64,000 nt of DNA from an uncultured Lachnospiraceae bacterium (GTDB lineage Bacteria; Bacillota; Clostridia; Lachnospirales; Lachnospiraceae), in the NCBI GenBank assembly GCA_947567595.1, contig CANOMQ010000006.1, positions 62,001-126,000 of the forward strand, given 5' to 3'. Made by a program: the position numbers and the translations under genes. The notes under the pieces are model-generated. The model did not search any database. It was not told the origin of the DNA and saw nothing but the letters and a program-made list of their open reading frames with translations. Shown in pieces: positions 1 to 64,000 of the stretch. Numbering within the stretch: the first letter of the stretch is position 1; each line of letters opens with the position of its first letter.

Positions 1-1224
1 TTCCGGTATTTAATCGACCTTTTGCACCAGAATAACATTGGTGTCATTTTGGACTGGGTACCTGCGCATTTCCCGAGGGACGCGCACGGCTTAAGCGAGT
101 TTGACGGCACCTGCCTTTATGAGCATCCGGACAAACGGCTTGGCGAACACCCGGACTGGGGTACAAAGATTTTTAATTACAGCAAAAATGAGGTCAGGAA
201 TTTCCTGATTGCAAATGCGCTGTTTTGGATTAATGAGTTCCACATTGACGGACTCCGTGTGGACGCGGTGGCGTCTATGCTTTATCTTGACTACGGCAAG
301 CGGGACGGCGAATGGGTAGCGAACAAGTACGGCGGAAACGAGAATCTTGACGCGATTGAGTTCTTCAAACATTTAAATTCCGTTATTCATGGTCAGCACC
401 CCGGCGTCATGACGATTGCGGAGGAGTCAACGGCTTGGCCAAATGTAACGAAAAAACCAGAGGACGGCGGATTAGGCTTTTCGTTTAAGTGGAACATGGG
501 CTGGATGCATGACTACTGCGAGTACATGAAGCTTGATCCTTATTTCAGAAAGGATAATCACTACAAACTGACGTTTGCCATGAGTTATAATCATGCGGAG
601 AATTATATCCTTCCTCTGTCACATGATGAAGTTGTGCATTTGAAGTGCTCTATGGTGAATAAAATGCCCGGCTTTGAGATTGACAAGTATGCAAATCTCC
701 GTAATCTCTACACCTTTATGTTTGGACATGAGGGCAAGAAGCTTTTGTTTATGGGACAGGATTTTGCGCAGGAGCGCGAGTGGAGCGAGGCAAGGGAGCT
801 TGACTGGAATCTGCTTGCAAAGCCTTTGAATAAGGGTATGCATGATTTTATGGGCGAGCTGCTTAAGCTTTACAAGGAAAGTCCTTGTCTGTACGAGATT
901 GACAACGACTGGAGCGGCTTTGAGTGGATGAACGCGGACGATACGGAGAGAAGCATTTACAGCTTTGTGAGAAGGTCAAAGAACGGCAAGCAGCATATGC
1001 TTTTCATCATCAACATGACGCCTGTTGAATATCCGAAATACCGGGTGGGCGTGCCGATGAATACGCAGTATAAGCTGGTGATTAATTCCGATGAGGTGAA
1101 GTTTGGCGGAAACGGACATAAAATTCCGAAGTCGCTTAAGGCGCGTAAAGGGCTTTGCGACAACAGGGAGCAGTATATCACCTTTAAGCTTCCGCCGCTG
1201 ACGGCTGTGGTATATACATTCTAA
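1..1224 (+). CDS. glgB: 1,4-alpha-glucan branching enzyme, 5' truncated by window edge
   Basis: Makes the alpha-1,6 branches of glycogen by cutting an alpha-1,4 glucan and transferring the piece; cytosolic, GH13 family. The frame is open from base 1, so the N-terminal CBM48 domain and start of the barrel lie outside the window. Visible GH13 motifs: [10 protein letters not shown] at the visible N-terminus, the nucleophile in GLRVDAV (Asp at about visible residue 88), the acid/base in TIAEEST (about 141), and LSHDEVVH (Asp about 209). The C-terminal beta domain ends in a normal stop. No other glycogen gene is in the window and a hairpin follows at once, so it is probably the last or only gene of its unit. 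Confidence 0.95.
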
Positions 1225-1253
1225 ATTCAAATATTATTTAGTTGATAAAATGG

Positions 1254-1291
1254 AAATTCGGTCATATATTTAAAATGTATGACCGAATTTT
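1254..1291 (+). terminator. hairpin after glgB
   Basis: A perfect 13-bp stem (arms 1254-1266 and 1278-1290, AAATTCGGTCATA and its complement) with an 11-base loop sits 30 bases after the glgB stop and ends in TTTT. The T tract is short, so termination is likely but not certain. Confidence 0.65.
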
Positions 1292-1321
1292 GCTGTTATC
1301 GTATTCTTTTCTTCCCGTCTC

Positions 1322-1349
1322 TAAAGTTTTTCCAAAAACGTTCCGACAT
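1322..1349 (+). promoter_or_regulatory. sigma-28 (SigD/FliA)-type flagellar promoter
   Basis: TAAAGTTT at 1322-1329 matches the extended -35 element of sigma-28 promoters, and TCCGACAT at 1342-1349 resembles the GCCGATAA -10 element; the spacer is 12 where 11 is usual. It lies 64 bases upstream of the gene that precedes flagellin, which is what one expects for a late flagellar class operon. Known: the consensus; seen: the match and position; inferred: function. Confidence 0.6.
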
Positions 1350-1412
1350 ACTTATTAAGAAATACTACAGTGACATAAAACATCATAAATAAGGAAAGTA
1401 TGGGGAATTTGT

Positions 1413-4400
1413 ATGAATATTACGTTGGATTCACAGATTTCCGCTACTGCACCGGCAGGTACCGAGGGTACTGCGACAACTACATATAAGCCACAGGCTG
1501 CCACAAAGGAAGTGCGCAGCAGCAGTGGAATTCAATTAGGCATCTCTGATAAAGTTATGGATAACGAAGCATATGGTCACGGATTGACCGCAGAAGATAT
1601 TATGCAGCAGGCGGCTAATACAGACGTCAGCGTCCAAAAAGACTTTATGGTAGTGATGTCTAATTGCGTTTCAGGGGAAGACCTTCAGAAAATGCAGGAG
1701 GAAGGCTTCAATCCTGCGAACGTGGATGTGGAAACATATGTAAATATCGTAGATAAAATCAAGGTAACGCTTGCGCAGGCAGGAGTGGAGGTTGCAGGCT
1801 ATAATGATAATGTAAGCATTGATAAAATGGCGGAAATTACGGGCAGCAGGGTAAGTGCGCAGACACTTGCAAACGACCTTTCAAAAATGCTGACAGAAAG
1901 TGACATTCCTGTCACAAATGAAAACGTGGAAGACCTTGTGAGAGCCATTATGGAAGCGTCGGGAATTACGGAAATTTCAGACGACATGATGAAGTATATG
2001 GTGGTAAACCACAAGGCGCCGACCATTGAAAATCTTTACAAAGCACAGTTTTCAAGCGCGGGTAACATGCAGCAGGCGCAGGGCTATTATAGTGACGGCG
2101 TTGCGGGCAGCGGAAGCTATTACGCGAAAAAAGCGGACAGCATTAACTGGGATAATCTTGAGAAGCAGCTTGCGTCAGTCGTCAGTCAGGCAGGGCTTGA
2201 TACGGACGAAAAGACCAAGAGTGAAGCTTTGGAAAATGCGAAGTGGCTTGTACAGTCGGGAATTGAACTGAATGCCGAAAATCTGACACTTGTGTCAGAT
2301 TTAAAGCGTCTGAAGCTGCCGATGGAGCAGGAGGAATTAGAAAAAATCTGTGTGACTGCACTGGAAAACGGAAAATCACCGTCGAAGGCGCTGATGACGG
2401 GCGAGACTTCGATTGCAGAGCAGGCAAAAGAGCTTGTGGAAACGGTGGAAGGAATTTCGGACGAGGCAGTACATGAGGTTGCAAAGTCCGGTGAGGATAT
2501 TAATATCAAAAACCTTGCGGCGGCGCAAAAGCAAATTGATACGCAGCAGAAGCAGGGCGAAACAGCACAGCAACAGCCTTTGGCACAGGACAATGTGGAC
2601 GAAGCGTCGCTTCGGGAAGTGGAGGCAAAACGACAGCTTGAGGAAATCCGCCTCATGATGACGCAGGAAGCAAACAGACATCTTTTGAAGGCAGGTATTT
2701 CCATTGATACCGCGGAGCTTTCCAAGGTTGTGGACGCGCTAAAGGCAGTAGAGGAGTCCATCAGAGCCGTGCTGTTCCGGGGCGACAGTGCGGAGGAAAA
2801 CGCACAGAGGGCGCTTTTATTTGAGGAAACCATTACCAAGACAAAGGAGCTTTCCGGGCTTCCTGCCGCAGTGATTGGCAGGCTGGTAATGGGCGGGCAG
2901 TCTTATACGCTGAACCGTATCCATGAAGAGGGGACTGCGCTTGAGAACGAGTTTTCACAGGAGAATAAAGGTCAGGGGCAGAACCAAAACCAGCAGAGGC
3001 AGGCGTCACAGGCGTACGAGACGCTTATGACCGCGCCAAGGAAGGATTTGGGCGATAAAATCAGCAAGGCATTCCGCAATGTGGACGATATTTTGGAGGA
3101 CATGGGCTTGGAGACGAGCGAGCCAAACCGCAGGGCTGTCAGGATACTCGGCTACAACAGCATGGAAATCAATGAGGAAAATATCAATGCGGTAAAGGAG
3201 GCGGACAGCAAAATCAGCGGTGTAATCAGCCGCATGACGCCTGCGACGACGCTCCAGATGATAAGGGAGCAGAAAAATCCGCTTGAAATGACGATGGAAG
3301 AGCTTGACGAATATTTAAATGACAAGAGCAGGGATTTAGATGAGGACGCGCAGAAGTATTCGACATTTTTGCAGAAGCTTGACAGGGCAGGCAATATTTC
3401 GGAGACGGAGCGGGAAGCATTTATTGGAATTTACAGGCTGTTCCGGCAGATTGAGCGTTCGGACGGGGCGGTCATTGGAAGCGTGGTAGCGACGGGCGCG
3501 CAGATGAATTTCAAAAACATGCTCTCCGCAATCAGGACTTCGGCTGACAAAAATATGGACGTGCGCGTGGACAATGATTTTGGTGCGCTTGAGGAGCTGC
3601 TTGTAAAGGGTAAGGCGATTGACGAGCAGATTATGAGCGGCTTTCATAAGGAAAATTCAGATGATACGCAGCGGCGCGAGCAGGAGCAGTATTATGCAAG
3701 GCTTTCCGGCGAAATTAATACAGAGCTTGCAGGGAAGACAGACGTGGAGAAGCTCAAGGATGTGGAGTTGTCGGAGACAACGACGATTGAACAGTTTGCG
3801 GACAGCATAAAAATGACACAGATGTCAGAAAGTCAGGAGAAGCAGGAAGAATGGAAGCGGGAGAATTTGAAAAACTTCCAAGAGAATTTAAATGAGGTAC
3901 AAAAGGTTGATGAGCAGGTGATTGAAGCCCTGATTTCGTATGGGCAGTCCATCAGCGTGGATAATATACAGGCAGCGGAAATGCTTATGCTTGACAGGGG
4001 TTCCCTGTTCCGGCAGATTGTTGAGAAAGCGGAGCCTGCTGATACGGACGAGGACACAACGACGCAGACCGAACCGGAAGCTTCGGCAGGCGATACTGTT
4101 ATGAATGATGTGGAAAGCAGCATCTTGGAAAAGGCAGGTCGGTTTACAGATGCACTTACGGACAAGGAAAGTGCAAACGAAGCCTATAAGGAAATCATCA
4201 GCGAGGCAGGAAAGGCTGTTGAGGAAATGATTTACAAGAAGGGTGCATCTCGGATTGATATCAAGGCGGCGCAGTCGTTGTATAAGGGGCTGACGCTTGC
4301 GGGGAACCTTGCAAAAGAGGAAAATTATGAAGTGCCCATGAATATCAAGGGTGAGATTACTTCCGTAAATCTGAAAATTTACCACAATGCTGCCGAAGCA

Positions 4401-4721
4401 GGAAAGGTATCGGTAACATTTGAGACAGAGCAGCTTGGAAAGGTTGCGGCGGAATTTGATGTGACGGATAAAGGGATTTCCGGCATGGTGGTATATGAGA
4501 ATAAGACAGAAAAGGCGGCGCTTGAGGAGCTGAAACAGACAATGACGAAGGAGCTTTCCGGTGAGAGCGGGAAAGCGGTCAGCGTTCATCTTGTACAGTC
4601 CAATTCACTTGATTTGGGCAGATTTGGTCAGGACAGACAGGTACAGGGTATTGATGGCAAGGCGTCAACGGCACAGCTTTATCAGACGGCGAAGGCTTTC
4701 TTAACGGCATTAAAGGGATAA
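1413..4721 (+). CDS. large flagellar-associated protein (DUF6240-like) with FliK-like C-terminal domain
   Basis: A 1102-residue acidic protein without signal peptide or membrane segment, rich in Glu, Gln and Lys with long predicted helices. From memory it resembles DUF6240 proteins that sit beside flagellin in Lachnospiraceae; I could not check this. The last 120 residues (about 975-1060: INLK-type strands, AAEAGKVSVTFETEQLGKV, then ISGMVVYEN) have the strand pattern of the FliK hook-length control C-terminal domain, which suggests a hook or export role; this is inference. ATG 1413 has AAGGAAAG upstream. The gene lies behind a sigma-28-like promoter and only 16 bases before flagellin, so the two are almost certainly co-transcribed. 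Two TGACA-N4-TGTCA palindromes lie in its first 900 bases and a third at 3814. Confidence 0.6.
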   Translation: MNITLDSQISATAPAGTEGTATTTYKPQAATKEVRSSSGIQLGISDKVMDNEAYGHGLTAEDIMQQAANTDVSVQKDFMVVMSNCVSGEDLQKMQEEGFNPANVDVETYVNIVDKIKVTLAQAGVEVAGYNDNVSIDKMAEITGSRVSAQTLANDLSKMLTESDIPVTNENVEDLVRAIMEASGITEISDDMMKYMVVNHKAPTIENLYKAQFSSAGNMQQAQGYYSDGVAGSGSYYAKKADSINWDNLEKQLASVVSQAGLDTDEKTKSEALENAKWLVQSGIELNAENLTLVSDLKRLKLPMEQEELEKICVTALENGKSPSKALMTGETSIAEQAKELVETVEGISDEAVHEVAKSGEDINIKNLAAAQKQIDTQQKQGETAQQQPLAQDNVDEASLREVEAKRQLEEIRLMMTQEANRHLLKAGISIDTAELSKVVDALKAVEESIRAVLFRGDSAEENAQRALLFEETITKTKELSGLPAAVIGRLVMGGQSYTLNRIHEEGTALENEFSQENKGQGQNQNQQRQASQAYETLMTAPRKDLGDKISKAFRNVDDILEDMGLETSEPNRRAVRILGYNSMEINEENINAVKEADSKISGVISRMTPATTLQMIREQKNPLEMTMEELDEYLNDKSRDLDEDAQKYSTFLQKLDRAGNISETEREAFIGIYRLFRQIERSDGAVIGSVVATGAQMNFKNMLSAIRTSADKNMDVRVDNDFGALEELLVKGKAIDEQIMSGFHKENSDDTQRREQEQYYARLSGEINTELAGKTDVEKLKDVELSETTTIEQFADSIKMTQMSESQEKQEEWKRENLKNFQENLNEVQKVDEQVIEALISYGQSISVDNIQAAEMLMLDRGSLFRQIVEKAEPADTDEDTTTQTEPEASAGDTVMNDVESSILEKAGRFTDALTDKESANEAYKEIISEAGKAVEEMIYKKGASRIDIKAAQSLYKGLTLAGNLAKEENYEVPMNIKGEITSVNLKIYHNAAEAGKVSVTFETEQLGKVAAEFDVTDKGISGMVVYENKTEKAALEELKQTMTKELSGESGKAVSVHLVQSNSLDLGRFGQDRQVQGIDGKASTAQLYQTAKAFLTALKG

Positions 4722-4737
4722 TAGTGGAGGTTAGATC

Positions 4738-6483
4738 ATGAGAATTAATTTAAACATTTCATCAATTGTAGCGCAAAATGCATTAGCCAACAATGACACA
4801 CGGCTTTCCAATTCGACATTAAGGCTTTCGAGCGGTCTTAAGATTAATAAGGCGTCTGATAACGCGGCAGGACTTGCGATTGCAAGAAAAATGGACGCGC
4901 AGATTAAGGGCTTGATGCGTGCAAATCAAAACTCGGAGGACGGTCTTTCCGTTGTAAATACCGCGGACGGCGCTATGGCGGAGATGCATGATATTTTGCA
5001 GAGAATGAACGAGCTTGCAATCCAGTCAGCGAACGGCACCAATTCCGATGATGACAGAAAGCAGATACAGCTTGAAATTGACCAGTTGGTCGCGGAGCTT
5101 GACAGAATTGCGGATACAACGCAGTTCAACGCGCAAAATCTTCTTGACGGGACATTTGCTTATAAGGGATATACCAATACGGAAAATGTGAAAGTGATGT
5201 CCTATAAGGACGGCGTTGCAAGCGGTACCTATGTAATCGGACAGCTTGAGTATTATCATTATGAGGATAAGGTTACGACCTATGAGGGCGAAGTCGGCGC
5301 GGACGGGAAAAAGATTGTTAAGGATATTGAGAATGAAGAGACATTTAAGGTAAGCAGTGCTGATGATGTGAAGAAGGCATTGAAAAAGGGAAATGACGTC
5401 GGCGACGGGACACCGTATGACAAGGAGACGATTAGTGGCATTAAGGCATTCCCGGAGGACTCCTTTGTGACGATTGAGGATGAAAATATTATTATCCAGT
5501 CACAGGGCAATTTTGAGATTAAGCTTGCCGTGAATAACAGGGACGCGGTTACTACCTCAACCTACAGCAATCTTGCACAGACAAATGGAGGAGCGCCAGT
5601 TACACCAACAACCTACAACACCTACACGTACAGAAACGTATCCGTGGCAGTGTCAACCGCTACAACAGTCCGGTACAATATCAACCTCATCAATGTAGGC
5701 GGAGAAGACGAAAACGGCATCGTCAAGAATGACAGGGTGTCCAAGGAGGACTATAAAAATGTCGCAAAAGGCTTAGAGGAATATTTTGAGGGAAATAATC
5801 TGAAAAATGTCGAGATAACCGACATGACCTGCGACCGGGCGACAGGAAAAATGCATATAGAATTTAAATGTACGGACGAAAATGGTACTGATAATGTAGT
5901 TAAGGATATTGATTTGGTGCTTCATCAGGAGACAAAAAATGTAAATTCGGATCCGACACTTTCTGACGGCAGTAAGAAGGAATACACGATGGAGGATTAT
6001 CTCTATCAGTTGAAGGAGACCACGAAATCAACATATGTTGTCGGAGGAGACAAACCGGAGGACTGTATCCAAATCAACATCACCGGCATGGGCGCAATGC
6101 AGGTTCAGGTCGGCGCAAACGAGGGACAGATTTTGGAAATCGAAATACCGGATTTGAATACCTTATATTTAGGCGTTGATAATCTTGACATTTCAACGGA
6201 GGATAAGGCAACGGCAGCGATTGACACAATCGGAAAGGCGATTAATTACCTGTCCAGCGTGCGTGCGAAAATCGGTGCATATGCAAACCGTCTTGAGCAT
6301 ATTGTCACAAATCTTGATACGACAGAGGAAAATATGACAGCTGCCTACTCACGTATTATGGACGTTGACATGGCAACAGAAATGACAGAGTACTCAACCG
6401 TTCAGGTACTTGTACAGGCGTCAACATCAATGCTTGCGCAGGCGAACGAGAGACCGCAGCAGGTATTGCAGCTATTGCAGTAA
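4738..6483 (+). CDS. fliC: flagellin
   Basis: Structural subunit of the flagellar filament, exported through the flagellar type III system. Residues 1-140 form the conserved D0/D1 region (MRINLNISSIVAQNAL, LRLSSGLKINKASDNAAG). LQRMNELAIQ at 87-96 matches the TLR5-recognised LQRxxELxxQ stretch. The C-terminal D1/D0 part begins near residue 480 (KATAAIDTIGKAINYLSSVRAK region) and ends ANERPQQVLQLLQ. About 340 residues between are a variable, surface-exposed D2/D3 insert, making it longer than the roughly 275-residue minimal clostridial flagellins. Ribosome site GGAGG at 4726-4730, seven bases before ATG. It is followed by its export chaperone. Confidence 0.95.
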   Translation: MRINLNISSIVAQNALANNDTRLSNSTLRLSSGLKINKASDNAAGLAIARKMDAQIKGLMRANQNSEDGLSVVNTADGAMAEMHDILQRMNELAIQSANGTNSDDDRKQIQLEIDQLVAELDRIADTTQFNAQNLLDGTFAYKGYTNTENVKVMSYKDGVASGTYVIGQLEYYHYEDKVTTYEGEVGADGKKIVKDIENEETFKVSSADDVKKALKKGNDVGDGTPYDKETISGIKAFPEDSFVTIEDENIIIQSQGNFEIKLAVNNRDAVTTSTYSNLAQTNGGAPVTPTTYNTYTYRNVSVAVSTATTVRYNINLINVGGEDENGIVKNDRVSKEDYKNVAKGLEEYFEGNNLKNVEITDMTCDRATGKMHIEFKCTDENGTDNVVKDIDLVLHQETKNVNSDPTLSDGSKKEYTMEDYLYQLKETTKSTYVVGGDKPEDCIQINITGMGAMQVQVGANEGQILEIEIPDLNTLYLGVDNLDISTEDKATAAIDTIGKAINYLSSVRAKIGAYANRLEHIVTNLDTTEENMTAAYSRIMDVDMATEMTEYSTVQVLVQASTSMLAQANERPQQVLQLLQ

Positions 6484-6513
6484 TGAATGTTTCAGTCCGC
6501 ATGGAGGATAATC

Positions 6514-6990
6514 ATGACGAAGGAAAATAAGCAAATGTTTACGAGACGGATAACGCAGGCAAACCGTACGCAGCTTGTGGTGATTGTGTATGAAATGCTT
6601 TTGGTATACTTAGAAGATGCGGTAAATGCACATGAGGCAGGGGAAAAGCAGGAGTTTGTGCGCAATCTTGAGCTTGCGCGGGAGTGCATCGGTCAGATGC
6701 GCACAAGCCTGAACTTTGAGTATGAGCTTTCCAAGAATTTGTTTGCGATATATTGCTTCGCGGACAGGGAGCTTGCAAATGACATTTTCGGAAATAAGAC
6801 AGACAACCTTGACGTATTAAAAATGATATTTACAAAGCTCCATGACGCGTATTATACCATAAGCAAGGAGGATAAATCAGCGCCCCTTATGGATAATATT
6901 CAGGACGTTTACGCAGGCTTTACTTATGGAAAGACAGATGTCAACGAAAGCCTTGTCAATTATGATGCAAGGAGAGGTTATATGGCATAG
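6514..6990 (+). CDS. fliS: flagellar export chaperone FliS
   Basis: A 158-residue helical protein that binds the flagellin C-terminus and keeps it soluble until export. The FliS pattern is visible: MFTRRITQANRTQLVVIVYEMLL (read as N-terminal helices with the tQLvvivYe core), then a four-helix body with a YELSKNLFAIYCFADREL segment. An upstream in-frame ATG at 6487 exists, but GGAGG at 6503-6507 stands six bases before ATG 6514, so 6514 is chosen. It lies 30 bases after flagellin. Its last 35 bases overlap, tail to tail, the end of the gene on the other strand. Confidence 0.85.
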   Translation: MTKENKQMFTRRITQANRTQLVVIVYEMLLVYLEDAVNAHEAGEKQEFVRNLELARECIGQMRTSLNFEYELSKNLFAIYCFADRELANDIFGNKTDNLDVLKMIFTKLHDAYYTISKEDKSAPLMDNIQDVYAGFTYGKTDVNESLVNYDARRGYMA

Positions 6991-7336
6991 CCGGAATGGT
7001 GGGTAGCGTATCGTCCTCAAAGTCTTCATAATCCTCATAAGCATCAAAGGATTTGCAGGAGGTATACTGCTCATATAACTGCATACGCTCCGCCTGCTGG
7101 AGTAAAAAACGGTAGCGTTTTAGAGCGGAGTCGATTTCATAAATGTAGCAGTCTATCAAATCCGGGTCTGTTACGTTGTCGAAGCCTGAGTAGGCGATTT
7201 CGAGGGCGTGCTGTGTTTTTTCGATATCGGAGAGCAGGAGCTCGCGCGGAGTCAGCGCAGAAGGTGCCGCCGCAGCGTTTTGCTGGTTGGTGCCGGAGGG
7301 GTTAAGTATCTTTTTGAGGCTGAAATATGTTTTCAT
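6956..7336 (-). CDS. DUF2508 (YaaL-like) family protein
   Basis: A 126-residue protein. Its core (ELLLSDIEKTQHALEIAYSGF, then NVTDPDLIDCYIYEIDSALKRYRFLLQQAE) is the DUF2508/YaaL signature, a small helical protein of unknown function usually found near recR and bofA; neither is here. The tail is extra: an acidic stretch (AYEDYEDFEDD) not present in short family members. I chose ATG 7336 (MKTYFSLKK), which has AAAGGA upstream on the minus strand; an in-frame ATG at 7411 would add 25 residues without a good ribosome site. The gene converges on fliS and overlaps its 3' end by 35 bases, so each message carries antisense to the other. Confidence 0.75.
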   Translation of the reverse strand: MKTYFSLKKILNPSGTNQQNAAAAPSALTPRELLLSDIEKTQHALEIAYSGFDNVTDPDLIDCYIYEIDSALKRYRFLLQQAERMQLYEQYTSCKSFDAYEDYEDFEDDTLPTIPAMPYNLSLHHN

Positions 7337-7456
7337 AGAGGCTGTCCTTTCATAATGAAATGCAAATGCGTTGGCAAATATCAATTTATTTATAGTATAG
7401 ATTTTACCCATTGTATTTATGCAAAAAAAGTGCCATGAAAGTGCATAAAATTTAAG

Positions 7457-7523
7457 AAATATTGTTCACCCTTATTGGTAAAAAATAACAAATATAAAAA
7501 TAGGGGTGGACAATATTTTTTTC
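7457..7523 (+). terminator. long imperfect hairpin with T-run
   Basis: AATATTGTTCACCC (from 7458) pairs with GGGTGGACAATATT (to 7516) allowing G-U pairs, with a loop of roughly 25 bases, followed by a run of Ts to 7522. Read on the plus strand it is a plausible terminator for the flagellin-fliS message, which would then run antisense through the whole DUF2508 gene. It might instead be a DNA operator; the loop is long for a terminator. Confidence 0.45.
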
Positions 7524-7542
7524 TTGTGATATAGTCAATAAC

Positions 7543-7592
7543 TGTCAGCGCAAGTTGACATAAAACACAAAAATATTCTGTCGGTTTCCGAC
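7543..7592. promoter_or_regulatory. inverted repeats upstream of the Tad operon
   Basis: Two short symmetric elements: TGTCA-N8-TGACA (7543-7560) and GTCGG-TTT-CCGAC (7580-7592). TTGACA at 7555-7560 could be a -35 box, but no good -10 lies 17 bases downstream, so a promoter here would need an activator or another sigma factor. The remaining bases to the prepilin peptidase start (7642) hold only its ribosome site GGGAAGGA. Confidence 0.3.
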
Positions 7593-7641
7593 AAATTTTC
7601 ACAAACAAAATAAGAATTTAATAGGGAAGGAACATAAGAAT

Positions 7642-8142
7642 ATGGTTATTCTTATCGGTGTGTTTTGTATTGCCGTTTATATGGATTTGCGGTTTTACAG
7701 GATACCAAATGGATGCATTCTTATCGGGGTGGTATCCGGCTGTATTATGACACTTGTGTCATATTCTGCCGCAGGGCTGCTTGCGGTATGTGTGGCTATG
7801 GCGGTGATTTTTGCAGTTTTTTACCCGTTTTACCTCATGGGAGGCTTGGGCGCGGGTGATGTGAAGCTGCTGATGGTAACAGGATGCTTTATCAGGGGTG
7901 AGCGCATCATACAATATCTGCTTGTCACTTTTATGATAGCGGCGATGCTTTCTGTCATAAAGGGCATGTTGTTCCAGGCGTGCAGGAAGCGGCTTTTATA
8001 TTTTGGCAGATATATGAGAAAGGCTGTGCTGACGGGCAGCTTGGACACTTACAGGCTTGACAGGACAGACAAAAGATGCGTCATAAGGTTGTCGGTGCCT
8101 GCTTTTGCGAGTCTGATTATGATGTGTATAGGAGTTTATTAG
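7642..8142 (+). CDS. tadV: TadV-type prepilin peptidase (A24 family)
   Basis: Integral membrane aspartic protease that removes the leader from Flp pilin and pseudopilins. At 166 residues it has the compact CpaA/TadV form, without the N-methyltransferase domain of PilD. The two catalytic aspartates are visible: Asp15 in AVYMDLRFYRIPN and Asp73 in the GxGD motif GLGAGDVKLL. Multiple hydrophobic segments fill the rest. Ribosome site GGGAAGGA at 7624-7631. It is the first gene of the Tad operon; a second A24 peptidase lies at the other end (15249). A perfect TGACACTTGTGTCA palindrome lies inside the gene at 7748. Confidence 0.85.
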   Translation: MVILIGVFCIAVYMDLRFYRIPNGCILIGVVSGCIMTLVSYSAAGLLAVCVAMAVIFAVFYPFYLMGGLGAGDVKLLMVTGCFIRGERIIQYLLVTFMIAAMLSVIKGMLFQACRKRLLYFGRYMRKAVLTGSLDTYRLDRTDKRCVIRLSVPAFASLIMMCIGVY

Positions 8143-8172
8143 GTTTTCAGTTTAAGGAGAGTGGCGGTTGAA

Positions 8173-9180
8173 ATGAACAAGAGAAGGTTGGCAATCTGTG
8201 ACAAGGACAGGGATTACCTGACAATGCTGCAGGCATATTTGTCCAAGAAAAATCCGGCAGGCTTTGAGGTTGTGGTATATGAGTCCGTACGGCAGGCGGT
8301 TCTTGACTCGAAGGAGGAACGCTTTGAAATTTTACTGGTGGGTGAGGGAATTTATGACACAGATGTCATAAATGTGGAGGCGCAAAAGGTCTTTATTTTG
8401 CAGGAGGACGGTCTTGCGGGGATTACGGGATATAGCGTCGTACCGAAATACCAGTCAATGGAGCGGCTAATCCGTCAGGTGCTTGATGCGTTTGCGCTAG
8501 ATGAGGAGTGCACCACCGTCCCAAGCAAGGGACAGACGCCCACAAGGCTTGTCAGCTTTTACGCGCCGGACAGGCACAGGGGGCAGTGTGTTGCGGCTTT
8601 GGCGGCGGCGCAGGTTTTAACGGAGCTGGGACATAAGGTGCTTTACATCAGTATGCAGCCGTTTTCGGGGTTTGAGGAACTGCTGGGTGTCAAATATGAC
8701 TCGGATATGACGGATTTTATGTATTTTGTTCTGAACCATTCGGATAAGCTGGCGTACAAGCTTGAGGGTATTAAGCGGACAATACATGGCGTCGATTATC
8801 TGCCTCCGGCACTGGATTATTCGGATTTGGTTCATATTACGCAGGAGGAGTGGAGGCAGTGCTTTGATGTACTTTTGTATAGCGGGAATTATTCGGATAT
8901 TGTGGTTGATTTAACGGAGTGCTGTGACGGGTTTTATTCATTTCTTGAGCGAAGTGATGCGGTTTATTTATTGTCGGGAAGGGACGCTTTTTCCAAGGCA
9001 ATGTACGCGCAGTTTGAACAGCTTATGAAGCTTAAGGAGCTGGATACGGTGGTGGAAAAAAGTGTACGGTTTGATTTGCCTGCGGGGTGGGAAGGTGCGG
9101 CGCTCGATTTGGGGCAGCTTTCGATTTCGCCGCTTGGGGCATATATGAAAGGAATTTTAGGGCAGAATGGGCAGCAGTGA
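8173..9180 (+). CDS. tadZ: TadZ/CpaE-like localisation ATPase homologue with degenerate P-loop
   Basis: TadZ proteins place the Tad machine at the cell pole and combine a receiver-like N-terminal domain with a MinD/ParA-fold ATPase domain. Here residues 1-115 look receiver-like (RRLAICDKDRDYLTMLQAYL, then ILLVGEGI), and residues 125-335 are MinD-like (HKVLYISMQPFSGFEELLG). The place of the Walker motif KGGVGKT reads APDRHRGQ (131-138), so ATP hydrolysis is doubtful. GTG 8161 touches the ribosome site AAGGAGA directly, so ATG 8173 is preferred. Its 3' end overlaps tadA by 14 bases, indicating translational coupling. Confidence 0.75.
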   Translation: MNKRRLAICDKDRDYLTMLQAYLSKKNPAGFEVVVYESVRQAVLDSKEERFEILLVGEGIYDTDVINVEAQKVFILQEDGLAGITGYSVVPKYQSMERLIRQVLDAFALDEECTTVPSKGQTPTRLVSFYAPDRHRGQCVAALAAAQVLTELGHKVLYISMQPFSGFEELLGVKYDSDMTDFMYFVLNHSDKLAYKLEGIKRTIHGVDYLPPALDYSDLVHITQEEWRQCFDVLLYSGNYSDIVVDLTECCDGFYSFLERSDAVYLLSGRDAFSKAMYAQFEQLMKLKELDTVVEKSVRFDLPAGWEGAALDLGQLSISPLGAYMKGILGQNGQQ

Positions 9181-10399
9181 ACGATATGAGGAATGCAGGC
9201 AGCGTATCAGCGACAATGCAAGAGGGCGCATTGACTTGTCAAGAGAGGTACCTGACATGGAAATACAGGATATGATTGACGGCTTGATTGTAGGGCTTGG
9301 GCGCAGTCTTGGGCTTTCCCTGACACAGCGGCAGGAGCTTGCAAGGAGCGTGTTCCATTCCATTCGGAAGATGGACGTGATTCAGGAGCTTGTGGAGTCC
9401 AATGATGTGACGGAAATCATGATTAACGGGACAGACAATATTTTTGTTGAAAAGGCGGGGCGCATTTATCAGTGGGACAAGCATTTTGACACAAAGGAAA
9501 AGCTGGAGGACGTGATACAGCAGATTGTGGCAAAGTGCAACAGGGCGGTCAACGAGGCGTCGCCGATTGTGGACGCAAGGCTTGAGAACGGTGCGCGTGT
9601 GAATATTGTGCTTGCGCCTGTGGCATTGAACGGCCCGATTGTAACGATAAGGCGGTTTCCCGACAAACCGATACTGATGAAGGACTTGATTGCGTTTGGT
9701 TCGATTACGCAGGAGGCGGCGCAGGAGCTTTCGGGGCTTGTCAGGGCAGGCTACAATATTTTTATCAGCGGTGGGACGGGTTCCGGAAAAACGACTTTTC
9801 TAAATGCATTATCGCATGATATTCCCAAAAGTGAACGGATTATCACAATCGAAGACTCGGCGGAATTGCAGCTACAAGGGATTTCCAATCTGGTACGGCT
9901 TGAGACGCGGAATGCAAACGCGGAAGGGGCGAAGGCGATTACCATAAGGGACTTGATAAAATCATCGCTTCGCATGCGTCCTGACAGAATAATTGTCGGG
10001 GAAGTCAGGGGCAGTGAGGCAATTGACATGCTGCAGGCGCTCAATACCGGGCACGACGGGAGTCTTTCGACCGGGCACGCAAATTCGTCTAGGGACATGC
10101 TGGCGCGGCTTGAGACAATGGTGCTTATGGGCATGGATTTGCCACTTGCGGCAGTCAGGCGGCAGATTGCGTCGGGCGTGGACGTGATTGTGCATTTGGG
10201 GCGTCTGCGTGATAAATCGCGCAGGGTGCTTGAGATTACGGAAATCATCGGATTTGAGGAGGGTGAAATCGTGACAAAGCCGATTTATCAGTTTGAGGAG
10301 CACGGGGAAGAAAAGGGGAAGGTGCTGGGAACGCTTGTGAAGGTTGACGCGCTTACCCATGTGGAAAAGCTGCTGGCAGCAGGAGAGAAAGGAGCTTAG
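9167..10399 (+). CDS. tadA: TadA/CpaF pilus assembly ATPase
   Basis: Hexameric cytoplasmic secretion ATPase that drives Flp pilus assembly. Length 410 residues is normal. Walker A GGTGSGKT at 202-209; the Asp box IITIEDSAELQL follows at 226-235; Walker B IIVGEVRG at 275-282; His box STGHANS near 301-307. The N-terminal domain carries DVTEIMINGTDNIFVE typical of CpaF. It overlaps the tadZ end by 14 bases and is followed closely by tadB, so it sits in the core of one operon. Confidence 0.95.
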   Translation: MGSSERYEECRQRISDNARGRIDLSREVPDMEIQDMIDGLIVGLGRSLGLSLTQRQELARSVFHSIRKMDVIQELVESNDVTEIMINGTDNIFVEKAGRIYQWDKHFDTKEKLEDVIQQIVAKCNRAVNEASPIVDARLENGARVNIVLAPVALNGPIVTIRRFPDKPILMKDLIAFGSITQEAAQELSGLVRAGYNIFISGGTGSGKTTFLNALSHDIPKSERIITIEDSAELQLQGISNLVRLETRNANAEGAKAITIRDLIKSSLRMRPDRIIVGEVRGSEAIDMLQALNTGHDGSLSTGHANSSRDMLARLETMVLMGMDLPLAAVRRQIASGVDVIVHLGRLRDKSRRVLEITEIIGFEEGEIVTKPIYQFEEHGEEKGKVLGTLVKVDALTHVEKLLAAGEKGA

Positions 10400-10409
10400 G
10401 GTTATTGAT

Positions 10410-11201
10410 ATGAAGCAGATAAAGAGCAAAATGGGAATCGGAAGGGGAAGACACCCGCCAATGCCGGATTATTCGGTTTATCAGTTTTCCAAAAAGGAAT
10501 TGGCAGTCTATGTGATTTTGGAGGGTGCGTTTATTGCATTGACAGCGTATTTGTTTTATGACAGTATTTTTGCATTTTTCTTACTGATGCCGCTTGAGGT
10601 GATGGCGCTGAAAGCAAAAAAGGAGCAGCTTTGTCAAAAGAGGAAGCAAAAGCTGGAAGCGGAGTTTCGCGATGTCATATTGAGCGTGTCCTCAAACCTT
10701 CAGACCGGATACAGCTTTGAAAACGCGTTTCAGGAGGCTTATAAGGAAATCGTAATTTTATATGGTGATGCGTCTTTGATGGCGTGCGAGCTTCGGCTGC
10801 TGCTTAGAAGACTTGCAAATAACGAGCAGCTAGAGGACGCGCTTTTAGGCTTGGCAAAACGCAGCGGTGTTCAGGATATCAGGGACTTTGCGGAAATTTT
10901 TCAGATTGCGAAAAGAGGCGGCGGAAATATGCAGGCGATTATCGCAAGTACTGCGGAGCTGATTGGGGATAAACAGGCAGTCCGGGCTGAAATTGATACG
11001 ATTATGAGTGAAAAAAAGCTTGAGCAGACGATTATGCGTTATATCCCGTTTTTTATCATCATTTACATTTCTGCCACGTCGAAGGGGTATTTTGATGGGC
11101 TTTATCACAACCTTATGGGGCAGGCGATTATGACGGCGGCATTGGTTGTGTACGGACTTGCATGTAAGCTTTCTGACAGGATTTTAGAGATAGAGGTATA
11201 A
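10410..11201 (+). CDS. tadB: TadB-like inner membrane platform protein (T2SSF family)
   Basis: Polytopic membrane protein that, with TadC, forms the platform on which TadA acts. The 263-residue product has two N-terminal membrane segments (around residues 28-70) and a T2SSF domain (LEAEFRDVILSVSSNLQTGYS, then AKRGGGNMQAII), followed by C-terminal membrane segments. A longer reading from 10344 would lie almost wholly inside tadA; ATG 10410, 11 bases past the tadA stop, is preferred although its ribosome site (AAAGGAG, 10388-10394) is distant. Three bases separate it from tadC. Confidence 0.85.
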   Translation: MKQIKSKMGIGRGRHPPMPDYSVYQFSKKELAVYVILEGAFIALTAYLFYDSIFAFFLLMPLEVMALKAKKEQLCQKRKQKLEAEFRDVILSVSSNLQTGYSFENAFQEAYKEIVILYGDASLMACELRLLLRRLANNEQLEDALLGLAKRSGVQDIRDFAEIFQIAKRGGGNMQAIIASTAELIGDKQAVRAEIDTIMSEKKLEQTIMRYIPFFIIIYISATSKGYFDGLYHNLMGQAIMTAALVVYGLACKLSDRILEIEV

Positions 11202-11204
11202 GAA

Positions 11205-12563
11205 ATGCGTAAAAACAGAAATCGCAAATTCGCAGAGTTTATTTACAACAGGCTTGAAAAGATGTCGAAAAAGCCGGATAAAATCCTGTACGACAGCTCC
11301 ATACGGGAGGCGTTTCTGACCTTGGATCCTGCGGGCGACACGCAAAGCAGGCAGAAGGAATATGTGATAAGGAAGCTGTCATTATGCGGGCTTGTTGTGG
11401 TTGGAGGACTTCTTTTGTCCGGATTATTGTGGATAAAAGAGGGAATGCAGACAAGGATTGTTGATAACTTTATTGAACGGAATGTGTATGGTGATGGTGA
11501 GAAAGCGGTGAGCCTTATCGCAAAAGACCGTTTTGGGACGTATGAGGTTGACTTGTCTGTGGAGGAACGGCTGTATCAGGAGAGCGAATTAAATGCACTC
11601 TTGCAGGAATTTTTACCGCTTCTTGAAGCGCAGATTGTTGGCGAAAATGTGTCCTTGGATAAGGTTGCGTATCCGCTTAGGCTTGTTGAGCAGATAGAGG
11701 GCTACCCGTTTGCGGTTGAGTGGCAGACAGACGGCGTGTATATCGACGGTGACGGAATGCTTATTCAGGACGTTCTCGATGCGCCAAAGCTTGTGGAGCT
11801 TACGGCGGTCATAAGCTGTGAGGTGTTCGAGGCGCGTCATGCGTTAAGCTGTATGGTTTATTCCAAGGCGGTTTTGCCATCACGGGAGGAGCAGCTTGCA
11901 AAGGAGCTTCGGGAAATACAGGACCATACAAGGACGGAAAAATTTATGACACTTCCGTCAGAAATGAATGCGGAGCAGATAAGCTGGAGCTATAAAAAAG
12001 AAACTACGGGTATGCTTCTGTTGTTTGCGACACCGCTGCTTGTGGTTGTGATTTATTTTGGCATGGACAGGGATTTGAAAAAACAGGTTGCGGATCGGAA
12101 TGAGCAGTTGAAGCTTGATTATCCTGAAATTGTCAGTGCGCTTGCACTTCTGATTGGAGCGGGTATGACGGTGCCGAATGCATGGCAGCGGGTCGTAAAG
12201 GATTACTGCGCAAAAAAGCAGGAGACGGGTAAGAAACGATATGCCTATGAGGAAATGCTTTTGACCATATACGAAATGGAAAGCGGGGTAACGCAGACAA
12301 AAGCGTATGAGCGTTTTGGACGACGGTGCAGGGTACAGTCCTACAACAGGCTTGCAACAATGCTTTCGCAGAATGTCAGAAAGGGCGCGACAAACCTTGC
12401 CGTGCTTTTGCGGGAGGAGGCAGCGTATGCGTTTGAGGAAAGAAAGCATACCGCAAGACGGCTTGGCGAGAAAGCCGGAACGAAGCTGCTGGTGCCGATG
12501 ATGATGCTTTTGGGTATGATTATGGTTGTCATTATGGTGCCGGCGTTTCAAGGTTACTTTTAA
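11205..12563 (+). CDS. tadC: TadC-like platform protein with a large extracytoplasmic insert
   Basis: Second T2SSF platform protein; 452 residues is long for TadC (usually near 300). Layout: short cytoplasmic start, membrane segment 58-76, an external stretch 80-265, membrane segment 267-284, then the T2SSF domain (LDYPEIVSALALLIGAGMTV, about 306-325) and a C-terminal membrane segment 430-450. Residues 150-222 show the pattern of an atrophied bacterial Ig-like domain: a hydrophobic run, EWQTDGVYIDGDGMLI, then VELTAVISC and a closing strand. Placement directly after tadB supports the assignment; the Ig-like reading is inference from pattern. Confidence 0.8.
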   Translation: MRKNRNRKFAEFIYNRLEKMSKKPDKILYDSSIREAFLTLDPAGDTQSRQKEYVIRKLSLCGLVVVGGLLLSGLLWIKEGMQTRIVDNFIERNVYGDGEKAVSLIAKDRFGTYEVDLSVEERLYQESELNALLQEFLPLLEAQIVGENVSLDKVAYPLRLVEQIEGYPFAVEWQTDGVYIDGDGMLIQDVLDAPKLVELTAVISCEVFEARHALSCMVYSKAVLPSREEQLAKELREIQDHTRTEKFMTLPSEMNAEQISWSYKKETTGMLLLFATPLLVVVIYFGMDRDLKKQVADRNEQLKLDYPEIVSALALLIGAGMTVPNAWQRVVKDYCAKKQETGKKRYAYEEMLLTIYEMESGVTQTKAYERFGRRCRVQSYNRLATMLSQNVRKGATNLAVLLREEAAYAFEERKHTARRLGEKAGTKLLVPMMMLLGMIMVVIMVPAFQGYF

Positions 12564-12599
12564 CAAAAAAAGATTAGTTGAAAAAGATGGAGGATTATT

Positions 12600-12767
12600 A
12601 TGAGAAATTTTAAGTGTTTTTTGAAGGAAGAGGACGGAATGGGGACTGTGGAAATTGTGTTGATTATCGTGGTGCTGATTGCATTGGTGGCTATTTTTAA
12701 GGACAGCATCAAGAAGGTTGTCGAGACGATTTTAAAGAAGGTTTCGACAAACGCGAATAAAATCTAA
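12600..12767 (+). CDS. flp: Flp1-like type IVb pilin
   Basis: A 55-residue pilin, probably the main fibre subunit. It has a short charged leader ending EEDGMGTVEIVLIIVVLIAL: cleavage after Gly13 leaves Met14 with Glu18 at position +5, as in type IVb pilins, followed by a hydrophobic helix and a Lys-rich tail (KDSIKKVVETILKK). Ribosome site GGAGG at 12589-12593, six bases from ATG. It is shorter than most gene finders accept but lies exactly where the pilin belongs, after tadC. Confidence 0.85.
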   Translation: MRNFKCFLKEEDGMGTVEIVLIIVVLIALVAIFKDSIKKVVETILKKVSTNANKI

Positions 12768-12795
12768 GCGCCATGAATGAAGAGGGATATTTGGA

Positions 12796-14271
12796 ATGTA
12801 TGGAAAGGTTAAAATGCATCAAAGAGAAAAAGCGTATCTGACTGTATATTTGTCCCTTGTGTTCGGCATTGTCCTGTCGCTGCTTTTTGCCCTTATAGAG
12901 GGCGCGGCGATAGGCGCTGCAAGAGCGCAGGCGGAACTGGTTGCGGACTTGGGACTGGAGTCGGTGTTTGCGGAATATAACCGTGAGATTTTGGAGCAGT
13001 ACGAGTTGTTTTTTATCGATACCTCTTATGGTGCCCGAAACGGCGGAATTGGCATGACGCAAAAGCATTTGTCGGATTATATGGCAAAAAATATGGAGCC
13101 TGACAAGGATATGGGTGCGTTTGTCGGGACTACTTATCTGAAGCTTACCAATCCGTACTTGGAAATCCGGGAGGCTTCTTATGCCAGCGATGAGAGCGGG
13201 GCGGTTTGGAAGGCGCAGGCTGTTTCCTATATGAAGGCGGTGTATGGCGGGGATATCGTCAACACGGTGAAGGAGCATATTGAGACAGTACAGGAAAATG
13301 AGATGGACACCCGTGATGTTGCGTCGGAGTTAAAGAAGCAGAAGGAGGCGTTTGAAAAAGCGCTTGCAGAGAAGGAAATTATTGAGCTGGATGCGGAGAC
13401 CTCTGACGGAGCTTCCTACGCAAAGATATCGAAGCTGGTTGATAAGCTGATTAGCGGGACGCTTTTAAAGCTGGTGATGCCAAGCGGTGAAGCATTGTCA
13501 CAGGCAAGTGTGAACACAAACGCGTATTATTCGGGGCGTGTCCGCACAGGCAAGGTCAATTCGGGCGTTGGGCTTCATGAGGGTGCACCGCGGGCGGACG
13601 GTTTTGTGGACGAGCTTCTTTTTGGAGAATACCTCATGAAGGTATGTGGGAATTTTCGCAACCAAAAAGAAAACAGTGTGTTAAAGTATCAGGTTGAGTA
13701 TATTTTATACGGGTTTGGCAGTGATGCGTCAAATTTATCCGCGTGTGCCGCGGCGCTGTTTGCCGTGCGCTCTGCGGGAAATCTGATAGCGATTTATGGC
13801 AATTCCAGCATGAAAACACAGGCGGAGGCGGTTGCAGAGGTTCTTTGCTGCCTGATTGCGTGCCCGGAGCTTGCGCCGGTTTTGAAGAATATTTTGTTGG
13901 TAATTTGGGCGGTTGCAGAGGCGATTGCAGATGTGAAAACGCTTTTGGACGGAGGAAACGTTCCGCTTTTAAAGAAGGAGGGACAGTGGAGCCTTTCGCT
14001 TTCCAATGTACTGTCGGGCAGTTTTTTGGGCGGCGGGAAAAAGGAGGAAGGGCTGTCTTATCAGGCGTATCTGCGTGTGCTTTTGGGACTGATGAACAAG
14101 GAGAAAAAGGTTGCCAGAAGTCTTGACATTGTTGAGATGGATATCAGGGAGACCGACGGGAACGAATATTTCAGGATAGACCAGTGCGTTGATTATTTAA
14201 AGGTGGGTTTTGGCTTTGTAGATGCGGCGGGACATGATTTTGTGTTTGAGCGGCTGATGTGCTATGAATGA
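12796..14271 (+). CDS. DUF5702-like Tad-associated membrane protein
   Basis: A 491-residue protein with a single N-terminal membrane anchor (about residues 14-36, LTVYLSLVFGIVLSLLFALIEGAA) and a large presumably extracytoplasmic part. The anchor followed by ARAQAELVADLGLESVFAEY resembles TadG/pseudopilin-like proteins, and from memory the family is DUF5702, regularly found in Firmicutes Tad loci. Function is unknown; a role as a minor, tip or scaffold component of the pilus is inferred. It follows the pilin by 28 bases and overlaps a possible upstream start of the next gene. Confidence 0.7.
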   Translation: MYGKVKMHQREKAYLTVYLSLVFGIVLSLLFALIEGAAIGAARAQAELVADLGLESVFAEYNREILEQYELFFIDTSYGARNGGIGMTQKHLSDYMAKNMEPDKDMGAFVGTTYLKLTNPYLEIREASYASDESGAVWKAQAVSYMKAVYGGDIVNTVKEHIETVQENEMDTRDVASELKKQKEAFEKALAEKEIIELDAETSDGASYAKISKLVDKLISGTLLKLVMPSGEALSQASVNTNAYYSGRVRTGKVNSGVGLHEGAPRADGFVDELLFGEYLMKVCGNFRNQKENSVLKYQVEYILYGFGSDASNLSACAAALFAVRSAGNLIAIYGNSSMKTQAEAVAEVLCCLIACPELAPVLKNILLVIWAVAEAIADVKTLLDGGNVPLLKKEGQWSLSLSNVLSGSFLGGGKKEEGLSYQAYLRVLLGLMNKEKKVARSLDIVEMDIRETDGNEYFRIDQCVDYLKVGFGFVDAAGHDFVFERLMCYE

Positions 14272-14294
14272 ATGGAAGGCAGGGAGGTGAAGTG

Positions 14295-15224
14295 ATGCCC
14301 TTTCAAGGCAGAAGAATAAGGATTGGAAAAAGGAGGGAAGGACTGCTCTTTATAAAGAAAGTGTTAAACCGTGTAGAATATTTAAAAATTGTGTTAAAAA
14401 AGACTTCTGCACAAAAAAGGGCGTCACTTTGCCTCTCTGGGCATTTGCGGGCGAGCATGACGGTGGAGGCGGCATTTGTACTTCCGTTTTTCCTGTTTGC
14501 TTTTCTGAATGTGATATCTATATTGGAGATTTACAGGCTGCAAAGCAATATGGGAGCGGCGATGCATATGACGGCAAAGGAGATGGCGGTGTGTGCGTAT
14601 GAGTATCAGGCGCTTTCTGATGGCGATGCCGGGAAGGCGGAATCGCTTGGATTGACTTATGTGTATGCGGCAAATCGTGTGAAGGGTATTCTTGGGAAAA
14701 AATATTTGGACAATGCTCCGCTTAAGGGCGGTGCGCCGGGGATTGTGTGGCTTCGCTCGTCGGTCTTGGAAAAGGACGATTGCATTGACTTGGTAGCGGA
14801 ATACACGGTAAAGCCGCCTGTGGAAGTGGTGGGATTTGGTGCGTTTAAGATGTATAACCGTGTTTTTACCCGCGCTTGGACGGGGTATGATAATGCGGCG
14901 GCATTGAAGGGTGACGCGGACGAGGAGATTGTGTTTATCACGCCGGAAGGCACGGTTTATCATCGGTCGAGGGCATGTACCTATTTGAAGCTTTCCATCG
15001 TGCCTGTGGATATGTCGTTTTTGGAGCATGAGCGCAATGAGGGCGGTGCGAAATATTATCCTTGTGAGGAGTGCGGAGGGACACAGAAAAGTACAGTGTA
15101 TATTACGGACTATGGGACGAGGTATCATTCGTCGCTTCAATGCAGTAAGCTGAAACGAACCATTTTGGCTGTTCCAATATCGCAGGTTGGCGGACGTGGT
15201 GCGTGTGGGAAATGTGGAGGCTGA
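14295..15224 (+). CDS. TadE-like minor pilin with two C-terminal metal-binding modules
   Basis: A 309-residue pseudopilin-like protein. After an unusually long 54-residue basic leader comes MTVEAAFVLPFFLFAFL (55-71), the TadE-type cleavage and anchor signature. The external part ends in two similar modules: His223, Cys228, Cys257, Cys260, then His278, Cys283, Cys304, Cys307, each of the form YHxSxxCxxLK followed by CxxC, like small zinc-binding folds. I chose ATG 14295, seven bases after GGGAGG, over ATG 14268, which overlaps the previous stop. The next gene starts within 25 bases. Confidence 0.7.
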   Translation: MPFQGRRIRIGKRREGLLFIKKVLNRVEYLKIVLKKTSAQKRASLCLSGHLRASMTVEAAFVLPFFLFAFLNVISILEIYRLQSNMGAAMHMTAKEMAVCAYEYQALSDGDAGKAESLGLTYVYAANRVKGILGKKYLDNAPLKGGAPGIVWLRSSVLEKDDCIDLVAEYTVKPPVEVVGFGAFKMYNRVFTRAWTGYDNAAALKGDADEEIVFITPEGTVYHRSRACTYLKLSIVPVDMSFLEHERNEGGAKYYPCEECGGTQKSTVYITDYGTRYHSSLQCSKLKRTILAVPISQVGGRGACGKCGG

Positions 15225-15248
15225 ATGTTAGGGAAAGGAAGGCAGGTT

Positions 15249-15689
15249 ATGTTTTTGATGATTACAGTGGCAGCAGGTGCACTGCTTTTGGCGGCAGGCG
15301 TTATGGATTTAAAGAGCAGGACGATTAGCAGAGGAATGATTTTTGCGTTATTTGCTGTTTGCATGGCTGGGGTATTTGTGAAAGTGTTTATTGATAGAGA
15401 AGCCGGGCTGTGGGAAACGGTGGGAGGCGTTTTGATTGGATTGTGTGCGGTTGGCTTGTCGATGATGAGCAGAGAGCAGATTGGCAGGGGCGACGGGCTT
15501 GTCATTGCGGCAATTGGTCTGATATTAGGGTTTCGAAAATGTCTTTTTGCAGTGTGCATGGCGTCATTAATTATGACACTTGTGTCAGTTTTTGTGTTGG
15601 CTTTGCGCATAGGAAACAGGACGACAAGGCTGCCGTTTATTCCTGCGCTGTTTGCAGGATATGTGATGTGTATGACGGCGGCGGGGTAG
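15249..15689 (+). CDS. second A24 prepilin peptidase-like protein
   Basis: A 146-residue membrane protein of the A24 aspartic protease fold. Both catalytic aspartates are present: in AAGVMDLKSRTIS (Asp20 with this start) and in the GxGD-type motif IGRGDGLVIAA (Asp82). ATG 15225, directly after the previous stop, is in frame, but AAGGAAGG at 15235-15242 favours ATG 15249. It is a paralogue of the first gene of the operon; the two may process different substrates (pilin versus TadE-like proteins), which is inference. Contains the palindrome TGACACTTGTGTCA at 15574. Confidence 0.75.
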   Translation: MFLMITVAAGALLLAAGVMDLKSRTISRGMIFALFAVCMAGVFVKVFIDREAGLWETVGGVLIGLCAVGLSMMSREQIGRGDGLVIAAIGLILGFRKCLFAVCMASLIMTLVSVFVLALRIGNRTTRLPFIPALFAGYVMCMTAAG

Positions 15690-15700
15690 TGTGGCGGATT

Positions 15701-16201
15701 ATGGGAAAGAGAGAGAACGGGTATTTTACAGTGGAAGCGGCGCTTATTTTTCCAATGGTGCTTTTGTTTACGGTGATGATGATATTCCTTGCGTTTTACA
15801 GCTACGACAGGTGCGTGCTGGAGCAGAGCGCATATGAGGCGGCGCTGCGCGGGACGGGAAACCATATAAAAAATGCGCAGGAGGCATATGAGCAGGCGTA
15901 TGAGGCGGCGGGCAGGCTTGTAGAGGAAAAGCTGTTTGCAATGCATGATTTTGAATATGAAGTATGGGTTTCTGCGGAGTTTGTGACGGTCAGGTATCAA
16001 TGTGTGGTCAATATGCCGCTGATGGGGTGGCTGTGTGAATATGTGTCAGGGATTGATTTGGCGCTTGATGTCAGCAGCGACGCCAGACGATGCCGTCAGA
16101 CGCGAACCATTCGGGGTTGTAGAGTAGTCAATCACTTGATTAATGAGATAAACAAGGAAAATAAGGAGCCTGCGGCAAAGCCAAAAATTGCGGAAGGATA
16201 G
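15701..16201 (+). CDS. TadE-like minor pilin
   Basis: A 166-residue pseudopilin. Near the N-terminus GYFTVEAALIFPMVLLFTVMM gives the TadE cleavage site (FTVEAA) and membrane anchor; the rest is a short external domain. GTG 15689 is in frame and overlaps the previous stop, so translational coupling from there is possible; ATG 15701 is used because it gives a compact leader. It sits between the second prepilin peptidase and the FHA gene and is the second TadE-like product of the operon. Confidence 0.75.
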   Translation: MGKRENGYFTVEAALIFPMVLLFTVMMIFLAFYSYDRCVLEQSAYEAALRGTGNHIKNAQEAYEQAYEAAGRLVEEKLFAMHDFEYEVWVSAEFVTVRYQCVVNMPLMGWLCEYVSGIDLALDVSSDARRCRQTRTIRGCRVVNHLINEINKENKEPAAKPKIAEG

Positions 16202-16222
16202 AAAGGGAGGAGCAGACGGGAC

Positions 16223-17779
16223 ATGGGGGAAGAGTTTCCATCGGTGAGTTATGAGCGGAATATGAATCATAATTATATGGTGCTTTATCAGTGTGATTTT
16301 TTCGGGACTGCGAAGGACAGCAGCCGGGATTATCGTGTGAGAATGCTTTTGGAAAATAAAATTGAAGGGCTTTTGCCGATATCGCACCGTCAGGTGAATG
16401 GGGAGAGCAGGTATTATTATGAGATTAATTCGCTGCAGTCATTGGACAGGCTGATTGAGAAAAGTGAGTTGAAATATCGGGAGCTGCGCGCGGTGCTTTT
16501 GGGGTGTGTAAATTTGTTTGACAGGCTGGAGGAGTTTTTGCTCAATGGTGAGCAGATTGTGATGAAGCCAGAGTTTATTTATGTGAATGTGGAAAGCATG
16601 GAGCCGTATTTTGTGTGTTATCCAAATTATACGGGTGATGTGCGGTGTTCCTTTATGGAGTTTGTTGATGTGCTTTTGGCGCATATTGACCATACGGACG
16701 GGCAGGCGGTGATGCTTGGGTATCAGGTATACCGGTATACTAGAAATCCGAATTATGTGCTGAGTGAAATTCGCAGGTTTATGGAGTGTGTGGTGGAAAA
16801 GCCTGCGGGGAATATTGCGGATAATACGGTAGGTAATATTGCGGGGAGGGAGAATTGCTGTAAGAGGGAATTTTATGGGGAAAGCGCAGGGGAGTTTCGC
16901 TTTGCTGTGGAAGATGATGTTGCGGAAGGCTATACTGCAAACGGGTATACTGCAAAAGAGTATGTCGCAAAATCAAGGAATGGGATATTGGAAAAGAAGC
17001 CGTTGAATGAAAGCTGCAATCAGGCTGTGGCACTGCATCATGATGTGCGTGAGGAAGATGATACACAGGAGCTACAGCAACATGGAAAGGGAAGTGTGAA
17101 GGAGCTTGTCGGAGGCATTTTTTGTGTGTTTGTGGCACTTTGTGCCGGGGCGGTTATTATCGGTGCGCGGGTGCTGCATTGCTATAGGCTGAGTGGTGAA
17201 AATGAGCTTTATATGTATGGAGCCGTGGCGATGGCGCTTGTGGCGGCGGTGCTGTTTTTTGTGTGTTATGTGAAAACGGTGCGGGAGAACAGGGAGATTG
17301 AGGCTTTGAATGATGACTATGACGACTGTGAGAGCTTTGTGTATGGTGAGATAATAAAGAAGGATATTGTTAATGATTTGACGAATAAAAGGGTGACGGA
17401 AGAGGTGGCTTTTCCGGCTGGTTATGGGGAAAGAGCGCCGCTGTCCTTTTCCGGTGAGACGGTCTGCCTTGGCAATGGTGCGGTGGAGGAGCGCGTCCTT
17501 CGCGGCAGAGTGAATGGGCATGAGGTCAATGTGCCGCTTGACTGCCTGCCTTTGACGGTCGGGAAGCTTGGCGGGGTTTCGGACTTTATTATTAATGACA
17601 ACGCGGTCAGTAAAATGCACGCGCGGTTTGAGGAGCATGAAGGGAAGGTGTGCGTCTGCGATTTAAATTCCACGAACGGGACGGTGCGCAATGGGGAGAT
17701 GATTGCAATCCACACGCCGATAGCGCTTGCGCCGGGGGATACGCTGCGGTTTGGGAGGAGCTGTTTTACGTATTTTTAG
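16223..17779 (+). CDS. DUF6382-like membrane protein with C-terminal FHA domain
   Basis: A 518-residue protein. Residues 1-185 match what I remember of DUF6382 (a kinase-like or scaffold domain, FVCYPNYTGDVRCSFMEFVDVLLAHI). A low-complexity stretch with repeated TANGYTAKEYVAK-like units follows (about 190-260). Two membrane segments lie near 293-315 and 329-350. The last 85 residues are an FHA phosphothreonine-binding domain (VGKLGGVSDFIINDNAVSKMHARF, with VSKMHAR and the NSTNGTVRNG motif). It closes the Tad operon and may couple pilus assembly to Ser/Thr phosphorylation; no kinase gene is in the window. Confidence 0.75.
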   Translation: MGEEFPSVSYERNMNHNYMVLYQCDFFGTAKDSSRDYRVRMLLENKIEGLLPISHRQVNGESRYYYEINSLQSLDRLIEKSELKYRELRAVLLGCVNLFDRLEEFLLNGEQIVMKPEFIYVNVESMEPYFVCYPNYTGDVRCSFMEFVDVLLAHIDHTDGQAVMLGYQVYRYTRNPNYVLSEIRRFMECVVEKPAGNIADNTVGNIAGRENCCKREFYGESAGEFRFAVEDDVAEGYTANGYTAKEYVAKSRNGILEKKPLNESCNQAVALHHDVREEDDTQELQQHGKGSVKELVGGIFCVFVALCAGAVIIGARVLHCYRLSGENELYMYGAVAMALVAAVLFFVCYVKTVRENREIEALNDDYDDCESFVYGEIIKKDIVNDLTNKRVTEEVAFPAGYGERAPLSFSGETVCLGNGAVEERVLRGRVNGHEVNVPLDCLPLTVGKLGGVSDFIINDNAVSKMHARFEEHEGKVCVCDLNSTNGTVRNGEMIAIHTPIALAPGDTLRFGRSCFTYF

Positions 17780-17780
17780 G

Positions 17781-18041
17781 AATTGGGAATTAGGTCTGCG
17801 GTTTGCGCATGAACTGCGATTGCAGGCGAAAAGAGACCGTGCGGCAGAGGATGAATTTGTTTATGAGCAAGGTCGGGAAAATGGCATGAAGGCGGGACGG
17901 GAAGAAGGACTGCAAGAAGGAATGAAATTGTTAATTCGTTCCATGCAGAGGATTGATGCGACACAGGAACAGATTGTGAATGCGCTTGTGGAGGAGTATG
18001 GGCTTAGCAGGGAGGAGGCAGAGCGTAAGGTTAGGTTGTAA
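17781..18041 (+). pseudogene. C-terminal remnant of an Rpn/PD-(D/E)XK-type nuclease
   Basis: About 85 codons remain in frame with no start of their own. The sequence (YEQGRENGMKAGREEGLQEG, then IVNALVEEYGLSREEAERKV) has the charged Glu-Gly helix and closing short helix typical of Rpn family proteins in this group. The catalytic domain is absent, so this is a leftover. A fragment from the N-terminal half of the same family lies on the other strand at 58.9-59.2 kb. Confidence 0.6.
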
Positions 18042-18084
18042 CAGGGGAATGCACAACAAAAGATTATGACAAAAACAAAATTAA

Positions 18085-19450
18085 TATGTATGTTTTGACA
18101 TTCTGACAAACGATTTTGATAAGCTGACGGGATGGCTTAGTAGTAATAATATTTCAAAAGACGTATTCGTAGGAAGTGTTTATTCTGGATTTAGCGTAGA
18201 TGATTTTTATAAAACCTGCGCGGATTTGACGATCGGTAACGGCGGTTTTACAATGCCAATTATCGTATATAAAGGAACAGACAGTGAAATATACACTTAT
18301 ACGACAAGATACCAAACGGAAGCCAAGATATGTGACAACATTGAAGCTGGCGGCATTCACAAAATAAACGGCTCCGAAGACGACAAGGATAAAGAAAAGC
18401 AAGGCATACTCTATATCAACTCCGGTTTGAAATATAATATGGCATATGAAATCCTTGACCTTTTGAACGCGGAGCGCCAAAAAGAAGGACTGCCTGCGCT
18501 TGCAATGGATAAGGATTTGCTCGACGCGGCAATGCAGAGGGCAGTTGAAATAGAGGTATATTACGCTTCAGACCATACAAGACCAAATGGAGAAATGTGT
18601 TTTACGGCTTCTGAAAAAATGAACGGAGAAAACATCGCATGGGGCTATGGCAGTGCGGAAGCCGTAATGAAAGATTGGATGGGCGCTACAGGACACCGGG
18701 CGAATATTTTAAGGGAGGAATTCTAAAAGCCTGCCGACGTTGTACCAAGAACCTTTGAAGTAAGATACATAAAATCACGCGTGGCGCCTGCGTTGAAGCA
18801 GGACAGCATAAAGCTTGCGCAGGGCGATCAGCACACCATCACGGTTACGGCAATAAAAAAGGAAAGTATTGCGGGAAGATTACCAAGGAGTTTGAGATTA
18901 AACCCAAGGAGTTGTCAAAGACGGTTTTCGTGGTCAATGATAAAATCTCTACAGGCAAGGAAAAGGGACATCTTACCAAATTCACGCTGACGGACACGGA
19001 CGGCAAGGTGATGAAAGCGGGGACGGATTATAAGAAGGAGGCTGTCTATACCTACGCAGAGGCAACAACGCTTGCGAACGGTGAGAGCAGGAAAAAGGGC
19101 GAGGCTGTCGGGGAGAGTGACATTGTACCTGCGGGAACGGCAGTCAATGTGACGATAACGGGAACAGGCGGCTATCAGGGAACGGTTACAGGGGAATACA
19201 GAGTGATTGCAAAGGAAAATGACATCAGCAAGGAAAAGATTAAGATAAAGCCCCAGTAATACACAGGTCTTCTGGTAGAGCCCGGCAAAGACCAGTTTGA
19301 GATTATGCTTGTCGATAAGCCATTGTAGGCTATACCAACAATGTAAAGAAGGGCAATGGCATTGTCACAATCCGCGGTGAAAAAGGACACGGCGGGACGA
19401 GAACGGTTAAGTTCCAGATTGTTTCTAAGCCAATAGAAGAGACCAAGTAG
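18085..19450 (+). pseudogene. degraded CAP/SCP-domain surface protein
   Basis: A frame open from 18085 to 18726 lacks a start and signal peptide. Its second half is a CAP (SCP/PR1-like) domain: YEILDLLNAERQKEGLPALA, then SDHTRPNGEMCF, ENIAWGYGSAEAVMKDWM and GHRANILREEF, where a stop at 18724-18726 cuts the domain. Downstream pieces in changing frames (FTLTDTDGKVMKAGTDYKKE, then VTITGTGGYQGTVTGEYRV, about 18912-19259) are Ig-like repeats of the kind found in secreted proteins here, again broken by stops. The whole stretch is one decayed extracellular protein. Confidence 0.7.
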
Positions 19451-19480
19451 TGTGATACAAAAGATATATTTATAGAATGC

Positions 19481-19509
19481 TTGAAATGTAACGCTAATAG
19501 CGTTACAAT
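19481..19509 (+). promoter_or_regulatory. promoter and operator of the toxin-antitoxin pair
   Basis: -35 TTGAAA (19481-19486) and -10 TACAAT (19504-19509) are 17 bases apart. The spacer is filled by a near-perfect palindrome, TGTAACGCTA-A-TAGCGTTACA (19487-19507, ten-base arms). A repressor bound here would cover the promoter, which fits autoregulation by the RelB-type antitoxin complex. Confidence 0.75.
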
Positions 19510-19533
19510 AAACCTGATGGGAGGTATCATGTT

Positions 19534-19836
19534 ATGGAGAAGACAGCGACGTTGAATTTAAGAGTAAATCCTATAGTGAAGGAAAAAGCGGAGGAGGTGC
19601 TTTCTAGGCTTGGGGTACCGATGTCAACTGCGATTGATATGTATTTGAACCAAATATCCCTTACAGGAGGTATTCCGTTTGCGGTTACATTGCCAAAAGC
19701 GCCTGATGCAATTAATGCTGACTTGATGTCAGTAGAGCAGCTGCACGCGAAGCTCCAAAAAGGATATGATGACATCGCATTGGGGAATGTACAGAATGCA
19801 GCGAATGCATTTGCCGCATTTCGAGAGAACCATTAA
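19534..19836 (+). CDS. relB: RelB/DinJ family antitoxin
   Basis: A 100-residue antitoxin. The N-terminus (TATLNLRVNPIVKEKAEEVLSRLGVPMSTAIDMYLNQI) is the ribbon-helix-helix DNA-binding domain of RelB/DinJ proteins, and GGIPFAVTLP follows as usual. The C-terminal helices neutralise the toxin encoded one base downstream. Ribosome site GGGAGG at 19519-19524. A perfect palindrome in the promoter is its likely operator. Confidence 0.9.
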   Translation: MEKTATLNLRVNPIVKEKAEEVLSRLGVPMSTAIDMYLNQISLTGGIPFAVTLPKAPDAINADLMSVEQLHAKLQKGYDDIALGNVQNAANAFAAFRENH

Positions 19837-19837
19837 C

Positions 19838-20152
19838 ATGAAACACTATACAGTCGAGATTACAGATGCGGCATTGGCGGACATGGAGCAGCTATATCAT
19901 CACATAGCATATGCGCTATGTGCCCCGGAGAATGCAATGGGGCAGTATAATCGGATCAGTGATGAAATATTGAAGCTGGATATTATGCCGGAACGTTTTC
20001 GGATTATAAATTCAGAGCCGGAGCGTTCAAATGGTATTCGGCGGATGGTGGTGGATAATTATTCGGTGTTCTATGTAATAGAGCAGGACAGAGTTATTGT
20101 GACCAATGTATGGTATAGTGCTTCCGATATAGAAGCCCGGTTTCATCAATAA
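19838..20152 (+). CDS. ParE/RelE-superfamily toxin
   Basis: A 104-residue toxin of the RelE/ParE fold (YTVEITDAALADMEQLYHHIA, then RRMVVDNYSVFYVIEQDRVIVTNVWYSASD). The LYHHIA helix and the RRMVVDNYSVFY strand pattern fit ParE-like members; whether the target is gyrase or ribosome-bound mRNA cannot be told. ATG 19838 is one base after the antitoxin stop; longer readings start inside the antitoxin gene and are rejected. No truncation is visible, so the pair may be active. Confidence 0.85.
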   Translation: MKHYTVEITDAALADMEQLYHHIAYALCAPENAMGQYNRISDEILKLDIMPERFRIINSEPERSNGIRRMVVDNYSVFYVIEQDRVIVTNVWYSASDIEARFHQ

Positions 20153-20180
20153 AAAATATTAAAAGAAATTTATGCAGATA

Positions 20181-20219
20181 GGCAGCGATTACAAATCACG
20201 TAACCGCTGCTTATTTTTT
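20181..20219 (+). terminator. terminator of the toxin-antitoxin operon
   Basis: GGCAGCGATTAC and GTAACCGCTGCT pair with one mismatch around a short loop and are followed by TTATTTTTT. The tail overlaps the last codons of the convergent XRE gene. Confidence 0.75.
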
Positions 20220-20435
20220 CGGGTATTCCGATTTGACATTGCTTGCCCCCGTAATGTAGTCCACGGATACATTGTAAAATTTGGCAAGGATTAGGATGTT
20301 GTCGATTGGAATTCTTGTTTTGCCGGATTCATAATCAGAGTAAGTCCGCTGTCCGATGTGCAGCAGGTCGGCGACCTTTTGCTGCGTCAGGGCGTTATCC
20401 TCTCTGATTTCCCGTATTCTTTCATAATATTTCAT
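20211..20435 (-). CDS. small XRE-family transcriptional regulator
   Basis: A 74-residue single-domain helix-turn-helix protein (RIREIREDNALTQQKVADLL, then RTYSDYESGKTRIPIDNIL and FYNVSVDYITG), the usual Cro/CI-like fold. I chose ATG 20435, which has GGAGG six bases upstream on the minus strand; an in-frame ATG at 20498 adds 21 unconserved residues. It converges on the toxin-antitoxin pair; its target is not evident. Confidence 0.85.
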   Translation of the reverse strand: MKYYERIREIREDNALTQQKVADLLHIGQRTYSDYESGKTRIPIDNILILAKFYNVSVDYITGASNVKSEYPKK

Positions 20436-20703
20436 GTCATGCCTCCATGCTGCGGCTGTCCTTATGGATAGTCGATGCCTTCCGTATTCGCACAGCACAA
20501 AACCTTTTGTTTAGAAAAATTTTATATTTTAATATCTAAGCATGGAAATAGTATAAAGGATAAGCAGAAAAGGATTGACAATCAGAGTTATAAACTCTAA
20601 GAAGCTGTGAAAACCAGCATTTATATAAGTTTTAGAAACGAAAGGAGCGCACCTACATACAAAAAATAAAATAACCTTCAAAATATTATATTGTGCCAGA
20701 TAT

Positions 20704-20760
20704 TAACGCCACTCTACGATTTTTTGATAAAAAAGTAACAAAGTTGTAGTGTGGCGTTTA
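20704..20760. promoter_or_regulatory. imperfect long hairpin in the leader of the secreted protein gene
   Basis: AACGCCACTCTAC pairs with GTAGTGTGGCGTT (one mismatch) around a loop of about 25 bases, ending 33 bases before the start at 20794. Few Ts follow, so it is not an obvious terminator; it may be a leader structure or operator. The rest of the 20.5-20.8 kb gap is AT-rich and shows nothing else I can support (TTGACA at 20574 has no good -10 partner). Confidence 0.35.
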
Positions 20761-20793
20761 TATATCATTTTTTAAGAGAAGGAGGAACACATT

Positions 20794-21858
20794 ATGAAGC
20801 AAATCAAAAAAAGAACCGGGCGCATTGTGGCAATGCTTCTTGTCTTGGCAATGATTGTGACATCCGTACCGCAGTATGCACTGACGGCATTCGCAGCGGA
20901 AGCGGAGGAAAACACGGAAACAATCGTATCTGCCGATGAGCATGTCGAGACGGAAAACGCCGCAGAGGCTGAAACGGAGGTTAAGGCGGCGGAGGCGACG
21001 CAGGAGGAGAAGCCAACGACCGCGGAAGAGGAAGAGGGAACTACTGCGGAGGAATCAGGGACTGCAAACGCTTCTGAAACAGAGCTTGAAACAGAAACAA
21101 AGACTGAGACGAAATCAGAGATAGAGACAGAAACGCAAATACAGGCTACACAGGAGACGGAAAGCAGCGAAGCGGAAGAAAGCGCGTCGGATGAGGTTTT
21201 GGAAACGGGTGAGGAATCCGACGGAAGCGGGACAGGCGACGATACGGGGATTGAGAAAACAACCGTAACCATTCGTATTCCAACTGCCGAGAGGGGAACG
21301 CGTAACCCGATAATAGAAAACCTTCTTTCAGGCTTTGAGTATGCTGCATATGCAACGGAACCGACAGAAGGAGGAATCAGCTTATCAGAAAGCTACGATG
21401 GCTCCTTTGATGAACTTGTATCAAATGAGACATATGAGTTCAAAATAGAAGTTCCAAAGGGCTATGTTTTATATTTTAAGCCTGTTTTAAAGGATGATAT
21501 TGCAAAGCTGGATTGGGTAAGCACAAGTTATGACGAGAACGATGCGATTACGGCAGACGATAATGGTATCTATAAGATATCTGCCGATACAGAATTAGTT
21601 GTTATAAAAGCATTCCGTCTCTATAACGCTGCTTTTCAGGCAGATCATGCAAAATTCTATGCATCAGAGGAGGATATGGCAAGCGGGGCAGAACTTACAA
21701 GCGGCAAAATTCCCGCAAAAGATGGAAAAAATCTGACGGTTTATGTAAAGCCTGAAGAAGGCTATACTTTGAGGACAATCGATTCCAACAATGCCGCGAT
21801 AAAGGTTGCTAGAAAAAGCAGCCAATGCATAATATCAGTTAATATGAAATGTCAGTAA
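20794..21858 (+). CDS. secreted Glu/Thr-rich protein, probably shortened at its 3' end
   Basis: A 354-residue product with a clear signal peptide (KKRTGRIVAMLLVLAMIV, cleavage near TAFA-AEAEE at residue 35). Residues 36-150 are a Glu/Thr/Ala low-complexity linker (ETETKTETKSEIETET), like the linker of the giant lyase at 51.9 kb. Residues 160-345 hold beta-rich segments (YEFKIEVPKGYVLYF, LTVYVKPEEGYTLRTI). No anchor motif is visible. Ribosome site GGAGG at 20781-20785. The C-terminus looks cut: past the stop, related strand-like sequence continues in shifted frames to 21999. Function unknown; a surface or secreted binding protein is likely. Confidence 0.6.
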   Translation: MKQIKKRTGRIVAMLLVLAMIVTSVPQYALTAFAAEAEENTETIVSADEHVETENAAEAETEVKAAEATQEEKPTTAEEEEGTTAEESGTANASETELETETKTETKSEIETETQIQATQETESSEAEESASDEVLETGEESDGSGTGDDTGIEKTTVTIRIPTAERGTRNPIIENLLSGFEYAAYATEPTEGGISLSESYDGSFDELVSNETYEFKIEVPKGYVLYFKPVLKDDIAKLDWVSTSYDENDAITADDNGIYKISADTELVVIKAFRLYNAAFQADHAKFYASEEDMASGAELTSGKIPAKDGKNLTVYVKPEEGYTLRTIDSNNAAIKVARKSSQCIISVNMKCQ

Positions 21859-21999
21859 TAGAAGACGAGTCCTTTACGCTTACAAAGGGATTTCGGACAA
21901 TTTATGATGGAAACTGTAATCATCACGTGCACAGATGAAACCGGCTACATAGGAAGCAAAACAGCGACATTTACAATTACAGCGTCTAATATTAATTAA
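21859..21999 (+). pseudogene. displaced 3' end of the preceding secreted protein gene
   Basis: After the stop at 21858, one frame reads VIEDESFTLTKGFRTIYDGN and then the original frame reads VIITCTDETGYIGSKTATFT up to a stop at 21999. Both look like the closing Ig-like strands of a secreted protein, so two small compensating frame changes probably removed them from the product. Confidence 0.45.
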
Positions 22000-22006
22000 C
22001 ACAAAT

Positions 22007-22028
22007 AAAGACTCCGTATGAAAGTCTT
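22007..22028 (-). terminator. weak hairpin after the hemerythrin gene
   Basis: On the minus strand AAGACT-N9-AGTCTT is followed by TATTTG. The stem is only six or seven pairs and the T tract is broken, so confidence is low. Confidence 0.35.
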
Positions 22029-22038
22029 CTCAAAACAG

Positions 22039-23400
22039 CTATACTGTTTTCTTTTCAAAAAAATTATCCACTTCTTTTTTTATTAATTCTGGTGCAAGGG
22101 ACTTTGACAGGTATCCGTTTGGCTTCAACCCAATCACCATTTTTACGCTTTCCCGATCCACCTTGCTTGTCAGAAAGATAATCGGAATATCCGCAAAATC
22201 TTCTTCGGCGCGTATCATTTCCAAAATCTGGTTTCCTTTGCAGACAGGCATCTCATAATCCAGCAAAACCAAATCCGGACGGTTGAGCGTAATACTGCGG
22301 ATTGCGGACAATCCGGACGTAGCCGTTAGCACTTCATAATCATTCGCCAACAGCTTCTGCATCATTGCCAGCATAAAATCCGAATCGTCTACAATCAGTA
22401 CCTTCTTTTTTAGGCTTGCAGCAATGCTTTCCGCCTTGCTTTGTTTCAGGTAATACTCAACCGCAGCCATTGCATTCTCTGTAATAATCGAAACGCCGTC
22501 CTCACTCGAAACCATATCGGTTGTTGTCATGCAATACGAAAAATACCCCTTACCGGTATCAAACAACAGGCTGAACTGTGGGCTTTGCTTCTCAAATACT
22601 TTTTGAAACTGTTCATAGGTCAAAAGCTGTTCTTCTTTTATTTTTGCCTCCTGCAATTCGGAAAAGTGCTCCTTAAGATGCTCCACAAGCTGCTTTGCCA
22701 TATATCGGGCTATGTTCATAATCATTACATTTACCGATTCAGACTTCATTTCAATGACATTGCCAATTGTGCTGATAATCAGTTGCTCTTCAAAAATCAG
22801 CATAAACTCCCATCTCTTTTTTTCCCGCGTAATATAAATCAGGCGATAATAAATACCGTTGCCGAACTTTTCGCCGCCATAGCAGTTGCTGATTAGCTTG
22901 GAATTAAGCTGGAACATCGTATGAAGCCAGTTGATGATTGCCTGTCCCATCACTGCCTGCTCCTCGTCCGGCAAAAGGTTCTCCCACTGCTTCACGGTTT
23001 CGCCGCTTACAATCGCATGGTCCTCTATCATTGTGTGCCCGATTAACCACCCTGCACAAACACCAAGGAAATGATTCACCGCGTCCTCCGAGTAGTTGGT
23101 TGCATTCAATTCCTTCTCAAGCGCCAGAAGCGTCGTTTCCCGAAAGTTTTTGTGAATGCGTCTGTGTATGTCAAGCCCTTCATACTCAATAGACGCCATG
23201 TAAGCCTCTTCATCAATAAAATGCTGAAGGGCATGGTCTTTAAAATATTTCACTGCCTCCTGACAAACCCATTGGCTTTTGTCCTCCTGCTGTCCGAAAT
23301 CAAACAGCTTATTGAGAATGCTGAATAGCTTTTTATGCTCTTTGTCAATAATTTCTACACCAAGATTGTACCGGTTATTCCATACCAATTGATTTCCCAT
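22039..23400 (-). CDS. bacteriohemerythrin fused to a receiver domain
   Basis: A 453-residue soluble protein. Residues 1-135 are a bacteriohemerythrin with the full di-iron ligand set: His22, His60-x3-Glu64, His79, His83 and His122-x4-Asp127. Residues 150-325 are an unassigned middle domain; the pattern of long helices around INWLHTMFQLNSKLI and MNIARYMAKQLVEHL recalls CheC/CheX-type domains but I am not sure. Residues 335-453 are a receiver (VLIVDDSDFM, phospho-Asp in LVLLDYEMP, Lys in FLTSK). It probably senses oxygen or redox state and links to motility signalling. ATG 23400 has GGAGGA nine bases upstream; a start at 23466 lacks one. Confidence 0.8.
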   Translation of the reverse strand: MGNQLVWNNRYNLGVEIIDKEHKKLFSILNKLFDFGQQEDKSQWVCQEAVKYFKDHALQHFIDEEAYMASIEYEGLDIHRRIHKNFRETTLLALEKELNATNYSEDAVNHFLGVCAGWLIGHTMIEDHAIVSGETVKQWENLLPDEEQAVMGQAIINWLHTMFQLNSKLISNCYGGEKFGNGIYYRLIYITREKKRWEFMLIFEEQLIISTIGNVIEMKSESVNVMIMNIARYMAKQLVEHLKEHFSELQEAKIKEEQLLTYEQFQKVFEKQSPQFSLLFDTGKGYFSYCMTTTDMVSSEDGVSIITENAMAAVEYYLKQSKAESIAASLKKKVLIVDDSDFMLAMMQKLLANDYEVLTATSGLSAIRSITLNRPDLVLLDYEMPVCKGNQILEMIRAEEDFADIPIIFLTSKVDRESVKMVIGLKPNGYLSKSLAPELIKKEVDNFFEKKTV

Positions 23401-23774
23401 TTCTACGTTCCTCCTGATTACTGCCTTTTTGTTTTCACCAATTATATGTTTTTTCAGTTGCCGCACATCACAGTTTTTGCACCGTGCATTTATCGACTGC
23501 AGAACAAATGAGTCTGCCCTTTTTTGCCAATATTTATTATATTAACATAATTAGTCCGCCTTAATAAGTACTAATTTTGCACAAATTCCTCCTTTTTTTA
23601 CGTATCATTTTTTTAAACGGGCAAATGTATACGGATACTTACAGGAAAGAAGGGAGGGGTGGTAATATAAAGGAATGCGAAAATAAATATGGAAAGATAA
23701 ATTCTGACGTGATAAGATAAAACTGTAAGAGTGCATTTTGCTGGAAGTATTTAAAAAATGGAAAGGGGCTTTGT
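23401..23774. other. intergenic region between divergent genes
   Basis: AT-rich stretch between the hemerythrin gene (minus) and the AAA/nuclease gene (plus). A minus-strand TATAAT (23446-23441) lies 40 bases before the hemerythrin start but lacks a good -35. AATTAGT at 23549 and ACTAATT at 23570 form a seven-base inverted repeat. I see no coding sequence or RNA gene. Confidence 0.4.
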
Positions 23775-25472
23775 ATGGAGAAAAAAAAGAGCCTTCCAAT
23801 GGGAATGGAGAACTTTGAACGGATTCGGAACGAGGATTTTTATTATATTGATAAAACGGGACTGATTAAGGACCTTTTGGAAAATAAGTCGTATGTAACG
23901 CTGTTTACGCGCCCGCGGCGGTTTGGAAAAACGCTTACGATGAGTATGCTGAAATACTTTTTTGAAATCGGCAGCGACAGGACACTTTTTGACGGGCTTG
24001 AAATTGCAAAGGAACGACGGCTTTGCGAGGAATATATGGGAAAGTTTCCGGTTATATCTTTTAGTTTAAAGGGTGTGAGCGGCACCAATTTTAATGAGGC
24101 AAAAGCAATGCTGCGCGAAATCATTGGAACCGAAGCGTTTCGGTTTGCGCATATTTTGCAAAAGGATAACTTAGAGGTAACAGAATATCAAAAGTATAAA
24201 CAATTGATTGCACTGGACGAAAGCGGCGAGTTTGCAATGACAGATGGTCAGTTGAAAAACAGTTTTTTGACGTTATCGCGTTTTTTGCATAAACACTATC
24301 ATCAAAAGGTCGTAATTCTGATTGATGAATATGATGTCCCGCTAGACAAGGCATACCGTTCAGGTTATTATGATGAAATGGTGGAACTGATGAGAGGGCT
24401 GTTTGGTCAGGCACTGAAAACAAATGACAGCCTGTATCTCGCGGTTCTGACAGGGTGCCTTCGCATATCGAAAGAAAGTATTTTTACAGGAATGAACAAT
24501 TTTAATGTTTATACTGTAAAAGACATGCAATATAACCAATACTTCGGTTTTACGCATACAGAAGTCACGGAAATGCTGGAATATTACGGTTTTATGGAAC
24601 GTTGCGATGCCATAAAAGAGTGGTACGACGGTTATCATTTCAGCGGCTTGGACATCTACTGTCCGTGGGACGTCATAAGCTATTGCCATGCATTAAAAAT
24701 GAACTTTTCCATTATGCCGCAAAATTACTGGGTAAACACAAGCAGTAACGATATTATCCGAAAATTTATCAACAAAGCGAAATCCGTCACCAAAAGTGAA
24801 ATCGAACTGTTAATCGACGGCGGCAGCGTGAAAAAGAAAATACGGCAGGAGCTGACCTACCGTGATTTGGACACAAATATCGACAACCTTTGGAGCCTGC
24901 TTTTTACGACAGGTTATCTGACACAATCCGGAGAAGACAGTGACGGTTTGACAGAGCTTGTCATTCCAAACAAAGAAGTACGCTGGATTTTTGTGGAACA
25001 AATACAGGAGTGGTTCGCCGAGGAAACTGCAAAGGACAGCACAACGCTCGAACAGTTTTGCAAGGCATTTGAGGAAAACAACGTAGCTGCCATTGAAGAG
25101 GGCTTTACGTTTTACTTGAAAAAAATGATTAGTATACGGGACACAAACGCAAGAAAGGAGCGGAAGGAAAACTTTTATCACGGCATTCTGCTTGGACTTT
25201 TTAGTAATATGGACGGGTGGATTATTATGTCGAATGCCGAAACTGGCGACGGCTACAGTGACATTCTTGTCGAGTCGCAGGATACGGAAGTCGGCATTGT
25301 GATTGAGTTGAAATACGCGAAAAACGCTGCGTTTGAACCGGCATGTAAAAATGCCTTAGAGCAGATTGTGGGCAGAAATTATGAGGAACGGTTAGTTGAC
25401 GACGGAATGAAAACGATTTACCGTTATGGGATTGCGTGTTATAAAAAACGGTGTAAGGTGGTATCGCAATAA
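23775..25472 (+). CDS. AAA-ATPase-like protein with C-terminal PD-(D/E)XK domain
   Basis: A 565-residue protein of the AAA-ATPase_like/PDDEXK_9 family, common in multiple copies in gut Firmicutes and Bacteroidetes. The N-terminus (LPMGMENFERIRNEDFYYID, then KTGLI) is the family signature. Walker A is the unusual RPRRFGKT (46-53); Walker B is VVILIDEYDVPLD (about 176-188). The C-terminal nuclease-like fold shows VGIVIELKYAKNAAFE near residue 510 and an IGRNYEE-like helix. The physiological role of the family is not settled; mobile-element or defence links are proposed. The gene stands alone and ends at a bidirectional terminator. Confidence 0.85.
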   Translation: MEKKKSLPMGMENFERIRNEDFYYIDKTGLIKDLLENKSYVTLFTRPRRFGKTLTMSMLKYFFEIGSDRTLFDGLEIAKERRLCEEYMGKFPVISFSLKGVSGTNFNEAKAMLREIIGTEAFRFAHILQKDNLEVTEYQKYKQLIALDESGEFAMTDGQLKNSFLTLSRFLHKHYHQKVVILIDEYDVPLDKAYRSGYYDEMVELMRGLFGQALKTNDSLYLAVLTGCLRISKESIFTGMNNFNVYTVKDMQYNQYFGFTHTEVTEMLEYYGFMERCDAIKEWYDGYHFSGLDIYCPWDVISYCHALKMNFSIMPQNYWVNTSSNDIIRKFINKAKSVTKSEIELLIDGGSVKKKIRQELTYRDLDTNIDNLWSLLFTTGYLTQSGEDSDGLTELVIPNKEVRWIFVEQIQEWFAEETAKDSTTLEQFCKAFEENNVAAIEEGFTFYLKKMISIRDTNARKERKENFYHGILLGLFSNMDGWIIMSNAETGDGYSDILVESQDTEVGIVIELKYAKNAAFEPACKNALEQIVGRNYEERLVDDGMKTIYRYGIACYKKRCKVVSQ

Positions 25473-25476
25473 AAGT

Positions 25477-25499
25477 GTGGGGGAAATTTTTTCCCCCAC
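25477..25499. terminator. bidirectional terminator
   Basis: A perfect stem GTGGGGGAAA/TTTCCCCCAC with a three-base loop lies between two convergent genes, and can serve both strands. Confidence 0.85.
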
Positions 25500-25507
25500 G
25501 TTATAAG

Positions 25508-26137
25508 CTATTTCAAGTCTTCAATCCGACCTGACTGAATTGCATCAATATTTTGTTTTATTCTGCTTTCTGACCAATTCCACCATTGTAGTTTCAATAG
25601 TTCGGAAATTATCTCGTCTGAAAAGCGTTTCCGAATCGGTTTTGCAGGAACACCTCCAACAATTGTGTAGGGCGGTACGTCCTTTGTGACAACAGCGCGC
25701 GTACCGATAATTGCCCCATCGCCAATCGTGACGCCTGACAGAATAACCGCCTCAAAGCCAATCCAAACGTCATTGCCGATTACAATGTCGCCTTTGTTGT
25801 CCCACGCGCGCGTAATGTTTTTGACATCAAGTTCCCACTCCTCAAAAAAGATCGGAAACGGGTATGTCGAAAGGGAACGCGTTGTATGGTTTGCGCTGGT
25901 AAATAGAAACTTCGCTCCGCAGGCAATCGAGCAGAATTTACCGATTTTCAACCGGTCGTTGTTAATCGGGTAATGGTAGAGCACATTGTTTTTCTCGAAG
26001 TCCCGCGGATCATGTACAAAGTCGTTATACATCGTATAATCGCCGACCTGAATACGATCGTTCGTTATTATATTCTTTAAATAAACCGTCTGCGTATCAC
26101 CTGTACGGGGATACTGTTTGTTCTCCGATATAGTCAT
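25508..26137 (-). CDS. Vat/CatB-like hexapeptide-repeat acetyltransferase
   Basis: A 209-residue left-handed beta-helix acetyltransferase of the xenobiotic (streptogramin A/chloramphenicol CatB) group. Seen: [20 protein letters not shown], the active-site His in [14 protein letters not shown], then hexapeptide turns ([32 protein letters not shown]) and the family tail [16 protein letters not shown] and LQWWNW. It would use acetyl-CoA on a hydroxyl of the substrate; the true substrate is unknown and many chromosomal members are not resistance factors. ATG 26137 has GGAGG eight bases upstream; the in-frame ATG 26152 does not. Confidence 0.8.
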
Positions 26138-26269
26138 TTTAAAATCCTCCATGTTTAATCTGTTAAAAAGCGACTATACCGGTCATTGCAATGCAGCGTT
26201 TCATCTTGATTCCCCCTTATCATGTTTCGGCATGCATATATATCGAACGTTTGTCCCCTTCATAACAAT

Positions 26270-26488
26270 CTATTCTCCGTCTCCGCTGAATAAGCCCATT
26301 GTTGCAATAATGAAAATCTTTTTTCCATTCCAAATGTGCCCGTTGCCGACAATATAATCCCGCAATAGTTTGGGAATGTTACTATACTGCACCGGAAAGC
26401 CAATCACAATTTCATCGTTCTTTTTTTTATATACTCCTATCATTTTCCTGTTCGCCAATCGGATATTGTTCTGTTCCTGCTTTTCCAT
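26270..26488 (-). pseudogene. flavodoxin-family fragment
   Basis: Seventy-two codons. The core EIVIGFPVQYSNIPKLLRDY, then WNGKKIFIIATMGLFSGDG, is the middle of a flavodoxin-like domain. The N-terminal FMN phosphate loop and everything after GDG are missing, and the first 20 residues are unlike the family. It is a truncated remnant, possibly of a flavodoxin-ferredoxin fusion protein. Confidence 0.6.
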
Positions 26489-26599
26489 AAAACCATTTTT
26501 TTATTTAACCATAACATATTGACACTTATTTTGCGACCTATTTGGAGATAAAACAAAAAATTCTTTTTATGCTTCTACTAGAACGGATATTCGGTTGCA

Positions 26600-26638
26600 T
26601 AAAAATAAAAAACACTCGCATCATGGATGATACAAGTG
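26600..26638 (-). terminator. terminator of the GNAT-CAT gene
   Basis: On the minus strand CACTTGTATCAT pairs with ATGATGCGAGTG (internal bulge) and is followed by TTTTTTATTTTT. It lies about 85 bases past the stop at 26722, in a gap that holds nothing else I can support. Confidence 0.65.
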
Positions 26639-26721
26639 CGCAGGTATTTGACAGCCTCACAGTCTCGTTCAATGGGTATGCTAAGTTCTCTCTTTGTTCT
26701 CCTGTTCCGACCATTTCCTCT

Positions 26722-27534
26722 TTACGTAAAACAATTGAGATAGTCCTGCAATAATTTCGCCAGCTTTCCAATATGCACACCATCGACAAAGGAATGATGT
26801 ACCTGTACGGAAAACGGAAGCATTACTTTTTCATCGCGGATAAAATATTTTCCCCAGTCAATCATGGGAGTCGCGTTGTCCTTTTTTCCTGATTCCGTAT
26901 GGGAAATATGGGTAAAGGAAACCCACGGGAAAGAAGAAAACTGGTAGATGTCATTCTCCATAGGTCCGGTAAAATATTCCGTCTGTTCCCTGACGGTTTT
27001 GGCTGCAAGGGCAACATATTCCTCTATGGTGTCCTGCATTTCGACGTTGACCACTTTAAAAAGTTCACTGCCGTCGTCAAGGTAGGTAAATGACGTGTTG
27101 ATTTTGTCATAAATCACCGGTTTTCCCTCCCAAAAACGGCAGCGGAACTCCTCTATTTCATTCGCACATTTTGTCACGGCGAATACAAACGAAAACGTAA
27201 ACAGCTTGCGGTACAGATGCTGCGCGCCCTCGTCCGCCTGCGTGGAAATCAGCGTCATCTGATACCCCTGCTGTTTCATTTTCGCTTCCCAACACAGGAC
27301 TGCCTGTTTCGCAAATCCTTTGCCGCGGTATTTCTCCTCGATAAACAATAAATTCAAAAACGGGATTTTGTCCCACAAAAAACAATGAGACATAACGCCT
27401 ATTCGTTGGTTTTCATTCCAAATCACGTAGCTGCACTTTGTCTGTACGCGGTTCTCGTACCCTGTATCGTCAATGTGCTTATCAATATTCATAACAAATT
27501 CTTTATCTTGGTTTGTTACGACTTTCAGTTCCAT
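26722..27534 (-). CDS. chimeric GNAT acetyltransferase - chloramphenicol acetyltransferase fragment
   Basis: A 270-residue protein made of two unrelated acetyltransferase folds. Residues 1-111 are a GNAT domain (WNENQRIGVMSHCFLWDKIP, acetyl-CoA loop EEKYRGKGFAKQAV, then DEGAQHLYRKL), lacking its last strands. Residues 112-270 are the last 70 percent of a CatA-type enzyme (FAVTKCANEIEEFRCRF, YQFSSFPWVSFTHI, catalytic QVHHSFVDGVHIG); the CAT N-terminus is gone. The switch near base 27200 is abrupt and in frame. ATG 27534 is preferred over 27582 because of GGGGGACAGGA upstream. The promoter and terminator are intact, so it may be expressed; whether either half is active is unknown. Confidence 0.75.
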   Translation of the reverse strand: MELKVVTNQDKEFVMNIDKHIDDTGYENRVQTKCSYVIWNENQRIGVMSHCFLWDKIPFLNLLFIEEKYRGKGFAKQAVLCWEAKMKQQGYQMTLISTQADEGAQHLYRKLFTFSFVFAVTKCANEIEEFRCRFWEGKPVIYDKINTSFTYLDDGSELFKVVNVEMQDTIEEYVALAAKTVREQTEYFTGPMENDIYQFSSFPWVSFTHISHTESGKKDNATPMIDWGKYFIRDEKVMLPFSVQVHHSFVDGVHIGKLAKLLQDYLNCFT

Positions 27535-27599
27535 TTCCTGTCCCCCTATTTGAGCACAACTTTTTCTACTCATAATTTTCACAAGTTAAATATAACTTT

Positions 27600-27628
27600 A
27601 TTATAACGAGATGCAAAGGATTTTTCAA
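27600..27628 (-). promoter_or_regulatory. sigma-A promoter of the GNAT-CAT gene
   Basis: On the minus strand -35 TTGAAA (27628-27623), a 17-base spacer and -10 TATAAT (27605-27600), about 65 bases before the start at 27534. Confidence 0.7.
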
Positions 27629-27727
27629 TGAAGTACAACCATCTGCACTGCAGGAATCTCAATAATCAAAAATCAGCAGTATACAAATGCCTCGTAAATT
27701 TTAATTACACCTAAAAAAGTTTAAGGG

Positions 27728-27964
27728 TTATGCTATTGGTGCAATGATGTTTTCATCTTTTAGAATATACGCAACCTTTTTTCCCTCTGCCTGCAATACA
27801 TTTTTACAGGCTATGACATTTTCTGTTGCGTTATTAGGAAGTTCTGATAGGAGAGTATATCCTTTATGATAAATGCCCGACTTGTAATCCATAAAAATCT
27901 GTTGTAATTGTTCTAAGCTGATTTCTTTTGCCGACAGCCACGAAAAAATATCCAGTACCTTCAT
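27728..27964 (-). CDS. small protein of unknown function
   Basis: A 78-residue protein (MKVLDIFSWLSAKEISLEQL at the start) that I do not recognise. It has no membrane segment or clear motif. ATG 27964 has AAGGAAA upstream. A longer reading starts at ATG 28024 and overlaps the stop of the upstream zinc-ribbon gene as ATGA, so coupled translation from there (20 more residues) cannot be excluded. The two genes are probably one transcript. Confidence 0.5.
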   Translation of the reverse strand: MKVLDIFSWLSAKEISLEQLQQIFMDYKSGIYHKGYTLLSELPNNATENVIACKNVLQAEGKKVAYILKDENIIAPIA

Positions 27965-28020
27965 TTCATTTTCCTTTCTTGCCAATCCTGACGTTGAGCG
28001 AATCTTTTTCACGATGAAAA

Positions 28021-28242
28021 TCATTGCTTCAACCGTTTTATGTAATCACTTTCGCTCCCGTTCCAACCGCAGTAAATACATCTCCCGTTTTGAAAAACAT
28101 GATTGCAGTTGGGATAACCATAAAGGTAATGCGCACATTCGGGGCATATTTCCATCATTCTTGAAGTTCCATTCACAAAACCGCTCCCGCATTCCTCACA
28201 AATAATTATTTTTTCATCTTTCCTCTTTTTTTCGATATTCAT
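28021..28242 (-). CDS. small zinc-ribbon-like protein
   Basis: A 73-residue protein with eight Cys/His positions in pairs: CEEC (15-18), CPEC (33-36), CNH (46-48) and CIYC (55-58), which suggests one or two bound zinc ions. No family name comes to mind; partner binding or nucleic-acid binding are possible. A strong ribosome site GGGAGG lies ten bases before ATG 28242. It overlaps by four bases a possible start of the next gene. Confidence 0.6.
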   Translation of the reverse strand: MNIEKKRKDEKIIICEECGSGFVNGTSRMMEICPECAHYLYGYPNCNHVFQNGRCIYCGWNGSESDYIKRLKQ

Positions 28243-28340
28243 ATACTTTGTCCTCCCGAAAAAGGATTTTGAACCATTTTGCTTATTAACCTATTCTTTA
28301 TAAACAAAATTTCTATTATAAAGTACTACATTCAAATTTG

Positions 28341-28754
28341 TTATTTCCGATTTGGCTTCCTTTTGATTGTCAGCAATTTTATAAAATCATCAAATTCCGC
28401 CGTACCGGTCGGTTGAAACATTACCCATTTCCCATCATGGTACGTTTTGGCTTCATCATATTTCCTGCAAACGTTCTCCGTAAGCGTATCTCTTATCGCC
28501 TCAAATTTTGCCCGTTCCTCTTTCCCGAAAATAATCATAAAACCAACACAATTCTCTTTTGCATACAGACAGCAAAGTGTTTTGCCGCCCCTGCGGTATT
28601 TATATTCATAAGTCCAACTCTTACCGCCAGTATTCCATAACCGTTCCATATCGTATTTTTCATCAATCGCCAAACATAACGCCTGCCAAACTTCAAACAG
28701 GGATTGTCCGAGCAGCTCCGTCATAGTCGATTGCGATGGTGTGTTTTCAAGCAT
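28341..28754 (-). CDS. DUF3788 family protein
   Basis: A 137-residue cytosolic protein. The segments WTYEYKYRRGGKTLCCLYAKE, GFMIIFGKEERAKFE, KTYHDGKWVMF and the C-terminal LLTIKRKPNRK are hallmarks of DUF3788, a family of unknown biochemical function. Length is normal for the family. GGAGG lies six bases before ATG 28754. Like its neighbours it lies in a patch of short, independently acquired genes on the minus strand. Confidence 0.8.
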   Translation of the reverse strand: MLENTPSQSTMTELLGQSLFEVWQALCLAIDEKYDMERLWNTGGKSWTYEYKYRRGGKTLCCLYAKENCVGFMIIFGKEERAKFEAIRDTLTENVCRKYDEAKTYHDGKWVMFQPTGTAEFDDFIKLLTIKRKPNRK

Positions 28755-28858
28755 AATAATCCTCCATGCCGCCCTTGGCGGTTCTTTAATTCTTCCATGT
28801 GTTTTTGGGTAATTGCGAAAGAAGCCACTTCCCGTTGATTCGACGGATTTACGGTGTA

Positions 28859-29316
28859 CTAATTCACCTGATACCGCAAAATTGTTTTCAGCTTATCCGA
28901 TTCTGTGCGATTCGTCAAATAAATTTCTCTATGCCAATCTGTTATCCGCTGCAAACCGTTCTCCTCCGCAAACCGATCCATTTGCGCAAAAGAGGACGGC
29001 TCATTGTCATATGAGCCAACATGCAGCATTTCGATACATTTTCCGTCGTGTATTGCATCAAAAATAATTTTTTCATACAGTCGGTTCGGCTTTTTTACTT
29101 TTACGCGTTCCAACGCGGCACATACCATTTCCGCCGTAATAAAATTCGGCTGACGTATCATGATGGTATATTCCAAATTTTCTTTTATGAGTTTACCGTC
29201 AGCGGATTTCCGCTTCCTTTTATCATAATAAAATGATACATGGGAATCTCTACGAGCGCAGGTATGCTTTTGGCTCCGTACAAAGCCTTTTCATGCTTTC
29301 TCCATTCAAATTTCAT
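28859..29316 (-). pseudogene. GyrI-like effector-binding protein, internally deleted
   Basis: The 5' part from ATG 29316 (KFEWRKHEKALYGAKSIPAL, then YHFIMIKGSGNPLTVNS) ends at a stop near 29190. The 3' part resumes in another frame (YTIMIRQPNFITAEMV, MLHVGSYDNEPSSFAQMD, HREIYL, TILRYQV). In intact GyrI-like proteins about 80 residues lie between these parts. So an internal deletion with frame change has broken the gene. The GGAGGTG ribosome site is still present. Confidence 0.7.
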
Positions 29317-29357
29317 CTCAGCACCTCCTTATGGGTAACAGTATATCAAACAGAACC

Positions 29358-29372
29358 TGACATCTAATGTCA
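29358..29372. promoter_or_regulatory. palindromic operator-like site
   Basis: TGACAT-CTA-ATGTCA, a perfect 15-base symmetric site, lies 42 bases upstream of the broken GyrI-like gene and just past the end of the FMN-binding gene. It could have controlled the GyrI-like gene. Confidence 0.35.
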
Positions 29373-29376
29373 TGTT

Positions 29377-29823
29377 TTATAATGTTTCTGTATGTTCTAT
29401 AATTTCCCCATCTTTTAAGGCATTTTCAACAGCCTTTTTTATAACAATGCTTGAATTTGTTGCGCCTGAAATTGCGTCTGTGTCAATTCTCTGTTCCGTA
29501 ACGATTTTGTCCGTTATGGCTTCTGCGGCTTTCCCGCGTTCATGCCTATGCTCTAAGATGTCAATGTTTGTGATTTCTCCATTCTGCACGGTAACTTTCA
29601 CCTTTGCATATATAAAATGCACATCATATTCGCCAATATAAACGCCGTCGGAAATGCCCGAAAGCGTTATCTCTTCAAAAGAGGTTTCCTTTACTGCCTG
29701 TTTATAATCCGCAACACTTTTAAGATAGATGCTTCCCCAAACGAAACCAACAAGTATAAGGAATATAACAGCAAATAAAACGATTTTCTTTTTGGATATT
29801 TTCTTTTCATACATTCCACTCAT
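29377..29823 (-). CDS. membrane-anchored FMN-binding domain protein
   Basis: A 148-residue protein with one N-terminal membrane segment (KIVLFAVIFLILVGFVWG) and an extracytoplasmic FMN_bind domain. The flavinylation-type motif DAISGATNSS lies near residue 115-124; in this family the Thr of SGAT-type motifs carries covalent FMN, attached by ApbE. It probably takes part in electron transfer outside the membrane. ATG 29823 overlaps the stop of the upstream TetR-type gene as ATGA and has AAGGGGG upstream, which settles the start. Confidence 0.8.
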   Translation of the reverse strand: MSGMYEKKISKKKIVLFAVIFLILVGFVWGSIYLKSVADYKQAVKETSFEEITLSGISDGVYIGEYDVHFIYAKVKVTVQNGEITNIDILEHRHERGKAAEAITDKIVTEQRIDTDAISGATNSSIVIKKAVENALKDGEIIEHTETL

Positions 29824-30336
29824 ACACATTCCCCCTTATTCGCAATAGAAGAATAGAGCATATGAAAACCATAGTTTAAAAACTCGATTTTCGATAACCC
29901 CATTGTTTTGTGAATATAGTCTTCTTTATTTGCCGCCAACTGGATAAGCCCTGACAGCATACCCCAAAAATTAAAAATAGTAGGCATGATTTTCAGGTTA
30001 CCCCGCAAATCACCGTTTAAAGTAGAATGGAAATTCTTCCTGATACTGAACCAATCCACGGCAAATCAAATCGTACCGTTCTTTTGTGGTTTCCTGCTGC
30101 TCCAGTGCAGAAGCAATGTAATGATAAAGCTTTTTCATGCTATTAAGCACTAAGATACCAACGATTTCCTCTTTATTCTCAAAATACACATATAAAGTCG
30201 CTTTGCTATATCCGGCTGCTTTTGCAATATCGTCCATAGAGGTTGATGCAATTCCTTTATCCATAAACAATACTGACGCAGCGGAAGCAATTTTTTCCCG
30301 ATGTACGCTTCTCGGCTCCTTTTTTCTCCGTGCCAT
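29820..30336 (-). pseudogene. TetR-family repressor with a frameshift
   Basis: From ATG 30336 the first 107 codons give a normal TetR DNA-binding domain (REKIASAASVLFMDKGIAST, MDDIAKAAGYSKATLYVYFENKEEI) and the start of the ligand domain, stopping at EEFPFYFKR near 30010. The remaining ligand domain (LNGDLRGNLKIMPTIFNFWG, then GLIQLAANKEDY) continues in another frame to 29820. One frame change near 30010-30025 explains this; a sequencing error is possible. It shares a transcript with the FMN-binding gene, and its operator is intact. Confidence 0.7.
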
Positions 30337-30350
30337 TGCCTGCCTCCCTT

Positions 30351-30398
30351 TAATTAAACTTATAGTTTAATTATATCTATTTTGAGGAGTAATGTCAA
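30351..30398 (-). promoter_or_regulatory. consensus promoter overlapped by a TetR operator
   Basis: On the minus strand -35 TTGACA (30398-30393), 17-base spacer, -10 TATAAT (30375-30370). A perfect palindrome TAATTAAACT-TAT-AGTTTAATTA (30351-30373) covers the -10 box, as expected for autorepression by the adjacent TetR protein. Confidence 0.8.
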
Positions 30399-30401
30399 TT
30401 T

Positions 30402-30641
30402 TTAATTTTTGTTTCCTTTTTTCTTAAACAGGCAGTACACAAACAGGCTGATGTAACAAGTAAGGAAATCTGTTCTGATACGGCTCTGCTTGACATAGAC
30501 AAAATGTGCATCAAAGTCTGATTTTATGATTTGGGAAAATTTACTCAATCTCTCGGCACAGCCTATTGATTTTGGCATAATTAGCTTAAATAAAGGATTC
30601 TTGCAATATGATGTATTTTTAATAATCGCTGAAGTCCTCAC
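30402..30641 (-). pseudogene. transposase C-terminal remnant
   Basis: Seventy-nine codons. The tail (AERLSKFSQIIKSDFDAHFV, YVKQSRIRTDFLTCYISLFVY) resembles the end of IS4/IS1634-type transposases, where a short conserved helix is followed by RIxxHFLxCYxxL. Terminal repeats and the catalytic core are missing. Confidence 0.5.
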
Positions 30642-30673
30642 GAAAAAATAAAACGGTACTCTTAATGAAGGTG

Positions 30674-30702
30674 TTGTTTTACGTCGAATATGGACGTATA
30701 AT
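30674..30702 (+). promoter_or_regulatory. promoter with embedded palindrome, upstream of the Abi remnant
   Basis: -35 TTGTTT (30674-30679), 17-base spacer and -10 TATAAT (30697-30702). TACGTC-N7-GACGTA (30680-30698) fills the spacer and touches the -10 box, suggesting autoregulation. Confidence 0.6.
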
Positions 30703-30750
30703 AAACAAATAAGGCAGGAGGCGTAAATTTACGAAACGGAGATATAGTAG

Positions 30751-31582
30751 ATGAAGGAACAAACTAAAGAACTGAAGCTGACTGTAGAAGAACAGCTTCA
30801 GGATATGGTTGATAAAAATATACAGTTTGAGTTGTATTCGAAAGAAGATGCAACAAAATTTTTGAAATACAATAATTACTATTTTAAATTAAAATCATAT
30901 GCAAAAAACTATAATATAAATCCTCATACAAAAAAATATTACAACTTAGATTTTGCATATCTTGTAGAATTGTCAAAACTTGTCTTTAGATGTTGAGCAT
31001 TATTTAAAAGTACGGTTAATGAATGATTTGTGCAATAATCCAAAGGAAGATGGGTATAATATCGTAAAGATATTTCTTCAATATCACCCAAATGCGCAAG
31101 CGGATATACAAAGTAAAGCAAATAAATACGCGTTTTGTTCGGACTTAGCAGAGAACCATTTGAATGCTTCGAATGAACCTAAGGAATTAGCCGTATGGAA
31201 TATTGTTGAATTAATTTCTTTTGGTAATTTTATGGAATTGTACGAACTATATTATCAAACATATCCGTCATTCAACTATTCCGACTATTTAAAGTCTATA
31301 AAATTTATCAGAAATGCAGCGGCACATAATAACTGCATTTTAAGCACACTAAGAAAACCAAACAGCCTTAAAAAATTTTGTAAAACTAAGAAATTAGCAA
31401 ATATATTTGGAAAGATACCGGAATTTCGTGAATTGGATAGTAGAGATGCCATGATGAAAAATCCTGTTATTCATGATTTTGTAACCTTGCTTTTTGTGTA
31501 TAATGATGTTATGAAGGTATCGGCAACGAAGGGGATTCGAAATAGAAAAATGGAAGAAATACGTCTTATAGCAAATAGTTGA
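30751..31582 (+). pseudogene. Abi_2 (AbiF/AbiD-like) abortive infection protein, internally deleted
   Basis: The 5' part (SKEDATKFLKYNNYYFKLKS, LDFAYLVELSKL) and the 3' part (SLDVEHYLKVRLMNDLC to the end at 31582) are both typical of Abi_2 proteins, which confer phage abortive infection and carry a HEPN RNase motif. That motif survives as RNAAAH near base 31310. Between them the usual DxxLRxxI helix is missing and the frame changes at about 30985, within a TTGTC direct repeat, which suggests a short slippage deletion. The gene is therefore broken, unless the deletion is a sequencing error. Confidence 0.75.
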
Positions 31583-31684
31583 CAGGAGTGTCACAAAAGA
31601 GTAGAATATCATTCATAGAACAAAAACCGTTGGAGATTTTTACTGGGGCGGTGCGTGCACTAAACCGGATTTGAGCTTGTTAAA

Positions 31685-31735
31685 TAAAAAGGTTCACCAG
31701 AAAATATAATGTGTTTTTTGGTGAGCCTTTTTATG
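31685..31735 (+). terminator. strong terminator
   Basis: AAAAAGGTTCACCA and TGGTGAGCCTTTTT pair (one G-U) around a loop of about 20 bases and end in a T tract. It follows the Abi remnant by about 100 bases that hold nothing else I can support. Confidence 0.8.
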
Positions 31736-31763
31736 TGTGCGGCATGGAAACATTGTTTTTCAA

Positions 31764-31790
31764 CCTTCGGTGCGAGCCGAAGGCTTTTTT
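31764..31790 (+). terminator. second terminator
   Basis: CCTTCGG-N6-CCGAAGG followed by CTTTTTTT, a textbook hairpin only 30 bases after the previous one. Two terminators in a row with no gene between suggest that a gene has been lost here. Confidence 0.85.
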
Positions 31791-31943
31791 TGCAAAATAC
31801 TTACAGATGATACAAAGGGGGATACGGTTATGACCAAGCGCGGATTATATTATGCAACCGCTGATTTTGCACAGATGATAAAAAATAACAGTTTCCGTCA
31901 GAATATTACAGATGGAAAGCATTTTCCGCTGTAGGAACTTGAA

Positions 31944-32081
31944 ATGGAAAAACGAATCCCTTTTGAAGTGTCTGTTGATCCGTTTTATTCGGAAAGCAAT
32001 ATGGAGCATTTGCGCAGGGGAGTAGAAGCGCTTAACGCAGGAAAGGGTGTAGAACATGACATCATTGAGGAAGACGAATGA
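31944..32081 (+). pseudogene. RelB/DinJ-type antitoxin, N-terminal domain lost
   Basis: Forty-five codons (IPFEVSVDPFYSESNMEHLR, then LNAGKGVEHDIIEEDE) form the toxin-binding C-terminal half of a RelB-type antitoxin. The ribbon-helix-helix half is missing. Upstream, in the same frame after one TAG codon, 36 codons from ATG 31830 (TKRGLYYATADFAQMIKNNS) are unlike any antitoxin I know. AGGA precedes ATG 31944, so the short form may still be made. Its stop overlaps the toxin start by four bases. Confidence 0.55.
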
Positions 32082-32485
32082 AAAAAATATGGTTTGATGA
32101 AGCATGGGAAGATTACCTTTACTGGCAGACGCAGGATAAGAAAACATTAAAACGCAGTAACTTGCTGTTGAAAGATATCGAACGAGGACATTTTGACGGA
32201 CTTGGAAAACCTGAACCATTAAAAGGAGATTTGAGCGGCTTTTGGAGTCGACGGATTGATGATGTGAACAGACTTGTTTATCGGATTTGTGAAAATGTAC
32301 TTGAAATCGCCTCCCGTTTTATGGAAGAACTGCTCCGCTTTGCAAAAGACACCGCAAAGGTACGCATACTCTCGTTGGAGGTTCGAAGCGGTTGCAACTT
32401 CAAATTGCGAAGGTGCAACCGTATTTTGATTGACAGAATAACACAAATTCCGTATGCTAATCTGCAAAAGGAGGGATACACATGA
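32078..32485 (+). pseudogene. yoeB: YoeB-type toxin with lost active-site tail
   Basis: Residues 1-78 are a near-perfect YoeB (KIWFDEAWEDYLYWQTQDKK, GKPEPLKGDLSGFWSRRIDD, NRLVYRI). Catalytic Glu46 and Arg65 are present in register with E. coli YoeB. The essential C-terminal His83-Tyr84 are replaced by Glu-Glu (IASRFMEE), and about 50 unrelated residues follow up to the start of the next gene. Small deletions just before the catalytic pair explain this. The RNase is almost certainly inactive. Confidence 0.75.
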
Positions 32486-33504
32486 CATTAGGGCAACGAT
32501 TACAAAAGGCAAGAAAAGAGAGCGGTTTATCGCAGGAGGAGCTGGCGGAGCAGTTGGGTGTTTCAAGACAGGCGGTCAGCAAATGGGAAAACGACAGCGG
32601 TTATCCCGAAATGGAAAAGATGATACGGCTGAGTCAACTGTATCAGGTCAGCTTGGATTATTTGGTCGGAAACGGGCAAGAGCCGGAACGGTCCAATGAG
32701 GAAAACGCCGCCGCAGGGTGGTACGTCAGCCGCGAACTGGCAGAAGGCTATTTATCCTATCGAAAAACAAAGTTCATGAAAATAGGAATCTGCGTTCTGT
32801 TAGTGTTTTTATCCAGCGCATTTTCTTATGTAGACGTGTATTATTATGAATATGGCGGGATAGAAGACATACTCGGCACGTTCCTGATTATGGTAGCAAT
32901 CATTTTGATTTTCAGCATTGCAATCGCGGGAAATCCCTATAAAAAGCTAAAGAAACAGCCGCTTGTCTTTGATGATGAAGTATTGAAACAACTACGCGTT
33001 GAATTTGCGGAGAACAAGCGAAGGCTGCAGTTCATGCTGATAGGCGGCGTCATTGTTCTCCTGACAGGCTGTATACTGCTTCGGGTGGAGGCGGACGAGG
33101 ATAAGGACGAAAAGCACTACCGCATTGAAATTCAGGACGCGGACGGAGCAGAACTTGCAGTCTTGGAAGATTTGTCAAATGAAGAAATGGATTTATTTTT
33201 TAACGATAAGGATACAAAGTGGGATACTACAAACACCTGTTCTGATGAAGGACTGACACTGAAATATCGCATAAATATATATCAAGAAAAGACGCACACG
33301 GTTATTCCCGCAGATGACGCGGACGCTTACGAACGAGTTCTGATATATTCTGTTTATGAAGACTCGGATATTGTAAAAATGGTTGTGGACGAGAATACAC
33401 TTCACGGCATGACGTTTGGCGTGATTTCAGAGGAGAATTTAACATTTTATTATCAGGAAACAGAGGATTTTTTTCAAGAATTGAAGAAAATATGTTCGAA
33501 ATAA
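32482..33504 (+). CDS. XRE-family regulator with membrane-spanning C-terminal part
   Basis: A 340-residue protein. Residues 3-62 are a helix-turn-helix domain (LQKARKESGLSQEELAEQLG, VSRQAVSKWENDSGYPEM). Three or four hydrophobic segments follow (about 97-115, 128-148, 184-201), then about 135 residues, probably external (IEIQDADGAELAVLEDLSNE, LIYSVYEDSDIVKMVV). Such membrane-tethered XRE proteins are common in Firmicutes; the ligand is unknown. AAGGAGGG lies six bases before ATG 32482. The start overlaps the end of the extended toxin frame by four bases, probably by chance. Confidence 0.75.
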   Translation: MTLGQRLQKARKESGLSQEELAEQLGVSRQAVSKWENDSGYPEMEKMIRLSQLYQVSLDYLVGNGQEPERSNEENAAAGWYVSRELAEGYLSYRKTKFMKIGICVLLVFLSSAFSYVDVYYYEYGGIEDILGTFLIMVAIILIFSIAIAGNPYKKLKKQPLVFDDEVLKQLRVEFAENKRRLQFMLIGGVIVLLTGCILLRVEADEDKDEKHYRIEIQDADGAELAVLEDLSNEEMDLFFNDKDTKWDTTNTCSDEGLTLKYRINIYQEKTHTVIPADDADAYERVLIYSVYEDSDIVKMVVDENTLHGMTFGVISEENLTFYYQETEDFFQELKKICSK

Positions 33505-33507
33505 AGA

Positions 33508-33621
33508 ATGGCAGTATGTATTTATGCCGCTGCCCTATTAACATTGACAGGCTACGGCGATTCCGAGACGGATACGGTCTCATTTGGCGATGTCAGGCAG
33601 GACGTTATAGAAGGTCATTGA
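33508..33621 (+). pseudogene. possible lipoprotein remnant
   Basis: A 37-codon frame right after the XRE gene (AVCIYAAALLTLTGYGDSET) looks like a lipoprotein signal in which the lipobox cysteine has become tyrosine (LTGYG for LTGCG), followed by only 20 residues. It is probably the trace of a lost gene. Confidence 0.3.
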
Positions 33622-33632
33622 TAAAAGCAAAA

Positions 33633-33684
33633 GAGGCTATCGCTTTAACGAATGAAAATTCGTGAAGCGGTAGCCTCATTTTTG
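33633..33684. terminator. bidirectional terminator
   Basis: GAGGCTATCGCTT pairs with AAGCGGTAGCCTC, with an inner ACGAAT/ATTCGT stem, and T-rich sequence flanks both sides (CATTTTT on plus, TTTTGCTTTTAT on minus). It separates the plus-strand XRE gene from the minus-strand lipoprotein operon. Confidence 0.8.
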
Positions 33685-33719
33685 CTGTTTTATAGGTGAT
33701 TTCAAGAAAAAGCTTCAAA

Positions 33720-34169
33720 TTATTCCGACTCCGTATCTATATACACAATACTCGAATCCCCTTTTCGCGCCTGCTCAATCACCGCGGCGGAAAGCTTTTG
33801 AAATGAGCCGTAAGATGAAGTCGCCCCCGTCAAAGCGTCAATCGGTTCTTCCCCCTGTCCCTCCAAAAGCTCACCCGCATAATAACGGGTGTATTCATTG
33901 GGGTAGGTTCCCTGAACGTGCAGCATATTCTGCATATACGCGTTATCCCAGCTCTTGATAAAACCGCTGGGATTTTCGGCGTTGTATTCCACGGAAACAA
34001 TGCTTCCGCCCTTTACCATAATTGTGACATATTCCTTCCAGCCGAAGTGAAAATCCGCAGCCTGTGCCGTATAATAACCGTCCTGAAGCTCCGTCGCAGT
34101 TTCGCCGCAGCCCGTCAGTGACAGTGCCACCAACAGCAAAATCAGCGTTTGGCTAAGTATCCGTTTCAT
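33720..34169 (-). CDS. FMN-binding lipoprotein
   Basis: A 149-residue lipoprotein: signal peptide with lipobox SLTGC (Cys21), then an FMN_bind domain ending in the flavinylation-type motif [13 protein letters not shown] (about 113-125). Related lipoproteins carry covalent FMN on the outer face of the membrane and pass electrons (for example PplA in Gram-positive extracellular electron transfer). It overlaps the end of the chemoreceptor gene by four bases (ATGA), so the two are translated together, which implies a shared job such as redox taxis; this is inference. Confidence 0.85.
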
Positions 34170-36166
34170 ACGTCGTATTCCTCCTTCAACACAAACTTCC
34201 GTACTTGGGACTGTAAAGCAACCGCTTCCTTTGCCAACAGACCGCTTGATTTCTCCGTTCCGGTTGCGTTTTGCAGATTGCGGTCCGCAATAGCGGAAAT
34301 ATTCGCAATCCGTTCTTCCATAATTGCCAAAGCGTTTTCTTGGTCCTGCACTGCCGTCACCAGCCGGTCTGAAATCTGATTAATTTGGTCGGAAACGGAC
34401 GAAATTGCCGAAAGCGAATCCGCGGTATCGGCAGTCAAATCAACGCCTGTTTGGATAATGGACTGCGTACTGCTCACAATATCCGTGGCATTGCGGGCAG
34501 CCTCGGAGCTTTTTGCTGCCAAACGTTTCACCTCTTCGGCAACCACCGCAAAGCCGCGTCCCGCGCTTCCGGCGTGCGAAGCCTCCACGGAAGCGTTAAT
34601 GGCAAGAATGCTTGTTTGGAAAGCAATGTCTTCAATATCCTTGGCAATCTTTGTAATTTCCAGCGCGTTGGAGCTGATATTGTCCATTGCTCCGGTTAGG
34701 GCGGACATCTGTGTATTTGCCGTCTCGATGCGTCTTGCAATCTCATTGGTTTTTTCACTTGCCTGACCGCTGTTATCGGCAACGGTCGAAAGCTGCTCCT
34801 TCACATGCCCTACCTCGCAGACGAGTGCCTCGGTAGACTGGTTTTGTTCAATAGATGCCTGATGCAGTTGACCGGATTGGTCATTTAACTGGTCAGACAT
34901 ACGCGCAAGCCTTGCGGCAGCAGCGCGGAAACCTCCGATCGTTTCGTTCATGGACGCAAGAATGGTTTGCAGACTTTTGCGGATTAAGGTAAAATCGCCC
35001 TTGTAATCCACTTGCGGATTGGTGCGCAGATTACCGTCCGCAACCTGTGTCAGCACCTGCTGTATATCTGATATGTATCGGTTGACGCTTTCCACCGTAC
35101 TGTCCAAAGTCTGTGTCAGCACCTCCAGCTCATCGCCGGAACGCACAAGCGATACCTCCGTATGCAGGTCGCCGTCGGAGAGCGCCACCATACGGCTTGT
35201 TACGCTTTTCACAGGACGCGAAATTGAGCGTGACAGACGCAAAATCAGTAAAATAGAGAGGAACAGGACAATCATTGTGCAGATTACGGCAAATATTGTT
35301 GCCGTATTAATATAATGGTTGTAGTCTGCTTTCGGAACCTGAATAACCAGCGCCCACTGCGTGCCGCGGATTGGAGAAAACGCTACCATCATTGCCTCGC
35401 CGCCAATGGGAAACTCTGTAGCACCTGTCTCGCCGGTCGTCACGCGGGTGGTTGCTTCCTCGTGACCGTCGCTGAGCTGCGCCAGCGTGCTTTCGGTCAG
35501 GACAAGGGAGTGGTCCGGATGACCTACAACGATACCCTCCCGGTTGACGACATACGCCATGCCATGTTTACCGATATTAATACTGTCTATTACGTCGTTG
35601 AGCGCATCATATTTATAGATGCCGACCACATACATGATGGTTTCGCCGTTGCTCTTTACGGGCATACCCATCATAATCCCCAAATTTCCCTGTGTAAGGG
35701 TTGAGGAAGATGTTGTCAGATTGTCTGTTTCCTGAAGAAGCGTAAAAAAGCTGCTGTCCAAGGATTCTGAAGCGCCGCCTGTTTCCTGCATCAGATGTCC
35801 GTCCAAATCATACAGGGCGATGCTGTACAGCTCGTAAAGCTCTGCAGCTTCTGCAAGAACCGCTGCGCGGTTTGCCTGCGTATCACTGCCTGTGCCGCTA
35901 TCATTCATGCGGGCATCGCCTGCAATTGTCATCATGCGGTCGGCAAGCATGTGGATATTCGCTTCCACGGTTTTAGATGACTGCCGTGCCATCGGCTGAA
36001 GACTGTCGAGCAGAATATCGTTTGCCAACGACTGCATGGCAGATGCCATAATTACACAACATACGATAACCAGTATCAGGATATTGAGCGTTGTGCTCCC
36101 CAGTATCCGTCCGTTGAGGCTCCGTCTTACCGTTCGGCTGCGGGAACCTGTTTTTTGTTCTGTCAC
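34166..36166 (-). CDS. methyl-accepting chemotaxis protein with Cache sensor
   Basis: A 666-residue transmembrane chemoreceptor. Membrane segments lie near residues 25-45 and 288-310; between them is a double Cache-type sensor ([20 protein letters not shown] at the start, later [17 protein letters not shown]). HAMP follows ([18 protein letters not shown]) and a second HAMP-like stretch, then the signalling domain with the conserved hairpin tip [20 protein letters not shown] and [18 protein letters not shown]. The start is GTG 36166 with AAGGAGC eight bases upstream. It would signal to CheA/CheW, encoded elsewhere, and is coupled to the FMN lipoprotein downstream. Confidence 0.9.
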
Positions 36167-36326
36167 GTTTCACTCGCTCCTTTTTTGTAATTTTATCCAC
36201 ATAACAATAAAAACAAATGTTCGATTTCGACATCGGTTCTGTCCGTTGTTGGTAGACAATAAAGTTTTCAGTAAAGTATATCATAAGCAGTCGAAAAAAG
36301 AAAGAGTCTGTATAAAACATATCCAA

Positions 36327-36355
36327 TTGAAAAAACACTAAATATAAGATATGAT
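36327..36355 (+). promoter_or_regulatory. sigma-A promoter of the sugar-sensing block
   Basis: -35 TTGAAA (36327-36332), 17-base spacer, -10 TATGAT (36350-36355), 47 bases before the response regulator start. The 236-base divergent region also has TAAAGTTT at 36260 without a convincing sigma-28 -10 element. Confidence 0.65.
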
Positions 36356-36402
36356 GAAAGAAAAGCGTGCAAAATAAAACAACAGAAAGGCAGGAACAGA
36401 AC

Positions 36403-38025
36403 ATGACTCCGTACCGTATTATGCTGGTGGACGATGAAGAGGAGGTCCGTAAAGCGATTATCCGCAAAATGGACTGGGAAAAACTGGGATTTGTAGTCGT
36501 AGGCGACGCCGAGAACGGGGAAGAAGCGTTGGAAAAGCTCGAGCAGCTTGAGCCCGATGTCGTCATTACGGACATTCGTATGCCATATATGGACGGCTTG
36601 ACGCTGACGGAGCGCATACGTGAGAAGCACCCGTCCATGAAAATTTTAATCTTTTCCGGCTATGACGACTTCGAGTACGCACAGCAGGCAATCAAGCTGG
36701 AGGTGACCGAGTACATCTTAAAGCCAGTCAACGGCGAGGAGCTTGCAGTCATTCTAAAACGAATACGCGACAGCTTAGATAAGGAAATCGAACAGCGCCG
36801 CAACATTGACACCCTGCGGGAGCACTATCTAGGAAGCCTCCCCATTCTGCGTGAGTTGTTTTTAAATAATCTGGTCAACCGGACAACGGACGTAACAGAA
36901 GTTGAACCAAGACTGCGAGAGTATGAAATCGACATTTTGGACGCGCGCAAATGGATTGCGGCTGTTATCCATGTGGAACAGATGGAATACGAGGAAACGA
37001 AAGCGCTTTCCATGCATCAAGAGCTGATTCCCATTTCCGTGCGCAGCTTGGTGGAGGACAGCCTCAAAACATATTGCCGCTTTGCGATTTTTGCTTCATT
37101 GGAAGGTATTACCGTCATTGCGGCAATCGACGAAAACAATACGCAGACAGGACTGATGAACCTGTTTGATGACATTTGCAGAGAGAGCAAACGACTGCTT
37201 GAGGTTGCGATTACGGTTGGCGTGGGGCGAAGCTGCGATGTGCTGCAAAATATCGGTATTTCGTATCAGACAGCAGTGGACGCGCTAGGATACCGTGCGA
37301 TTGTGGGCGAAGGAAAACCGATTTACATCAATGACGTGGAGCCTGTAAGCAGAGGCACGTTACAGTTTCAGGCAAAGGACGAAGAAGAGCTGACGACGGC
37401 AATCAAATTTGGGTCTCGCGAAATAATTGAAACAATGATGAAAAACTTTTCCGCCTGCATGGAGGACGCGAAAGTCCATGCAAGACAATATCAGATATAC
37501 ATGTTGTCAATTGCCAACTGTTTGTTCCGGATTATGCAGCAGTACAATTTGGACATTGATATCATGTTTGGAACAAAAGAGCAATACAAAGTGATTTTAG
37601 AGGGAATATGCAACAAGGCAGAATTTGCAGACAGGATTATTCCTGTGGCATGCCGCATGAATGAAGCACTGGGTAGGGAGCGCGACAACACGACAAGAAA
37701 GGTCATTGAAGAAGCGAAAACATACATTCGAGAGCATTATGCCGATTCGGAGCTGTCCGTCGAGACGTTATGCCGCCACTTACACATGAGCCCGGCATAT
37801 TTTTCAACCGTATTTAAAAAGGAAACGGGGCAAAGTTATGTCAACTACCTGACAGAGGTGCGGTTAAAAAAAGCGGTGGAGCTGTTAAACGAAACGGACG
37901 ACAAAACCTACATGATTGCCCAAAAGGTAGGGTATCAGGAGCAGAATTATTTCAGCTACGTGTTTAAAAAGCGCTTCGGCGTCTCACCGACAAAGTATCG
38001 GGGAACACAGGAGAGCGGTCAGTAG
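36403..38025 (+). CDS. YesN-type response regulator with AraC DNA-binding domain
   Basis: A 540-residue regulator. Residues 1-120 are a receiver (MLVDDEEEVRKAI, phospho-Asp in VVITDIRMPYMDGL, LIFSGYDDFEYA, Lys in YILKPV). The middle is a linker helical domain. The last 105 residues are an AraC double helix-turn-helix (LSVETLCRHLHMSPAYFSTV, IAQKVGYQEQNYFSYVFKKR, GVSPTKYR). It pairs with the kinase 11 bases downstream and probably activates the sugar-binding and mgl genes. ATG 36403 with AGGAAC upstream is preferred to the in-frame ATG 36367. Confidence 0.9.
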   Translation: MTPYRIMLVDDEEEVRKAIIRKMDWEKLGFVVVGDAENGEEALEKLEQLEPDVVITDIRMPYMDGLTLTERIREKHPSMKILIFSGYDDFEYAQQAIKLEVTEYILKPVNGEELAVILKRIRDSLDKEIEQRRNIDTLREHYLGSLPILRELFLNNLVNRTTDVTEVEPRLREYEIDILDARKWIAAVIHVEQMEYEETKALSMHQELIPISVRSLVEDSLKTYCRFAIFASLEGITVIAAIDENNTQTGLMNLFDDICRESKRLLEVAITVGVGRSCDVLQNIGISYQTAVDALGYRAIVGEGKPIYINDVEPVSRGTLQFQAKDEEELTTAIKFGSREIIETMMKNFSACMEDAKVHARQYQIYMLSIANCLFRIMQQYNLDIDIMFGTKEQYKVILEGICNKAEFADRIIPVACRMNEALGRERDNTTRKVIEEAKTYIREHYADSELSVETLCRHLHMSPAYFSTVFKKETGQSYVNYLTEVRLKKAVELLNETDDKTYMIAQKVGYQEQNYFSYVFKKRFGVSPTKYRGTQESGQ

Positions 38026-38036
38026 AAAGGAGCGCT

Positions 38037-39839
38037 ATGGAACAAGACTTACCGGAAGGACAGGGAAAAAAGAACAGTATCCGGTCGATGATTTTTATCT
38101 ATTTTACAGTCAGCGCACTGGCAATTATCCTGCTGATTGGCGTCATTCTCTATATGCAGATGTCCCGCCAGCTCACACTTGCCGTCCAAGACGAAAATCA
38201 GGCGGTTTTAGGGCAGATTAACCGTTCGGTGGACTCCTATCTGCGCACGATTATGAAGCTGTCGGACAGCCTTTATTATGGCGTCATCAAAAATGCCGAT
38301 TTAGGCGAGGAGTCGCTCAACAGCCGGATTACGCTGCTTTATGACAATAATAAGGACAGCATTGCAAACATTGCGCTTTTGTCCAAAGACGGAGCGCTTT
38401 TGGAGTCCGTGCCTGCGGCGCGCCTAAAGACCGGGCTTGATGTGACGCAGGAGGAATGGTTTGGCAACACGCTTGCGCGGACGGAAAACCTGCATTTTTC
38501 GACGCCGCATGTGCAGTATATTTTTGATAATAATGAGAACCAGTACCGATGGGTAATCACATTGACCCGTGCAGTCGAAATTACATACGGTACATCGACC
38601 GAGCAGGGTATTTTACTGATTGACATCCGGTATAACAGTCTGGCACAGATTTTGGAAAACATTACGCTTGGAAATCAGGGATACCTTTATATGATAAGCA
38701 ATGACGGGGAATTAATCTACCACCCTAGAATGCAGCTTATCGCAACCGGACAGGCGGCGGAAAATACGATTGCCGCTGCGGACTATCAGGATGGCAGCTA
38801 CCGCGAAAAATATGAGGGGGAATGGCGCGACATCAACGTGAAATCAGTCGGTTATACGGGCTGGAGGCTTATGAGCGTGACGCCGGAGAAGGGGCTGTCC
38901 TTGGACAACCTGAAAATGCGGCTGTTTTTGGTGTTTGTATTGGCGGCATTTTTGCTTGTCTTAATTCTGATTAACACCTTTATCTCGTCAAGAATTACCA
39001 TTCCTATTCAAAAACTGGAGAAATCGGTCAATGCCATCGAAGCAGGGGAGCTGGACACGGAGGTCTATATGGGAGGCTCCTATGAAATCAGGCATTTGGG
39101 CAGGTCAATCGGCGATATGGCAAAGCGGATTAAGGAGCTGATGGAGGATATTGTTGCAGAACATGAATCAAAGCGCAGAAATGAGTTTGACATTCTGCAG
39201 TCGCAGATTAACCCGCATTTTCTCTACAATACACTGGATATTATCGTTTGGATGATTGAAAATGAGCAAAAGCAGGAGGCAGTCAAGGTCGTTACGGCAC
39301 TCGCCCGGTTTTTCCGTATCAGTTTAAGTAAGGGCAGAAGCATTATCACGGTCAGGGACGAGTTAGAGCATGTGCGCAATTACCTGATGATACAGCAAAT
39401 GCGGTTCAAAAATAAATTTGTTTTTCAAATAGAAGCAAAAGAAGATGTGCTGAATTTGGTGAGCCTCAAGTTGATGCTGCAGCCGCTTGTGGAAAACGCG
39501 ATTTATCATGGCATGGAATTTATGGACGGTGACGGTGAAATCTGTGTGGAAGTGTACCGGGAGGCGCAGGAGCTGCGGTTTCTAGTACGCGATAACGGTC
39601 TTGGCATGACGGAAAAGCAGGTGGAGGCGCTTTTGGGAGAGGAACATCACGTCTCCTCCAAGCGTGGCTCGGGGATTGGCGTGAAAAATGTCATGGAACG
39701 GATAAAGCTGTATTTCGGGGATGATTATGGTCTGTCGATTTGGTCGGAACCGGACGAGGGGACAACCATCACAATCCGACTTCCGGTGCAGATTTATGCG
39801 GAGACTGAAAAAAATGGTCACTGTTCGGTTAGGACTTAG
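38037..39839 (+). CDS. YesM-type sensor histidine kinase
   Basis: A 600-residue membrane kinase. Membrane segments near 20-42 and 300-322 flank a Cache-type extracellular sensor (TGLDVTQEEWFGNTLARTEN, GYLYMISNDGELIYHPRMQ). HAMP follows (ITIPIQKLEKSVNAIEAGEL), then the His_kinase region with phospho-His in QINPHFLYNTLDII (about 398) and an ATPase domain (LMLQPLVENAIYHG, DNGLGM, GSGIGVKNVMERI). AAAGGAGCG lies before ATG 38037. The neighbouring anchored sugar-binding protein may be its ligand-sensing partner. Confidence 0.9.
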   Translation: MEQDLPEGQGKKNSIRSMIFIYFTVSALAIILLIGVILYMQMSRQLTLAVQDENQAVLGQINRSVDSYLRTIMKLSDSLYYGVIKNADLGEESLNSRITLLYDNNKDSIANIALLSKDGALLESVPAARLKTGLDVTQEEWFGNTLARTENLHFSTPHVQYIFDNNENQYRWVITLTRAVEITYGTSTEQGILLIDIRYNSLAQILENITLGNQGYLYMISNDGELIYHPRMQLIATGQAAENTIAAADYQDGSYREKYEGEWRDINVKSVGYTGWRLMSVTPEKGLSLDNLKMRLFLVFVLAAFLLVLILINTFISSRITIPIQKLEKSVNAIEAGELDTEVYMGGSYEIRHLGRSIGDMAKRIKELMEDIVAEHESKRRNEFDILQSQINPHFLYNTLDIIVWMIENEQKQEAVKVVTALARFFRISLSKGRSIITVRDELEHVRNYLMIQQMRFKNKFVFQIEAKEDVLNLVSLKLMLQPLVENAIYHGMEFMDGDGEICVEVYREAQELRFLVRDNGLGMTEKQVEALLGEEHHVSSKRGSGIGVKNVMERIKLYFGDDYGLSIWSEPDEGTTITIRLPVQIYAETEKNGHCSVRT

Positions 39840-39856
39840 CATTTACTGCTAAGTCC
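39832..39856 (+). promoter_or_regulatory. perfect hairpin at the end of the kinase gene
   Basis: GGACTTAGCA-TTTAC-TGCTAAGTCC, ten-base arms, contains the kinase stop codon. No T tract follows, so it may mark an RNA processing or stability boundary between the regulator genes and the sugar-binding genes, or be a weak attenuator. Confidence 0.45.
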
Positions 39857-39907
39857 GTGAGAAAGCTGTTACTGAACGAAGGGAACAGTAACAAAGAAGG
39901 AGCAGGA

Positions 39908-40864
39908 ATGATTGGAAAAGGTGGAAGATGGCTTGTATTGTTATATGTAATGTTTCTGACGGTTCTTTTTCTCATGTGTTCCACGGATTTGATTATTCGG
40001 GAACCAGAGCGGGAAATCCATCAGATTGCGGTTATCATAGAAAATGCGCGCAGCGACAATTATAGTAATTTCCGCAAGGGCATGGATCAGGCAGCAAAGG
40101 AATTTAACGTTGATGTTCATTTTATTACATTGTACGATAAATCGGACGCGGAGCAGCAGATGGAGCTGATGGACAGGGAACAGCAGGACGGCGCCGACGC
40201 GCTGATTGTCGTCCCGGTTGACGAGGAGCGCGTGATGGGAAAGGCGATGGCTGTTCCGGTGATTTATTTACAACCACGTGTTATGGAAAACCCCGGCGCC
40301 GGAACCATTGTCATTGATTATGAACAGATGGGAAAGCTGCTTGCGAATGAAATGCAAAACAACATTCCGGCGGACTGCCCTGTATGGATATTGACCGATT
40401 CAGCAGGACAAAGCGGCAGTGACCGCCTGTTTTTAAAGGGCGCCGACGCAGTGTTTTCCCAAGAAGGGCGTACAATGTTCGTCACTGCGTGGGAGCCGGA
40501 ATCGATGCTTCGGACGGCAATGGGTGCCTTGGGAGCCGGGGAAAAAGTCGTTCTATTGGCGGAAAATCCGGAAATTTTAACGGAAGTGTCAAATATTCTC
40601 GTGGAAAATCCAAATGCGATGGAGCATGTCTGCGGGATTTACGGCAGGGGAAATACAGTACCGATTTTGAACAATTTGGACAGCGGACGGATTTCCGGCG
40701 TCTGCGTGACAGATGATTTCAGCATCGGCTATCTGAGCGTGCGTGCGGCAGTTCAGGTGCTGGAACGGGCGGACAGCATTCCCGTTACGGCGGATATTTA
40801 TTATATTGAAAAGGAAAACCTGCGGGAACCGGATTATGAAAAGCTGCTGTTTCCGATTGAGTAA
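39908..40864 (+). CDS. membrane-anchored sugar-binding protein, likely sensor partner of the kinase
   Basis: A 318-residue periplasmic-binding-protein fold (Peripla_BP_4 type: IHQIAVIIENARSDNYSNFR, ADALIVVPVDEER, GTIVIDYEQMGKLLANEM). The N-terminus has a membrane segment (WLVLLYVMFLTVLFLMCSTD) with no valid lipobox, since Met precedes the Cys, so it stays anchored by a helix. This arrangement matches XylFII-LytS-type sensors, in which an anchored sugar-binding protein controls a kinase. The substrate is unknown. ATG 39908 has AAGGAG six bases upstream; an in-frame ATG at 39857 lies within the hairpin region. Confidence 0.75.
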   Translation: MIGKGGRWLVLLYVMFLTVLFLMCSTDLIIREPEREIHQIAVIIENARSDNYSNFRKGMDQAAKEFNVDVHFITLYDKSDAEQQMELMDREQQDGADALIVVPVDEERVMGKAMAVPVIYLQPRVMENPGAGTIVIDYEQMGKLLANEMQNNIPADCPVWILTDSAGQSGSDRLFLKGADAVFSQEGRTMFVTAWEPESMLRTAMGALGAGEKVVLLAENPEILTEVSNILVENPNAMEHVCGIYGRGNTVPILNNLDSGRISGVCVTDDFSIGYLSVRAAVQVLERADSIPVTADIYYIEKENLREPDYEKLLFPIE

Positions 40865-40876
40865 GGGGGAAAACAA

Positions 40877-41908
40877 ATGAGGGCAAGGATGAAATTGCGA
40901 TTGACCATGCTGTTAATTGCCTGTGCATGTTTGGCTTTGACGTCCTGTCAGAACGTTGGGAAGGAAGAGGAAAAAACATCCCTTCGTATCGGAATAAGCC
41001 TGTACCGGGGCGATGATACGTTTATTACCAACCTATGCAATCTGCTGGAAGAAAAGGCGAAAGAATATGAACGGGAATATGGCATTAAGGTAACGCTTGA
41101 CATTCAGGACGCCAAGGGCAGTCAGAACACACAGAACAGTCAGGTAGAGCGTTTTATTTCCTTAAATTGCGATGTATTATGCATCAATTTGGTAGACCGC
41201 ATGGACGCGTCGGTCATCATTGACCGTGCCATGACGGCAGGCGTGCCGGTGGTTTTTTTCAACCGTCAGCCGGTTGAGGAGGATATGAACCGCTGGGATC
41301 AGCTTTATTATGTCGGGGTGGATGCAAAGGAATCGGCGGTATTACAGGGTGAGATGGTGGTTGATTTCTATAAAAAGCATCCAGAGGCGATTGACAGAAA
41401 CGGCGACGGCATGGTCAGCTATGTGATGCTTGAGGGGGAAACAAGCCATCAGGACTCGCTAATCCGTACGGAGTGGTCTGTTCAGACACTCAAGGACGGC
41501 GGGGTGCCTGTTGAGAAAATTACGGGAGGAATTGCAAACTGGGAGCGCAGTCAGGGCTCCGCACTGATGGAACAATGGCTTTTAGAGTATCCGGATACAA
41601 TCGAACTGGTGATCAGCAACAATGACGATATGGCGTTAGGGGCGATTGATGCCTTGGAGCGTGCGCATGTGACAGGGGTCAATGTCGTCGGAATTGACGG
41701 AACAACGCAGGGCTTGGAGGCGCTTGCAAACGGAAGCCTTTTGGGAACGGTTTCCGCAAACAAGGAGGTTTATGCCGGCGCCATCGTGGCATTAGCGGCA
41801 AGCTGTGCGCTTGGGGAAGCCCCGCCAGCGAAATATCCGCTCATGGACGCGAAGTATTACTGGGCATCACAGGAAATATTGGCGAACAATATCGAAGAAA
41901 ATCAATAA
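40877..41908 (+). CDS. MglB-like sugar-binding lipoprotein
   Basis: A 343-residue lipoprotein with lipobox LALTSC (Cys24). The fold is that of galactose/glucose-binding MglB: LRIGISLYRGDDTFITNLCN, the calcium loop DRNGDGMVSYVML near 178-190, ISNNDDMALGAIDAL and GIDGT. It follows the anchored sensor protein by 12 bases. Two sugar-binding proteins lie before the transporter-associated one; this copy may feed the sensor or the transporter. An in-frame ATG four codons later is an alternative start. Confidence 0.85.
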   Translation: MRARMKLRLTMLLIACACLALTSCQNVGKEEEKTSLRIGISLYRGDDTFITNLCNLLEEKAKEYEREYGIKVTLDIQDAKGSQNTQNSQVERFISLNCDVLCINLVDRMDASVIIDRAMTAGVPVVFFNRQPVEEDMNRWDQLYYVGVDAKESAVLQGEMVVDFYKKHPEAIDRNGDGMVSYVMLEGETSHQDSLIRTEWSVQTLKDGGVPVEKITGGIANWERSQGSALMEQWLLEYPDTIELVISNNDDMALGAIDALERAHVTGVNVVGIDGTTQGLEALANGSLLGTVSANKEVYAGAIVALAASCALGEAPPAKYPLMDAKYYWASQEILANNIEENQ

Positions 41909-41972
41909 ATATTCCAAGAATTTTTTATGGAATTATGACGTTAAATCCGCTAAAATGGATTTTGTCAGTAGT

Positions 41973-42000
41973 CATTATGCGCAAAAGAGATAGCATAATG
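41973..42000. promoter_or_regulatory. inverted repeat upstream of mglB
   Basis: CATTATGC-N12-GCATAATG, perfect eight-base arms, lies 57 bases before mglB. The spacing suits a dimeric activator or repressor, perhaps the AraC-type regulator upstream, although no T-run follows so a terminator is unlikely. Confidence 0.4.
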
Positions 42001-42056
42001 TGGTAAAAAAATGACAAAATCGCCGAAAAGGCAGAACAAAGGGAGGATTTAAAATT

Positions 42057-43166
42057 ATGAGATTATCCAAAAAATTAGTTGCAATCGCAATGGCTTCCAT
42101 GATGGTTGTATCCATGACAGCATGCGGAAACAGCAATTCAGAGCCGGCAGCAGCACCTGCACCGGCAACACCGGCACCTGCTGAGACACAGGCGGCTCCT
42201 GCGGAAACACAGGCAGCACAGGCTGAGGCGGAGACCGTAGCGGCAAGCGTAGCAGAGACGACAGGCGAGGGCGGCACAGTTGGTGTCTGCATTTACAAAT
42301 TCGATGATGCATTCATGACAACATACCGTAACGCTTTACAGGAAATCTTGGAAGGCAAAGGCTACACTGTAACATTTATGGACGGCAAGAACGATCAGGC
42401 AGAGCAGAACAACCAGATTAACAACTTTATCGCACAGGGCGTTGACGCATTGATTATCAATCCGGTTATGACATCAGCAGCAGATCAGATTATCGCAACC
42501 GTAAAGGACGCAGATGTTCCCACTGTACTTATCAACCGTGAGCCGACAGCAGAGCAGATGAGCGCATATGAGAAGCTCGTTTACGTAGGCTGTGACGCAC
42601 GTCAGTCAGGAACAATGCAGGGCGAGTTGATTTTGGATACCGCGAACAAGGGCGACATCAACGGCGACGGCAAGATTTCTTACATCATGATTCAGGGTGA
42701 CCCGGAGAACGTTGACGCACAGTATCGTACAGAGTTCTCTGTAAAGGCTCTTACAGATGCAGGTATGGAAGTTGAGCAGCTTGACTTACAGCGTGGTGAC
42801 TGGGACCGTAACAAGGGACAGGAAATCGCACAGAACGATTTAGCACAGTTTGGTGATGAAATCGAAGTTGTTTTCTGTAACAATGACGACATGGCAATCG
42901 GCGCTTTGCAGGCAATTCAGGCAGCAGGACGTACTGTAAATGAAGACATCTACTTAGTAGGCGTTGACGCTTTGGATGCAGCTTTGAACGAAGTTGCGGC
43001 AGGCAACATGACAGGTACCGTTCTCAACGACGCACAGGGACAGGCAGAAGGTGCAGTTGCAGCTATGGAAGAGCTGTTAGGCGGCAAGACATATGCGTCA
43101 GGCGAGCAGTCTATCTATGTTGACTATGTAAAGGTTACTCCGGACAACGTAGCAGATTTCCAGTAA
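42057..43166 (+). CDS. mglB: galactose/methylgalactoside-type ABC transporter substrate-binding lipoprotein
   Basis: A 369-residue lipoprotein (lipobox SMTAC, Cys23) with an Ala/Pro/Glu linker (residues 29-72) that spaces it from the membrane. The MglB fold is clear: GVCIYKFDDAFMTTYRNAL, VDALIINPVMTSAADQI, VLINREPT, the calcium loop DINGDGKISYIMIQGD, FCNNDDMAIGALQ and VGVDALDAAL. Codon usage is markedly optimised (CAG, AAC, TAC, GAC), which suggests high expression. The ribosome site is GGGAGG. A partial terminator after the gene probably raises it above mglA/mglC. Confidence 0.9.
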   Translation: MRLSKKLVAIAMASMMVVSMTACGNSNSEPAAAPAPATPAPAETQAAPAETQAAQAEAETVAASVAETTGEGGTVGVCIYKFDDAFMTTYRNALQEILEGKGYTVTFMDGKNDQAEQNNQINNFIAQGVDALIINPVMTSAADQIIATVKDADVPTVLINREPTAEQMSAYEKLVYVGCDARQSGTMQGELILDTANKGDINGDGKISYIMIQGDPENVDAQYRTEFSVKALTDAGMEVEQLDLQRGDWDRNKGQEIAQNDLAQFGDEIEVVFCNNDDMAIGALQAIQAAGRTVNEDIYLVGVDALDAALNEVAAGNMTGTVLNDAQGQAEGAVAAMEELLGGKTYASGEQSIYVDYVKVTPDNVADFQ

Positions 43167-43197
43167 TTGTAATCAAATCATAGAAAGAAAACATTGG

Positions 43198-43233
43198 GAA
43201 GTGCGTGTGCATTTGGCGCACGCGCTTCTTTTA
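43198..43233 (+). terminator. attenuator hairpin between mglB and mglA
   Basis: GAAGTGCGTGTGC pairs with GCGCACGCGCTTC (two G-U pairs) around ATTTG and is followed by TTTTAT. It fits partial termination, which keeps the binding protein in excess over the ATPase and permease. Confidence 0.75.
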
Positions 43234-43273
43234 TACAGATTAAATTATTTTTTAAGCAAAGGGGGTTATCAAA

Positions 43274-44782
43274 TTGTCAGAATATCGTTTGGAAATGCAT
43301 GATGTCGTAAAGACATTTCCGGGTGTCAGGGCACTGGGCGGCGCTCAGTTAAGGCTGCGTCCGGGAACGGTCCATGCTTTAATGGGGGAGAATGGCGCCG
43401 GCAAATCCACCCTTATGAAATGTATGTTCGGCATTTACCACATGGATGAAGGAGAAGTCATCTATGAGGGACAGAAGGTAGAGATTAAAGGACCTCTCGA
43501 TGCGCTGAACCGCGGTATTGCGATGGTGCATCAGGAACTGCAGCCGATTCCGGAAAGAAGTATCGGAGAGAACATTTATGTCGGGCGGTATCCGTTGAAG
43601 AAAATCGGGCCGCTGTCAGTAATCGATCATGATAAAATGTATGAGGATGCTGCAAGAGTGCTCAAAGAGGTTCACTTGGATTATGATCCCAAGGCAAAGC
43701 TGGGGACGCTTTCCGTTTCGCAGATGCAGCTTGTTGAGATTGCAAAGGCGGTTTCTGCGGATTGTAAGGTTTTGATTTTGGATGAGCCGACTTCGTCTTT
43801 GACCGCCGCAGAGGTGGAGGCGCTGTTTACCATTATCAATGAATTGCGCAGCAAGGGTGTTTCCATTGTCTACATCAGCCACAAAATGGATGAAATCCTG
43901 CGCATCAGCGATGAAGTTACCATTATGAGAGATGGTCAGTATATCGGTACATGGTCGGCGAAAGAACTGACCACGGATTTTATCATTACCAAGATGGTTG
44001 GACGTGAGCTTTCAGAATTGTATCCGACACGTGAGAATAAGCCCGGGGAAGTAGTTTTTGAGGTGGAGGATTTTACGTCCATCAATCCAAAGAGCTTCCG
44101 GCATGTTTCGTTCCAGTTGCGTAAAGGCGAAATCCTCGGTGTGGCAGGATTGGTAGGAGCACAGCGTACGGAACTGATGGAAGGGCTGTTTGGGCTTCGG
44201 TGCCATACCACGGGTAAGATTACCTATAACGGGACGGAAATTAAAATTACGCAGCCTAAGGACGCGATTAATAACGGCATTGCGATGCTGACCGAGGACC
44301 GGCGCGCCACGGGAATTTTGGGTGTGCTGTCCATTGCGGATAATGTTTCCATTGCCTCTTTAAATCAATATTTGATTGGCGGGGTTATGCTGGACGACGC
44401 GAAGATTGAAAAGCTTGTGCAGGAGAATGTCGCAAAGCTTTCCATCAAGACACCGTCCTCAAAAACACAAATTCAGTCGCTTTCCGGCGGAAACCAGCAG
44501 AAGGTGCTGATTAGCCGCTGGCTTGCCAATAATCCGGATGTCTTTATCATGGATGAGCCTACGCGCGGAATTGACGTTGGCGCCAAGTATGAGATTTACT
44601 GTATCATTGCAGAAATGGCAAAACAGGGGAAGAGCATCATCATGATTTCTTCGGAGATGAGTGAGCTAATCGGTATGTCAGACCGTATTATGGTTATGTG
44701 CGACGGCCGTGTGACCGGATTTGTGAATGGAGACGAGGCAAATCAGGAAAACATCATGGCGTTTGCAACGCAGTTTGAATAA
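43274..44782 (+). CDS. mglA: sugar ABC transporter ATP-binding protein MglA
   Basis: A 502-residue tandem ATPase. First domain: Walker A GENGAGKST (38-46), a degenerate signature LSVSQMQ and Walker B VLILDEPTSSL. Second domain: GLVGAQRTEL in place of Walker A, signature LSGGNQQ and VFIMDEPTRGIDVG. This asymmetric pattern is normal for MglA/RbsA. The start is TTG 43274, eight bases after GGGGG. It powers uptake through MglC. Confidence 0.95.
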   Translation: MSEYRLEMHDVVKTFPGVRALGGAQLRLRPGTVHALMGENGAGKSTLMKCMFGIYHMDEGEVIYEGQKVEIKGPLDALNRGIAMVHQELQPIPERSIGENIYVGRYPLKKIGPLSVIDHDKMYEDAARVLKEVHLDYDPKAKLGTLSVSQMQLVEIAKAVSADCKVLILDEPTSSLTAAEVEALFTIINELRSKGVSIVYISHKMDEILRISDEVTIMRDGQYIGTWSAKELTTDFIITKMVGRELSELYPTRENKPGEVVFEVEDFTSINPKSFRHVSFQLRKGEILGVAGLVGAQRTELMEGLFGLRCHTTGKITYNGTEIKITQPKDAINNGIAMLTEDRRATGILGVLSIADNVSIASLNQYLIGGVMLDDAKIEKLVQENVAKLSIKTPSSKTQIQSLSGGNQQKVLISRWLANNPDVFIMDEPTRGIDVGAKYEIYCIIAEMAKQGKSIIMISSEMSELIGMSDRIMVMCDGRVTGFVNGDEANQENIMAFATQFE

Positions 44783-44799
44783 GGAGGGGGATCATTATC

Positions 44800-45783
44800 A
44801 TGCAAAAATCTTTTAATTTTAAAAAATTCATATCCAACAATGCGATTATCATTTTGATTATTTTGCTTGCTTTGCTGACAGGACTTACAACCAAGAACTT
44901 TTTTAAGATAAACAATTTCAAGAATTTGGTAGTCAATGTATCTCCCAGATTCATCATTGCCTGCGGCGTTTCAGGCTGTCTGATTACAAAGGGTACGGAC
45001 TTGTCCGCAGGACGTGCGGTCGGTTTGGCGGCGTGTCTTTCGGCGATGCTGCTGCAGAGCCTGGATTATTCCGCACGTATGCTTCCGTGGATGCCGAATA
45101 TTCCGTGGCCCGTAGCGCTTCTTATCGTGATTGTGATTATGGGCTGCTTTGGCGGTGTCAATGGTGTTGTGGTTTCTTCGCTGAAGGTTCCTCCCTTTAT
45201 TGCAACACTGGGTATGCAGACGATTATTTACGGACTTTGCTCCCTGATTACCAATAACCAGCCGATGGGCGGTTATAAGAGCAGCTATCTGAAGGTGGCA
45301 AGCGGTTCTTTGGGGCCGATTCCTTACCTGATGATTTTTGCGGTTGTTGTAGGTGTTTATTTTTGGTTCCTGTATAATAAGACCCGTCATGGTAAATATA
45401 TGTATGCAATCGGCGGAAACGAAAGCGCTGCACAGGTTGCAGGCGTGAATGTAAAGGCTTCCCTGATCCGCATTTATGTTTTGGCAGGCTGTATGTATGC
45501 GCTGGCAGGCTTTTTGGTAGGCGCTAAGGCAGGCGGTGCGTCAACGGCAACAGGTAACGGCTATGAGCTTGAGGCAATCGCAGCATGTACCATCGGCGGC
45601 GTATCTGCAAACGGTGGTGTCGGACGTGTCGGCGGTATTTTGATTGGCGTACTGGTGTTCGAGATTTTGAAGATTTGTCTTCAGTTCCTCGGTGTTGACC
45701 CGGCTTATACATACATTGCACAAGGTCTTGTAATTGTGATTGCAGTTGCACTTGACTTGAGAAAGTATTTGCAGAAGAAATAA
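44800..45783 (+). CDS. mglC: sugar ABC transporter permease MglC
   Basis: A 327-residue BPD_transp_2 permease with about eight to ten membrane segments. Family motifs: GTDLSAGRAVGLAACLSAML, PPFIATLGMQTIIYG, YAIGGNESAAQVAGVNV and AGFLVGAKAGGASTATGNGY. AAGGAGGGGG precedes ATG 44800, 17 bases after mglA. It is the last transporter gene; a small membrane protein follows. Confidence 0.95.
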   Translation: MQKSFNFKKFISNNAIIILIILLALLTGLTTKNFFKINNFKNLVVNVSPRFIIACGVSGCLITKGTDLSAGRAVGLAACLSAMLLQSLDYSARMLPWMPNIPWPVALLIVIVIMGCFGGVNGVVVSSLKVPPFIATLGMQTIIYGLCSLITNNQPMGGYKSSYLKVASGSLGPIPYLMIFAVVVGVYFWFLYNKTRHGKYMYAIGGNESAAQVAGVNVKASLIRIYVLAGCMYALAGFLVGAKAGGASTATGNGYELEAIAACTIGGVSANGGVGRVGGILIGVLVFEILKICLQFLGVDPAYTYIAQGLVIVIAVALDLRKYLQKK

Positions 45784-45838
45784 GGCGGTGCGTGAAAAAA
45801 GAATGATTTGCAGACTGTAAGAAAGGGATTTGACCGTT

Positions 45839-46120
45839 ATGGAAGAAAAGCAGAAGAGCGAACCGGAAACCGTGCAGGAAATGACAGAAGATACGGCATT
45901 GGAAACCGTGCAGGAAACAACAGAAGATACGGCACCGGAAACCGTGCAGGAAGAGGAGAAGCAGACAAAGAATCAGTCGGGAGGCAGTATATTTGAGGGA
46001 ATTTACGATCGCCTTCCGGACATTTCCATCCGGTCTGTGGATCGGTTCATTATTCTTTGCGTGATTGCGTTTATTGCGGTCATCCTGATTGGCGTGCTCA
46101 AAGCGAATCATGTTTTCTGA
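45839..46120 (+). CDS. small membrane protein with acidic repeat
   Basis: A 93-residue protein of unknown function encoded 55 bases after mglC and before the operon terminator. Residues 9-38 are a Glu/Thr-rich repeat (EPETVQEMTEDTALETVQE) and the last 30 residues hold one membrane segment (FIILCVIAFIAVILIGVLK). So the acidic half is probably cytoplasmic or external next to the transporter. TTG 45830 is in frame, but ATG 45839 is more likely. It could be a regulatory or accessory subunit of the importer. Confidence 0.6.
   Translation: MEEKQKSEPETVQEMTEDTALETVQETTEDTAPETVQEEEKQTKNQSGGSIFEGIYDRLPDISIRSVDRFIILCVIAFIAVILIGVLKANHVF
45865..45952 (+). repeat. 36-base in-frame tandem repeat, 2.4 copies
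   Basis: Units at 45865-45900 and 45901-45936 differ at a few bases, with a partial third unit to 45952. Each encodes 12 residues of the form ETVQExTEDTAx. Such repeats change copy number easily by slippage. Confidence 0.85.
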
Positions 46121-46137
46121 TAAAGATTGAAACAAAG

Positions 46138-46180
46138 AACAGGCAGCGGCATTTTGAATGGAATGCGCTGCCTGTTTTTT
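46138..46180 (+). terminator. terminator of the mgl operon
   Basis: AACAGGCAGC pairs with GCTGCCTGTT, with an inner GCATT/AATGC stem, and is followed by TTTT. Confidence 0.9.
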
Positions 46181-46203
46181 ATGCATAGTGTGATATTGTA
46201 TAA

Positions 46204-46788
46204 TTAACCAAAATATCTGTCAAGCAATCCCTTAAGTGCCTTGCCGTGACGAGCCTCGTCCTTCGCCATCTCATGCACCGTATCATGAATAGCGTCCAAG
46301 TTGTTCATCTTCGCGCACTTCGCCAAATCAAACTTACCGTTTGTCGCACCAAACTCGCACTCAACTCTCCATGCAAGGTTTGACTTCGTATCAGCCTTCA
46401 TGTTCGGTTCTAAGTCCTCGCCTAAAATCTCAGCAAACTTTGCTGCGTGCTCTGCTTCTTCATAAGCAGCCTTCTCCCAGTAAAGACCAATCTCGGGATA
46501 ACCCTCTCTATGCGCGATACGAGCCATGCAAAGGTACATACCAACCTCAGCGCACTCGCCGTTGAAGTTTGCCTTAAGCTGGTCAAAGATATACTGCTTG
46601 TCAGCATCGCTGATTTCCGCGTTATTCTTAACTGTCTTTGCATAAATGCCATATTCATGCTCAGCCGCAAGCGTAACCTCGCCCTTTACCTCATTGAACT
46701 TGTCCGCCTTTGCGTGGCAAACCGGACACTCCGCCGGAGCAGCATCACCTTCATAAATGTAACCGCAAACACTACATACAAATTTCAT
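46204..46788 (-). CDS. reverse rubrerythrin
   Basis: A 194-residue non-haem di-iron peroxidase. The rubredoxin domain is at the N-terminus (Cys5, Cys8, Cys21, Cys24), the reverse of classical rubrerythrin, followed by a ferritin-like domain with the di-iron Glu/His ligands ([48 protein letters not shown]). It reduces hydrogen peroxide and limits oxidative damage in clostridia. GGAGG precedes ATG 46788. It lies 24 bases downstream of perR, so both come from the perR promoter. Confidence 0.9.
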
Positions 46789-46812
46789 ATTAAAATTCCT
46801 CCTTAAATAAAA

Positions 46813-47226
46813 TTAATTGACTTCATCACATGCGCCTTTTAAAAGGCATTCTCTGCAAATACCGCAGAAGTACAGCTTGTGTCCCATAATCTTCCCGTCA
46901 AAGCCTTGAGCAGCACGCTCGTCAATATCCGCATATGAATTGCTTTCCGCCGGAAGGTCAATGACAGCATTGCACTGATTGCATACAAAATGCTGGTGCG
47001 CGGCAGTGTCATAATCAAAATGATCAATGCCCAAATCGCCAAACTGCAGTTTTGCTATCATGCCCGCTTCGGCAAGCTGATTCAAATTACGGTAGACCGT
47101 GCCGAGACTAATGTTCGGAAATTCCGATTTTAAACCGGAATAGACAAGCTCCGCCGTAGGGTGGTCTTTACGGGTTTGCAGAAAGGAGAGAATTGCTGCA
47201 CGCTGGCGACTAAATTTCATTGCCAT
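46813..47226 (-). CDS. perR: Fur-family peroxide regulator PerR
   Basis: A 137-residue metalloregulator. Winged-helix part: FSRQRAAILSFLQTRKDHPT, NISLGTVYRNLNQLAEAGMI. Metal part: GIDHFDYDTAAHQHFVCNQC and CGICRECLLKGAC, giving the structural CxxC pairs. The HQHFxC pattern and the rubrerythrin partner favour PerR over Fur or Zur. GGAGG lies six bases before ATG 47226. A palindrome overlapping its own promoter indicates autoregulation. Confidence 0.85.
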   Translation of the reverse strand: MAMKFSRQRAAILSFLQTRKDHPTAELVYSGLKSEFPNISLGTVYRNLNQLAEAGMIAKLQFGDLGIDHFDYDTAAHQHFVCNQCNAVIDLPAESNSYADIDERAAQGFDGKIMGHKLYFCGICRECLLKGACDEVN

Positions 47227-47295
47227 AGTAATCCTCCATTCTCGCAGAACCGCGATTCCCTGTTGTTTCTTTTGCGTATGTAATCAAAACTAAAT

Positions 47296-47341
47296 CAGTA
47301 ATGATTACTGTTATTATATTTTGCCTATTTCAATTTGTCAA
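47296..47341 (-). promoter_or_regulatory. consensus promoter with PerR-type operator
   Basis: On the minus strand -35 TTGACA (47341-47336), 17-base spacer, -10 TATAAT (47318-47313). A perfect 15-base palindrome, CAGTAATGATTACTG (47296-47310), covers the expected transcription start and resembles PerR/Fur boxes (TAATnATTA core). Confidence 0.85.
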
Positions 47342-47514
47342 GTATTATTTTGAAAAAAATTATAAAAAATATAATTGAATATAAAAAATAAATTAAGAAA
47401 TCCCCAAATCCCTATATTTTAAAGGTGGGTATGATATAATGTCGATAGACATATACACGCCAGAACGGGCATGAACGTAAAAACTTCCAAAAAACACGGA
47501 GGCACATAAAAAGA

Positions 47515-48669
47515 ATGGAAAAAAAGCGCAAAAGCGGCATTAAGCTGACTGCAAAAATGATTATTTTATTTTTAGTAATTATTTTTGTTCCGACAATAGC
47601 GGCGGCAATGGTGTTTCTCGGGTTCGGCTACCATGAGAATATCGATATTATTCATGAGCTGTCGGAAGAAGGCATAATGATCGGAGAAATGGTCGGCAGA
47701 AATTTTTTAAAACATTTTACAATTATTATGATAGCAGTTCTTGCAATAACAAGTGTTATTATAACGAGCTGGATAAAGACGGATATTTATGATCCGTTAA
47801 AAGAAATTAATGTGGCAATGCAAAACATAGCGGACGGCAATTTTGATTACCATTTAACAGAAAGCCGCGACGACGAAATCGGACAGCTTTTCGGTAATTA
47901 TGAGCAGATGCGCCTTCGGCTCAAGGAAAACGCGGAGGAAAAAGCCGAAAACGAAAAAAAGCAAAAGGAGCTGGTAAGCAATATATCCCATGACCTTAAA
48001 ACACCGATTACTTCCATAAAAGGCTATGTGGAAGGCATAATGGACGGCGTCGCGAACACTCCTGAAAAGATGGATAAATATATCAAAACCATTTACAACA
48101 AAGCTAACGACATGGATCGGCTGATAAATGAACTGACCACATACTCTGGCATTGACTCCAACAAAATACCCTATCATTTCCACATTTTAAATGTATCCGA
48201 CTATTTTTCGGATTGCGTAGAGGAAATCGGACTTGACTTGGAGTCAAAAAACATTCATTTAAACTACACGAACCTCGCGCCGCCTGATACCTGCGTGGTG
48301 GCAGATCCGGAGCAGTTCAAAAAAGTCATCAACAACATTGTCAGCAACAGCGTGAAGTACATGGGACACGACAACGGCGTGATTTCAATCCGCATACAGG
48401 ATGACATCGAATCCGTCAAAATTGAAATCGAGGACAACGGCAAAGGAATCGCGTCAAAAGACATCGGAAATATTTTTGAACGGTTTTACCGGACAGATGC
48501 CTCGCGCTGTTCCATGCAGGGCGGCAGCGGTATTGGACTAAGCATTGTCAAAAAAATAGTCGAGGATCACGGCGGCTACGTATGGGCGACTAGCAAAGAA
48601 GGCGAAGGCACCTGTATGCATTTCGTGTTACGCAAATACATGAAAAATAATGACGAAGTAATTATATAG
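47515..48669 (+). CDS. sensor histidine kinase
   Basis: A 384-residue membrane kinase of the OmpR/PhoR class. Two membrane segments (about 14-36 and 66-86) enclose a very short external loop of some 30 residues, so it may sense within the membrane. HAMP follows (YDPLKEINVAMQNIADGNFD), then HisKA with SNISHDLKTPITSIKGYVEG (phospho-His about 158) and an ATPase domain (NNIVSNSVKYM, IEDNGKGI, GGSGIGLSIVKKI). The response regulator starts 32 bases downstream. TATAAT at 47435 could be its -10, with a weak -35. Confidence 0.9.
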   Translation: MEKKRKSGIKLTAKMIILFLVIIFVPTIAAAMVFLGFGYHENIDIIHELSEEGIMIGEMVGRNFLKHFTIIMIAVLAITSVIITSWIKTDIYDPLKEINVAMQNIADGNFDYHLTESRDDEIGQLFGNYEQMRLRLKENAEEKAENEKKQKELVSNISHDLKTPITSIKGYVEGIMDGVANTPEKMDKYIKTIYNKANDMDRLINELTTYSGIDSNKIPYHFHILNVSDYFSDCVEEIGLDLESKNIHLNYTNLAPPDTCVVADPEQFKKVINNIVSNSVKYMGHDNGVISIRIQDDIESVKIEIEDNGKGIASKDIGNIFERFYRTDASRCSMQGGSGIGLSIVKKIVEDHGGYVWATSKEGEGTCMHFVLRKYMKNNDEVII

Positions 48670-48701
48670 GAAGGAAACTTGAAAAAACAAGGAGGAATAA
48701 C

Positions 48702-49391
48702 ATGAGCAAAATATTGATTGTAGAAGACGAGGAAGCGATTGCAGAGCTGGAAAAGGATTATCTTGAGCTAAATGATTTTGAGGTAACGATGGAAAACAGC
48801 GGCGACACAGGACTTGCAACAGCGCTCTCAGAAGATTTCGACTTAATCATACTCGACCTCATGCTTCCCGGCATTGACGGTTTTGAAATCTGCAGACGCA
48901 TCCGCGAGGACAAAAACGTACCGATTTTAATGGTATCCGCCAAAAAAGACGACATCGACAAAATCCGTGGCTTAGGCTTAGGCGCGGACGATTACCTCAC
49001 CAAGCCCTTTAGCCCGAGCGAGCTTGTGGCAAGGGTAAAAGCTCACATGGCACGTTACGAACGTCTCGTCGGCAGCCACGCAAAGGAAAACGACATTATC
49101 GAAATCCGCGGAATCCGCATTGACAAAACCGCAAGACGCGTATTTATCAACGACGAAGAAAAAACTTTCACCACCAAGGAATTTGACCTCTTAACCTTCC
49201 TCGCGGAAAACCCGAACCACGTTTTCACCAAAGAAGAAATCTTTAGGGAAATTTGGGATATGGACTCCATCGGCGACATTGCAACCGTCACCGTTCATAT
49301 TAAAAAAATCCGCGAAAAAATTGAAACTGACACCAGCAAGCCGCAGTATATTGAAACCATTTGGGGTGTTGGGTATCGGTTTAAGGTATAA
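48702..49391 (+). CDS. OmpR-family response regulator
   Basis: A 229-residue regulator. Receiver: ILIVEDEEAIAELEKDYLEL, phospho-Asp in LIILDLMLPGIDGFE, PILMVSAK, DDYLTKPFSPSEL. The winged-helix output domain shows FTTKEFDLLTFLAENPNHVF and GDIATVTVHIKKIREKIE with the closing TIWGVGYRFKV. It pairs with the kinase upstream. No transport or resistance gene lies next to the pair, so the regulon is unknown. Confidence 0.95.
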   Translation: MSKILIVEDEEAIAELEKDYLELNDFEVTMENSGDTGLATALSEDFDLIILDLMLPGIDGFEICRRIREDKNVPILMVSAKKDDIDKIRGLGLGADDYLTKPFSPSELVARVKAHMARYERLVGSHAKENDIIEIRGIRIDKTARRVFINDEEKTFTTKEFDLLTFLAENPNHVFTKEEIFREIWDMDSIGDIATVTVHIKKIREKIETDTSKPQYIETIWGVGYRFKV

Positions 49392-49430
49392 AATAACAGG
49401 CAATATTTTACAGGCATAGGGACTTTTGAA

Positions 49431-50108
49431 ATGGACAAAATGATAGTGTACGAAGACAACGTACTTCTGATAATCCACAAGCCCGCAGGAATAGCGACAC
49501 AGACGTCGCGTATCGGACAGGCGGACGTGGTATCAGAGCTAAAAAATTACAGAAAAATCAAGGGTGAAAACACTTATATCGGAGTGATACACCGACTTGA
49601 CCAACCAGTTGAAGGACTGTTAGTATTTGCAAAAAACCAGTCCGCGGCAGAAATCCTAAGCCGTCAGCTTCAGGACAATACCCTGAAAAAAAGCTATCTT
49701 GCACTCGTGTACGGAGAGCTTACCCAAAATACAGGCGGGAACCTTACGGATTTTTTGCAAAAAGACAATCGCACAAACCTTACGAAAATCGTAAACGAAG
49801 GAACAGGCGGAGCAAAGAAAGCAGTCCTGAACTGGAAATGGGAAAAAACTTATCAGGGCAAGGACTGTTCGATGGTGGAGGTGGAACTTCTCACCGGAAG
49901 ACATCATCAAATACGGGTACAGCTTGCAAATGCCGGGATGCCGCTTCTTGGCGACATGAAATACGGCACGGTTGCGTCAAAAGCCCTGACAAAAAAGCTA
50001 GGCATAAAAAATACCGCCCTTTTAGCGCATAAATTGACGCTATTGCACCCAAAAACAGGACAATATCTTGAATATGTGACCGATTGGAAAGTGCCGCCGA
50101 TACAATAG
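49431..50108 (+). CDS. RluA-family pseudouridine synthase
   Basis: A 225-residue enzyme that converts uridine to pseudouridine in RNA. The catalytic Asp57 lies in the motif GVIHRLDQPVEGLLVFAK; KSYLALVYGEL and LLTGRHHQIRVQLANAGMPL, LGDMKYG are further RluA family blocks. It lacks an S4 domain, so it is of the short RluA/YlyB-like kind; the exact RNA target is unknown. It starts 39 bases after the response regulator and may be read from the same message. Confidence 0.9.
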   Translation: MDKMIVYEDNVLLIIHKPAGIATQTSRIGQADVVSELKNYRKIKGENTYIGVIHRLDQPVEGLLVFAKNQSAAEILSRQLQDNTLKKSYLALVYGELTQNTGGNLTDFLQKDNRTNLTKIVNEGTGGAKKAVLNWKWEKTYQGKDCSMVEVELLTGRHHQIRVQLANAGMPLLGDMKYGTVASKALTKKLGIKNTALLAHKLTLLHPKTGQYLEYVTDWKVPPIQ

Positions 50109-50144
50109 CAGCATTTTTCTGATAAAAATAATATAATGTTTGAG

Positions 50145-50173
50145 TTGACACATTTTTTGGAAACAAGTATAAT
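50145..50173 (+). promoter_or_regulatory. perfect consensus sigma-A promoter
   Basis: TTGACA (50145-50150), exactly 17 bases, TATAAT (50168-50173), about 98 bases before the start at 50271. All 12 consensus bases match. Confidence 0.9.
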
Positions 50174-50270
50174 AATAATACACGTAATTCACTCATACAA
50201 GGTTAAAGGATTACAACAGGCTTACAAGTGAACTCGTTAATAGGGGAGTAGCACAAAGGAGGCCAAAAGT

Positions 50271-50657
50271 ATGGATGGAATGCAGAATTGGACAACTTAT
50301 TTAGAGACAATGCGCAATCGTTTGTTGCTCGTCAACGATGCCGACAGCTTGATTTCCGTTCTGACTGATGTTAAAAATATACCCATCGCGCTGTCAACGA
50401 TTGAAGATGTGACGGACGGCACAGGACTGAACATGTCGCTTTCGGTAATCTGCTCAGAGGTCAAGGTTGTGGGCAGGGTAATGTGTCTTGTGAGCGACGA
50501 TATGTTCACAACGGTACAGCTAAACCTGAATACGGTTAAAAAAATTAACTCAAAAATTTCAGTAGACAGAAAAGGCGTCGTAATGAAGCTGTCGCTCAAA
50601 AACGGCGCGGAGTTTTTATTGATGTTTCATACGGATTTTGTAGAAGAGGACGAGTAA
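50271..50657 (+). CDS. conserved-looking protein of unknown function
   Basis: A 128-residue cytosolic protein without membrane segment or metal motif that I do not recognise. It opens with a helix (QNWTTYLETMRNRLLLVND) and continues as alternating strands (LSVICSEVKVVGRVMCLVSD, VVMKLSLKNGAEFLLMF) with an acidic end. AAGGAGG precedes ATG 50271. A perfect consensus promoter drives it, so it is probably abundant. A MerR-type regulator with its own promoter follows after 107 bases. Confidence 0.65.
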   Translation: MDGMQNWTTYLETMRNRLLLVNDADSLISVLTDVKNIPIALSTIEDVTDGTGLNMSLSVICSEVKVVGRVMCLVSDDMFTTVQLNLNTVKKINSKISVDRKGVVMKLSLKNGAEFLLMFHTDFVEEDE

Positions 50658-50722
50658 TTGTGGAAGTTGCAGCGATAAGCCGCGACAATGGATTAGCGAA
50701 GGAAAATCTATTGTTGCGGTTT

Positions 50723-50731
50723 TGTTATAAT
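50723..50731 (+). promoter_or_regulatory. extended -10 promoter before the MerR gene
   Basis: TG-T-TATAAT at 50723-50731, an extended -10 element, 33 bases before the start at 50765. No clear -35 box is present. Confidence 0.5.
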
Positions 50732-50764
50732 AGAGGAAATCTATGAAAAGTCGGGGTGATAGGA

Positions 50765-51598
50765 ATGAAATACAATACAAATGACTTGTCAGAAATACTT
50801 GATGTCACGACAAACACAATTCGCCGGTATGAGGATAAAGGGTTCCTCAATCCAGAAAGAAATGAGCAGAACGGCTACCGTTCCTTTGACAGCGGCGATT
50901 TGGAAAAGGCAATCTACATAGGGCGATACCGCAAAATCGGCTTTGACCATAATGATATCGCAAACCTGTTTCAGGAAAATTTGGGCATGGGGCTGCGGCG
51001 CTTTCATAAGAAAATGAACGAGATTGACGAGAAAATCTCCGCGCTTATGGCAACGCGCCACATGCTGAACGACGACATCATCCTCATGGAAAGAGGGATT
51101 GCCAATAAAGGCGAAATATTCGAAAAGACCTGCCGTGCATTTTATTACATTCTGTACCACGACAAAGGACGAATCCATACGGACGGCAAAAACGGCGAGG
51201 CATACCGGAAATTCATGGAGGAGTGCCCCGAGATAAAGTATATTTATATTTTTGACAAGAAAAATGTCGAAAACCAAAATCTCGTATACAGCGAGGGCAT
51301 TGCTTCCAACGAAATATTCACAGGTCTGTACGGGGTGGAAGTCGAGCCGCCCATTCAATACTATAAAAGACGCCACAGCCTGATGCGCTTCGCGCGGCTT
51401 CCCATTGACATGGAAAAGGAAGAACAGATGTCGCAGGCAGAGCTGAGACAGGCGCTTTACGGCGGTTTCTTGGAATATGCCGGGCAAAATCATCTTAAAA
51501 TAACAGGCGATATGATTGGGATAAAAATAGGATTTTCCCGTGAGGAGGGCAGGGAGTGGCAGTATGTATTCCTAAACCTTCCGGTGGAAAAAATGTAA
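50765..51598 (+). CDS. MerR-family transcriptional regulator with large effector domain
   Basis: A 277-residue regulator. Residues 1-70 are the MerR winged helix (LSEILDVTTNTIRRYEDKGF, ERNEQNGYRSFDSGDLEKAI). A coiled-coil helix follows (FHKKMNEIDEKISALMATRH), then a 150-residue effector domain that looks like a GyrI/AraC-type ligand-binding fold (RFARLPIDMEKEEQMSQAEL, IKIGFSREEGREWQYVFLNL). The ligand is unknown. ATG 50765 is preferred to GTG 50756 because GGGGTG lies six bases upstream. Confidence 0.8.
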   Translation: MKYNTNDLSEILDVTTNTIRRYEDKGFLNPERNEQNGYRSFDSGDLEKAIYIGRYRKIGFDHNDIANLFQENLGMGLRRFHKKMNEIDEKISALMATRHMLNDDIILMERGIANKGEIFEKTCRAFYYILYHDKGRIHTDGKNGEAYRKFMEECPEIKYIYIFDKKNVENQNLVYSEGIASNEIFTGLYGVEVEPPIQYYKRRHSLMRFARLPIDMEKEEQMSQAELRQALYGGFLEYAGQNHLKITGDMIGIKIGFSREEGREWQYVFLNLPVEKM

Positions 51599-51603
51599 AA
51601 AAA

Positions 51604-51638
51604 GTGAGGGCAGAAAAAAGCTGCTCTCATTTTTTTTT
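51604..51638 (+). terminator. terminator of the MerR gene
   Basis: GTGAGGGCAG pairs with CTGCTCTCAT (one G-U) around AAAAAAG and is followed by nine Ts. Confidence 0.85.
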
Positions 51639-51663
51639 GTAAAGTTTTTACCAAAAAAATCGC

Positions 51664-51817
51664 ACCGTGCCCGTGCACGAGATTGTGGATAATACACAAA
51701 AAAGAATTAAAATTTTGTAAAATAAAGACTATTTAATTATTCTACAAATTTTGGTAATATATAAGGTACATAGAAAGCTTTTTAAACGAAAAAAAGCAAA
51801 TGTTGCACGAGCACGGA
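51664..51817 (+). promoter_or_regulatory. structured leader of the giant lyase gene
   Basis: CCGTGCCCGTGCA (51665-51677) can pair with TGCACGAGCACGG (51804-51816), 12 of 13 positions, across about 125 bases. Local alternatives exist: CGTGC-CCGT-GCACG at the 5' side, and GCACG-N8-CGTGC (51811-51828) near the start codon. Whether the 5' arm is transcribed is not known, because no clear -10/-35 pair was found; TAATATATAA at 51753 could be a -10 region. Confidence 0.3.
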
Positions 51818-51864
51818 AAGGAACGTGCCGCGCGGGGACAACCAACATGAGAAGGAGGAAGGAT

Positions 51865-54800
51865 ATGAGCAAATTCAGAAAAGGGCTTATGAAACGTGTC
51901 ATGGCAGTGATTTTATCTGGTGCTATGGTAATGTCAAATATGACGGCATACGCGGCTGAAATCGCATCCGGTGATACGCAAGAGCATGCAGAGACGGTTT
52001 CTGAGGCAAGTGAGCCGGAAACAGAAGAGACAACGTCGAAAGAAGCTGAAAAAGCCGATGCGCAGGACACCGCAGGGGAAGCTGCTTCCAACGTGCCATC
52101 TGAAGGCGGGACAATCGCTTCGACGGAAACGACAGCTCCTACAGAGGCTTCTACAGAAACGCAGACAGAGGCAAAAACAGAAGCCGAGACTACTGTATCA
52201 ACAGAGACGGACAAGACAGAGACCGAAACAAGCGAAGCGGCAGCTTCTACAGAGATTGCATCAGAAACGGAAATAGAGACAGAAACCGAAACAACCGAGT
52301 CAACAGAGACCGCGTCCGAGACGGAAGAGGCGACAGAGACTGAGACGGAAACCGAGTCAACGCAAGAGGAGACGACGGAGGAGTCGGTGGATAATGCGGA
52401 AGCCGCGGTTACAAATTTTGAAATTACAGAGGCTCTTATAGCAGGACAAGAATATGGTGATGATATTCTAAAGTTTACTGTGCTGGGTGAAACAGAATTT
52501 AAAACTGCCAAAACACCTATTGTGGTTGGGGAGAATGAATATACAAAATATGTTGCCGGAAAAGCTGATGCGAAAGCTGCTGAAGATGCAAGCATGAATG
52601 AAGCAAAGGGAATTCTTATTCCTGTAACGGGTGCGGCATACAAAATCCAGCCTTCAAAAAAAGCAAAAATTACATTTGTAGTCAGCGGGGTTTCGGTTTC
52701 ATCAAAGGGACAGGCAAGACACTGGTATTTTGTAGAAGATGATGGAGCAACAGGAACAGTGGTTAAGAAATCGCCAGAGGATAGTTTTGAGTCAGGAGCA
52801 TATGATTGTAGTCTTGAGGCGGGAAAAACATACTATTTTTATGTAAATGGTTCAAAAGTGAATGTCTACAATATAAGCTGGCAGGAAAAAAATACAAACC
52901 GTCCCGCATGGGAAGGTGTAAAGGAGCCGGTCATTTCAAAAGTGGCTCTCAGCGAGACCAATAACGAAAAAATACAGGTAACAGTAGATACCGTTATCGG
53001 AGACGAAGGCGCTGATAAGCTGACAGTATATATGTATGACGAAAATGGAGATGAATCGGAAAGGCAGGAATCCAATAAAGAGGCAAATTCAACAACGATA
53101 GAGTTTGCACCTTCGGAATCAGGCAAGTATACCTTCAAGGCAGAGATAAGCCGTGAGGGAGTAGAAGATGTGAAGACGTGTGAGTATACTGAGCCGATTG
53201 AGTGTAAAGTAACGGAAAAGATGAATTGGGATGACTGGGATTTCTTGGAATACGGAAACGGTATAAACGGTAAGAACAGCTACAAGGTAGATAAGGAGAA
53301 CAACGAGATAAAACTTGTCGCAGGCTCCGGTAAAATCGTCCCGGGTTCCAATGACGGCGTTGCTTTTTACTATACCAAGGTTCCTACAAGCAAAAACTTC
53401 ACTTTTACGGCAAATGCTCACGTAAATAGCTGGACATTTTCAAATGGTCAGGAAGGCTTTGGAATTATGGCAGCAGACCAAGTTGGTGAGACAGGAGCAC
53501 GTGTTTGGAATAACAGCTATCAGGCGGTCATATCCAGAATCAGCTATAAATGGAACGGTGTTGGAATATCAGAGGACGGCTCTGGGGAACCAATTGAAAT
53601 GCAGATTGGTGTTGGTTCCACTGAAAAAGTCGGAGTTACACCGCAGGATGTACAGGATTTTAAGGACAATAAAATAGGACAGCCAAGGCGTTTTAAGGCA
53701 CAGCAGAAAGCGCTTGATACGACATATGCAAAGCTTGGAGATGGAACATATAACATCGTGGCGAACTATACAAATAGTGATGTAAAAGGAAGCTTAGGCG
53801 AAGACCATGTGCTGTATCAGGATTTTTGGCTTCAGATACAGAAAAATAACACGGGTTATTTTGTGAGCTATGGAAAGTATAAATGCGAAACTGATGAAAA
53901 GGGAAGGCCAAAGAAGGACGAAAAAGGACGGGCAATTTATGCGCTGGAAGATGGAAAGAAAGTCTTGGATGAGTCTACAATCATTACGCAAAAGTACTAT
54001 GATACAGAAGCTTTAAACCTGCTTGACAGCAACTACGTTTATGTGGGTGTGTTTGGAGCAAGAAACGTGGATATAACATTTTCTGATATCAGCCTGAAAA
54101 GAACCAATCCGAAAAATGATCCTGATCCTGAAGAACGAAAGGTTAAGCTTATTAATCTTTCAAAAGAGATTTTGTCAGGCAGTCTGACAAATACGCCAGA
54201 GCATACATTTTTATTTGCCAGCAATTGGAAGGGCATTCTTAGGGTTAAGGACAGTACGGGCAAATATATACCACAGGTGGTAAAGGATGAAAACGGAAAT
54301 CCGGTAAAGGATGAAAATGGTGATTACATTCCGGAAATTGTAAGAGACGAAAACGGAAATCCGGTAAAGGATGAGAACGGAAATGATAAAATACTTGATT
54401 ACTATGAGGTAAATGGAACACTTGATCCTGCTGTTCAGTATTGTCAGGATGGTGATAACGCAAAGGACACAAAGATTCGAATCCCAATTGAGGATCTTTC
54501 GATTGGTCAAAATGTGTTTACGGTAGAATATACACCTGAGGAAGGGTGGTTTGTTGAAGAAGAAGAAGCTGTCAGGCTGAAATCTTATGAAACAGTAAAG
54601 TTCAATCACACGGTAGAATATAAAAAGTACGGTATGGAAGGTAATACGATTTATGTATCGCAGGATGGAAAGCCTGAAAATACCGGTACAGAGGACAGCC
54701 CGCTTGATATTTATACGGCTGTAAAATATGCGCTGCCCGGACAGACAATTCTGCTTTCAGGCGGAACATATAGTTTAAACAGAACCCTTCAGATTCCTAA

Positions 54801-57800
54801 GACTGTCTGCGGACAGCCGGACAAGGTAAATGAAAAGGGTGAGCCGGATGAAAACGGTAAGGAAACTTACAAGAACTATATCAAGATGATAGGCGATCCC
54901 AATGAGAGGACCGTACTTGATTTTAACAGCTTAGTGGCGGCTGTAGTTACAGTAGGTGATTATTGGTATTTTAAAGACTTTGATGTTATCCGCTGCAAGG
55001 ATGGTGAAAAGGGCATTCAGGTATCCGGAAGCTACTGTGTATTTGACAGGGTGGATACATATAGAAACGGAAGCACCGGCTTACAGATTTGCCGTGCGTC
55101 AGGTACGGATACATATAAGGACTGGCCCCATGACAATTTAATACTGAATTGTAATTCATTTCTGAATGTAGATATAGGTCAGGAGGATGCAGATGGATTT
55201 GCGGCAAAGCTTACCAGTGGAAGCAATAACGTATTTGACGGATGTATCGCGGCATTCAATGCGGATGACGGTTGGGATTTGTTTGCAAAGGCGCAGACAG
55301 GAAGCATTGGTGGCGTTATTATTAGAAACAGTATCGCATACAGAAACGGTTACCTTCTTATAACTCCTAGTGGAGAGATTAAGACACCTGCGGAAGCGGC
55401 AGCAGAAGGTGACAGCGTAATTTGTGTAAAGGGAAATGGAAACGGAAACGGCTTTAAAATGGGTGGTGATGGTCTTAGAGCCGGAAGCGAGTATGATGAG
55501 GGATATGGCGAGGATAAAGATTCGTGTATTCCTAATATAGGTCACAGACTTTATAACTCCCTTTCGTTTGGCAATAAATCAAAAGGCTTTGACTCAAACA
55601 GCGCTCCGAATATAAAGGCTTATGATTCGATTTCATTTAATAATGATGGAGCGAATATCAGCTTTGCAACATATGATTATGTCAACCATACGGACTATGA
55701 GCTTAGCAATTGTGTTTCTATAAGGTCAAAGGAAAATATGGTACGGTCGCAGGTAGAGCCGGATGTACAGACATTTTCAGATGGTTATACAACAACACAC
55801 AGCATTAATTTTGCGAAGGAGACAAGTGGAAGCAATAAAAGTGCAGCCATATATATGTCACTTAAAAATGTAAAAGATAAGGAAGCAAAAATCAAAGTTT
55901 GGTGGCGCAGCAGCGATCCGAACAAGGACAGCCAGATAGTTGTTCTGTCTGAAAAGGATGCTGTGCTTGCAGAGGGCGATTACAGCAAAAATGGTGAACT
56001 CATGATCTCTGAGCTGGCAACTAAGGAGACGGAAAAAATCTACTTAGGATCCAAGGGAGGTTCCATGAATCTCTATAGAGTGGAAGTAACTGCTACTGTG
56101 AAGCAAAAAATAGATAAGACAGATAAGAATAGTGAAGAGGAGTATGTGCCTGATAAGAAATTTTCCGTGGATATCAGTAACGATTATGGTAAACCCGAGG
56201 AATTAAAGTTAAACGGTACAAAGAAGTTCTACAATAATGCTACTGATAAGGATGGAATTGAAATTTCAGCATATTATAGTGCAATACCTAAAGATGGCAT
56301 TGAGGCAAAGGGACAACAGACATCAGGGGTAATTTTAGATAAGGTTGAGAATGATACAGCATTTTACTACCGTGGGGAAGATTTGGAGAAGGGTATTGGA
56401 AAATCAACAAATAAATCAGGAGAGGAATATACTCCCGATGATTTCAAATCGCTTGATTATCCGTATTTGAATACGATTCCGTTATCTGTTGATGACTGGA
56501 GAAACGAGGATGGCACGATAAATGTGGGAGATTTCCTTAAACTGGAACCGAAGGAAGGCGAAAATCCTAATCCCAATCCGCCTTCTTTGGGAGGAAATTC
56601 ATCGCCGGTAGATGTGAATGACCTGATTGGTGATGACGTAGACGGAACCATAACAGGAGGCACAAATATTGTGTCGCCATCAGAAGATTTTGGTGATGAC
56701 TATCCGCAGGAAGGTCTTGATGCAGTAGGCGAGGATGGCAAGAAAAAGTATTATGGACAGCTTTGGGGGGCAGAAATTAAGTATCTTGATTACACAAGCA
56801 AGGAACCTATTCGCTACACAGGAAAGAAAATTGAGCCGGAGGTACATGTACGCTTTAGTGCAGATCCGGAAGTGTTAAGAAAGGGAAAAGCGTATACAAT
56901 AAAGTATTCTAACAATATCAATGCAGGTACGGCAACCGCAACGATTAAAGGCATTAATCAGTTTACAGGATTTATAAAGGATGTAAACTTTGAAATTGGG
57001 CGGATTGATGTGAAAGATAAGTCTGTTGCGATTCCCAATGCAGTGGCAGTTAAAAATATTGCCGAAGCGGAGAAGCTCATCAAGCCTACATGGCAGGGAA
57101 AGGCAATGAAAAAGGATACGGAATATCAAATTAAAACTGTCGATGTAGAAGGTGTAAAAAAGATTTGCATAACAGGTATTGGAAACTTCGAGGGAACAAA
57201 GTATGTAGATATACATGATATTAATTCGATTTCCGATGACAAGCTGATAACCAAAGCGAAAATATCAATCGTGCCTGAGGATAAAAATCAGACTTATTCC
57301 GGTGCGGAATGCACTCCCCGCATTGAAGTGACAAAAAAGGATGGTTCTCCAATTGATGAAAAGCAGTATATGGTAGCTTATGCAAATAATATTGAAATTG
57401 GTAAAGCAACAATTACTGTATTCGGAGATGGCACAAACTATTATGGCAGTAAGAGCATAACGTTCAATATTAAGGCTGGAAATCTGAAAGATGTCGCGAT
57501 GGTAGTAAATAAGTCAGGTGCAAATAGAGATAAAGAATTTAAGGCACCGGAAAGTGTAATCTATAATGGAAAATCTGCTGAAATACCGGTAAACAGCTTT
57601 AAGGTGGTATTGAAGGATGAAAAAGGAAACGCTACTACTACCAGGCTGAAAAAGGATATTGATTATAAGGTTGTACAGAGTGGTACAAACAAGGCAGGCT
57701 CCGCGAGCCTTACAATAAAGGGTATCAATCATTATAAGGGTGCTATTAGCTATAAGTATAAAATCCTGCCGCGTGATTTGGAAAAGGACAAGAGCGAAAT

Positions 57801-58809
57801 AGAAATCTTATATGCAAAGACACTTGATTATACAGTAGGCGGAACAAAGTTTGTGCCGGGACAGAATTTCAATATCAAGATCAATGGTCATAATATTGAT
57901 ACGCGCAATTATCGGCTGAGCTATCGGGACAATCGGAATGTGGGACAGGCGACGGTTATAATATCAGGGCAGAAGTCTTTAACAGGAAAGATAGAACAAA
58001 GCTTTAATATTGCAAAAACAAACATGGAAGGAAACCCGGATTTTAATGTAACCTATAAAGATGTAATTACGAATGGTAAGCCTTTGACCTATGCTGATCT
58101 CAAGAAAGCAAATATTGGTATTACACAGATGGTAAACGGAAAAGCCAAAAAGCTTTCTGCGGGACGTGATTACGATAAAGATAAGGTTGAGTATTACATT
58201 GACGTAGACGGCGATTATAAGCTTACTGAAGCTGATGGAAAACCAGTAGACATTACTTCAAAAAGTGCTGTACAGGCATTTGCGGATAAGGGATATGTGA
58301 CTGTTCTTGTAAAGGTTCGTGCGGCAGCGGGTAGCGAGTGCGGCTATACCGGAGAGCTGGTAGACTGGTTTAGGGCAGCGAAGTGGGGTATCCAAAAAGC
58401 AAAGGTTGAAAATCTCAGACCTAGGATTTTTGGCAAGAATTATAAGAAAGGTAACGGTCTGTCAACACCGATGACATGGACGGATACGGAAGTGGCAAAG
58501 ATTGAGGACTATCTGAAGTTTACCTGCCAAACTGAGAAAGGGATAGAAGAAGTGACATGTCAGGATTTAATCGGGGCATACACTTACGACAATGACTACC
58601 TCAGCAAAGATGGTTTTGCAATTGTTCCGAACAGTTATAAGAAAAATGATAGGGTTGGTATGGCATCCTTTACAATCATAGGAACCGGAAAATATGCTGG
58701 AACCAAGAAGGTATCATTCAAAATTATCAATAAGGCAGTGGCAGAAAAAACAAAGACTGATAAGTCAGATCCCAATTCTCCAACACAATGGGAATCAACC
58801 TATAATTAA
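51865..58809 (+). CDS. giant secreted PL9-family pectate lyase with Ig-like repeats
   Basis: A 2314-residue secreted enzyme. Signal peptide MAVILSGAMVMSNMTAYA, cut near residue 30. Residues 32-185: Glu/Thr-rich linker. About 186-750: beta-rich domains, one a jelly-roll-like sugar-binding type (MNWDDWDFLEYGNGINGKNS). About 925-1292: right-handed beta-helix of polysaccharide lyase family 9 (EDSPLDIYTAVKYALPGQTI, GSYCVFDRVDTYRNG, QEDADGFAAKLTSGSNNVFD, calcium-binding DDGWD, and catalytic Lys in GNGNGFKMGGDG). About 1310-1400: a further beta domain. About 1610-2300: four to six Ig-like repeats (YTIKYSNNINAGTATATIKG). No LPXTG or other anchor is seen. It should cleave polygalacturonate by beta-elimination. 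AAGGAGGAAGG precedes ATG 51865; an upstream ATG 51751 is rejected as it would bury the signal peptide. Confidence 0.85.
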   Translation: MSKFRKGLMKRVMAVILSGAMVMSNMTAYAAEIASGDTQEHAETVSEASEPETEETTSKEAEKADAQDTAGEAASNVPSEGGTIASTETTAPTEASTETQTEAKTEAETTVSTETDKTETETSEAAASTEIASETEIETETETTESTETASETEEATETETETESTQEETTEESVDNAEAAVTNFEITEALIAGQEYGDDILKFTVLGETEFKTAKTPIVVGENEYTKYVAGKADAKAAEDASMNEAKGILIPVTGAAYKIQPSKKAKITFVVSGVSVSSKGQARHWYFVEDDGATGTVVKKSPEDSFESGAYDCSLEAGKTYYFYVNGSKVNVYNISWQEKNTNRPAWEGVKEPVISKVALSETNNEKIQVTVDTVIGDEGADKLTVYMYDENGDESERQESNKEANSTTIEFAPSESGKYTFKAEISREGVEDVKTCEYTEPIECKVTEKMNWDDWDFLEYGNGINGKNSYKVDKENNEIKLVAGSGKIVPGSNDGVAFYYTKVPTSKNFTFTANAHVNSWTFSNGQEGFGIMAADQVGETGARVWNNSYQAVISRISYKWNGVGISEDGSGEPIEMQIGVGSTEKVGVTPQDVQDFKDNKIGQPRRFKAQQKALDTTYAKLGDGTYNIVANYTNSDVKGSLGEDHVLYQDFWLQIQKNNTGYFVSYGKYKCETDEKGRPKKDEKGRAIYALEDGKKVLDESTIITQKYYDTEALNLLDSNYVYVGVFGARNVDITFSDISLKRTNPKNDPDPEERKVKLINLSKEILSGSLTNTPEHTFLFASNWKGILRVKDSTGKYIPQVVKDENGNPVKDENGDYIPEIVRDENGNPVKDENGNDKILDYYEVNGTLDPAVQYCQDGDNAKDTKIRIPIEDLSIGQNVFTVEYTPEEGWFVEEEEAVRLKSYETVKFNHTVEYKKYGMEGNTIYVSQDGKPENTGTEDSPLDIYTAVKYALPGQTILLSGGTYSLNRTLQIPKTVCGQPDKVNEKGEPDENGKETYKNYIKMIGDPNERTVLDFNSLVAAVVTVGDYWYFKDFDVIRCKDGEKGIQVSGSYCVFDRVDTYRNGSTGLQICRASGTDTYKDWPHDNLILNCNSFLNVDIGQEDADGFAAKLTSGSNNVFDGCIAAFNADDGWDLFAKAQTGSIGGVIIRNSIAYRNGYLLITPSGEIKTPAEAAAEGDSVICVKGNGNGNGFKMGGDGLRAGSEYDEGYGEDKDSCIPNIGHRLYNSLSFGNKSKGFDSNSAPNIKAYDSISFNNDGANISFATYDYVNHTDYELSNCVSIRSKENMVRSQVEPDVQTFSDGYTTTHSINFAKETSGSNKSAAIYMSLKNVKDKEAKIKVWWRSSDPNKDSQIVVLSEKDAVLAEGDYSKNGELMISELATKETEKIYLGSKGGSMNLYRVEVTATVKQKIDKTDKNSEEEYVPDKKFSVDISNDYGKPEELKLNGTKKFYNNATDKDGIEISAYYSAIPKDGIEAKGQQTSGVILDKVENDTAFYYRGEDLEKGIGKSTNKSGEEYTPDDFKSLDYPYLNTIPLSVDDWRNEDGTINVGDFLKLEPKEGENPNPNPPSLGGNSSPVDVNDLIGDDVDGTITGGTNIVSPSEDFGDDYPQEGLDAVGEDGKKKYYGQLWGAEIKYLDYTSKEPIRYTGKKIEPEVHVRFSADPEVLRKGKAYTIKYSNNINAGTATATIKGINQFTGFIKDVNFEIGRIDVKDKSVAIPNAVAVKNIAEAEKLIKPTWQGKAMKKDTEYQIKTVDVEGVKKICITGIGNFEGTKYVDIHDINSISDDKLITKAKISIVPEDKNQTYSGAECTPRIEVTKKDGSPIDEKQYMVAYANNIEIGKATITVFGDGTNYYGSKSITFNIKAGNLKDVAMVVNKSGANRDKEFKAPESVIYNGKSAEIPVNSFKVVLKDEKGNATTTRLKKDIDYKVVQSGTNKAGSASLTIKGINHYKGAISYKYKILPRDLEKDKSEIEILYAKTLDYTVGGTKFVPGQNFNIKINGHNIDTRNYRLSYRDNRNVGQATVIISGQKSLTGKIEQSFNIAKTNMEGNPDFNVTYKDVITNGKPLTYADLKKANIGITQMVNGKAKKLSAGRDYDKDKVEYYIDVDGDYKLTEADGKPVDITSKSAVQAFADKGYVTVLVKVRAAAGSECGYTGELVDWFRAAKWGIQKAKVENLRPRIFGKNYKKGNGLSTPMTWTDTEVAKIEDYLKFTCQTEKGIEEVTCQDLIGAYTYDNDYLSKDGFAIVPNSYKKNDRVGMASFTIIGTGKYAGTKKVSFKIINKAVAEKTKTDKSDPNSPTQWESTYN
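54277..54396 (+). repeat. 60-base in-frame tandem duplication
   Basis: Bases 54277-54336 and 54337-54396 are similar copies, each encoding about 20 residues built from the unit VKDENGNP. The repeat lies in the giant lyase just before its catalytic domain. Confidence 0.75.
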
Positions 58810-58855
58810 GGGAACAATGCTTTGGAATAGGCACTAAAAGTAAAATAAAGAACAT

Positions 58856-58907
58856 ATCCCATGCAGAATCAGATTTTACAAAATCCTGAACTGCATGGGA
58901 TTTTCTT
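58856..58907 (+). terminator. terminator of the giant lyase gene
   Basis: ATCCCATGCAG pairs with CTGCATGGGAT, with an inner GATTTT/AAAATC stem, followed by TTTTCTTAT, 47 bases after the stop. Confidence 0.85.
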
Positions 58908-58924
58908 ATATCTCTCCAAATTCT

Positions 58925-59160
58925 TTTTAATGAAGAATATCGGATGCATCTTGACGGCTAAGCCCGCCTGATTTATCACGGAGCATGTAAACCGTGTGGT
59001 AATCAACGCCTGCACAGCCCTCCAGCATCATCATTCAGCTCAAGCTGAATATCCAAAATCCCCAACTTCGGATTTTTATAACGCTTCCACAGAAACGGTT
59101 TTAATATCCGTACGGACTTGATGTCCCCGAGTGGAATACTCAATACATTACTGATAAAAT
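58925..59160 (-). pseudogene. Rpn-family nuclease/transposase-like remnant
   Basis: On the minus strand a frame without start reads ISNVLSIPLGDIKSVRILKP, then FLWKRYKNPKLGILDIQLELNDD, the conserved core of Rpn proteins, and stops at CRR. Another frame then gives VDYHTVYMLRDKSGG, likely a later part of the same protein. Most of the gene is missing. Confidence 0.6.
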
Positions 59161-59227
59161 GCTTCCTTACAGTTTTATTTTGGGAAAATAGGAATAATAG
59201 GTATATATACGTGGAACAATGGGTAAA

Positions 59228-59256
59228 TTGACGTTTTTTGTTTTTAAATGTAGAAT
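59228..59256 (+). promoter_or_regulatory. sigma-A promoter of the nucleosidase-partner unit
   Basis: -35 TTGACG (59228-59233), 17-base spacer, -10 TAGAAT (59251-59256), 134 bases before the start at 59391. The region from 59165 to 59390 holds nothing else I can support, though the untranslated leader would be long. Confidence 0.65.
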
Positions 59257-59390
59257 AAATGTAAGAAAAATCAAAACTCAGCTATAACTGATAGTGGTTT
59301 ATTTGCTGACGGATGGTTGTAAATTTATAATTTGCCATATATACCTATGACATTTTTTCGTTAAATAATACGAAAGGAAGGACTACAAAA

Positions 59391-60254
59391 TTGATAGAGA
59401 GAACATTTTTATTTATCACATTTAACGAAAATGAGAGAATAGCATTTTTAAAAAAGTTACATAACCGGAAAGAAGAAACATTTCACAATGGTATCGTAGT
59501 AACAAATGGAAGATTTGGAAAGTACGATGTAGTCCATTTTCATTCACCTTATCAAGGCAATGAGTCGCAGATGCCTGTTATGAATGCGATACAAATTATC
59601 AAGCCGGATGCAGTAATTCTGGTAGGTATTGCATGCGGGGCAAATGTAAATAAGAAAGATCAGCATATTGGTGATGTCCTGATATCAAAAAATGTCATAG
59701 ACTATGATTTCCACAAAGATAATAACGGTAAAATAGAACAGCGCGGTATTATTGTTCCGAGTGGCAATACGCTTTACGGCTTGTTTTCTCAACACGCATT
59801 TAAATGGAAGGAAAAGTATAAGCTGGCATATCATTGTGGGGATATCATTTCCTCGACAGTATTGTTGAATAATCCCGAAAAGAAAAAAGAGATATTTGAT
59901 GCTTTCTGTGATAATCCAAAAGGCTATGAAATGGAAGGGATTTCAACATTTAGGATATGCAGAAATGCTAATATTACGGAATGGATTATTGTGAAAGGAA
60001 TTAGCGATTTTGGGGATGGAAACAAAAAAGATGAGTATCAGGTGATTGCTTCTGAAAATGCAGTTTCCCTATGTCAATATGTGTTTTCGCAGGAAGGCTT
60101 AAAATACGTACCTAAGGTATGGGAGTCTTCTGAAAACCACGATACGTGTAAGATTGTTATTCATCAAGTTAGTGGTGATATTTTATCTGAAAATGCAAAG
60201 AAACCTGACTTTGGGAAAAATAATACTTTTGGAAATGTAACAATCAATTTTTAA
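59391..60254 (+). CDS. phosphorylase-fold (PNP_UDP_1) nucleosidase-like protein with C-terminal motif
   Basis: A 287-residue protein. Residues 1-235 are a purine phosphorylase/MTAN-like fold: AIQIIKPDAVILVGIACGAN (the glycine-rich first strand), IGDVLISKNVIDYDFHK, YEMEGISTFRIC (the MExE-type catalytic region) and VKGISDFGDGNKKDEYQ (the Asp of the SDxGD motif that protonates the base). So it may cleave an N-glycosidic bond in a nucleotide or nucleoside. The last 32 residues (QVSGDILSENAKKPDFGK, then NNTFGNVTINF) are a separate motif found again in the next gene. The start is TTG 59391 with AAGGAAGG upstream. Stand-alone proteins of this fold act as effectors in several bacterial conflict systems; that role here is inference. 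Confidence 0.75.
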   Translation: MIERTFLFITFNENERIAFLKKLHNRKEETFHNGIVVTNGRFGKYDVVHFHSPYQGNESQMPVMNAIQIIKPDAVILVGIACGANVNKKDQHIGDVLISKNVIDYDFHKDNNGKIEQRGIIVPSGNTLYGLFSQHAFKWKEKYKLAYHCGDIISSTVLLNNPEKKKEIFDAFCDNPKGYEMEGISTFRICRNANITEWIIVKGISDFGDGNKKDEYQVIASENAVSLCQYVFSQEGLKYVPKVWESSENHDTCKIVIHQVSGDILSENAKKPDFGKNNTFGNVTINF

Positions 60255-60271
60255 AGCAGAGAGGGTTTTTC

Positions 60272-61783
60272 ATGGATGAGAAAGAGGTTATCGAGCATGT
60301 TTCAGATGATGAGACAGGATTGAATGACAAGGCAGATACGGAAGGAGCTTGCGAAGAAGTAACAGAAGAAAAGGCAGTAGAACAAGAAGCTGTACAGAAA
60401 GAATCGGAAAAAAATAAAGGAAAAGAGACTGATACGTCAACTCTTTTGAATGATGCAGATTTGAGCCAAAGCGACCAAGAATTTATAAAACGGCGTGAGA
60501 GTATTTTGTCCAATGGCTTAAATATGTCTGACAATATCACTGTTTATCAATTTTTTGGAGATTACATGTCAGGGAATGCACGGAAAATTGATTTTGGCGA
60601 ACAAAACGAGTTTGACGATGTTTCAATAGGTAATAAAAGTGACACAGATGAGCCGCCACTGGATAAAAAGGAAGTAAAAATTGATCTTTCAGACAGTAGA
60701 AAGATATATGAATATTTGAAAGAAAACAGACAGTCACCCTATTGTGCTTTTCTGATAGCTTTGTCAATATTTGAGAAGTGTCAGCTTGAATTAGTACGCA
60801 ATGAGGCAGAAATGCTATATAGTATTTTATCGGACGAACAAAGAGAGATTATCCATCCAAATGGCGAACATCAGATAGTACAGCGTGAAAGCTTTGAAGT
60901 ATCTCAAAAGGAGCTGGCAGACAATTTTGGACTTTGTTTCTATAATGATTATCTGATTACTTTTGGAGGAAGAATTCGGTCAGGATTTGTGCGCTTTGCA
61001 TCAAAAGAATATTCTGATAATATTTTGCGTGTAATCTTTACGGAATTTATTACATTGAAGAATAAAATAGTCGGATATTTAACCCAGTTGATTTGTTCGG
61101 AAAAGATAAGCTTATATGTTGCTGCAATAAATGCAATTAAGAAAATTTGTGACATCAATCCGGAGTTTTTTATTTCCGGAATTGTTACCCGTTTAATCAA
61201 AAATAAAACGGTACCATCAGATATTGCCGTTGCGGAGATATTGTGCAGCATTGCCCAATTGTCAGATGATACATATAATGCAGAAAGATTTTTGGAAGCA
61301 GTATATGGGAAAAACAAAGATGTGCATTATTATATTACTACTTTATTAACGTGCAAAACGCTTAAATATGATAGGGAGAAGATTGCGAAATTAATTCGTC
61401 CTATTTTACGTGAATTAGAAACACAGCCACACTTAGAGTACATGTTAAAGAATATTAAAATTGAATTGCCAGAAGAAGAAAATTATATAAAAAATGTTGG
61501 CGTATTTTATAATATTGGAGAACGCTATGCGGAGTATTATATAGCGCTTATATATGAATTTTGCCGTAGGTTGGACGAACTTAAAAGGTCAGATCCGCAA
61601 AGAGTTTGTGTGCAGTTGGTGCTTATTCTCTTTATTCAGGAAGATTATAATGAGAGTTATTTAAATACAGATAAGCCGGCAAAATTTAAAGACATGATTT
61701 TCATCAGATTGGTATTGCGGGACAAAGAGACGGCAGATTGCTGGCTGCTATTGACCCCAAATATGATAAGTACATTCAGTTAA
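60272..61783 (+). CDS. partner protein sharing the C-terminal motif of the nucleosidase
   Basis: A 503-residue protein starting 17 bases after the nucleosidase gene. Residues 1-80 are a Glu/Lys-rich disordered region. Residues 88-119 (FFGDYMSGNARKIDFGEQ, then NEFDDVSIGN) match the end of the nucleosidase without gaps. Residues 130-500 are largely helical and look like an alpha-solenoid (IVGYLTQLICSEKISLYVAA, IVTRLIKNKTVPSDIAVAEI). No P-loop is visible, so I cannot call it a STAND NTPase. The frame ends at WLLLTPNMISTFS, where the -1 frame continues as LLAAIDPKYDKYIQLKQ, so a frameshift is likely. Confidence 0.65.
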   Translation: MDEKEVIEHVSDDETGLNDKADTEGACEEVTEEKAVEQEAVQKESEKNKGKETDTSTLLNDADLSQSDQEFIKRRESILSNGLNMSDNITVYQFFGDYMSGNARKIDFGEQNEFDDVSIGNKSDTDEPPLDKKEVKIDLSDSRKIYEYLKENRQSPYCAFLIALSIFEKCQLELVRNEAEMLYSILSDEQREIIHPNGEHQIVQRESFEVSQKELADNFGLCFYNDYLITFGGRIRSGFVRFASKEYSDNILRVIFTEFITLKNKIVGYLTQLICSEKISLYVAAINAIKKICDINPEFFISGIVTRLIKNKTVPSDIAVAEILCSIAQLSDDTYNAERFLEAVYGKNKDVHYYITTLLTCKTLKYDREKIAKLIRPILRELETQPHLEYMLKNIKIELPEEENYIKNVGVFYNIGERYAEYYIALIYEFCRRLDELKRSDPQRVCVQLVLILFIQEDYNESYLNTDKPAKFKDMIFIRLVLRDKETADCWLLLTPNMISTFS

Positions 61784-62025
61784 AACAGGAGACAGTCGAT
61801 CGAAAGAGAAAAAATGCCTCGGATGATTTTGATTTGCAGTTAAAGATAATAGATGCAATCAAAACCAGTGAGATGAATGATTTAGATAAAGATGAGCTGT
61901 TGAAACGAATATTTAACGGTGCCGCAGCGCCCCGGCTTGCTGAAAAAACGGATTGGGATGCTGTGGAGAATGAGACTTATGTAGATTACGATGAGCTTAG
62001 TGAAGATGGAGAGGATGTTGTATAA
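61738..62025 (+). CDS. C-terminal part of the partner protein, in the -1 frame
   Basis: Ninety-five codons overlapping the previous frame by 46 bases. The start would be TTG 61738 with no good ribosome site. The sequence (AAIDPKYDKYIQLKQETVDR, LKIIDAIKTSEMNDLDKDEL) reads as the natural continuation of LVLRDKETAD in the previous frame, so both probably belonged to one protein of about 585 residues. I looked for a slippery heptamer in 61690-61783 and found none, so a one-base deletion or a sequencing error is more likely than programmed frameshifting. It could also be a separate small gene. Confidence 0.5.
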   Translation: MLAAIDPKYDKYIQLKQETVDRKRKNASDDFDLQLKIIDAIKTSEMNDLDKDELLKRIFNGAAAPRLAEKTDWDAVENETYVDYDELSEDGEDVV

Positions 62026-62033
62026 TTATATTG

Positions 62034-62960
62034 TTAAAACATTCCTTTTATATCACAAATAATTCCATTCTCTGCACGAAAACGATATACATTCGGGGCA
62101 GCATTTTCATGAATCATATAAAAAGAACCATCAAAATAGGATACATAATACGGCGTACCGTTATTTCCAAACAGGCTATAAAGATTTTCATAATTACCTG
62201 TACTGAAATCTTCAAGAGTCTTTGCGCGGATAACGGTAGACATCTGCAAGTTATAATGCCTGTCGGTGGATATGGTAACAAAAAAGTAACCATCTATTAT
62301 GCTGATTTGCACCATGCCGGAAATGCTGTCAGGGACGGGATATTCATTGAGTACCTCAAAAGTTTTTTTGTCCACCATCAGGATGCTGCTGCGTTCCACT
62401 GACGGGAAGAGGATAACGTCACCCAAAATGGTAAAAGAGCGTACATAACAATTGTTTAGTTCAGATACCGTCTTGACTTCCTGCAGAGTAATAAGCTTTG
62501 TTTCAGGTGTTCTCTTGTATAGATACATTTCACCTGTCATGGAACTCCATACATAGAATAATCCGTCAGTATAGTCATAATCCGCATAGTGAGGTCTGAT
62601 GCCTACTTGCTCAAAGGTTTGTAAAGGCTTAAACGTATTGTATCCTTTTTCAAATGTAAGTATCCGGTTATTATCGGTATCGGTAACCATATAAATTTCC
62701 CCATCACTTGTAATGGCATGTGGTTTTTCCGTATTACGGGTCATAACCTTCCAGGTTTTCAAATTTGTACTTAGGCTGTCAGAATAGATAATTTGGTTAT
62801 GATTACAATCCACTATAAAATATAAATTGTTTATTTTGACAATCTGTGTGGGCATAAGCAGATAGGGGTATTCATTTTCTGCCGCATATGCAGGAATACA
62901 AAACGTCATACTGGCAATAATTGTAAGAAAAAGAAGAAAACTTCTGTAAGACCGATTCAT
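62034..62960 (-). CDS. secreted beta-propeller-like protein
   Basis: A 308-residue exported protein with a signal peptide (SFLLFLTIIASMTFCIPAYA-AENE). The mature part has repeated strand sets (LYFIVDCNHNQIIYSD, HAITSDGEIYMVTDTDNNRI, LFYVWSSMTGEMYLYKR, YFFVTISTDRHYNL) like NHL or YncE-type propellers. It has no catalytic motif, lipobox or anchor. Function unknown; a binding role is plausible. AAGGAG lies eight bases before ATG 62960. It converges on the partner protein gene, with only eight bases between stops. Confidence 0.65.
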   Translation of the reverse strand: MNRSYRSFLLFLTIIASMTFCIPAYAAENEYPYLLMPTQIVKINNLYFIVDCNHNQIIYSDSLSTNLKTWKVMTRNTEKPHAITSDGEIYMVTDTDNNRILTFEKGYNTFKPLQTFEQVGIRPHYADYDYTDGLFYVWSSMTGEMYLYKRTPETKLITLQEVKTVSELNNCYVRSFTILGDVILFPSVERSSILMVDKKTFEVLNEYPVPDSISGMVQISIIDGYFFVTISTDRHYNLQMSTVIRAKTLEDFSTGNYENLYSLFGNNGTPYYVSYFDGSFYMIHENAAPNVYRFRAENGIICDIKGMF

Positions 62961-63147
62961 GAGGCAGCTCCTTGCGATTTATGTTTGGTATTTTGACGGA
63001 AAATATAAATATATAATTATATTATTATATATACAGTTAAAATGCAACTAATGAATTGTTTTCATAAACATAAAAGCGTAACAGTTAGCACGCAATAATA
63101 TAGATAAAAAAGCTATGTGTTTTGGTATAGCAACGGAGGATAGAAAA

Positions 63148-64000
63148 ATGAAATGTCCCAAATGTCATAAGGAAATTAGTGATAACGCAGAGATTTGCAG
63201 CGAATGTGGGGAGAGGATTGTGTCATTCGAGACTAAAGCAACGCCAATTACACCTGTTATATCACTTACACCTACACCAGCGCCTTCGATAATAGAAAAC
63301 AATGAGGAAAAAACGTCTAAAGGGAAATATATGGTGGCAGGCGGAGCTGTTTTAGCTGCGCTGATATGTATTATATGCATTATACGGTTGATGCCAAAAG
63401 AAACCTCTTCCTCTAATTCTGATATGCCGACAGAATTGGAAACGGTTCCTATTTCCAATTCTGTGAAAAATGAAATACCAACAGATCTTTTTTCGGTACC
63501 GGATGAATTGCTTGAAACAGGAAAAAGTCAGATAACGAAAGATACAGAACTTGTAGATGGCATAAACAATCTTGCCGAGGCAATGCATCAATTTGCAAAA
63601 GAAGCGGAAGAAGCCGGTGATGTAAGTCTGGCATCAGAGCGAATAGAGGATGCATATGACATTTATAGTTCCGCAGTGATTCAGCACAAGGCGTTCTTGG
63701 AAAAACAAGCGCTTTCCGGTGCCATATACAGCCAGATATTATTAGAACTGGACGAGGCAATTTCCTTGGGAAACGATTTGGCAGAGAAAGGATATGCAGT
63801 TAATATGTCTTTACTAAAAGATTCCCGGAGTGATTTTGAAACATCCTATGCAGATAAGGTTATTACTACATTTGATGAATTTACAACCAGAGAAACATGG
63901 TCTAGGACGGAAGCATGGAATTTAATGTCAGCCACTGCGGATAACATGTTTGATAAATCTGATTTGGATAATCCAATCCGGCTCCGGTATGCCTATGCGC
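63148..64000 (+). CDS. zinc-ribbon membrane protein, 3' truncated by window edge
   Basis: The frame is open from ATG 63148 to the end of the window (284 codons). Residues 1-22 are a zinc ribbon (Cys3, Cys6, Cys17, Cys20; KCPKCHKEISDNAEICSECG). A Pro/Thr linker and one membrane segment follow (YMVAGGAVLAALICIICIIR, about 61-82). The rest is a helical domain (LVDGINNLAEAMHQFAKEAE), presumably external. Such zinc-ribbon plus single membrane segment proteins are common in Firmicutes with varied outer domains. GGAGGA lies eight bases upstream. Function unknown. Confidence 0.75.
   Translation, partial: MKCPKCHKEISDNAEICSECGERIVSFETKATPITPVISLTPTPAPSIIENNEEKTSKGKYMVAGGAVLAALICIICIIRLMPKETSSSNSDMPTELETVPISNSVKNEIPTDLFSVPDELLETGKSQITKDTELVDGINNLAEAMHQFAKEAEEAGDVSLASERIEDAYDIYSSAVIQHKAFLEKQALSGAIYSQILLELDEAISLGNDLAEKGYAVNMSLLKDSRSDFETSYADKVITTFDEFTTRETWSRTEAWNLMSATADNMFDKSDLDNPIRLRYAYA

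Follow-up and report, generated by a model that had tools for sequence, protein, structure and literature searches.

A damaged member of a small family of operons in which swappable effectors of nucleotide-hydrolysing type may be coupled to a non-NLR partner by a homotypic motif

Most of the described cases in which a short homotypic motif connects an enzyme with a sensor involve NLR receptors. In the bacterial amyloid signalling sequences (BASS) of Dyrka et al. 2020, as PMC7889193 and PMC8086366 present them, adjacent genes have a short motif in common, placed at the effector C-terminus and at the receptor N-terminus; the motifs form several families, the effectors include TIR and the receptors are NLRs. 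In EAD conflict systems, like-with-like adaptor modules are predicted to bring swappable effectors, PNP-superfamily enzymes included, to a core protein (PMC7159879, PMC8195603). Detocs is presented as a three-gene defensive two-component system whose PNP-superfamily effector cleaves ATP to adenine and ribose-5'-triphosphate (PMC11249213). Whether signalling amyloids also act in NLR-independent pathways of bacteria and fungi is raised as an open question in a review (PMC7889193).

The genes considered here lie in a window of 64,000 nucleotides, by which we mean the whole stretch of DNA that was analysed, and comprise the following features.

59391..60254, + strand: PNP-superfamily nucleosidase-like effector of 287 aa, with a TTG start and a match to Pfam PNP_UDP_1
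60153..60245, + strand: putative C-terminal docking motif, effector residues 255-285, 15/31 identical to the partner motif and kept in L023 beside an unconserved linker
60272..61783, + strand: partner protein of 503 aa, of no known family and with no Walker A, negative with Pfam, PADLOC and NCBIfam, 3'-truncated relative to G632
60272..60532, + strand: head region at partner residues 1-87, acidic (30% D+E) and little conserved, with 21/69 aligned residues identical to L023
60536..60628, + strand: matching putative docking motif, partner residues 89-119, from the BLASTP pair; residues 90-121 are identical to L023 in 21/32
61728..61786, no strand: deletion junction, where the blastn match to G632 ends at 61728 and restarts at 61786, with 1,110 bp net skipped
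61738..62025, + strand: what is left of the operon's third gene, 95 codons from its 3' part in a frame other than that of the partner, matching the G632 third-gene protein

In our reading, to which we give a probability of roughly two in three, these genes are a damaged member of a small family of operons, in which swappable effectors of nucleotide-hydrolysing type are tied to a non-NLR partner by a homotypic motif. This reading draws on the gene order, on the motif match and its conservation relative to the linkers, on the effector swap, on co-varying motif letters and on retained PNP active-site residues, all as read from sequence. Such a family would be a small, concrete candidate for the NLR-independent case, with one partner scaffold, two effector chemistries and three motif types. 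If the reading is true, it brings in receptors of a family that has no known domain, and may tie envelope sensing to nucleotide depletion.

BLASTP aligns effector residues 255-285 with partner residues 89-119 without gaps, at 15 of 31 identities and an E-value of 2e-6. The initial annotation had proposed a shared motif between the last 32 residues of the effector and partner residues 88-119; the match is real, but that register is two residues out, and its exact pairing yields a single identity. When the whole partner was shuffled 1000 times, the best local score between the two full-length proteins, whose alignment takes in the motif, was never reached, and 5000 shuffles of the 32-residue effector tail likewise never gave the score of that tail. 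The remainder of the effector matches the remainder of the partner no better than shuffled sequence does, its score being reached in 95 of 200 shuffles. At the DNA level the two genes match best over a stretch of 19 columns outside the motif, so that they are not a recent duplication, and DNA duplication between them was ruled out on this ground. When the window genome was searched with the effector motif, the effector and partner sites were the only places found at E <= 10.

The same pair of PNP effector and partner occurs in a related MAG (L023/G632; pair E-value 1e-7), where the motif is kept and the flanking linkers are not: identity to the window is 18/30 in the effector motif and 21/32 in the partner motif, as against 4/16 in the effector linker, 21/69 in the partner head and 3/13 in the partner linker. 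The PNP-type motif is about 30 residues long, and its core, K.DFG..N.F, is invariant in the four copies. It is possible, though we hold it to be doubtful, that the motif folds into a small homotypic adaptor, such as a beta-hairpin or an EAD-like mini-domain, that forms defined dimers rather than templating in the manner of an amyloid. A motif of this length with an invariant core is less like a plain Gly/Asn cross-beta repeat, and EAD1 occupies the same two places in another PNP locus (L066). However, the TIR-type tails of the relatives described below measure only some 20-22 residues, which we judge short for a stable fold.

The effector starts with TTG in the window and with ATG at the matching position in L023, and it matches PNP_UDP_1 at 9.9e-13, above the cut-off. 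Residues E180, M181, E182 and D206, whose roles we take to be those of their counterparts in MTA/SAH nucleosidase, do not vary among the 22 sequences aligned (the window counted in), and the PNP active-site residues thus appear to be kept. Perhaps the enzymes simply serve housekeeping nucleotide salvage, tethered to a scaffold and with no immune role. All four PDB matches of the effector are MTA/SAH nucleosidases, as salvage would predict, and partner relatives were found neither in phage records (window partner as query), nor in plasmids (three partners as queries), nor in viral contigs, where three partners were searched by exact short peptides, so that only close relatives were detectable. 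However, three further PNP-family genes in the window genome have family scores far above that of the effector, few genomes carry the partner (2 of the 397 searched in the family) and TIR effectors ride the same scaffold in relatives, all of which makes salvage a very unlikely account. That partner relatives were found in none of these phage, plasmid and viral sets counts against our main reading as well. With the effector as query, phage records held no relative and plasmids a single one, from Rhizobium etli, 31% identical; tblastn of the effector motif against plasmids gave no match, and matches of the partner motif in two Shinella plasmid records at E 2 were taken as chance.

Searches with partner profiles led to five more operons (G746, G779, G853, G861 and G866), and in all five the effector is a TIR protein, with TIR_2 above cut-off at 2.3e-11, 1.7e-11, 4.5e-12, 1.5e-18 and 5.3e-18, respectively; the G746 partner matches the partner profile at 3.2e-16. 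The effector stands first in the operon and the partner second; the third gene comes next, and four operons have one more gene after it. The partner lies 11-17 bp downstream of the effector in six operons and overlaps it in G779. The C-terminus of the TIR effector resembles the N-terminal region of the partner in the five relatives, the matching tails being composed of G/N/D turns and hydrophobics at the extreme C-terminus, and the motif begins 51-100 residues from the partner N-terminus.

The same sequences would be expected if the partner were an inhibitor that mimics the self-assembly tail of the effector and keeps the enzyme off until the partner is removed, following the logic of an antitoxin. 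An effector-first, closely spaced gene order is indeed toxin-antitoxin-like. However, at 481-569 aa in the five complete relatives the partner is large, and with a third and, in four operons, a fourth gene behind it the arrangement is closer to a sensor complex than to a simple antitoxin; we regard an inhibitor as unlikely.

Returning to the homotypic pair, the motif letters fall into three types, with matches within a type and not between types. In a matrix of seven effector tails by seven partner motifs, the 17 within-type cells score 33-80 and the 32 between-type cells 14-27, with motif windows that were chosen by the analyst after viewing the matching-pair alignments, a choice that favours the homotypic reading. 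When 45-residue tails are set against the first 150 partner residues, with no chosen window, two between-type cells reach 40 and 48, equal to some matching pairs. In seven of seven pairs the tail, compared with the full-length partner, matches best at a site overlapping the motif window, and in as many the effector body matches the remainder of the partner no better than shuffled sequence. The seven operons represent three motif types only, and the G861 operon looks like a near copy of that of G866. The initial annotation had named recurrence beside another enzymatic domain as a check on its proposal, and such recurrence is found, since TIR tails match the partner N-terminal region and the letters co-vary. 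Its homotypic effector-partner pair is strengthened by the TIR relatives, among which the pair of G746 reaches an E-value of 0.01; that of G779 is weak, being not significant by itself (172 of 5000 shuffles, and 106 of 2000 in another test).

The partner itself resembles no described family in our searches. The window protein gave zero matches at E <= 1 with Pfam, PADLOC and NCBIfam, its best match among PHROGs was just 0.051 and its best PDB match 0.67, and the partner family profile found none in the PDB. Read by eye, the family looks helical. GK[ST] is absent from seven partner sequences (those of the window and G632 being incomplete) and from the G632 remainder, and Pfam revealed no NTPase (NB-ARC or NACHT) in the partners of the window, L023/G632, G746, G853 and G866, the last giving three sub-threshold matches, the best at 0.096. 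A classical STAND protein was ruled out because the P-loop is absent, and an ordinary enzyme because there is no family match. The partner had been described at the outset as having no visible P-loop, which is borne out, and no family match marks the partner as the ordinary metabolic enzyme that would have counted against the proposed pair.

The window family is like BASS in its adjacent genes, in the match between an effector C-terminal and a partner N-terminal motif, in its several motif types and in its TIR effectors. Unlike BASS, its partner has no NB-ARC/NACHT match or Walker A, its motif starts 51-100 residues in, and further genes follow. It shares with EAD systems a homotypic module and swappable effectors, a PNP-superfamily enzyme among them, but its core could not be identified with any of theirs and its module is a short motif; Pfam models found no EADs in the window, L023, G746, G853 and G866 pairs. 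The window effector belongs to the PNP superfamily, as does that of Detocs, but it stands alone, as a PNP enzyme that ends in the motif, and no kinase or receiver gene was recognised by eye beside the window genes. PNP and STAND-like pairs at three other loci (L062, L068 and L017) also have a PNP tail that resembles the head of the next protein. However, their partners are NB-ARC/TPR proteins (L062, L068) or have a P-loop-like stretch by eye, with no Pfam match at 1e-3 (L017), whereas the window partner has no P-loop.

How widely PNP enzymes carry such tails was surveyed at 84 loci (L019-L102) with mechanical gene calls, of which 35 could be scored (a tail of at least 15 residues, a closed end and a next gene; 500 shuffles each) and 49 were unscored owing to a short tail, no next gene or an open end; L023 was unscored because its tail fell within the match. 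Five of the 35 reached p <= 0.01 (L047, L062, L066, L068 and L087), with L030 narrowly outside at 0.012. Three are readable as shared modules, L062 and L068 beside their NB-ARC proteins and L066 with EAD1 on both proteins by Pfam, and L017 can be added to these; L047 and L087 were not placed. The other 30 scored loci have no shared tail at p <= 0.01, and coupling is therefore not general for PNP effectors. A search with the motif alone, another check named by the initial annotation, gave nothing convincing beyond the window: a profile built over 30 positions from the two window motifs matched six of 391 genomes of the class at E <= 0.05, one of them the window's own, and among the five weak matches elsewhere the three read in an ORF were all chance-like (a protein that we take to be glutamate-5-semialdehyde dehydrogenase-like, a 69-residue frame and an unrelated protein), and the remaining two gave no pattern match.

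If effector and partner are coupled as we propose, a signal would reach the partner, whether with no intermediate or by way of the third-gene protein and the membrane protein that four relatives have. Partner molecules would then cluster, and their motifs would align and nucleate or dock effector tails, like with like, so that the crowded effector enzyme would switch on. The active effector would destroy a nucleotide cofactor, presumably ATP or a related nucleoside or nucleotide in the case of PNP and NAD+ in the case of TIR, and loss of the cofactor would stop growth of the affected cell, perhaps in response to phage. A bolder and more tentative version, one that we think more likely wrong than right, is an NLR-free signalling-amyloid or prion-like immune relay, in which an NTPase-less receptor or adaptor family, a third-gene scaffold and a membrane SH3-like protein that maybe reads the envelope would recruit NAD+- or ATP-destroying enzymes through at least three distinct homotypic codes. 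The fourth gene has hydrophobic segments in four operons and is SH3-like in three of them, matching SH3_3 at 3.2e-7 in G779 (above cut-off) and at 9.2e-5 in G853 and 1.3e-3 in G866 (both below); that of G861 had no match to SH3_3 at 0.01. A third-gene protein (P0013) weakly matches Erlin-1 (SPFH) at E 0.0025, and SPFH was not recovered with the third-gene family profile (no matches), with P0023 (no SPFH protein) or by Pfam scans.

The window copy is damaged, which the initial annotation had not noted. Relative to G632, 1,110 bp are missing, comprising the end of the partner and most of the third gene, such that the window partner stops about 93 codons early and about 296 third-gene codons are gone. 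The ORF at 61738-62025 matches residues 282-358 of the G632 third-gene protein (388 aa) at 43% identity and E 1.3e-15; it is a remnant of the third gene joined by the deletion, and its interpretation as the partner's end or as a programmed frameshift was ruled out. We see even odds that, for the window copy alone, nothing signals at present, the copy being a dead or dying remnant or the 1,110-bp gap an error of assembly. The shortened partner, the lost third-gene codons and the out-of-frame remainder point to a remnant, as does a search of the window genome that found no second copy of the third gene. However, neither the effector frame nor the two motifs are interrupted, and between the window and L023 dN stays below dS, at 0.18 versus 2.0 in the effector domain and 0.36 versus 1.9 in the effector motif, with dS near saturation and not computable in three of four partner regions, the partner motif included.

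A PADLOC scan of eight neighbouring genes gave no match in five and partial matches in three, 7.8-11.9 kb upstream, namely to PDC-M43B (1.3e-9), to SduA (2.3e-5) and to mad1 (2.2e-11 over about 50 residues).

The PNP-fold effector of the window and the protein encoded next to it, its partner, represent an operon family in which effector and partner carry homotypic motifs. Both open reading frames of the initial annotation are present:

59391-60254, effector, PNP-fold protein (287 aa)
60272-61783, partner, the next protein (503 aa)

The gapless motif claimed for them is real, but its register had been set two residues off: effector residues 255-285 align with partner residues 89-119 at 15 of 31 identities without gaps (BLASTP, E 2e-6). 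This score is reached by 0 of 1000 shuffles of the whole partner and by 0 of 5000 shuffles of the 32-residue effector tail. Similarity between the two proteins outside the motif does not go beyond chance, no DNA-level duplication links their genes, and an effector-motif search of the window's own genome at E <= 10 returned no places beyond these two.

The effector matches Pfam PNP_UDP_1 (9.9e-13), its four PDB matches are all MTA/SAH nucleosidases, and its top PADLOC model is a PNP-superfamily effector (2.1e-14). Since three other PNP-family genes in the genome have far stronger scores, it is a divergent fourth. E180, M181, E182 and D206, which we take to be active-site positions of MTA/SAH nucleosidase, are unchanged across a 22-sequence alignment that includes the window protein. 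None of Pfam, PADLOC and NCBIfam matches the partner at E <= 1; PHROGs gives a single weak match (0.051), PDB two weak ones to the window partner alone (0.67 and 0.81) and none to the family profile. As read from its sequence, it appears helical in character. An acidic head precedes its motif (D+E 30% in the window, 27-41% across seven operons), and GK[ST] is absent from all seven partners and from the remainder of the G632 partner (a related genome), in agreement with the earlier remark that the partner lacks a P-loop.

A PNP-profile scan of genome contigs yielded the best 80 of 168 loci, headed by L023, the effector locus of a Lachnospiraceae MAG (G632; JAIEEY010000045.1). Its effector is 67% identical to that of the window, tail included, and effector and partner again pair through the motif (E 1e-7). 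Between window and L023, identities in the motif are 18/30 (effector) and 21/32 (partner) and in the domains 174/240 and 58/91, compared with 4/16 in the effector linker, 21/69 in the partner head and 3/13 in the partner linker. The motif thus stands out as a constrained stretch between linkers that change fast. dN/dS is consistent with this where computable (effector domain and motif), with dS near saturation. Two stretches that lie 24 bp apart in the window match the end of the L023 contig and the beginning of another contig, C450, from which we infer that the G632 partner leaves the first contig incomplete and continues on the second. Upstream of the L023 operon lie genes for TerD and for a YARHG protein with a zinc ribbon (3290-4468 and 4874-6334).

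Searches for further partners drew on overlapping genome sets. The window partner alone recovered only the window among 250 family genomes; a profile including the second copy recovered 2/397 (window and G746). With G746 added, the profile found 2/175 relatives of G746 (G746 and G779) and 4/173 relatives of G632 (G632, G853, G861 and G866); these four were recovered again among 106 relatives of G866, and the window alone among 111 genomes of the phylum. In G746, G779, G853, G861 and G866 the gene anatomy is kept and the effector is swapped: the gene 5' of the partner encodes a TIR protein (TIR_2 above cut-off, 5/5), the tail of which is similar to a segment of the partner's N-terminal part, located in the region that holds the motif in the window partner. 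Recurrence beside other enzymatic domains, suggested as a check at the outset, is thereby borne out in five operons.

A 7 x 7 comparison of 32-residue tails with partner motif windows, which were set after viewing alignments of matching pairs and hence not blind, separates three types of matching letters: window/G632, G746/G779/G853 and G861/G866. The 17 within-type cells score 33-80 and the 32 between-type cells 14-27. In a window-free control, 5000 shuffled tails were compared with the first 150 partner residues; the observed score was reached by 0 shuffles for window, G632, G853 and G861, 1 for G866, 6 for G746 and 172 for G779. The G779 pair is therefore unconvincing alone; the G746 pair has a BLASTP E of 0.01. 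The split is less clean with 45-residue tails and 150-residue heads, where the G866 and G861 tails reach 40 and 48 with the partner of the window and 54 and 48 in their own pairs. Our guess is that Asn/Lys/Glu-rich linkers align here by composition. The independent units are the types, not the operons, and number three.

A third gene lies 3' of the partner in G632 and all five TIR operons, 337-388 aa long where complete (the G746 version is cut by the contig end). In G632 it encodes 388 aa and overlaps the partner by 4 bases, on C450. The G632 and G746 versions share 37/234 identities (E 0.06), and a possible SPFH assignment has one weak match, to Erlin-1 (0.0025), and no support from the family profile or a second member. 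A fourth gene with at least two hydrophobic segments follows in G779, G853, G861 and G866, with an SH3-like C-terminal part in 3/4:

L114, 1954-2739, fourth gene
L122, 2223-3020, fourth gene
L123, 4524-5360, fourth gene
L124, 2279-3115, fourth gene

SH3_3 passes its cut-off in G779 (3.2e-7) but not in G853 (9.2e-5) or G866 (1.3e-3), and is not seen at 0.01 in G861; no fourth gene is seen within the remaining 1.2 kb of G632. The SH3-like gene hints at a stimulus at the cell envelope.

A plausible mechanism, judged from sequence, is that the partner clusters, that effector tails dock onto it, templated or paired, and that the resulting crowding would activate the enzyme and lead to nucleotide loss. 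According to a review (PMC11249213), the PNP effector of Detocs cleaves ATP. The operon would work in the manner of BASS (bacterial amyloid signalling sequence) signalosomes and EAD (effector-associated domain) systems. However, since the NLR receptor that defines the former and a described EAD that defines the latter are both wanting, we do not class the operon family with either. For 35 of 84 PNP loci (80 genomic and 4 viral) a tail common to the next gene could be scored, and five of the 35 have one at p <= 0.01. Pairs of this kind are three of these five (L062, L066 and L068) and, outside that count, L017:

L062, 425-1267 PNP effector, 1270-3393 NB-ARC/TPR protein, tail matching head in AGDN..Q.G...DVHI
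L068, 6905-8005 PNP effector, 8009-10015 NB-ARC/TPR protein, tail matching head
L066, 6983-8047 PNP effector, 8097-9095 next protein, Pfam EAD1 on both
L017 (genome G274), 1509-5816 and 5858-7531, minus strand, 1435-aa protein and PNP effector, GPIN motif by eye

A short motif pairs PNP with an NB-ARC/TPR protein in L062 and L068. In L017, the effector tail is INGPIYGPINTGSG, and the adjoining protein carries an N-terminal NGTVNGPINTSSAP stretch and, by eye, a P-loop-like stretch, with no Pfam match at 1e-3. Given these pairs, motif coupling is known in kind, and the difference lies in a partner without an NTPase. In L047 and L087, the other two of the five, the PNP tail shares a weak stretch with a next protein of 861-862 aa (p 0.002, 500 shuffles). 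A literature search judged by titles and abstracts found no description of this operon among the papers listed, which is not proof of its being unpublished.

The window's own copy is unlikely to be intact. Its match to C450 ends at 61728 and restarts at 61786, skipping 1,110 bp net, all inside C450:

61728-61786, deletion junction relative to G632, partner end and most of third gene gone
61738-62025, gene 3 remnant, out of frame

About 93 partner codons and about 296 gene 3 codons are missing relative to C450, and a genome search found no second copy of gene 3. The gap may reflect either a genuine deletion or an error of assembly. PADLOC on eight genes around the window operon gave partial matches in three, 7.8-11.9 kb upstream and upstream of a giant gene, and nothing in the remaining five; we do not propose a defence island here.

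47515-48669, partial match to PDC-M43B
48702-49391, partial match to SduA
50756-51598, partial match to mad1

Giant secreted-looking proteins flank the operon (2352 aa at window 51751-58809; 2438 aa at L018 10037-17353), and a zinc-ribbon protein lies downstream in the window, from 63115 onward.
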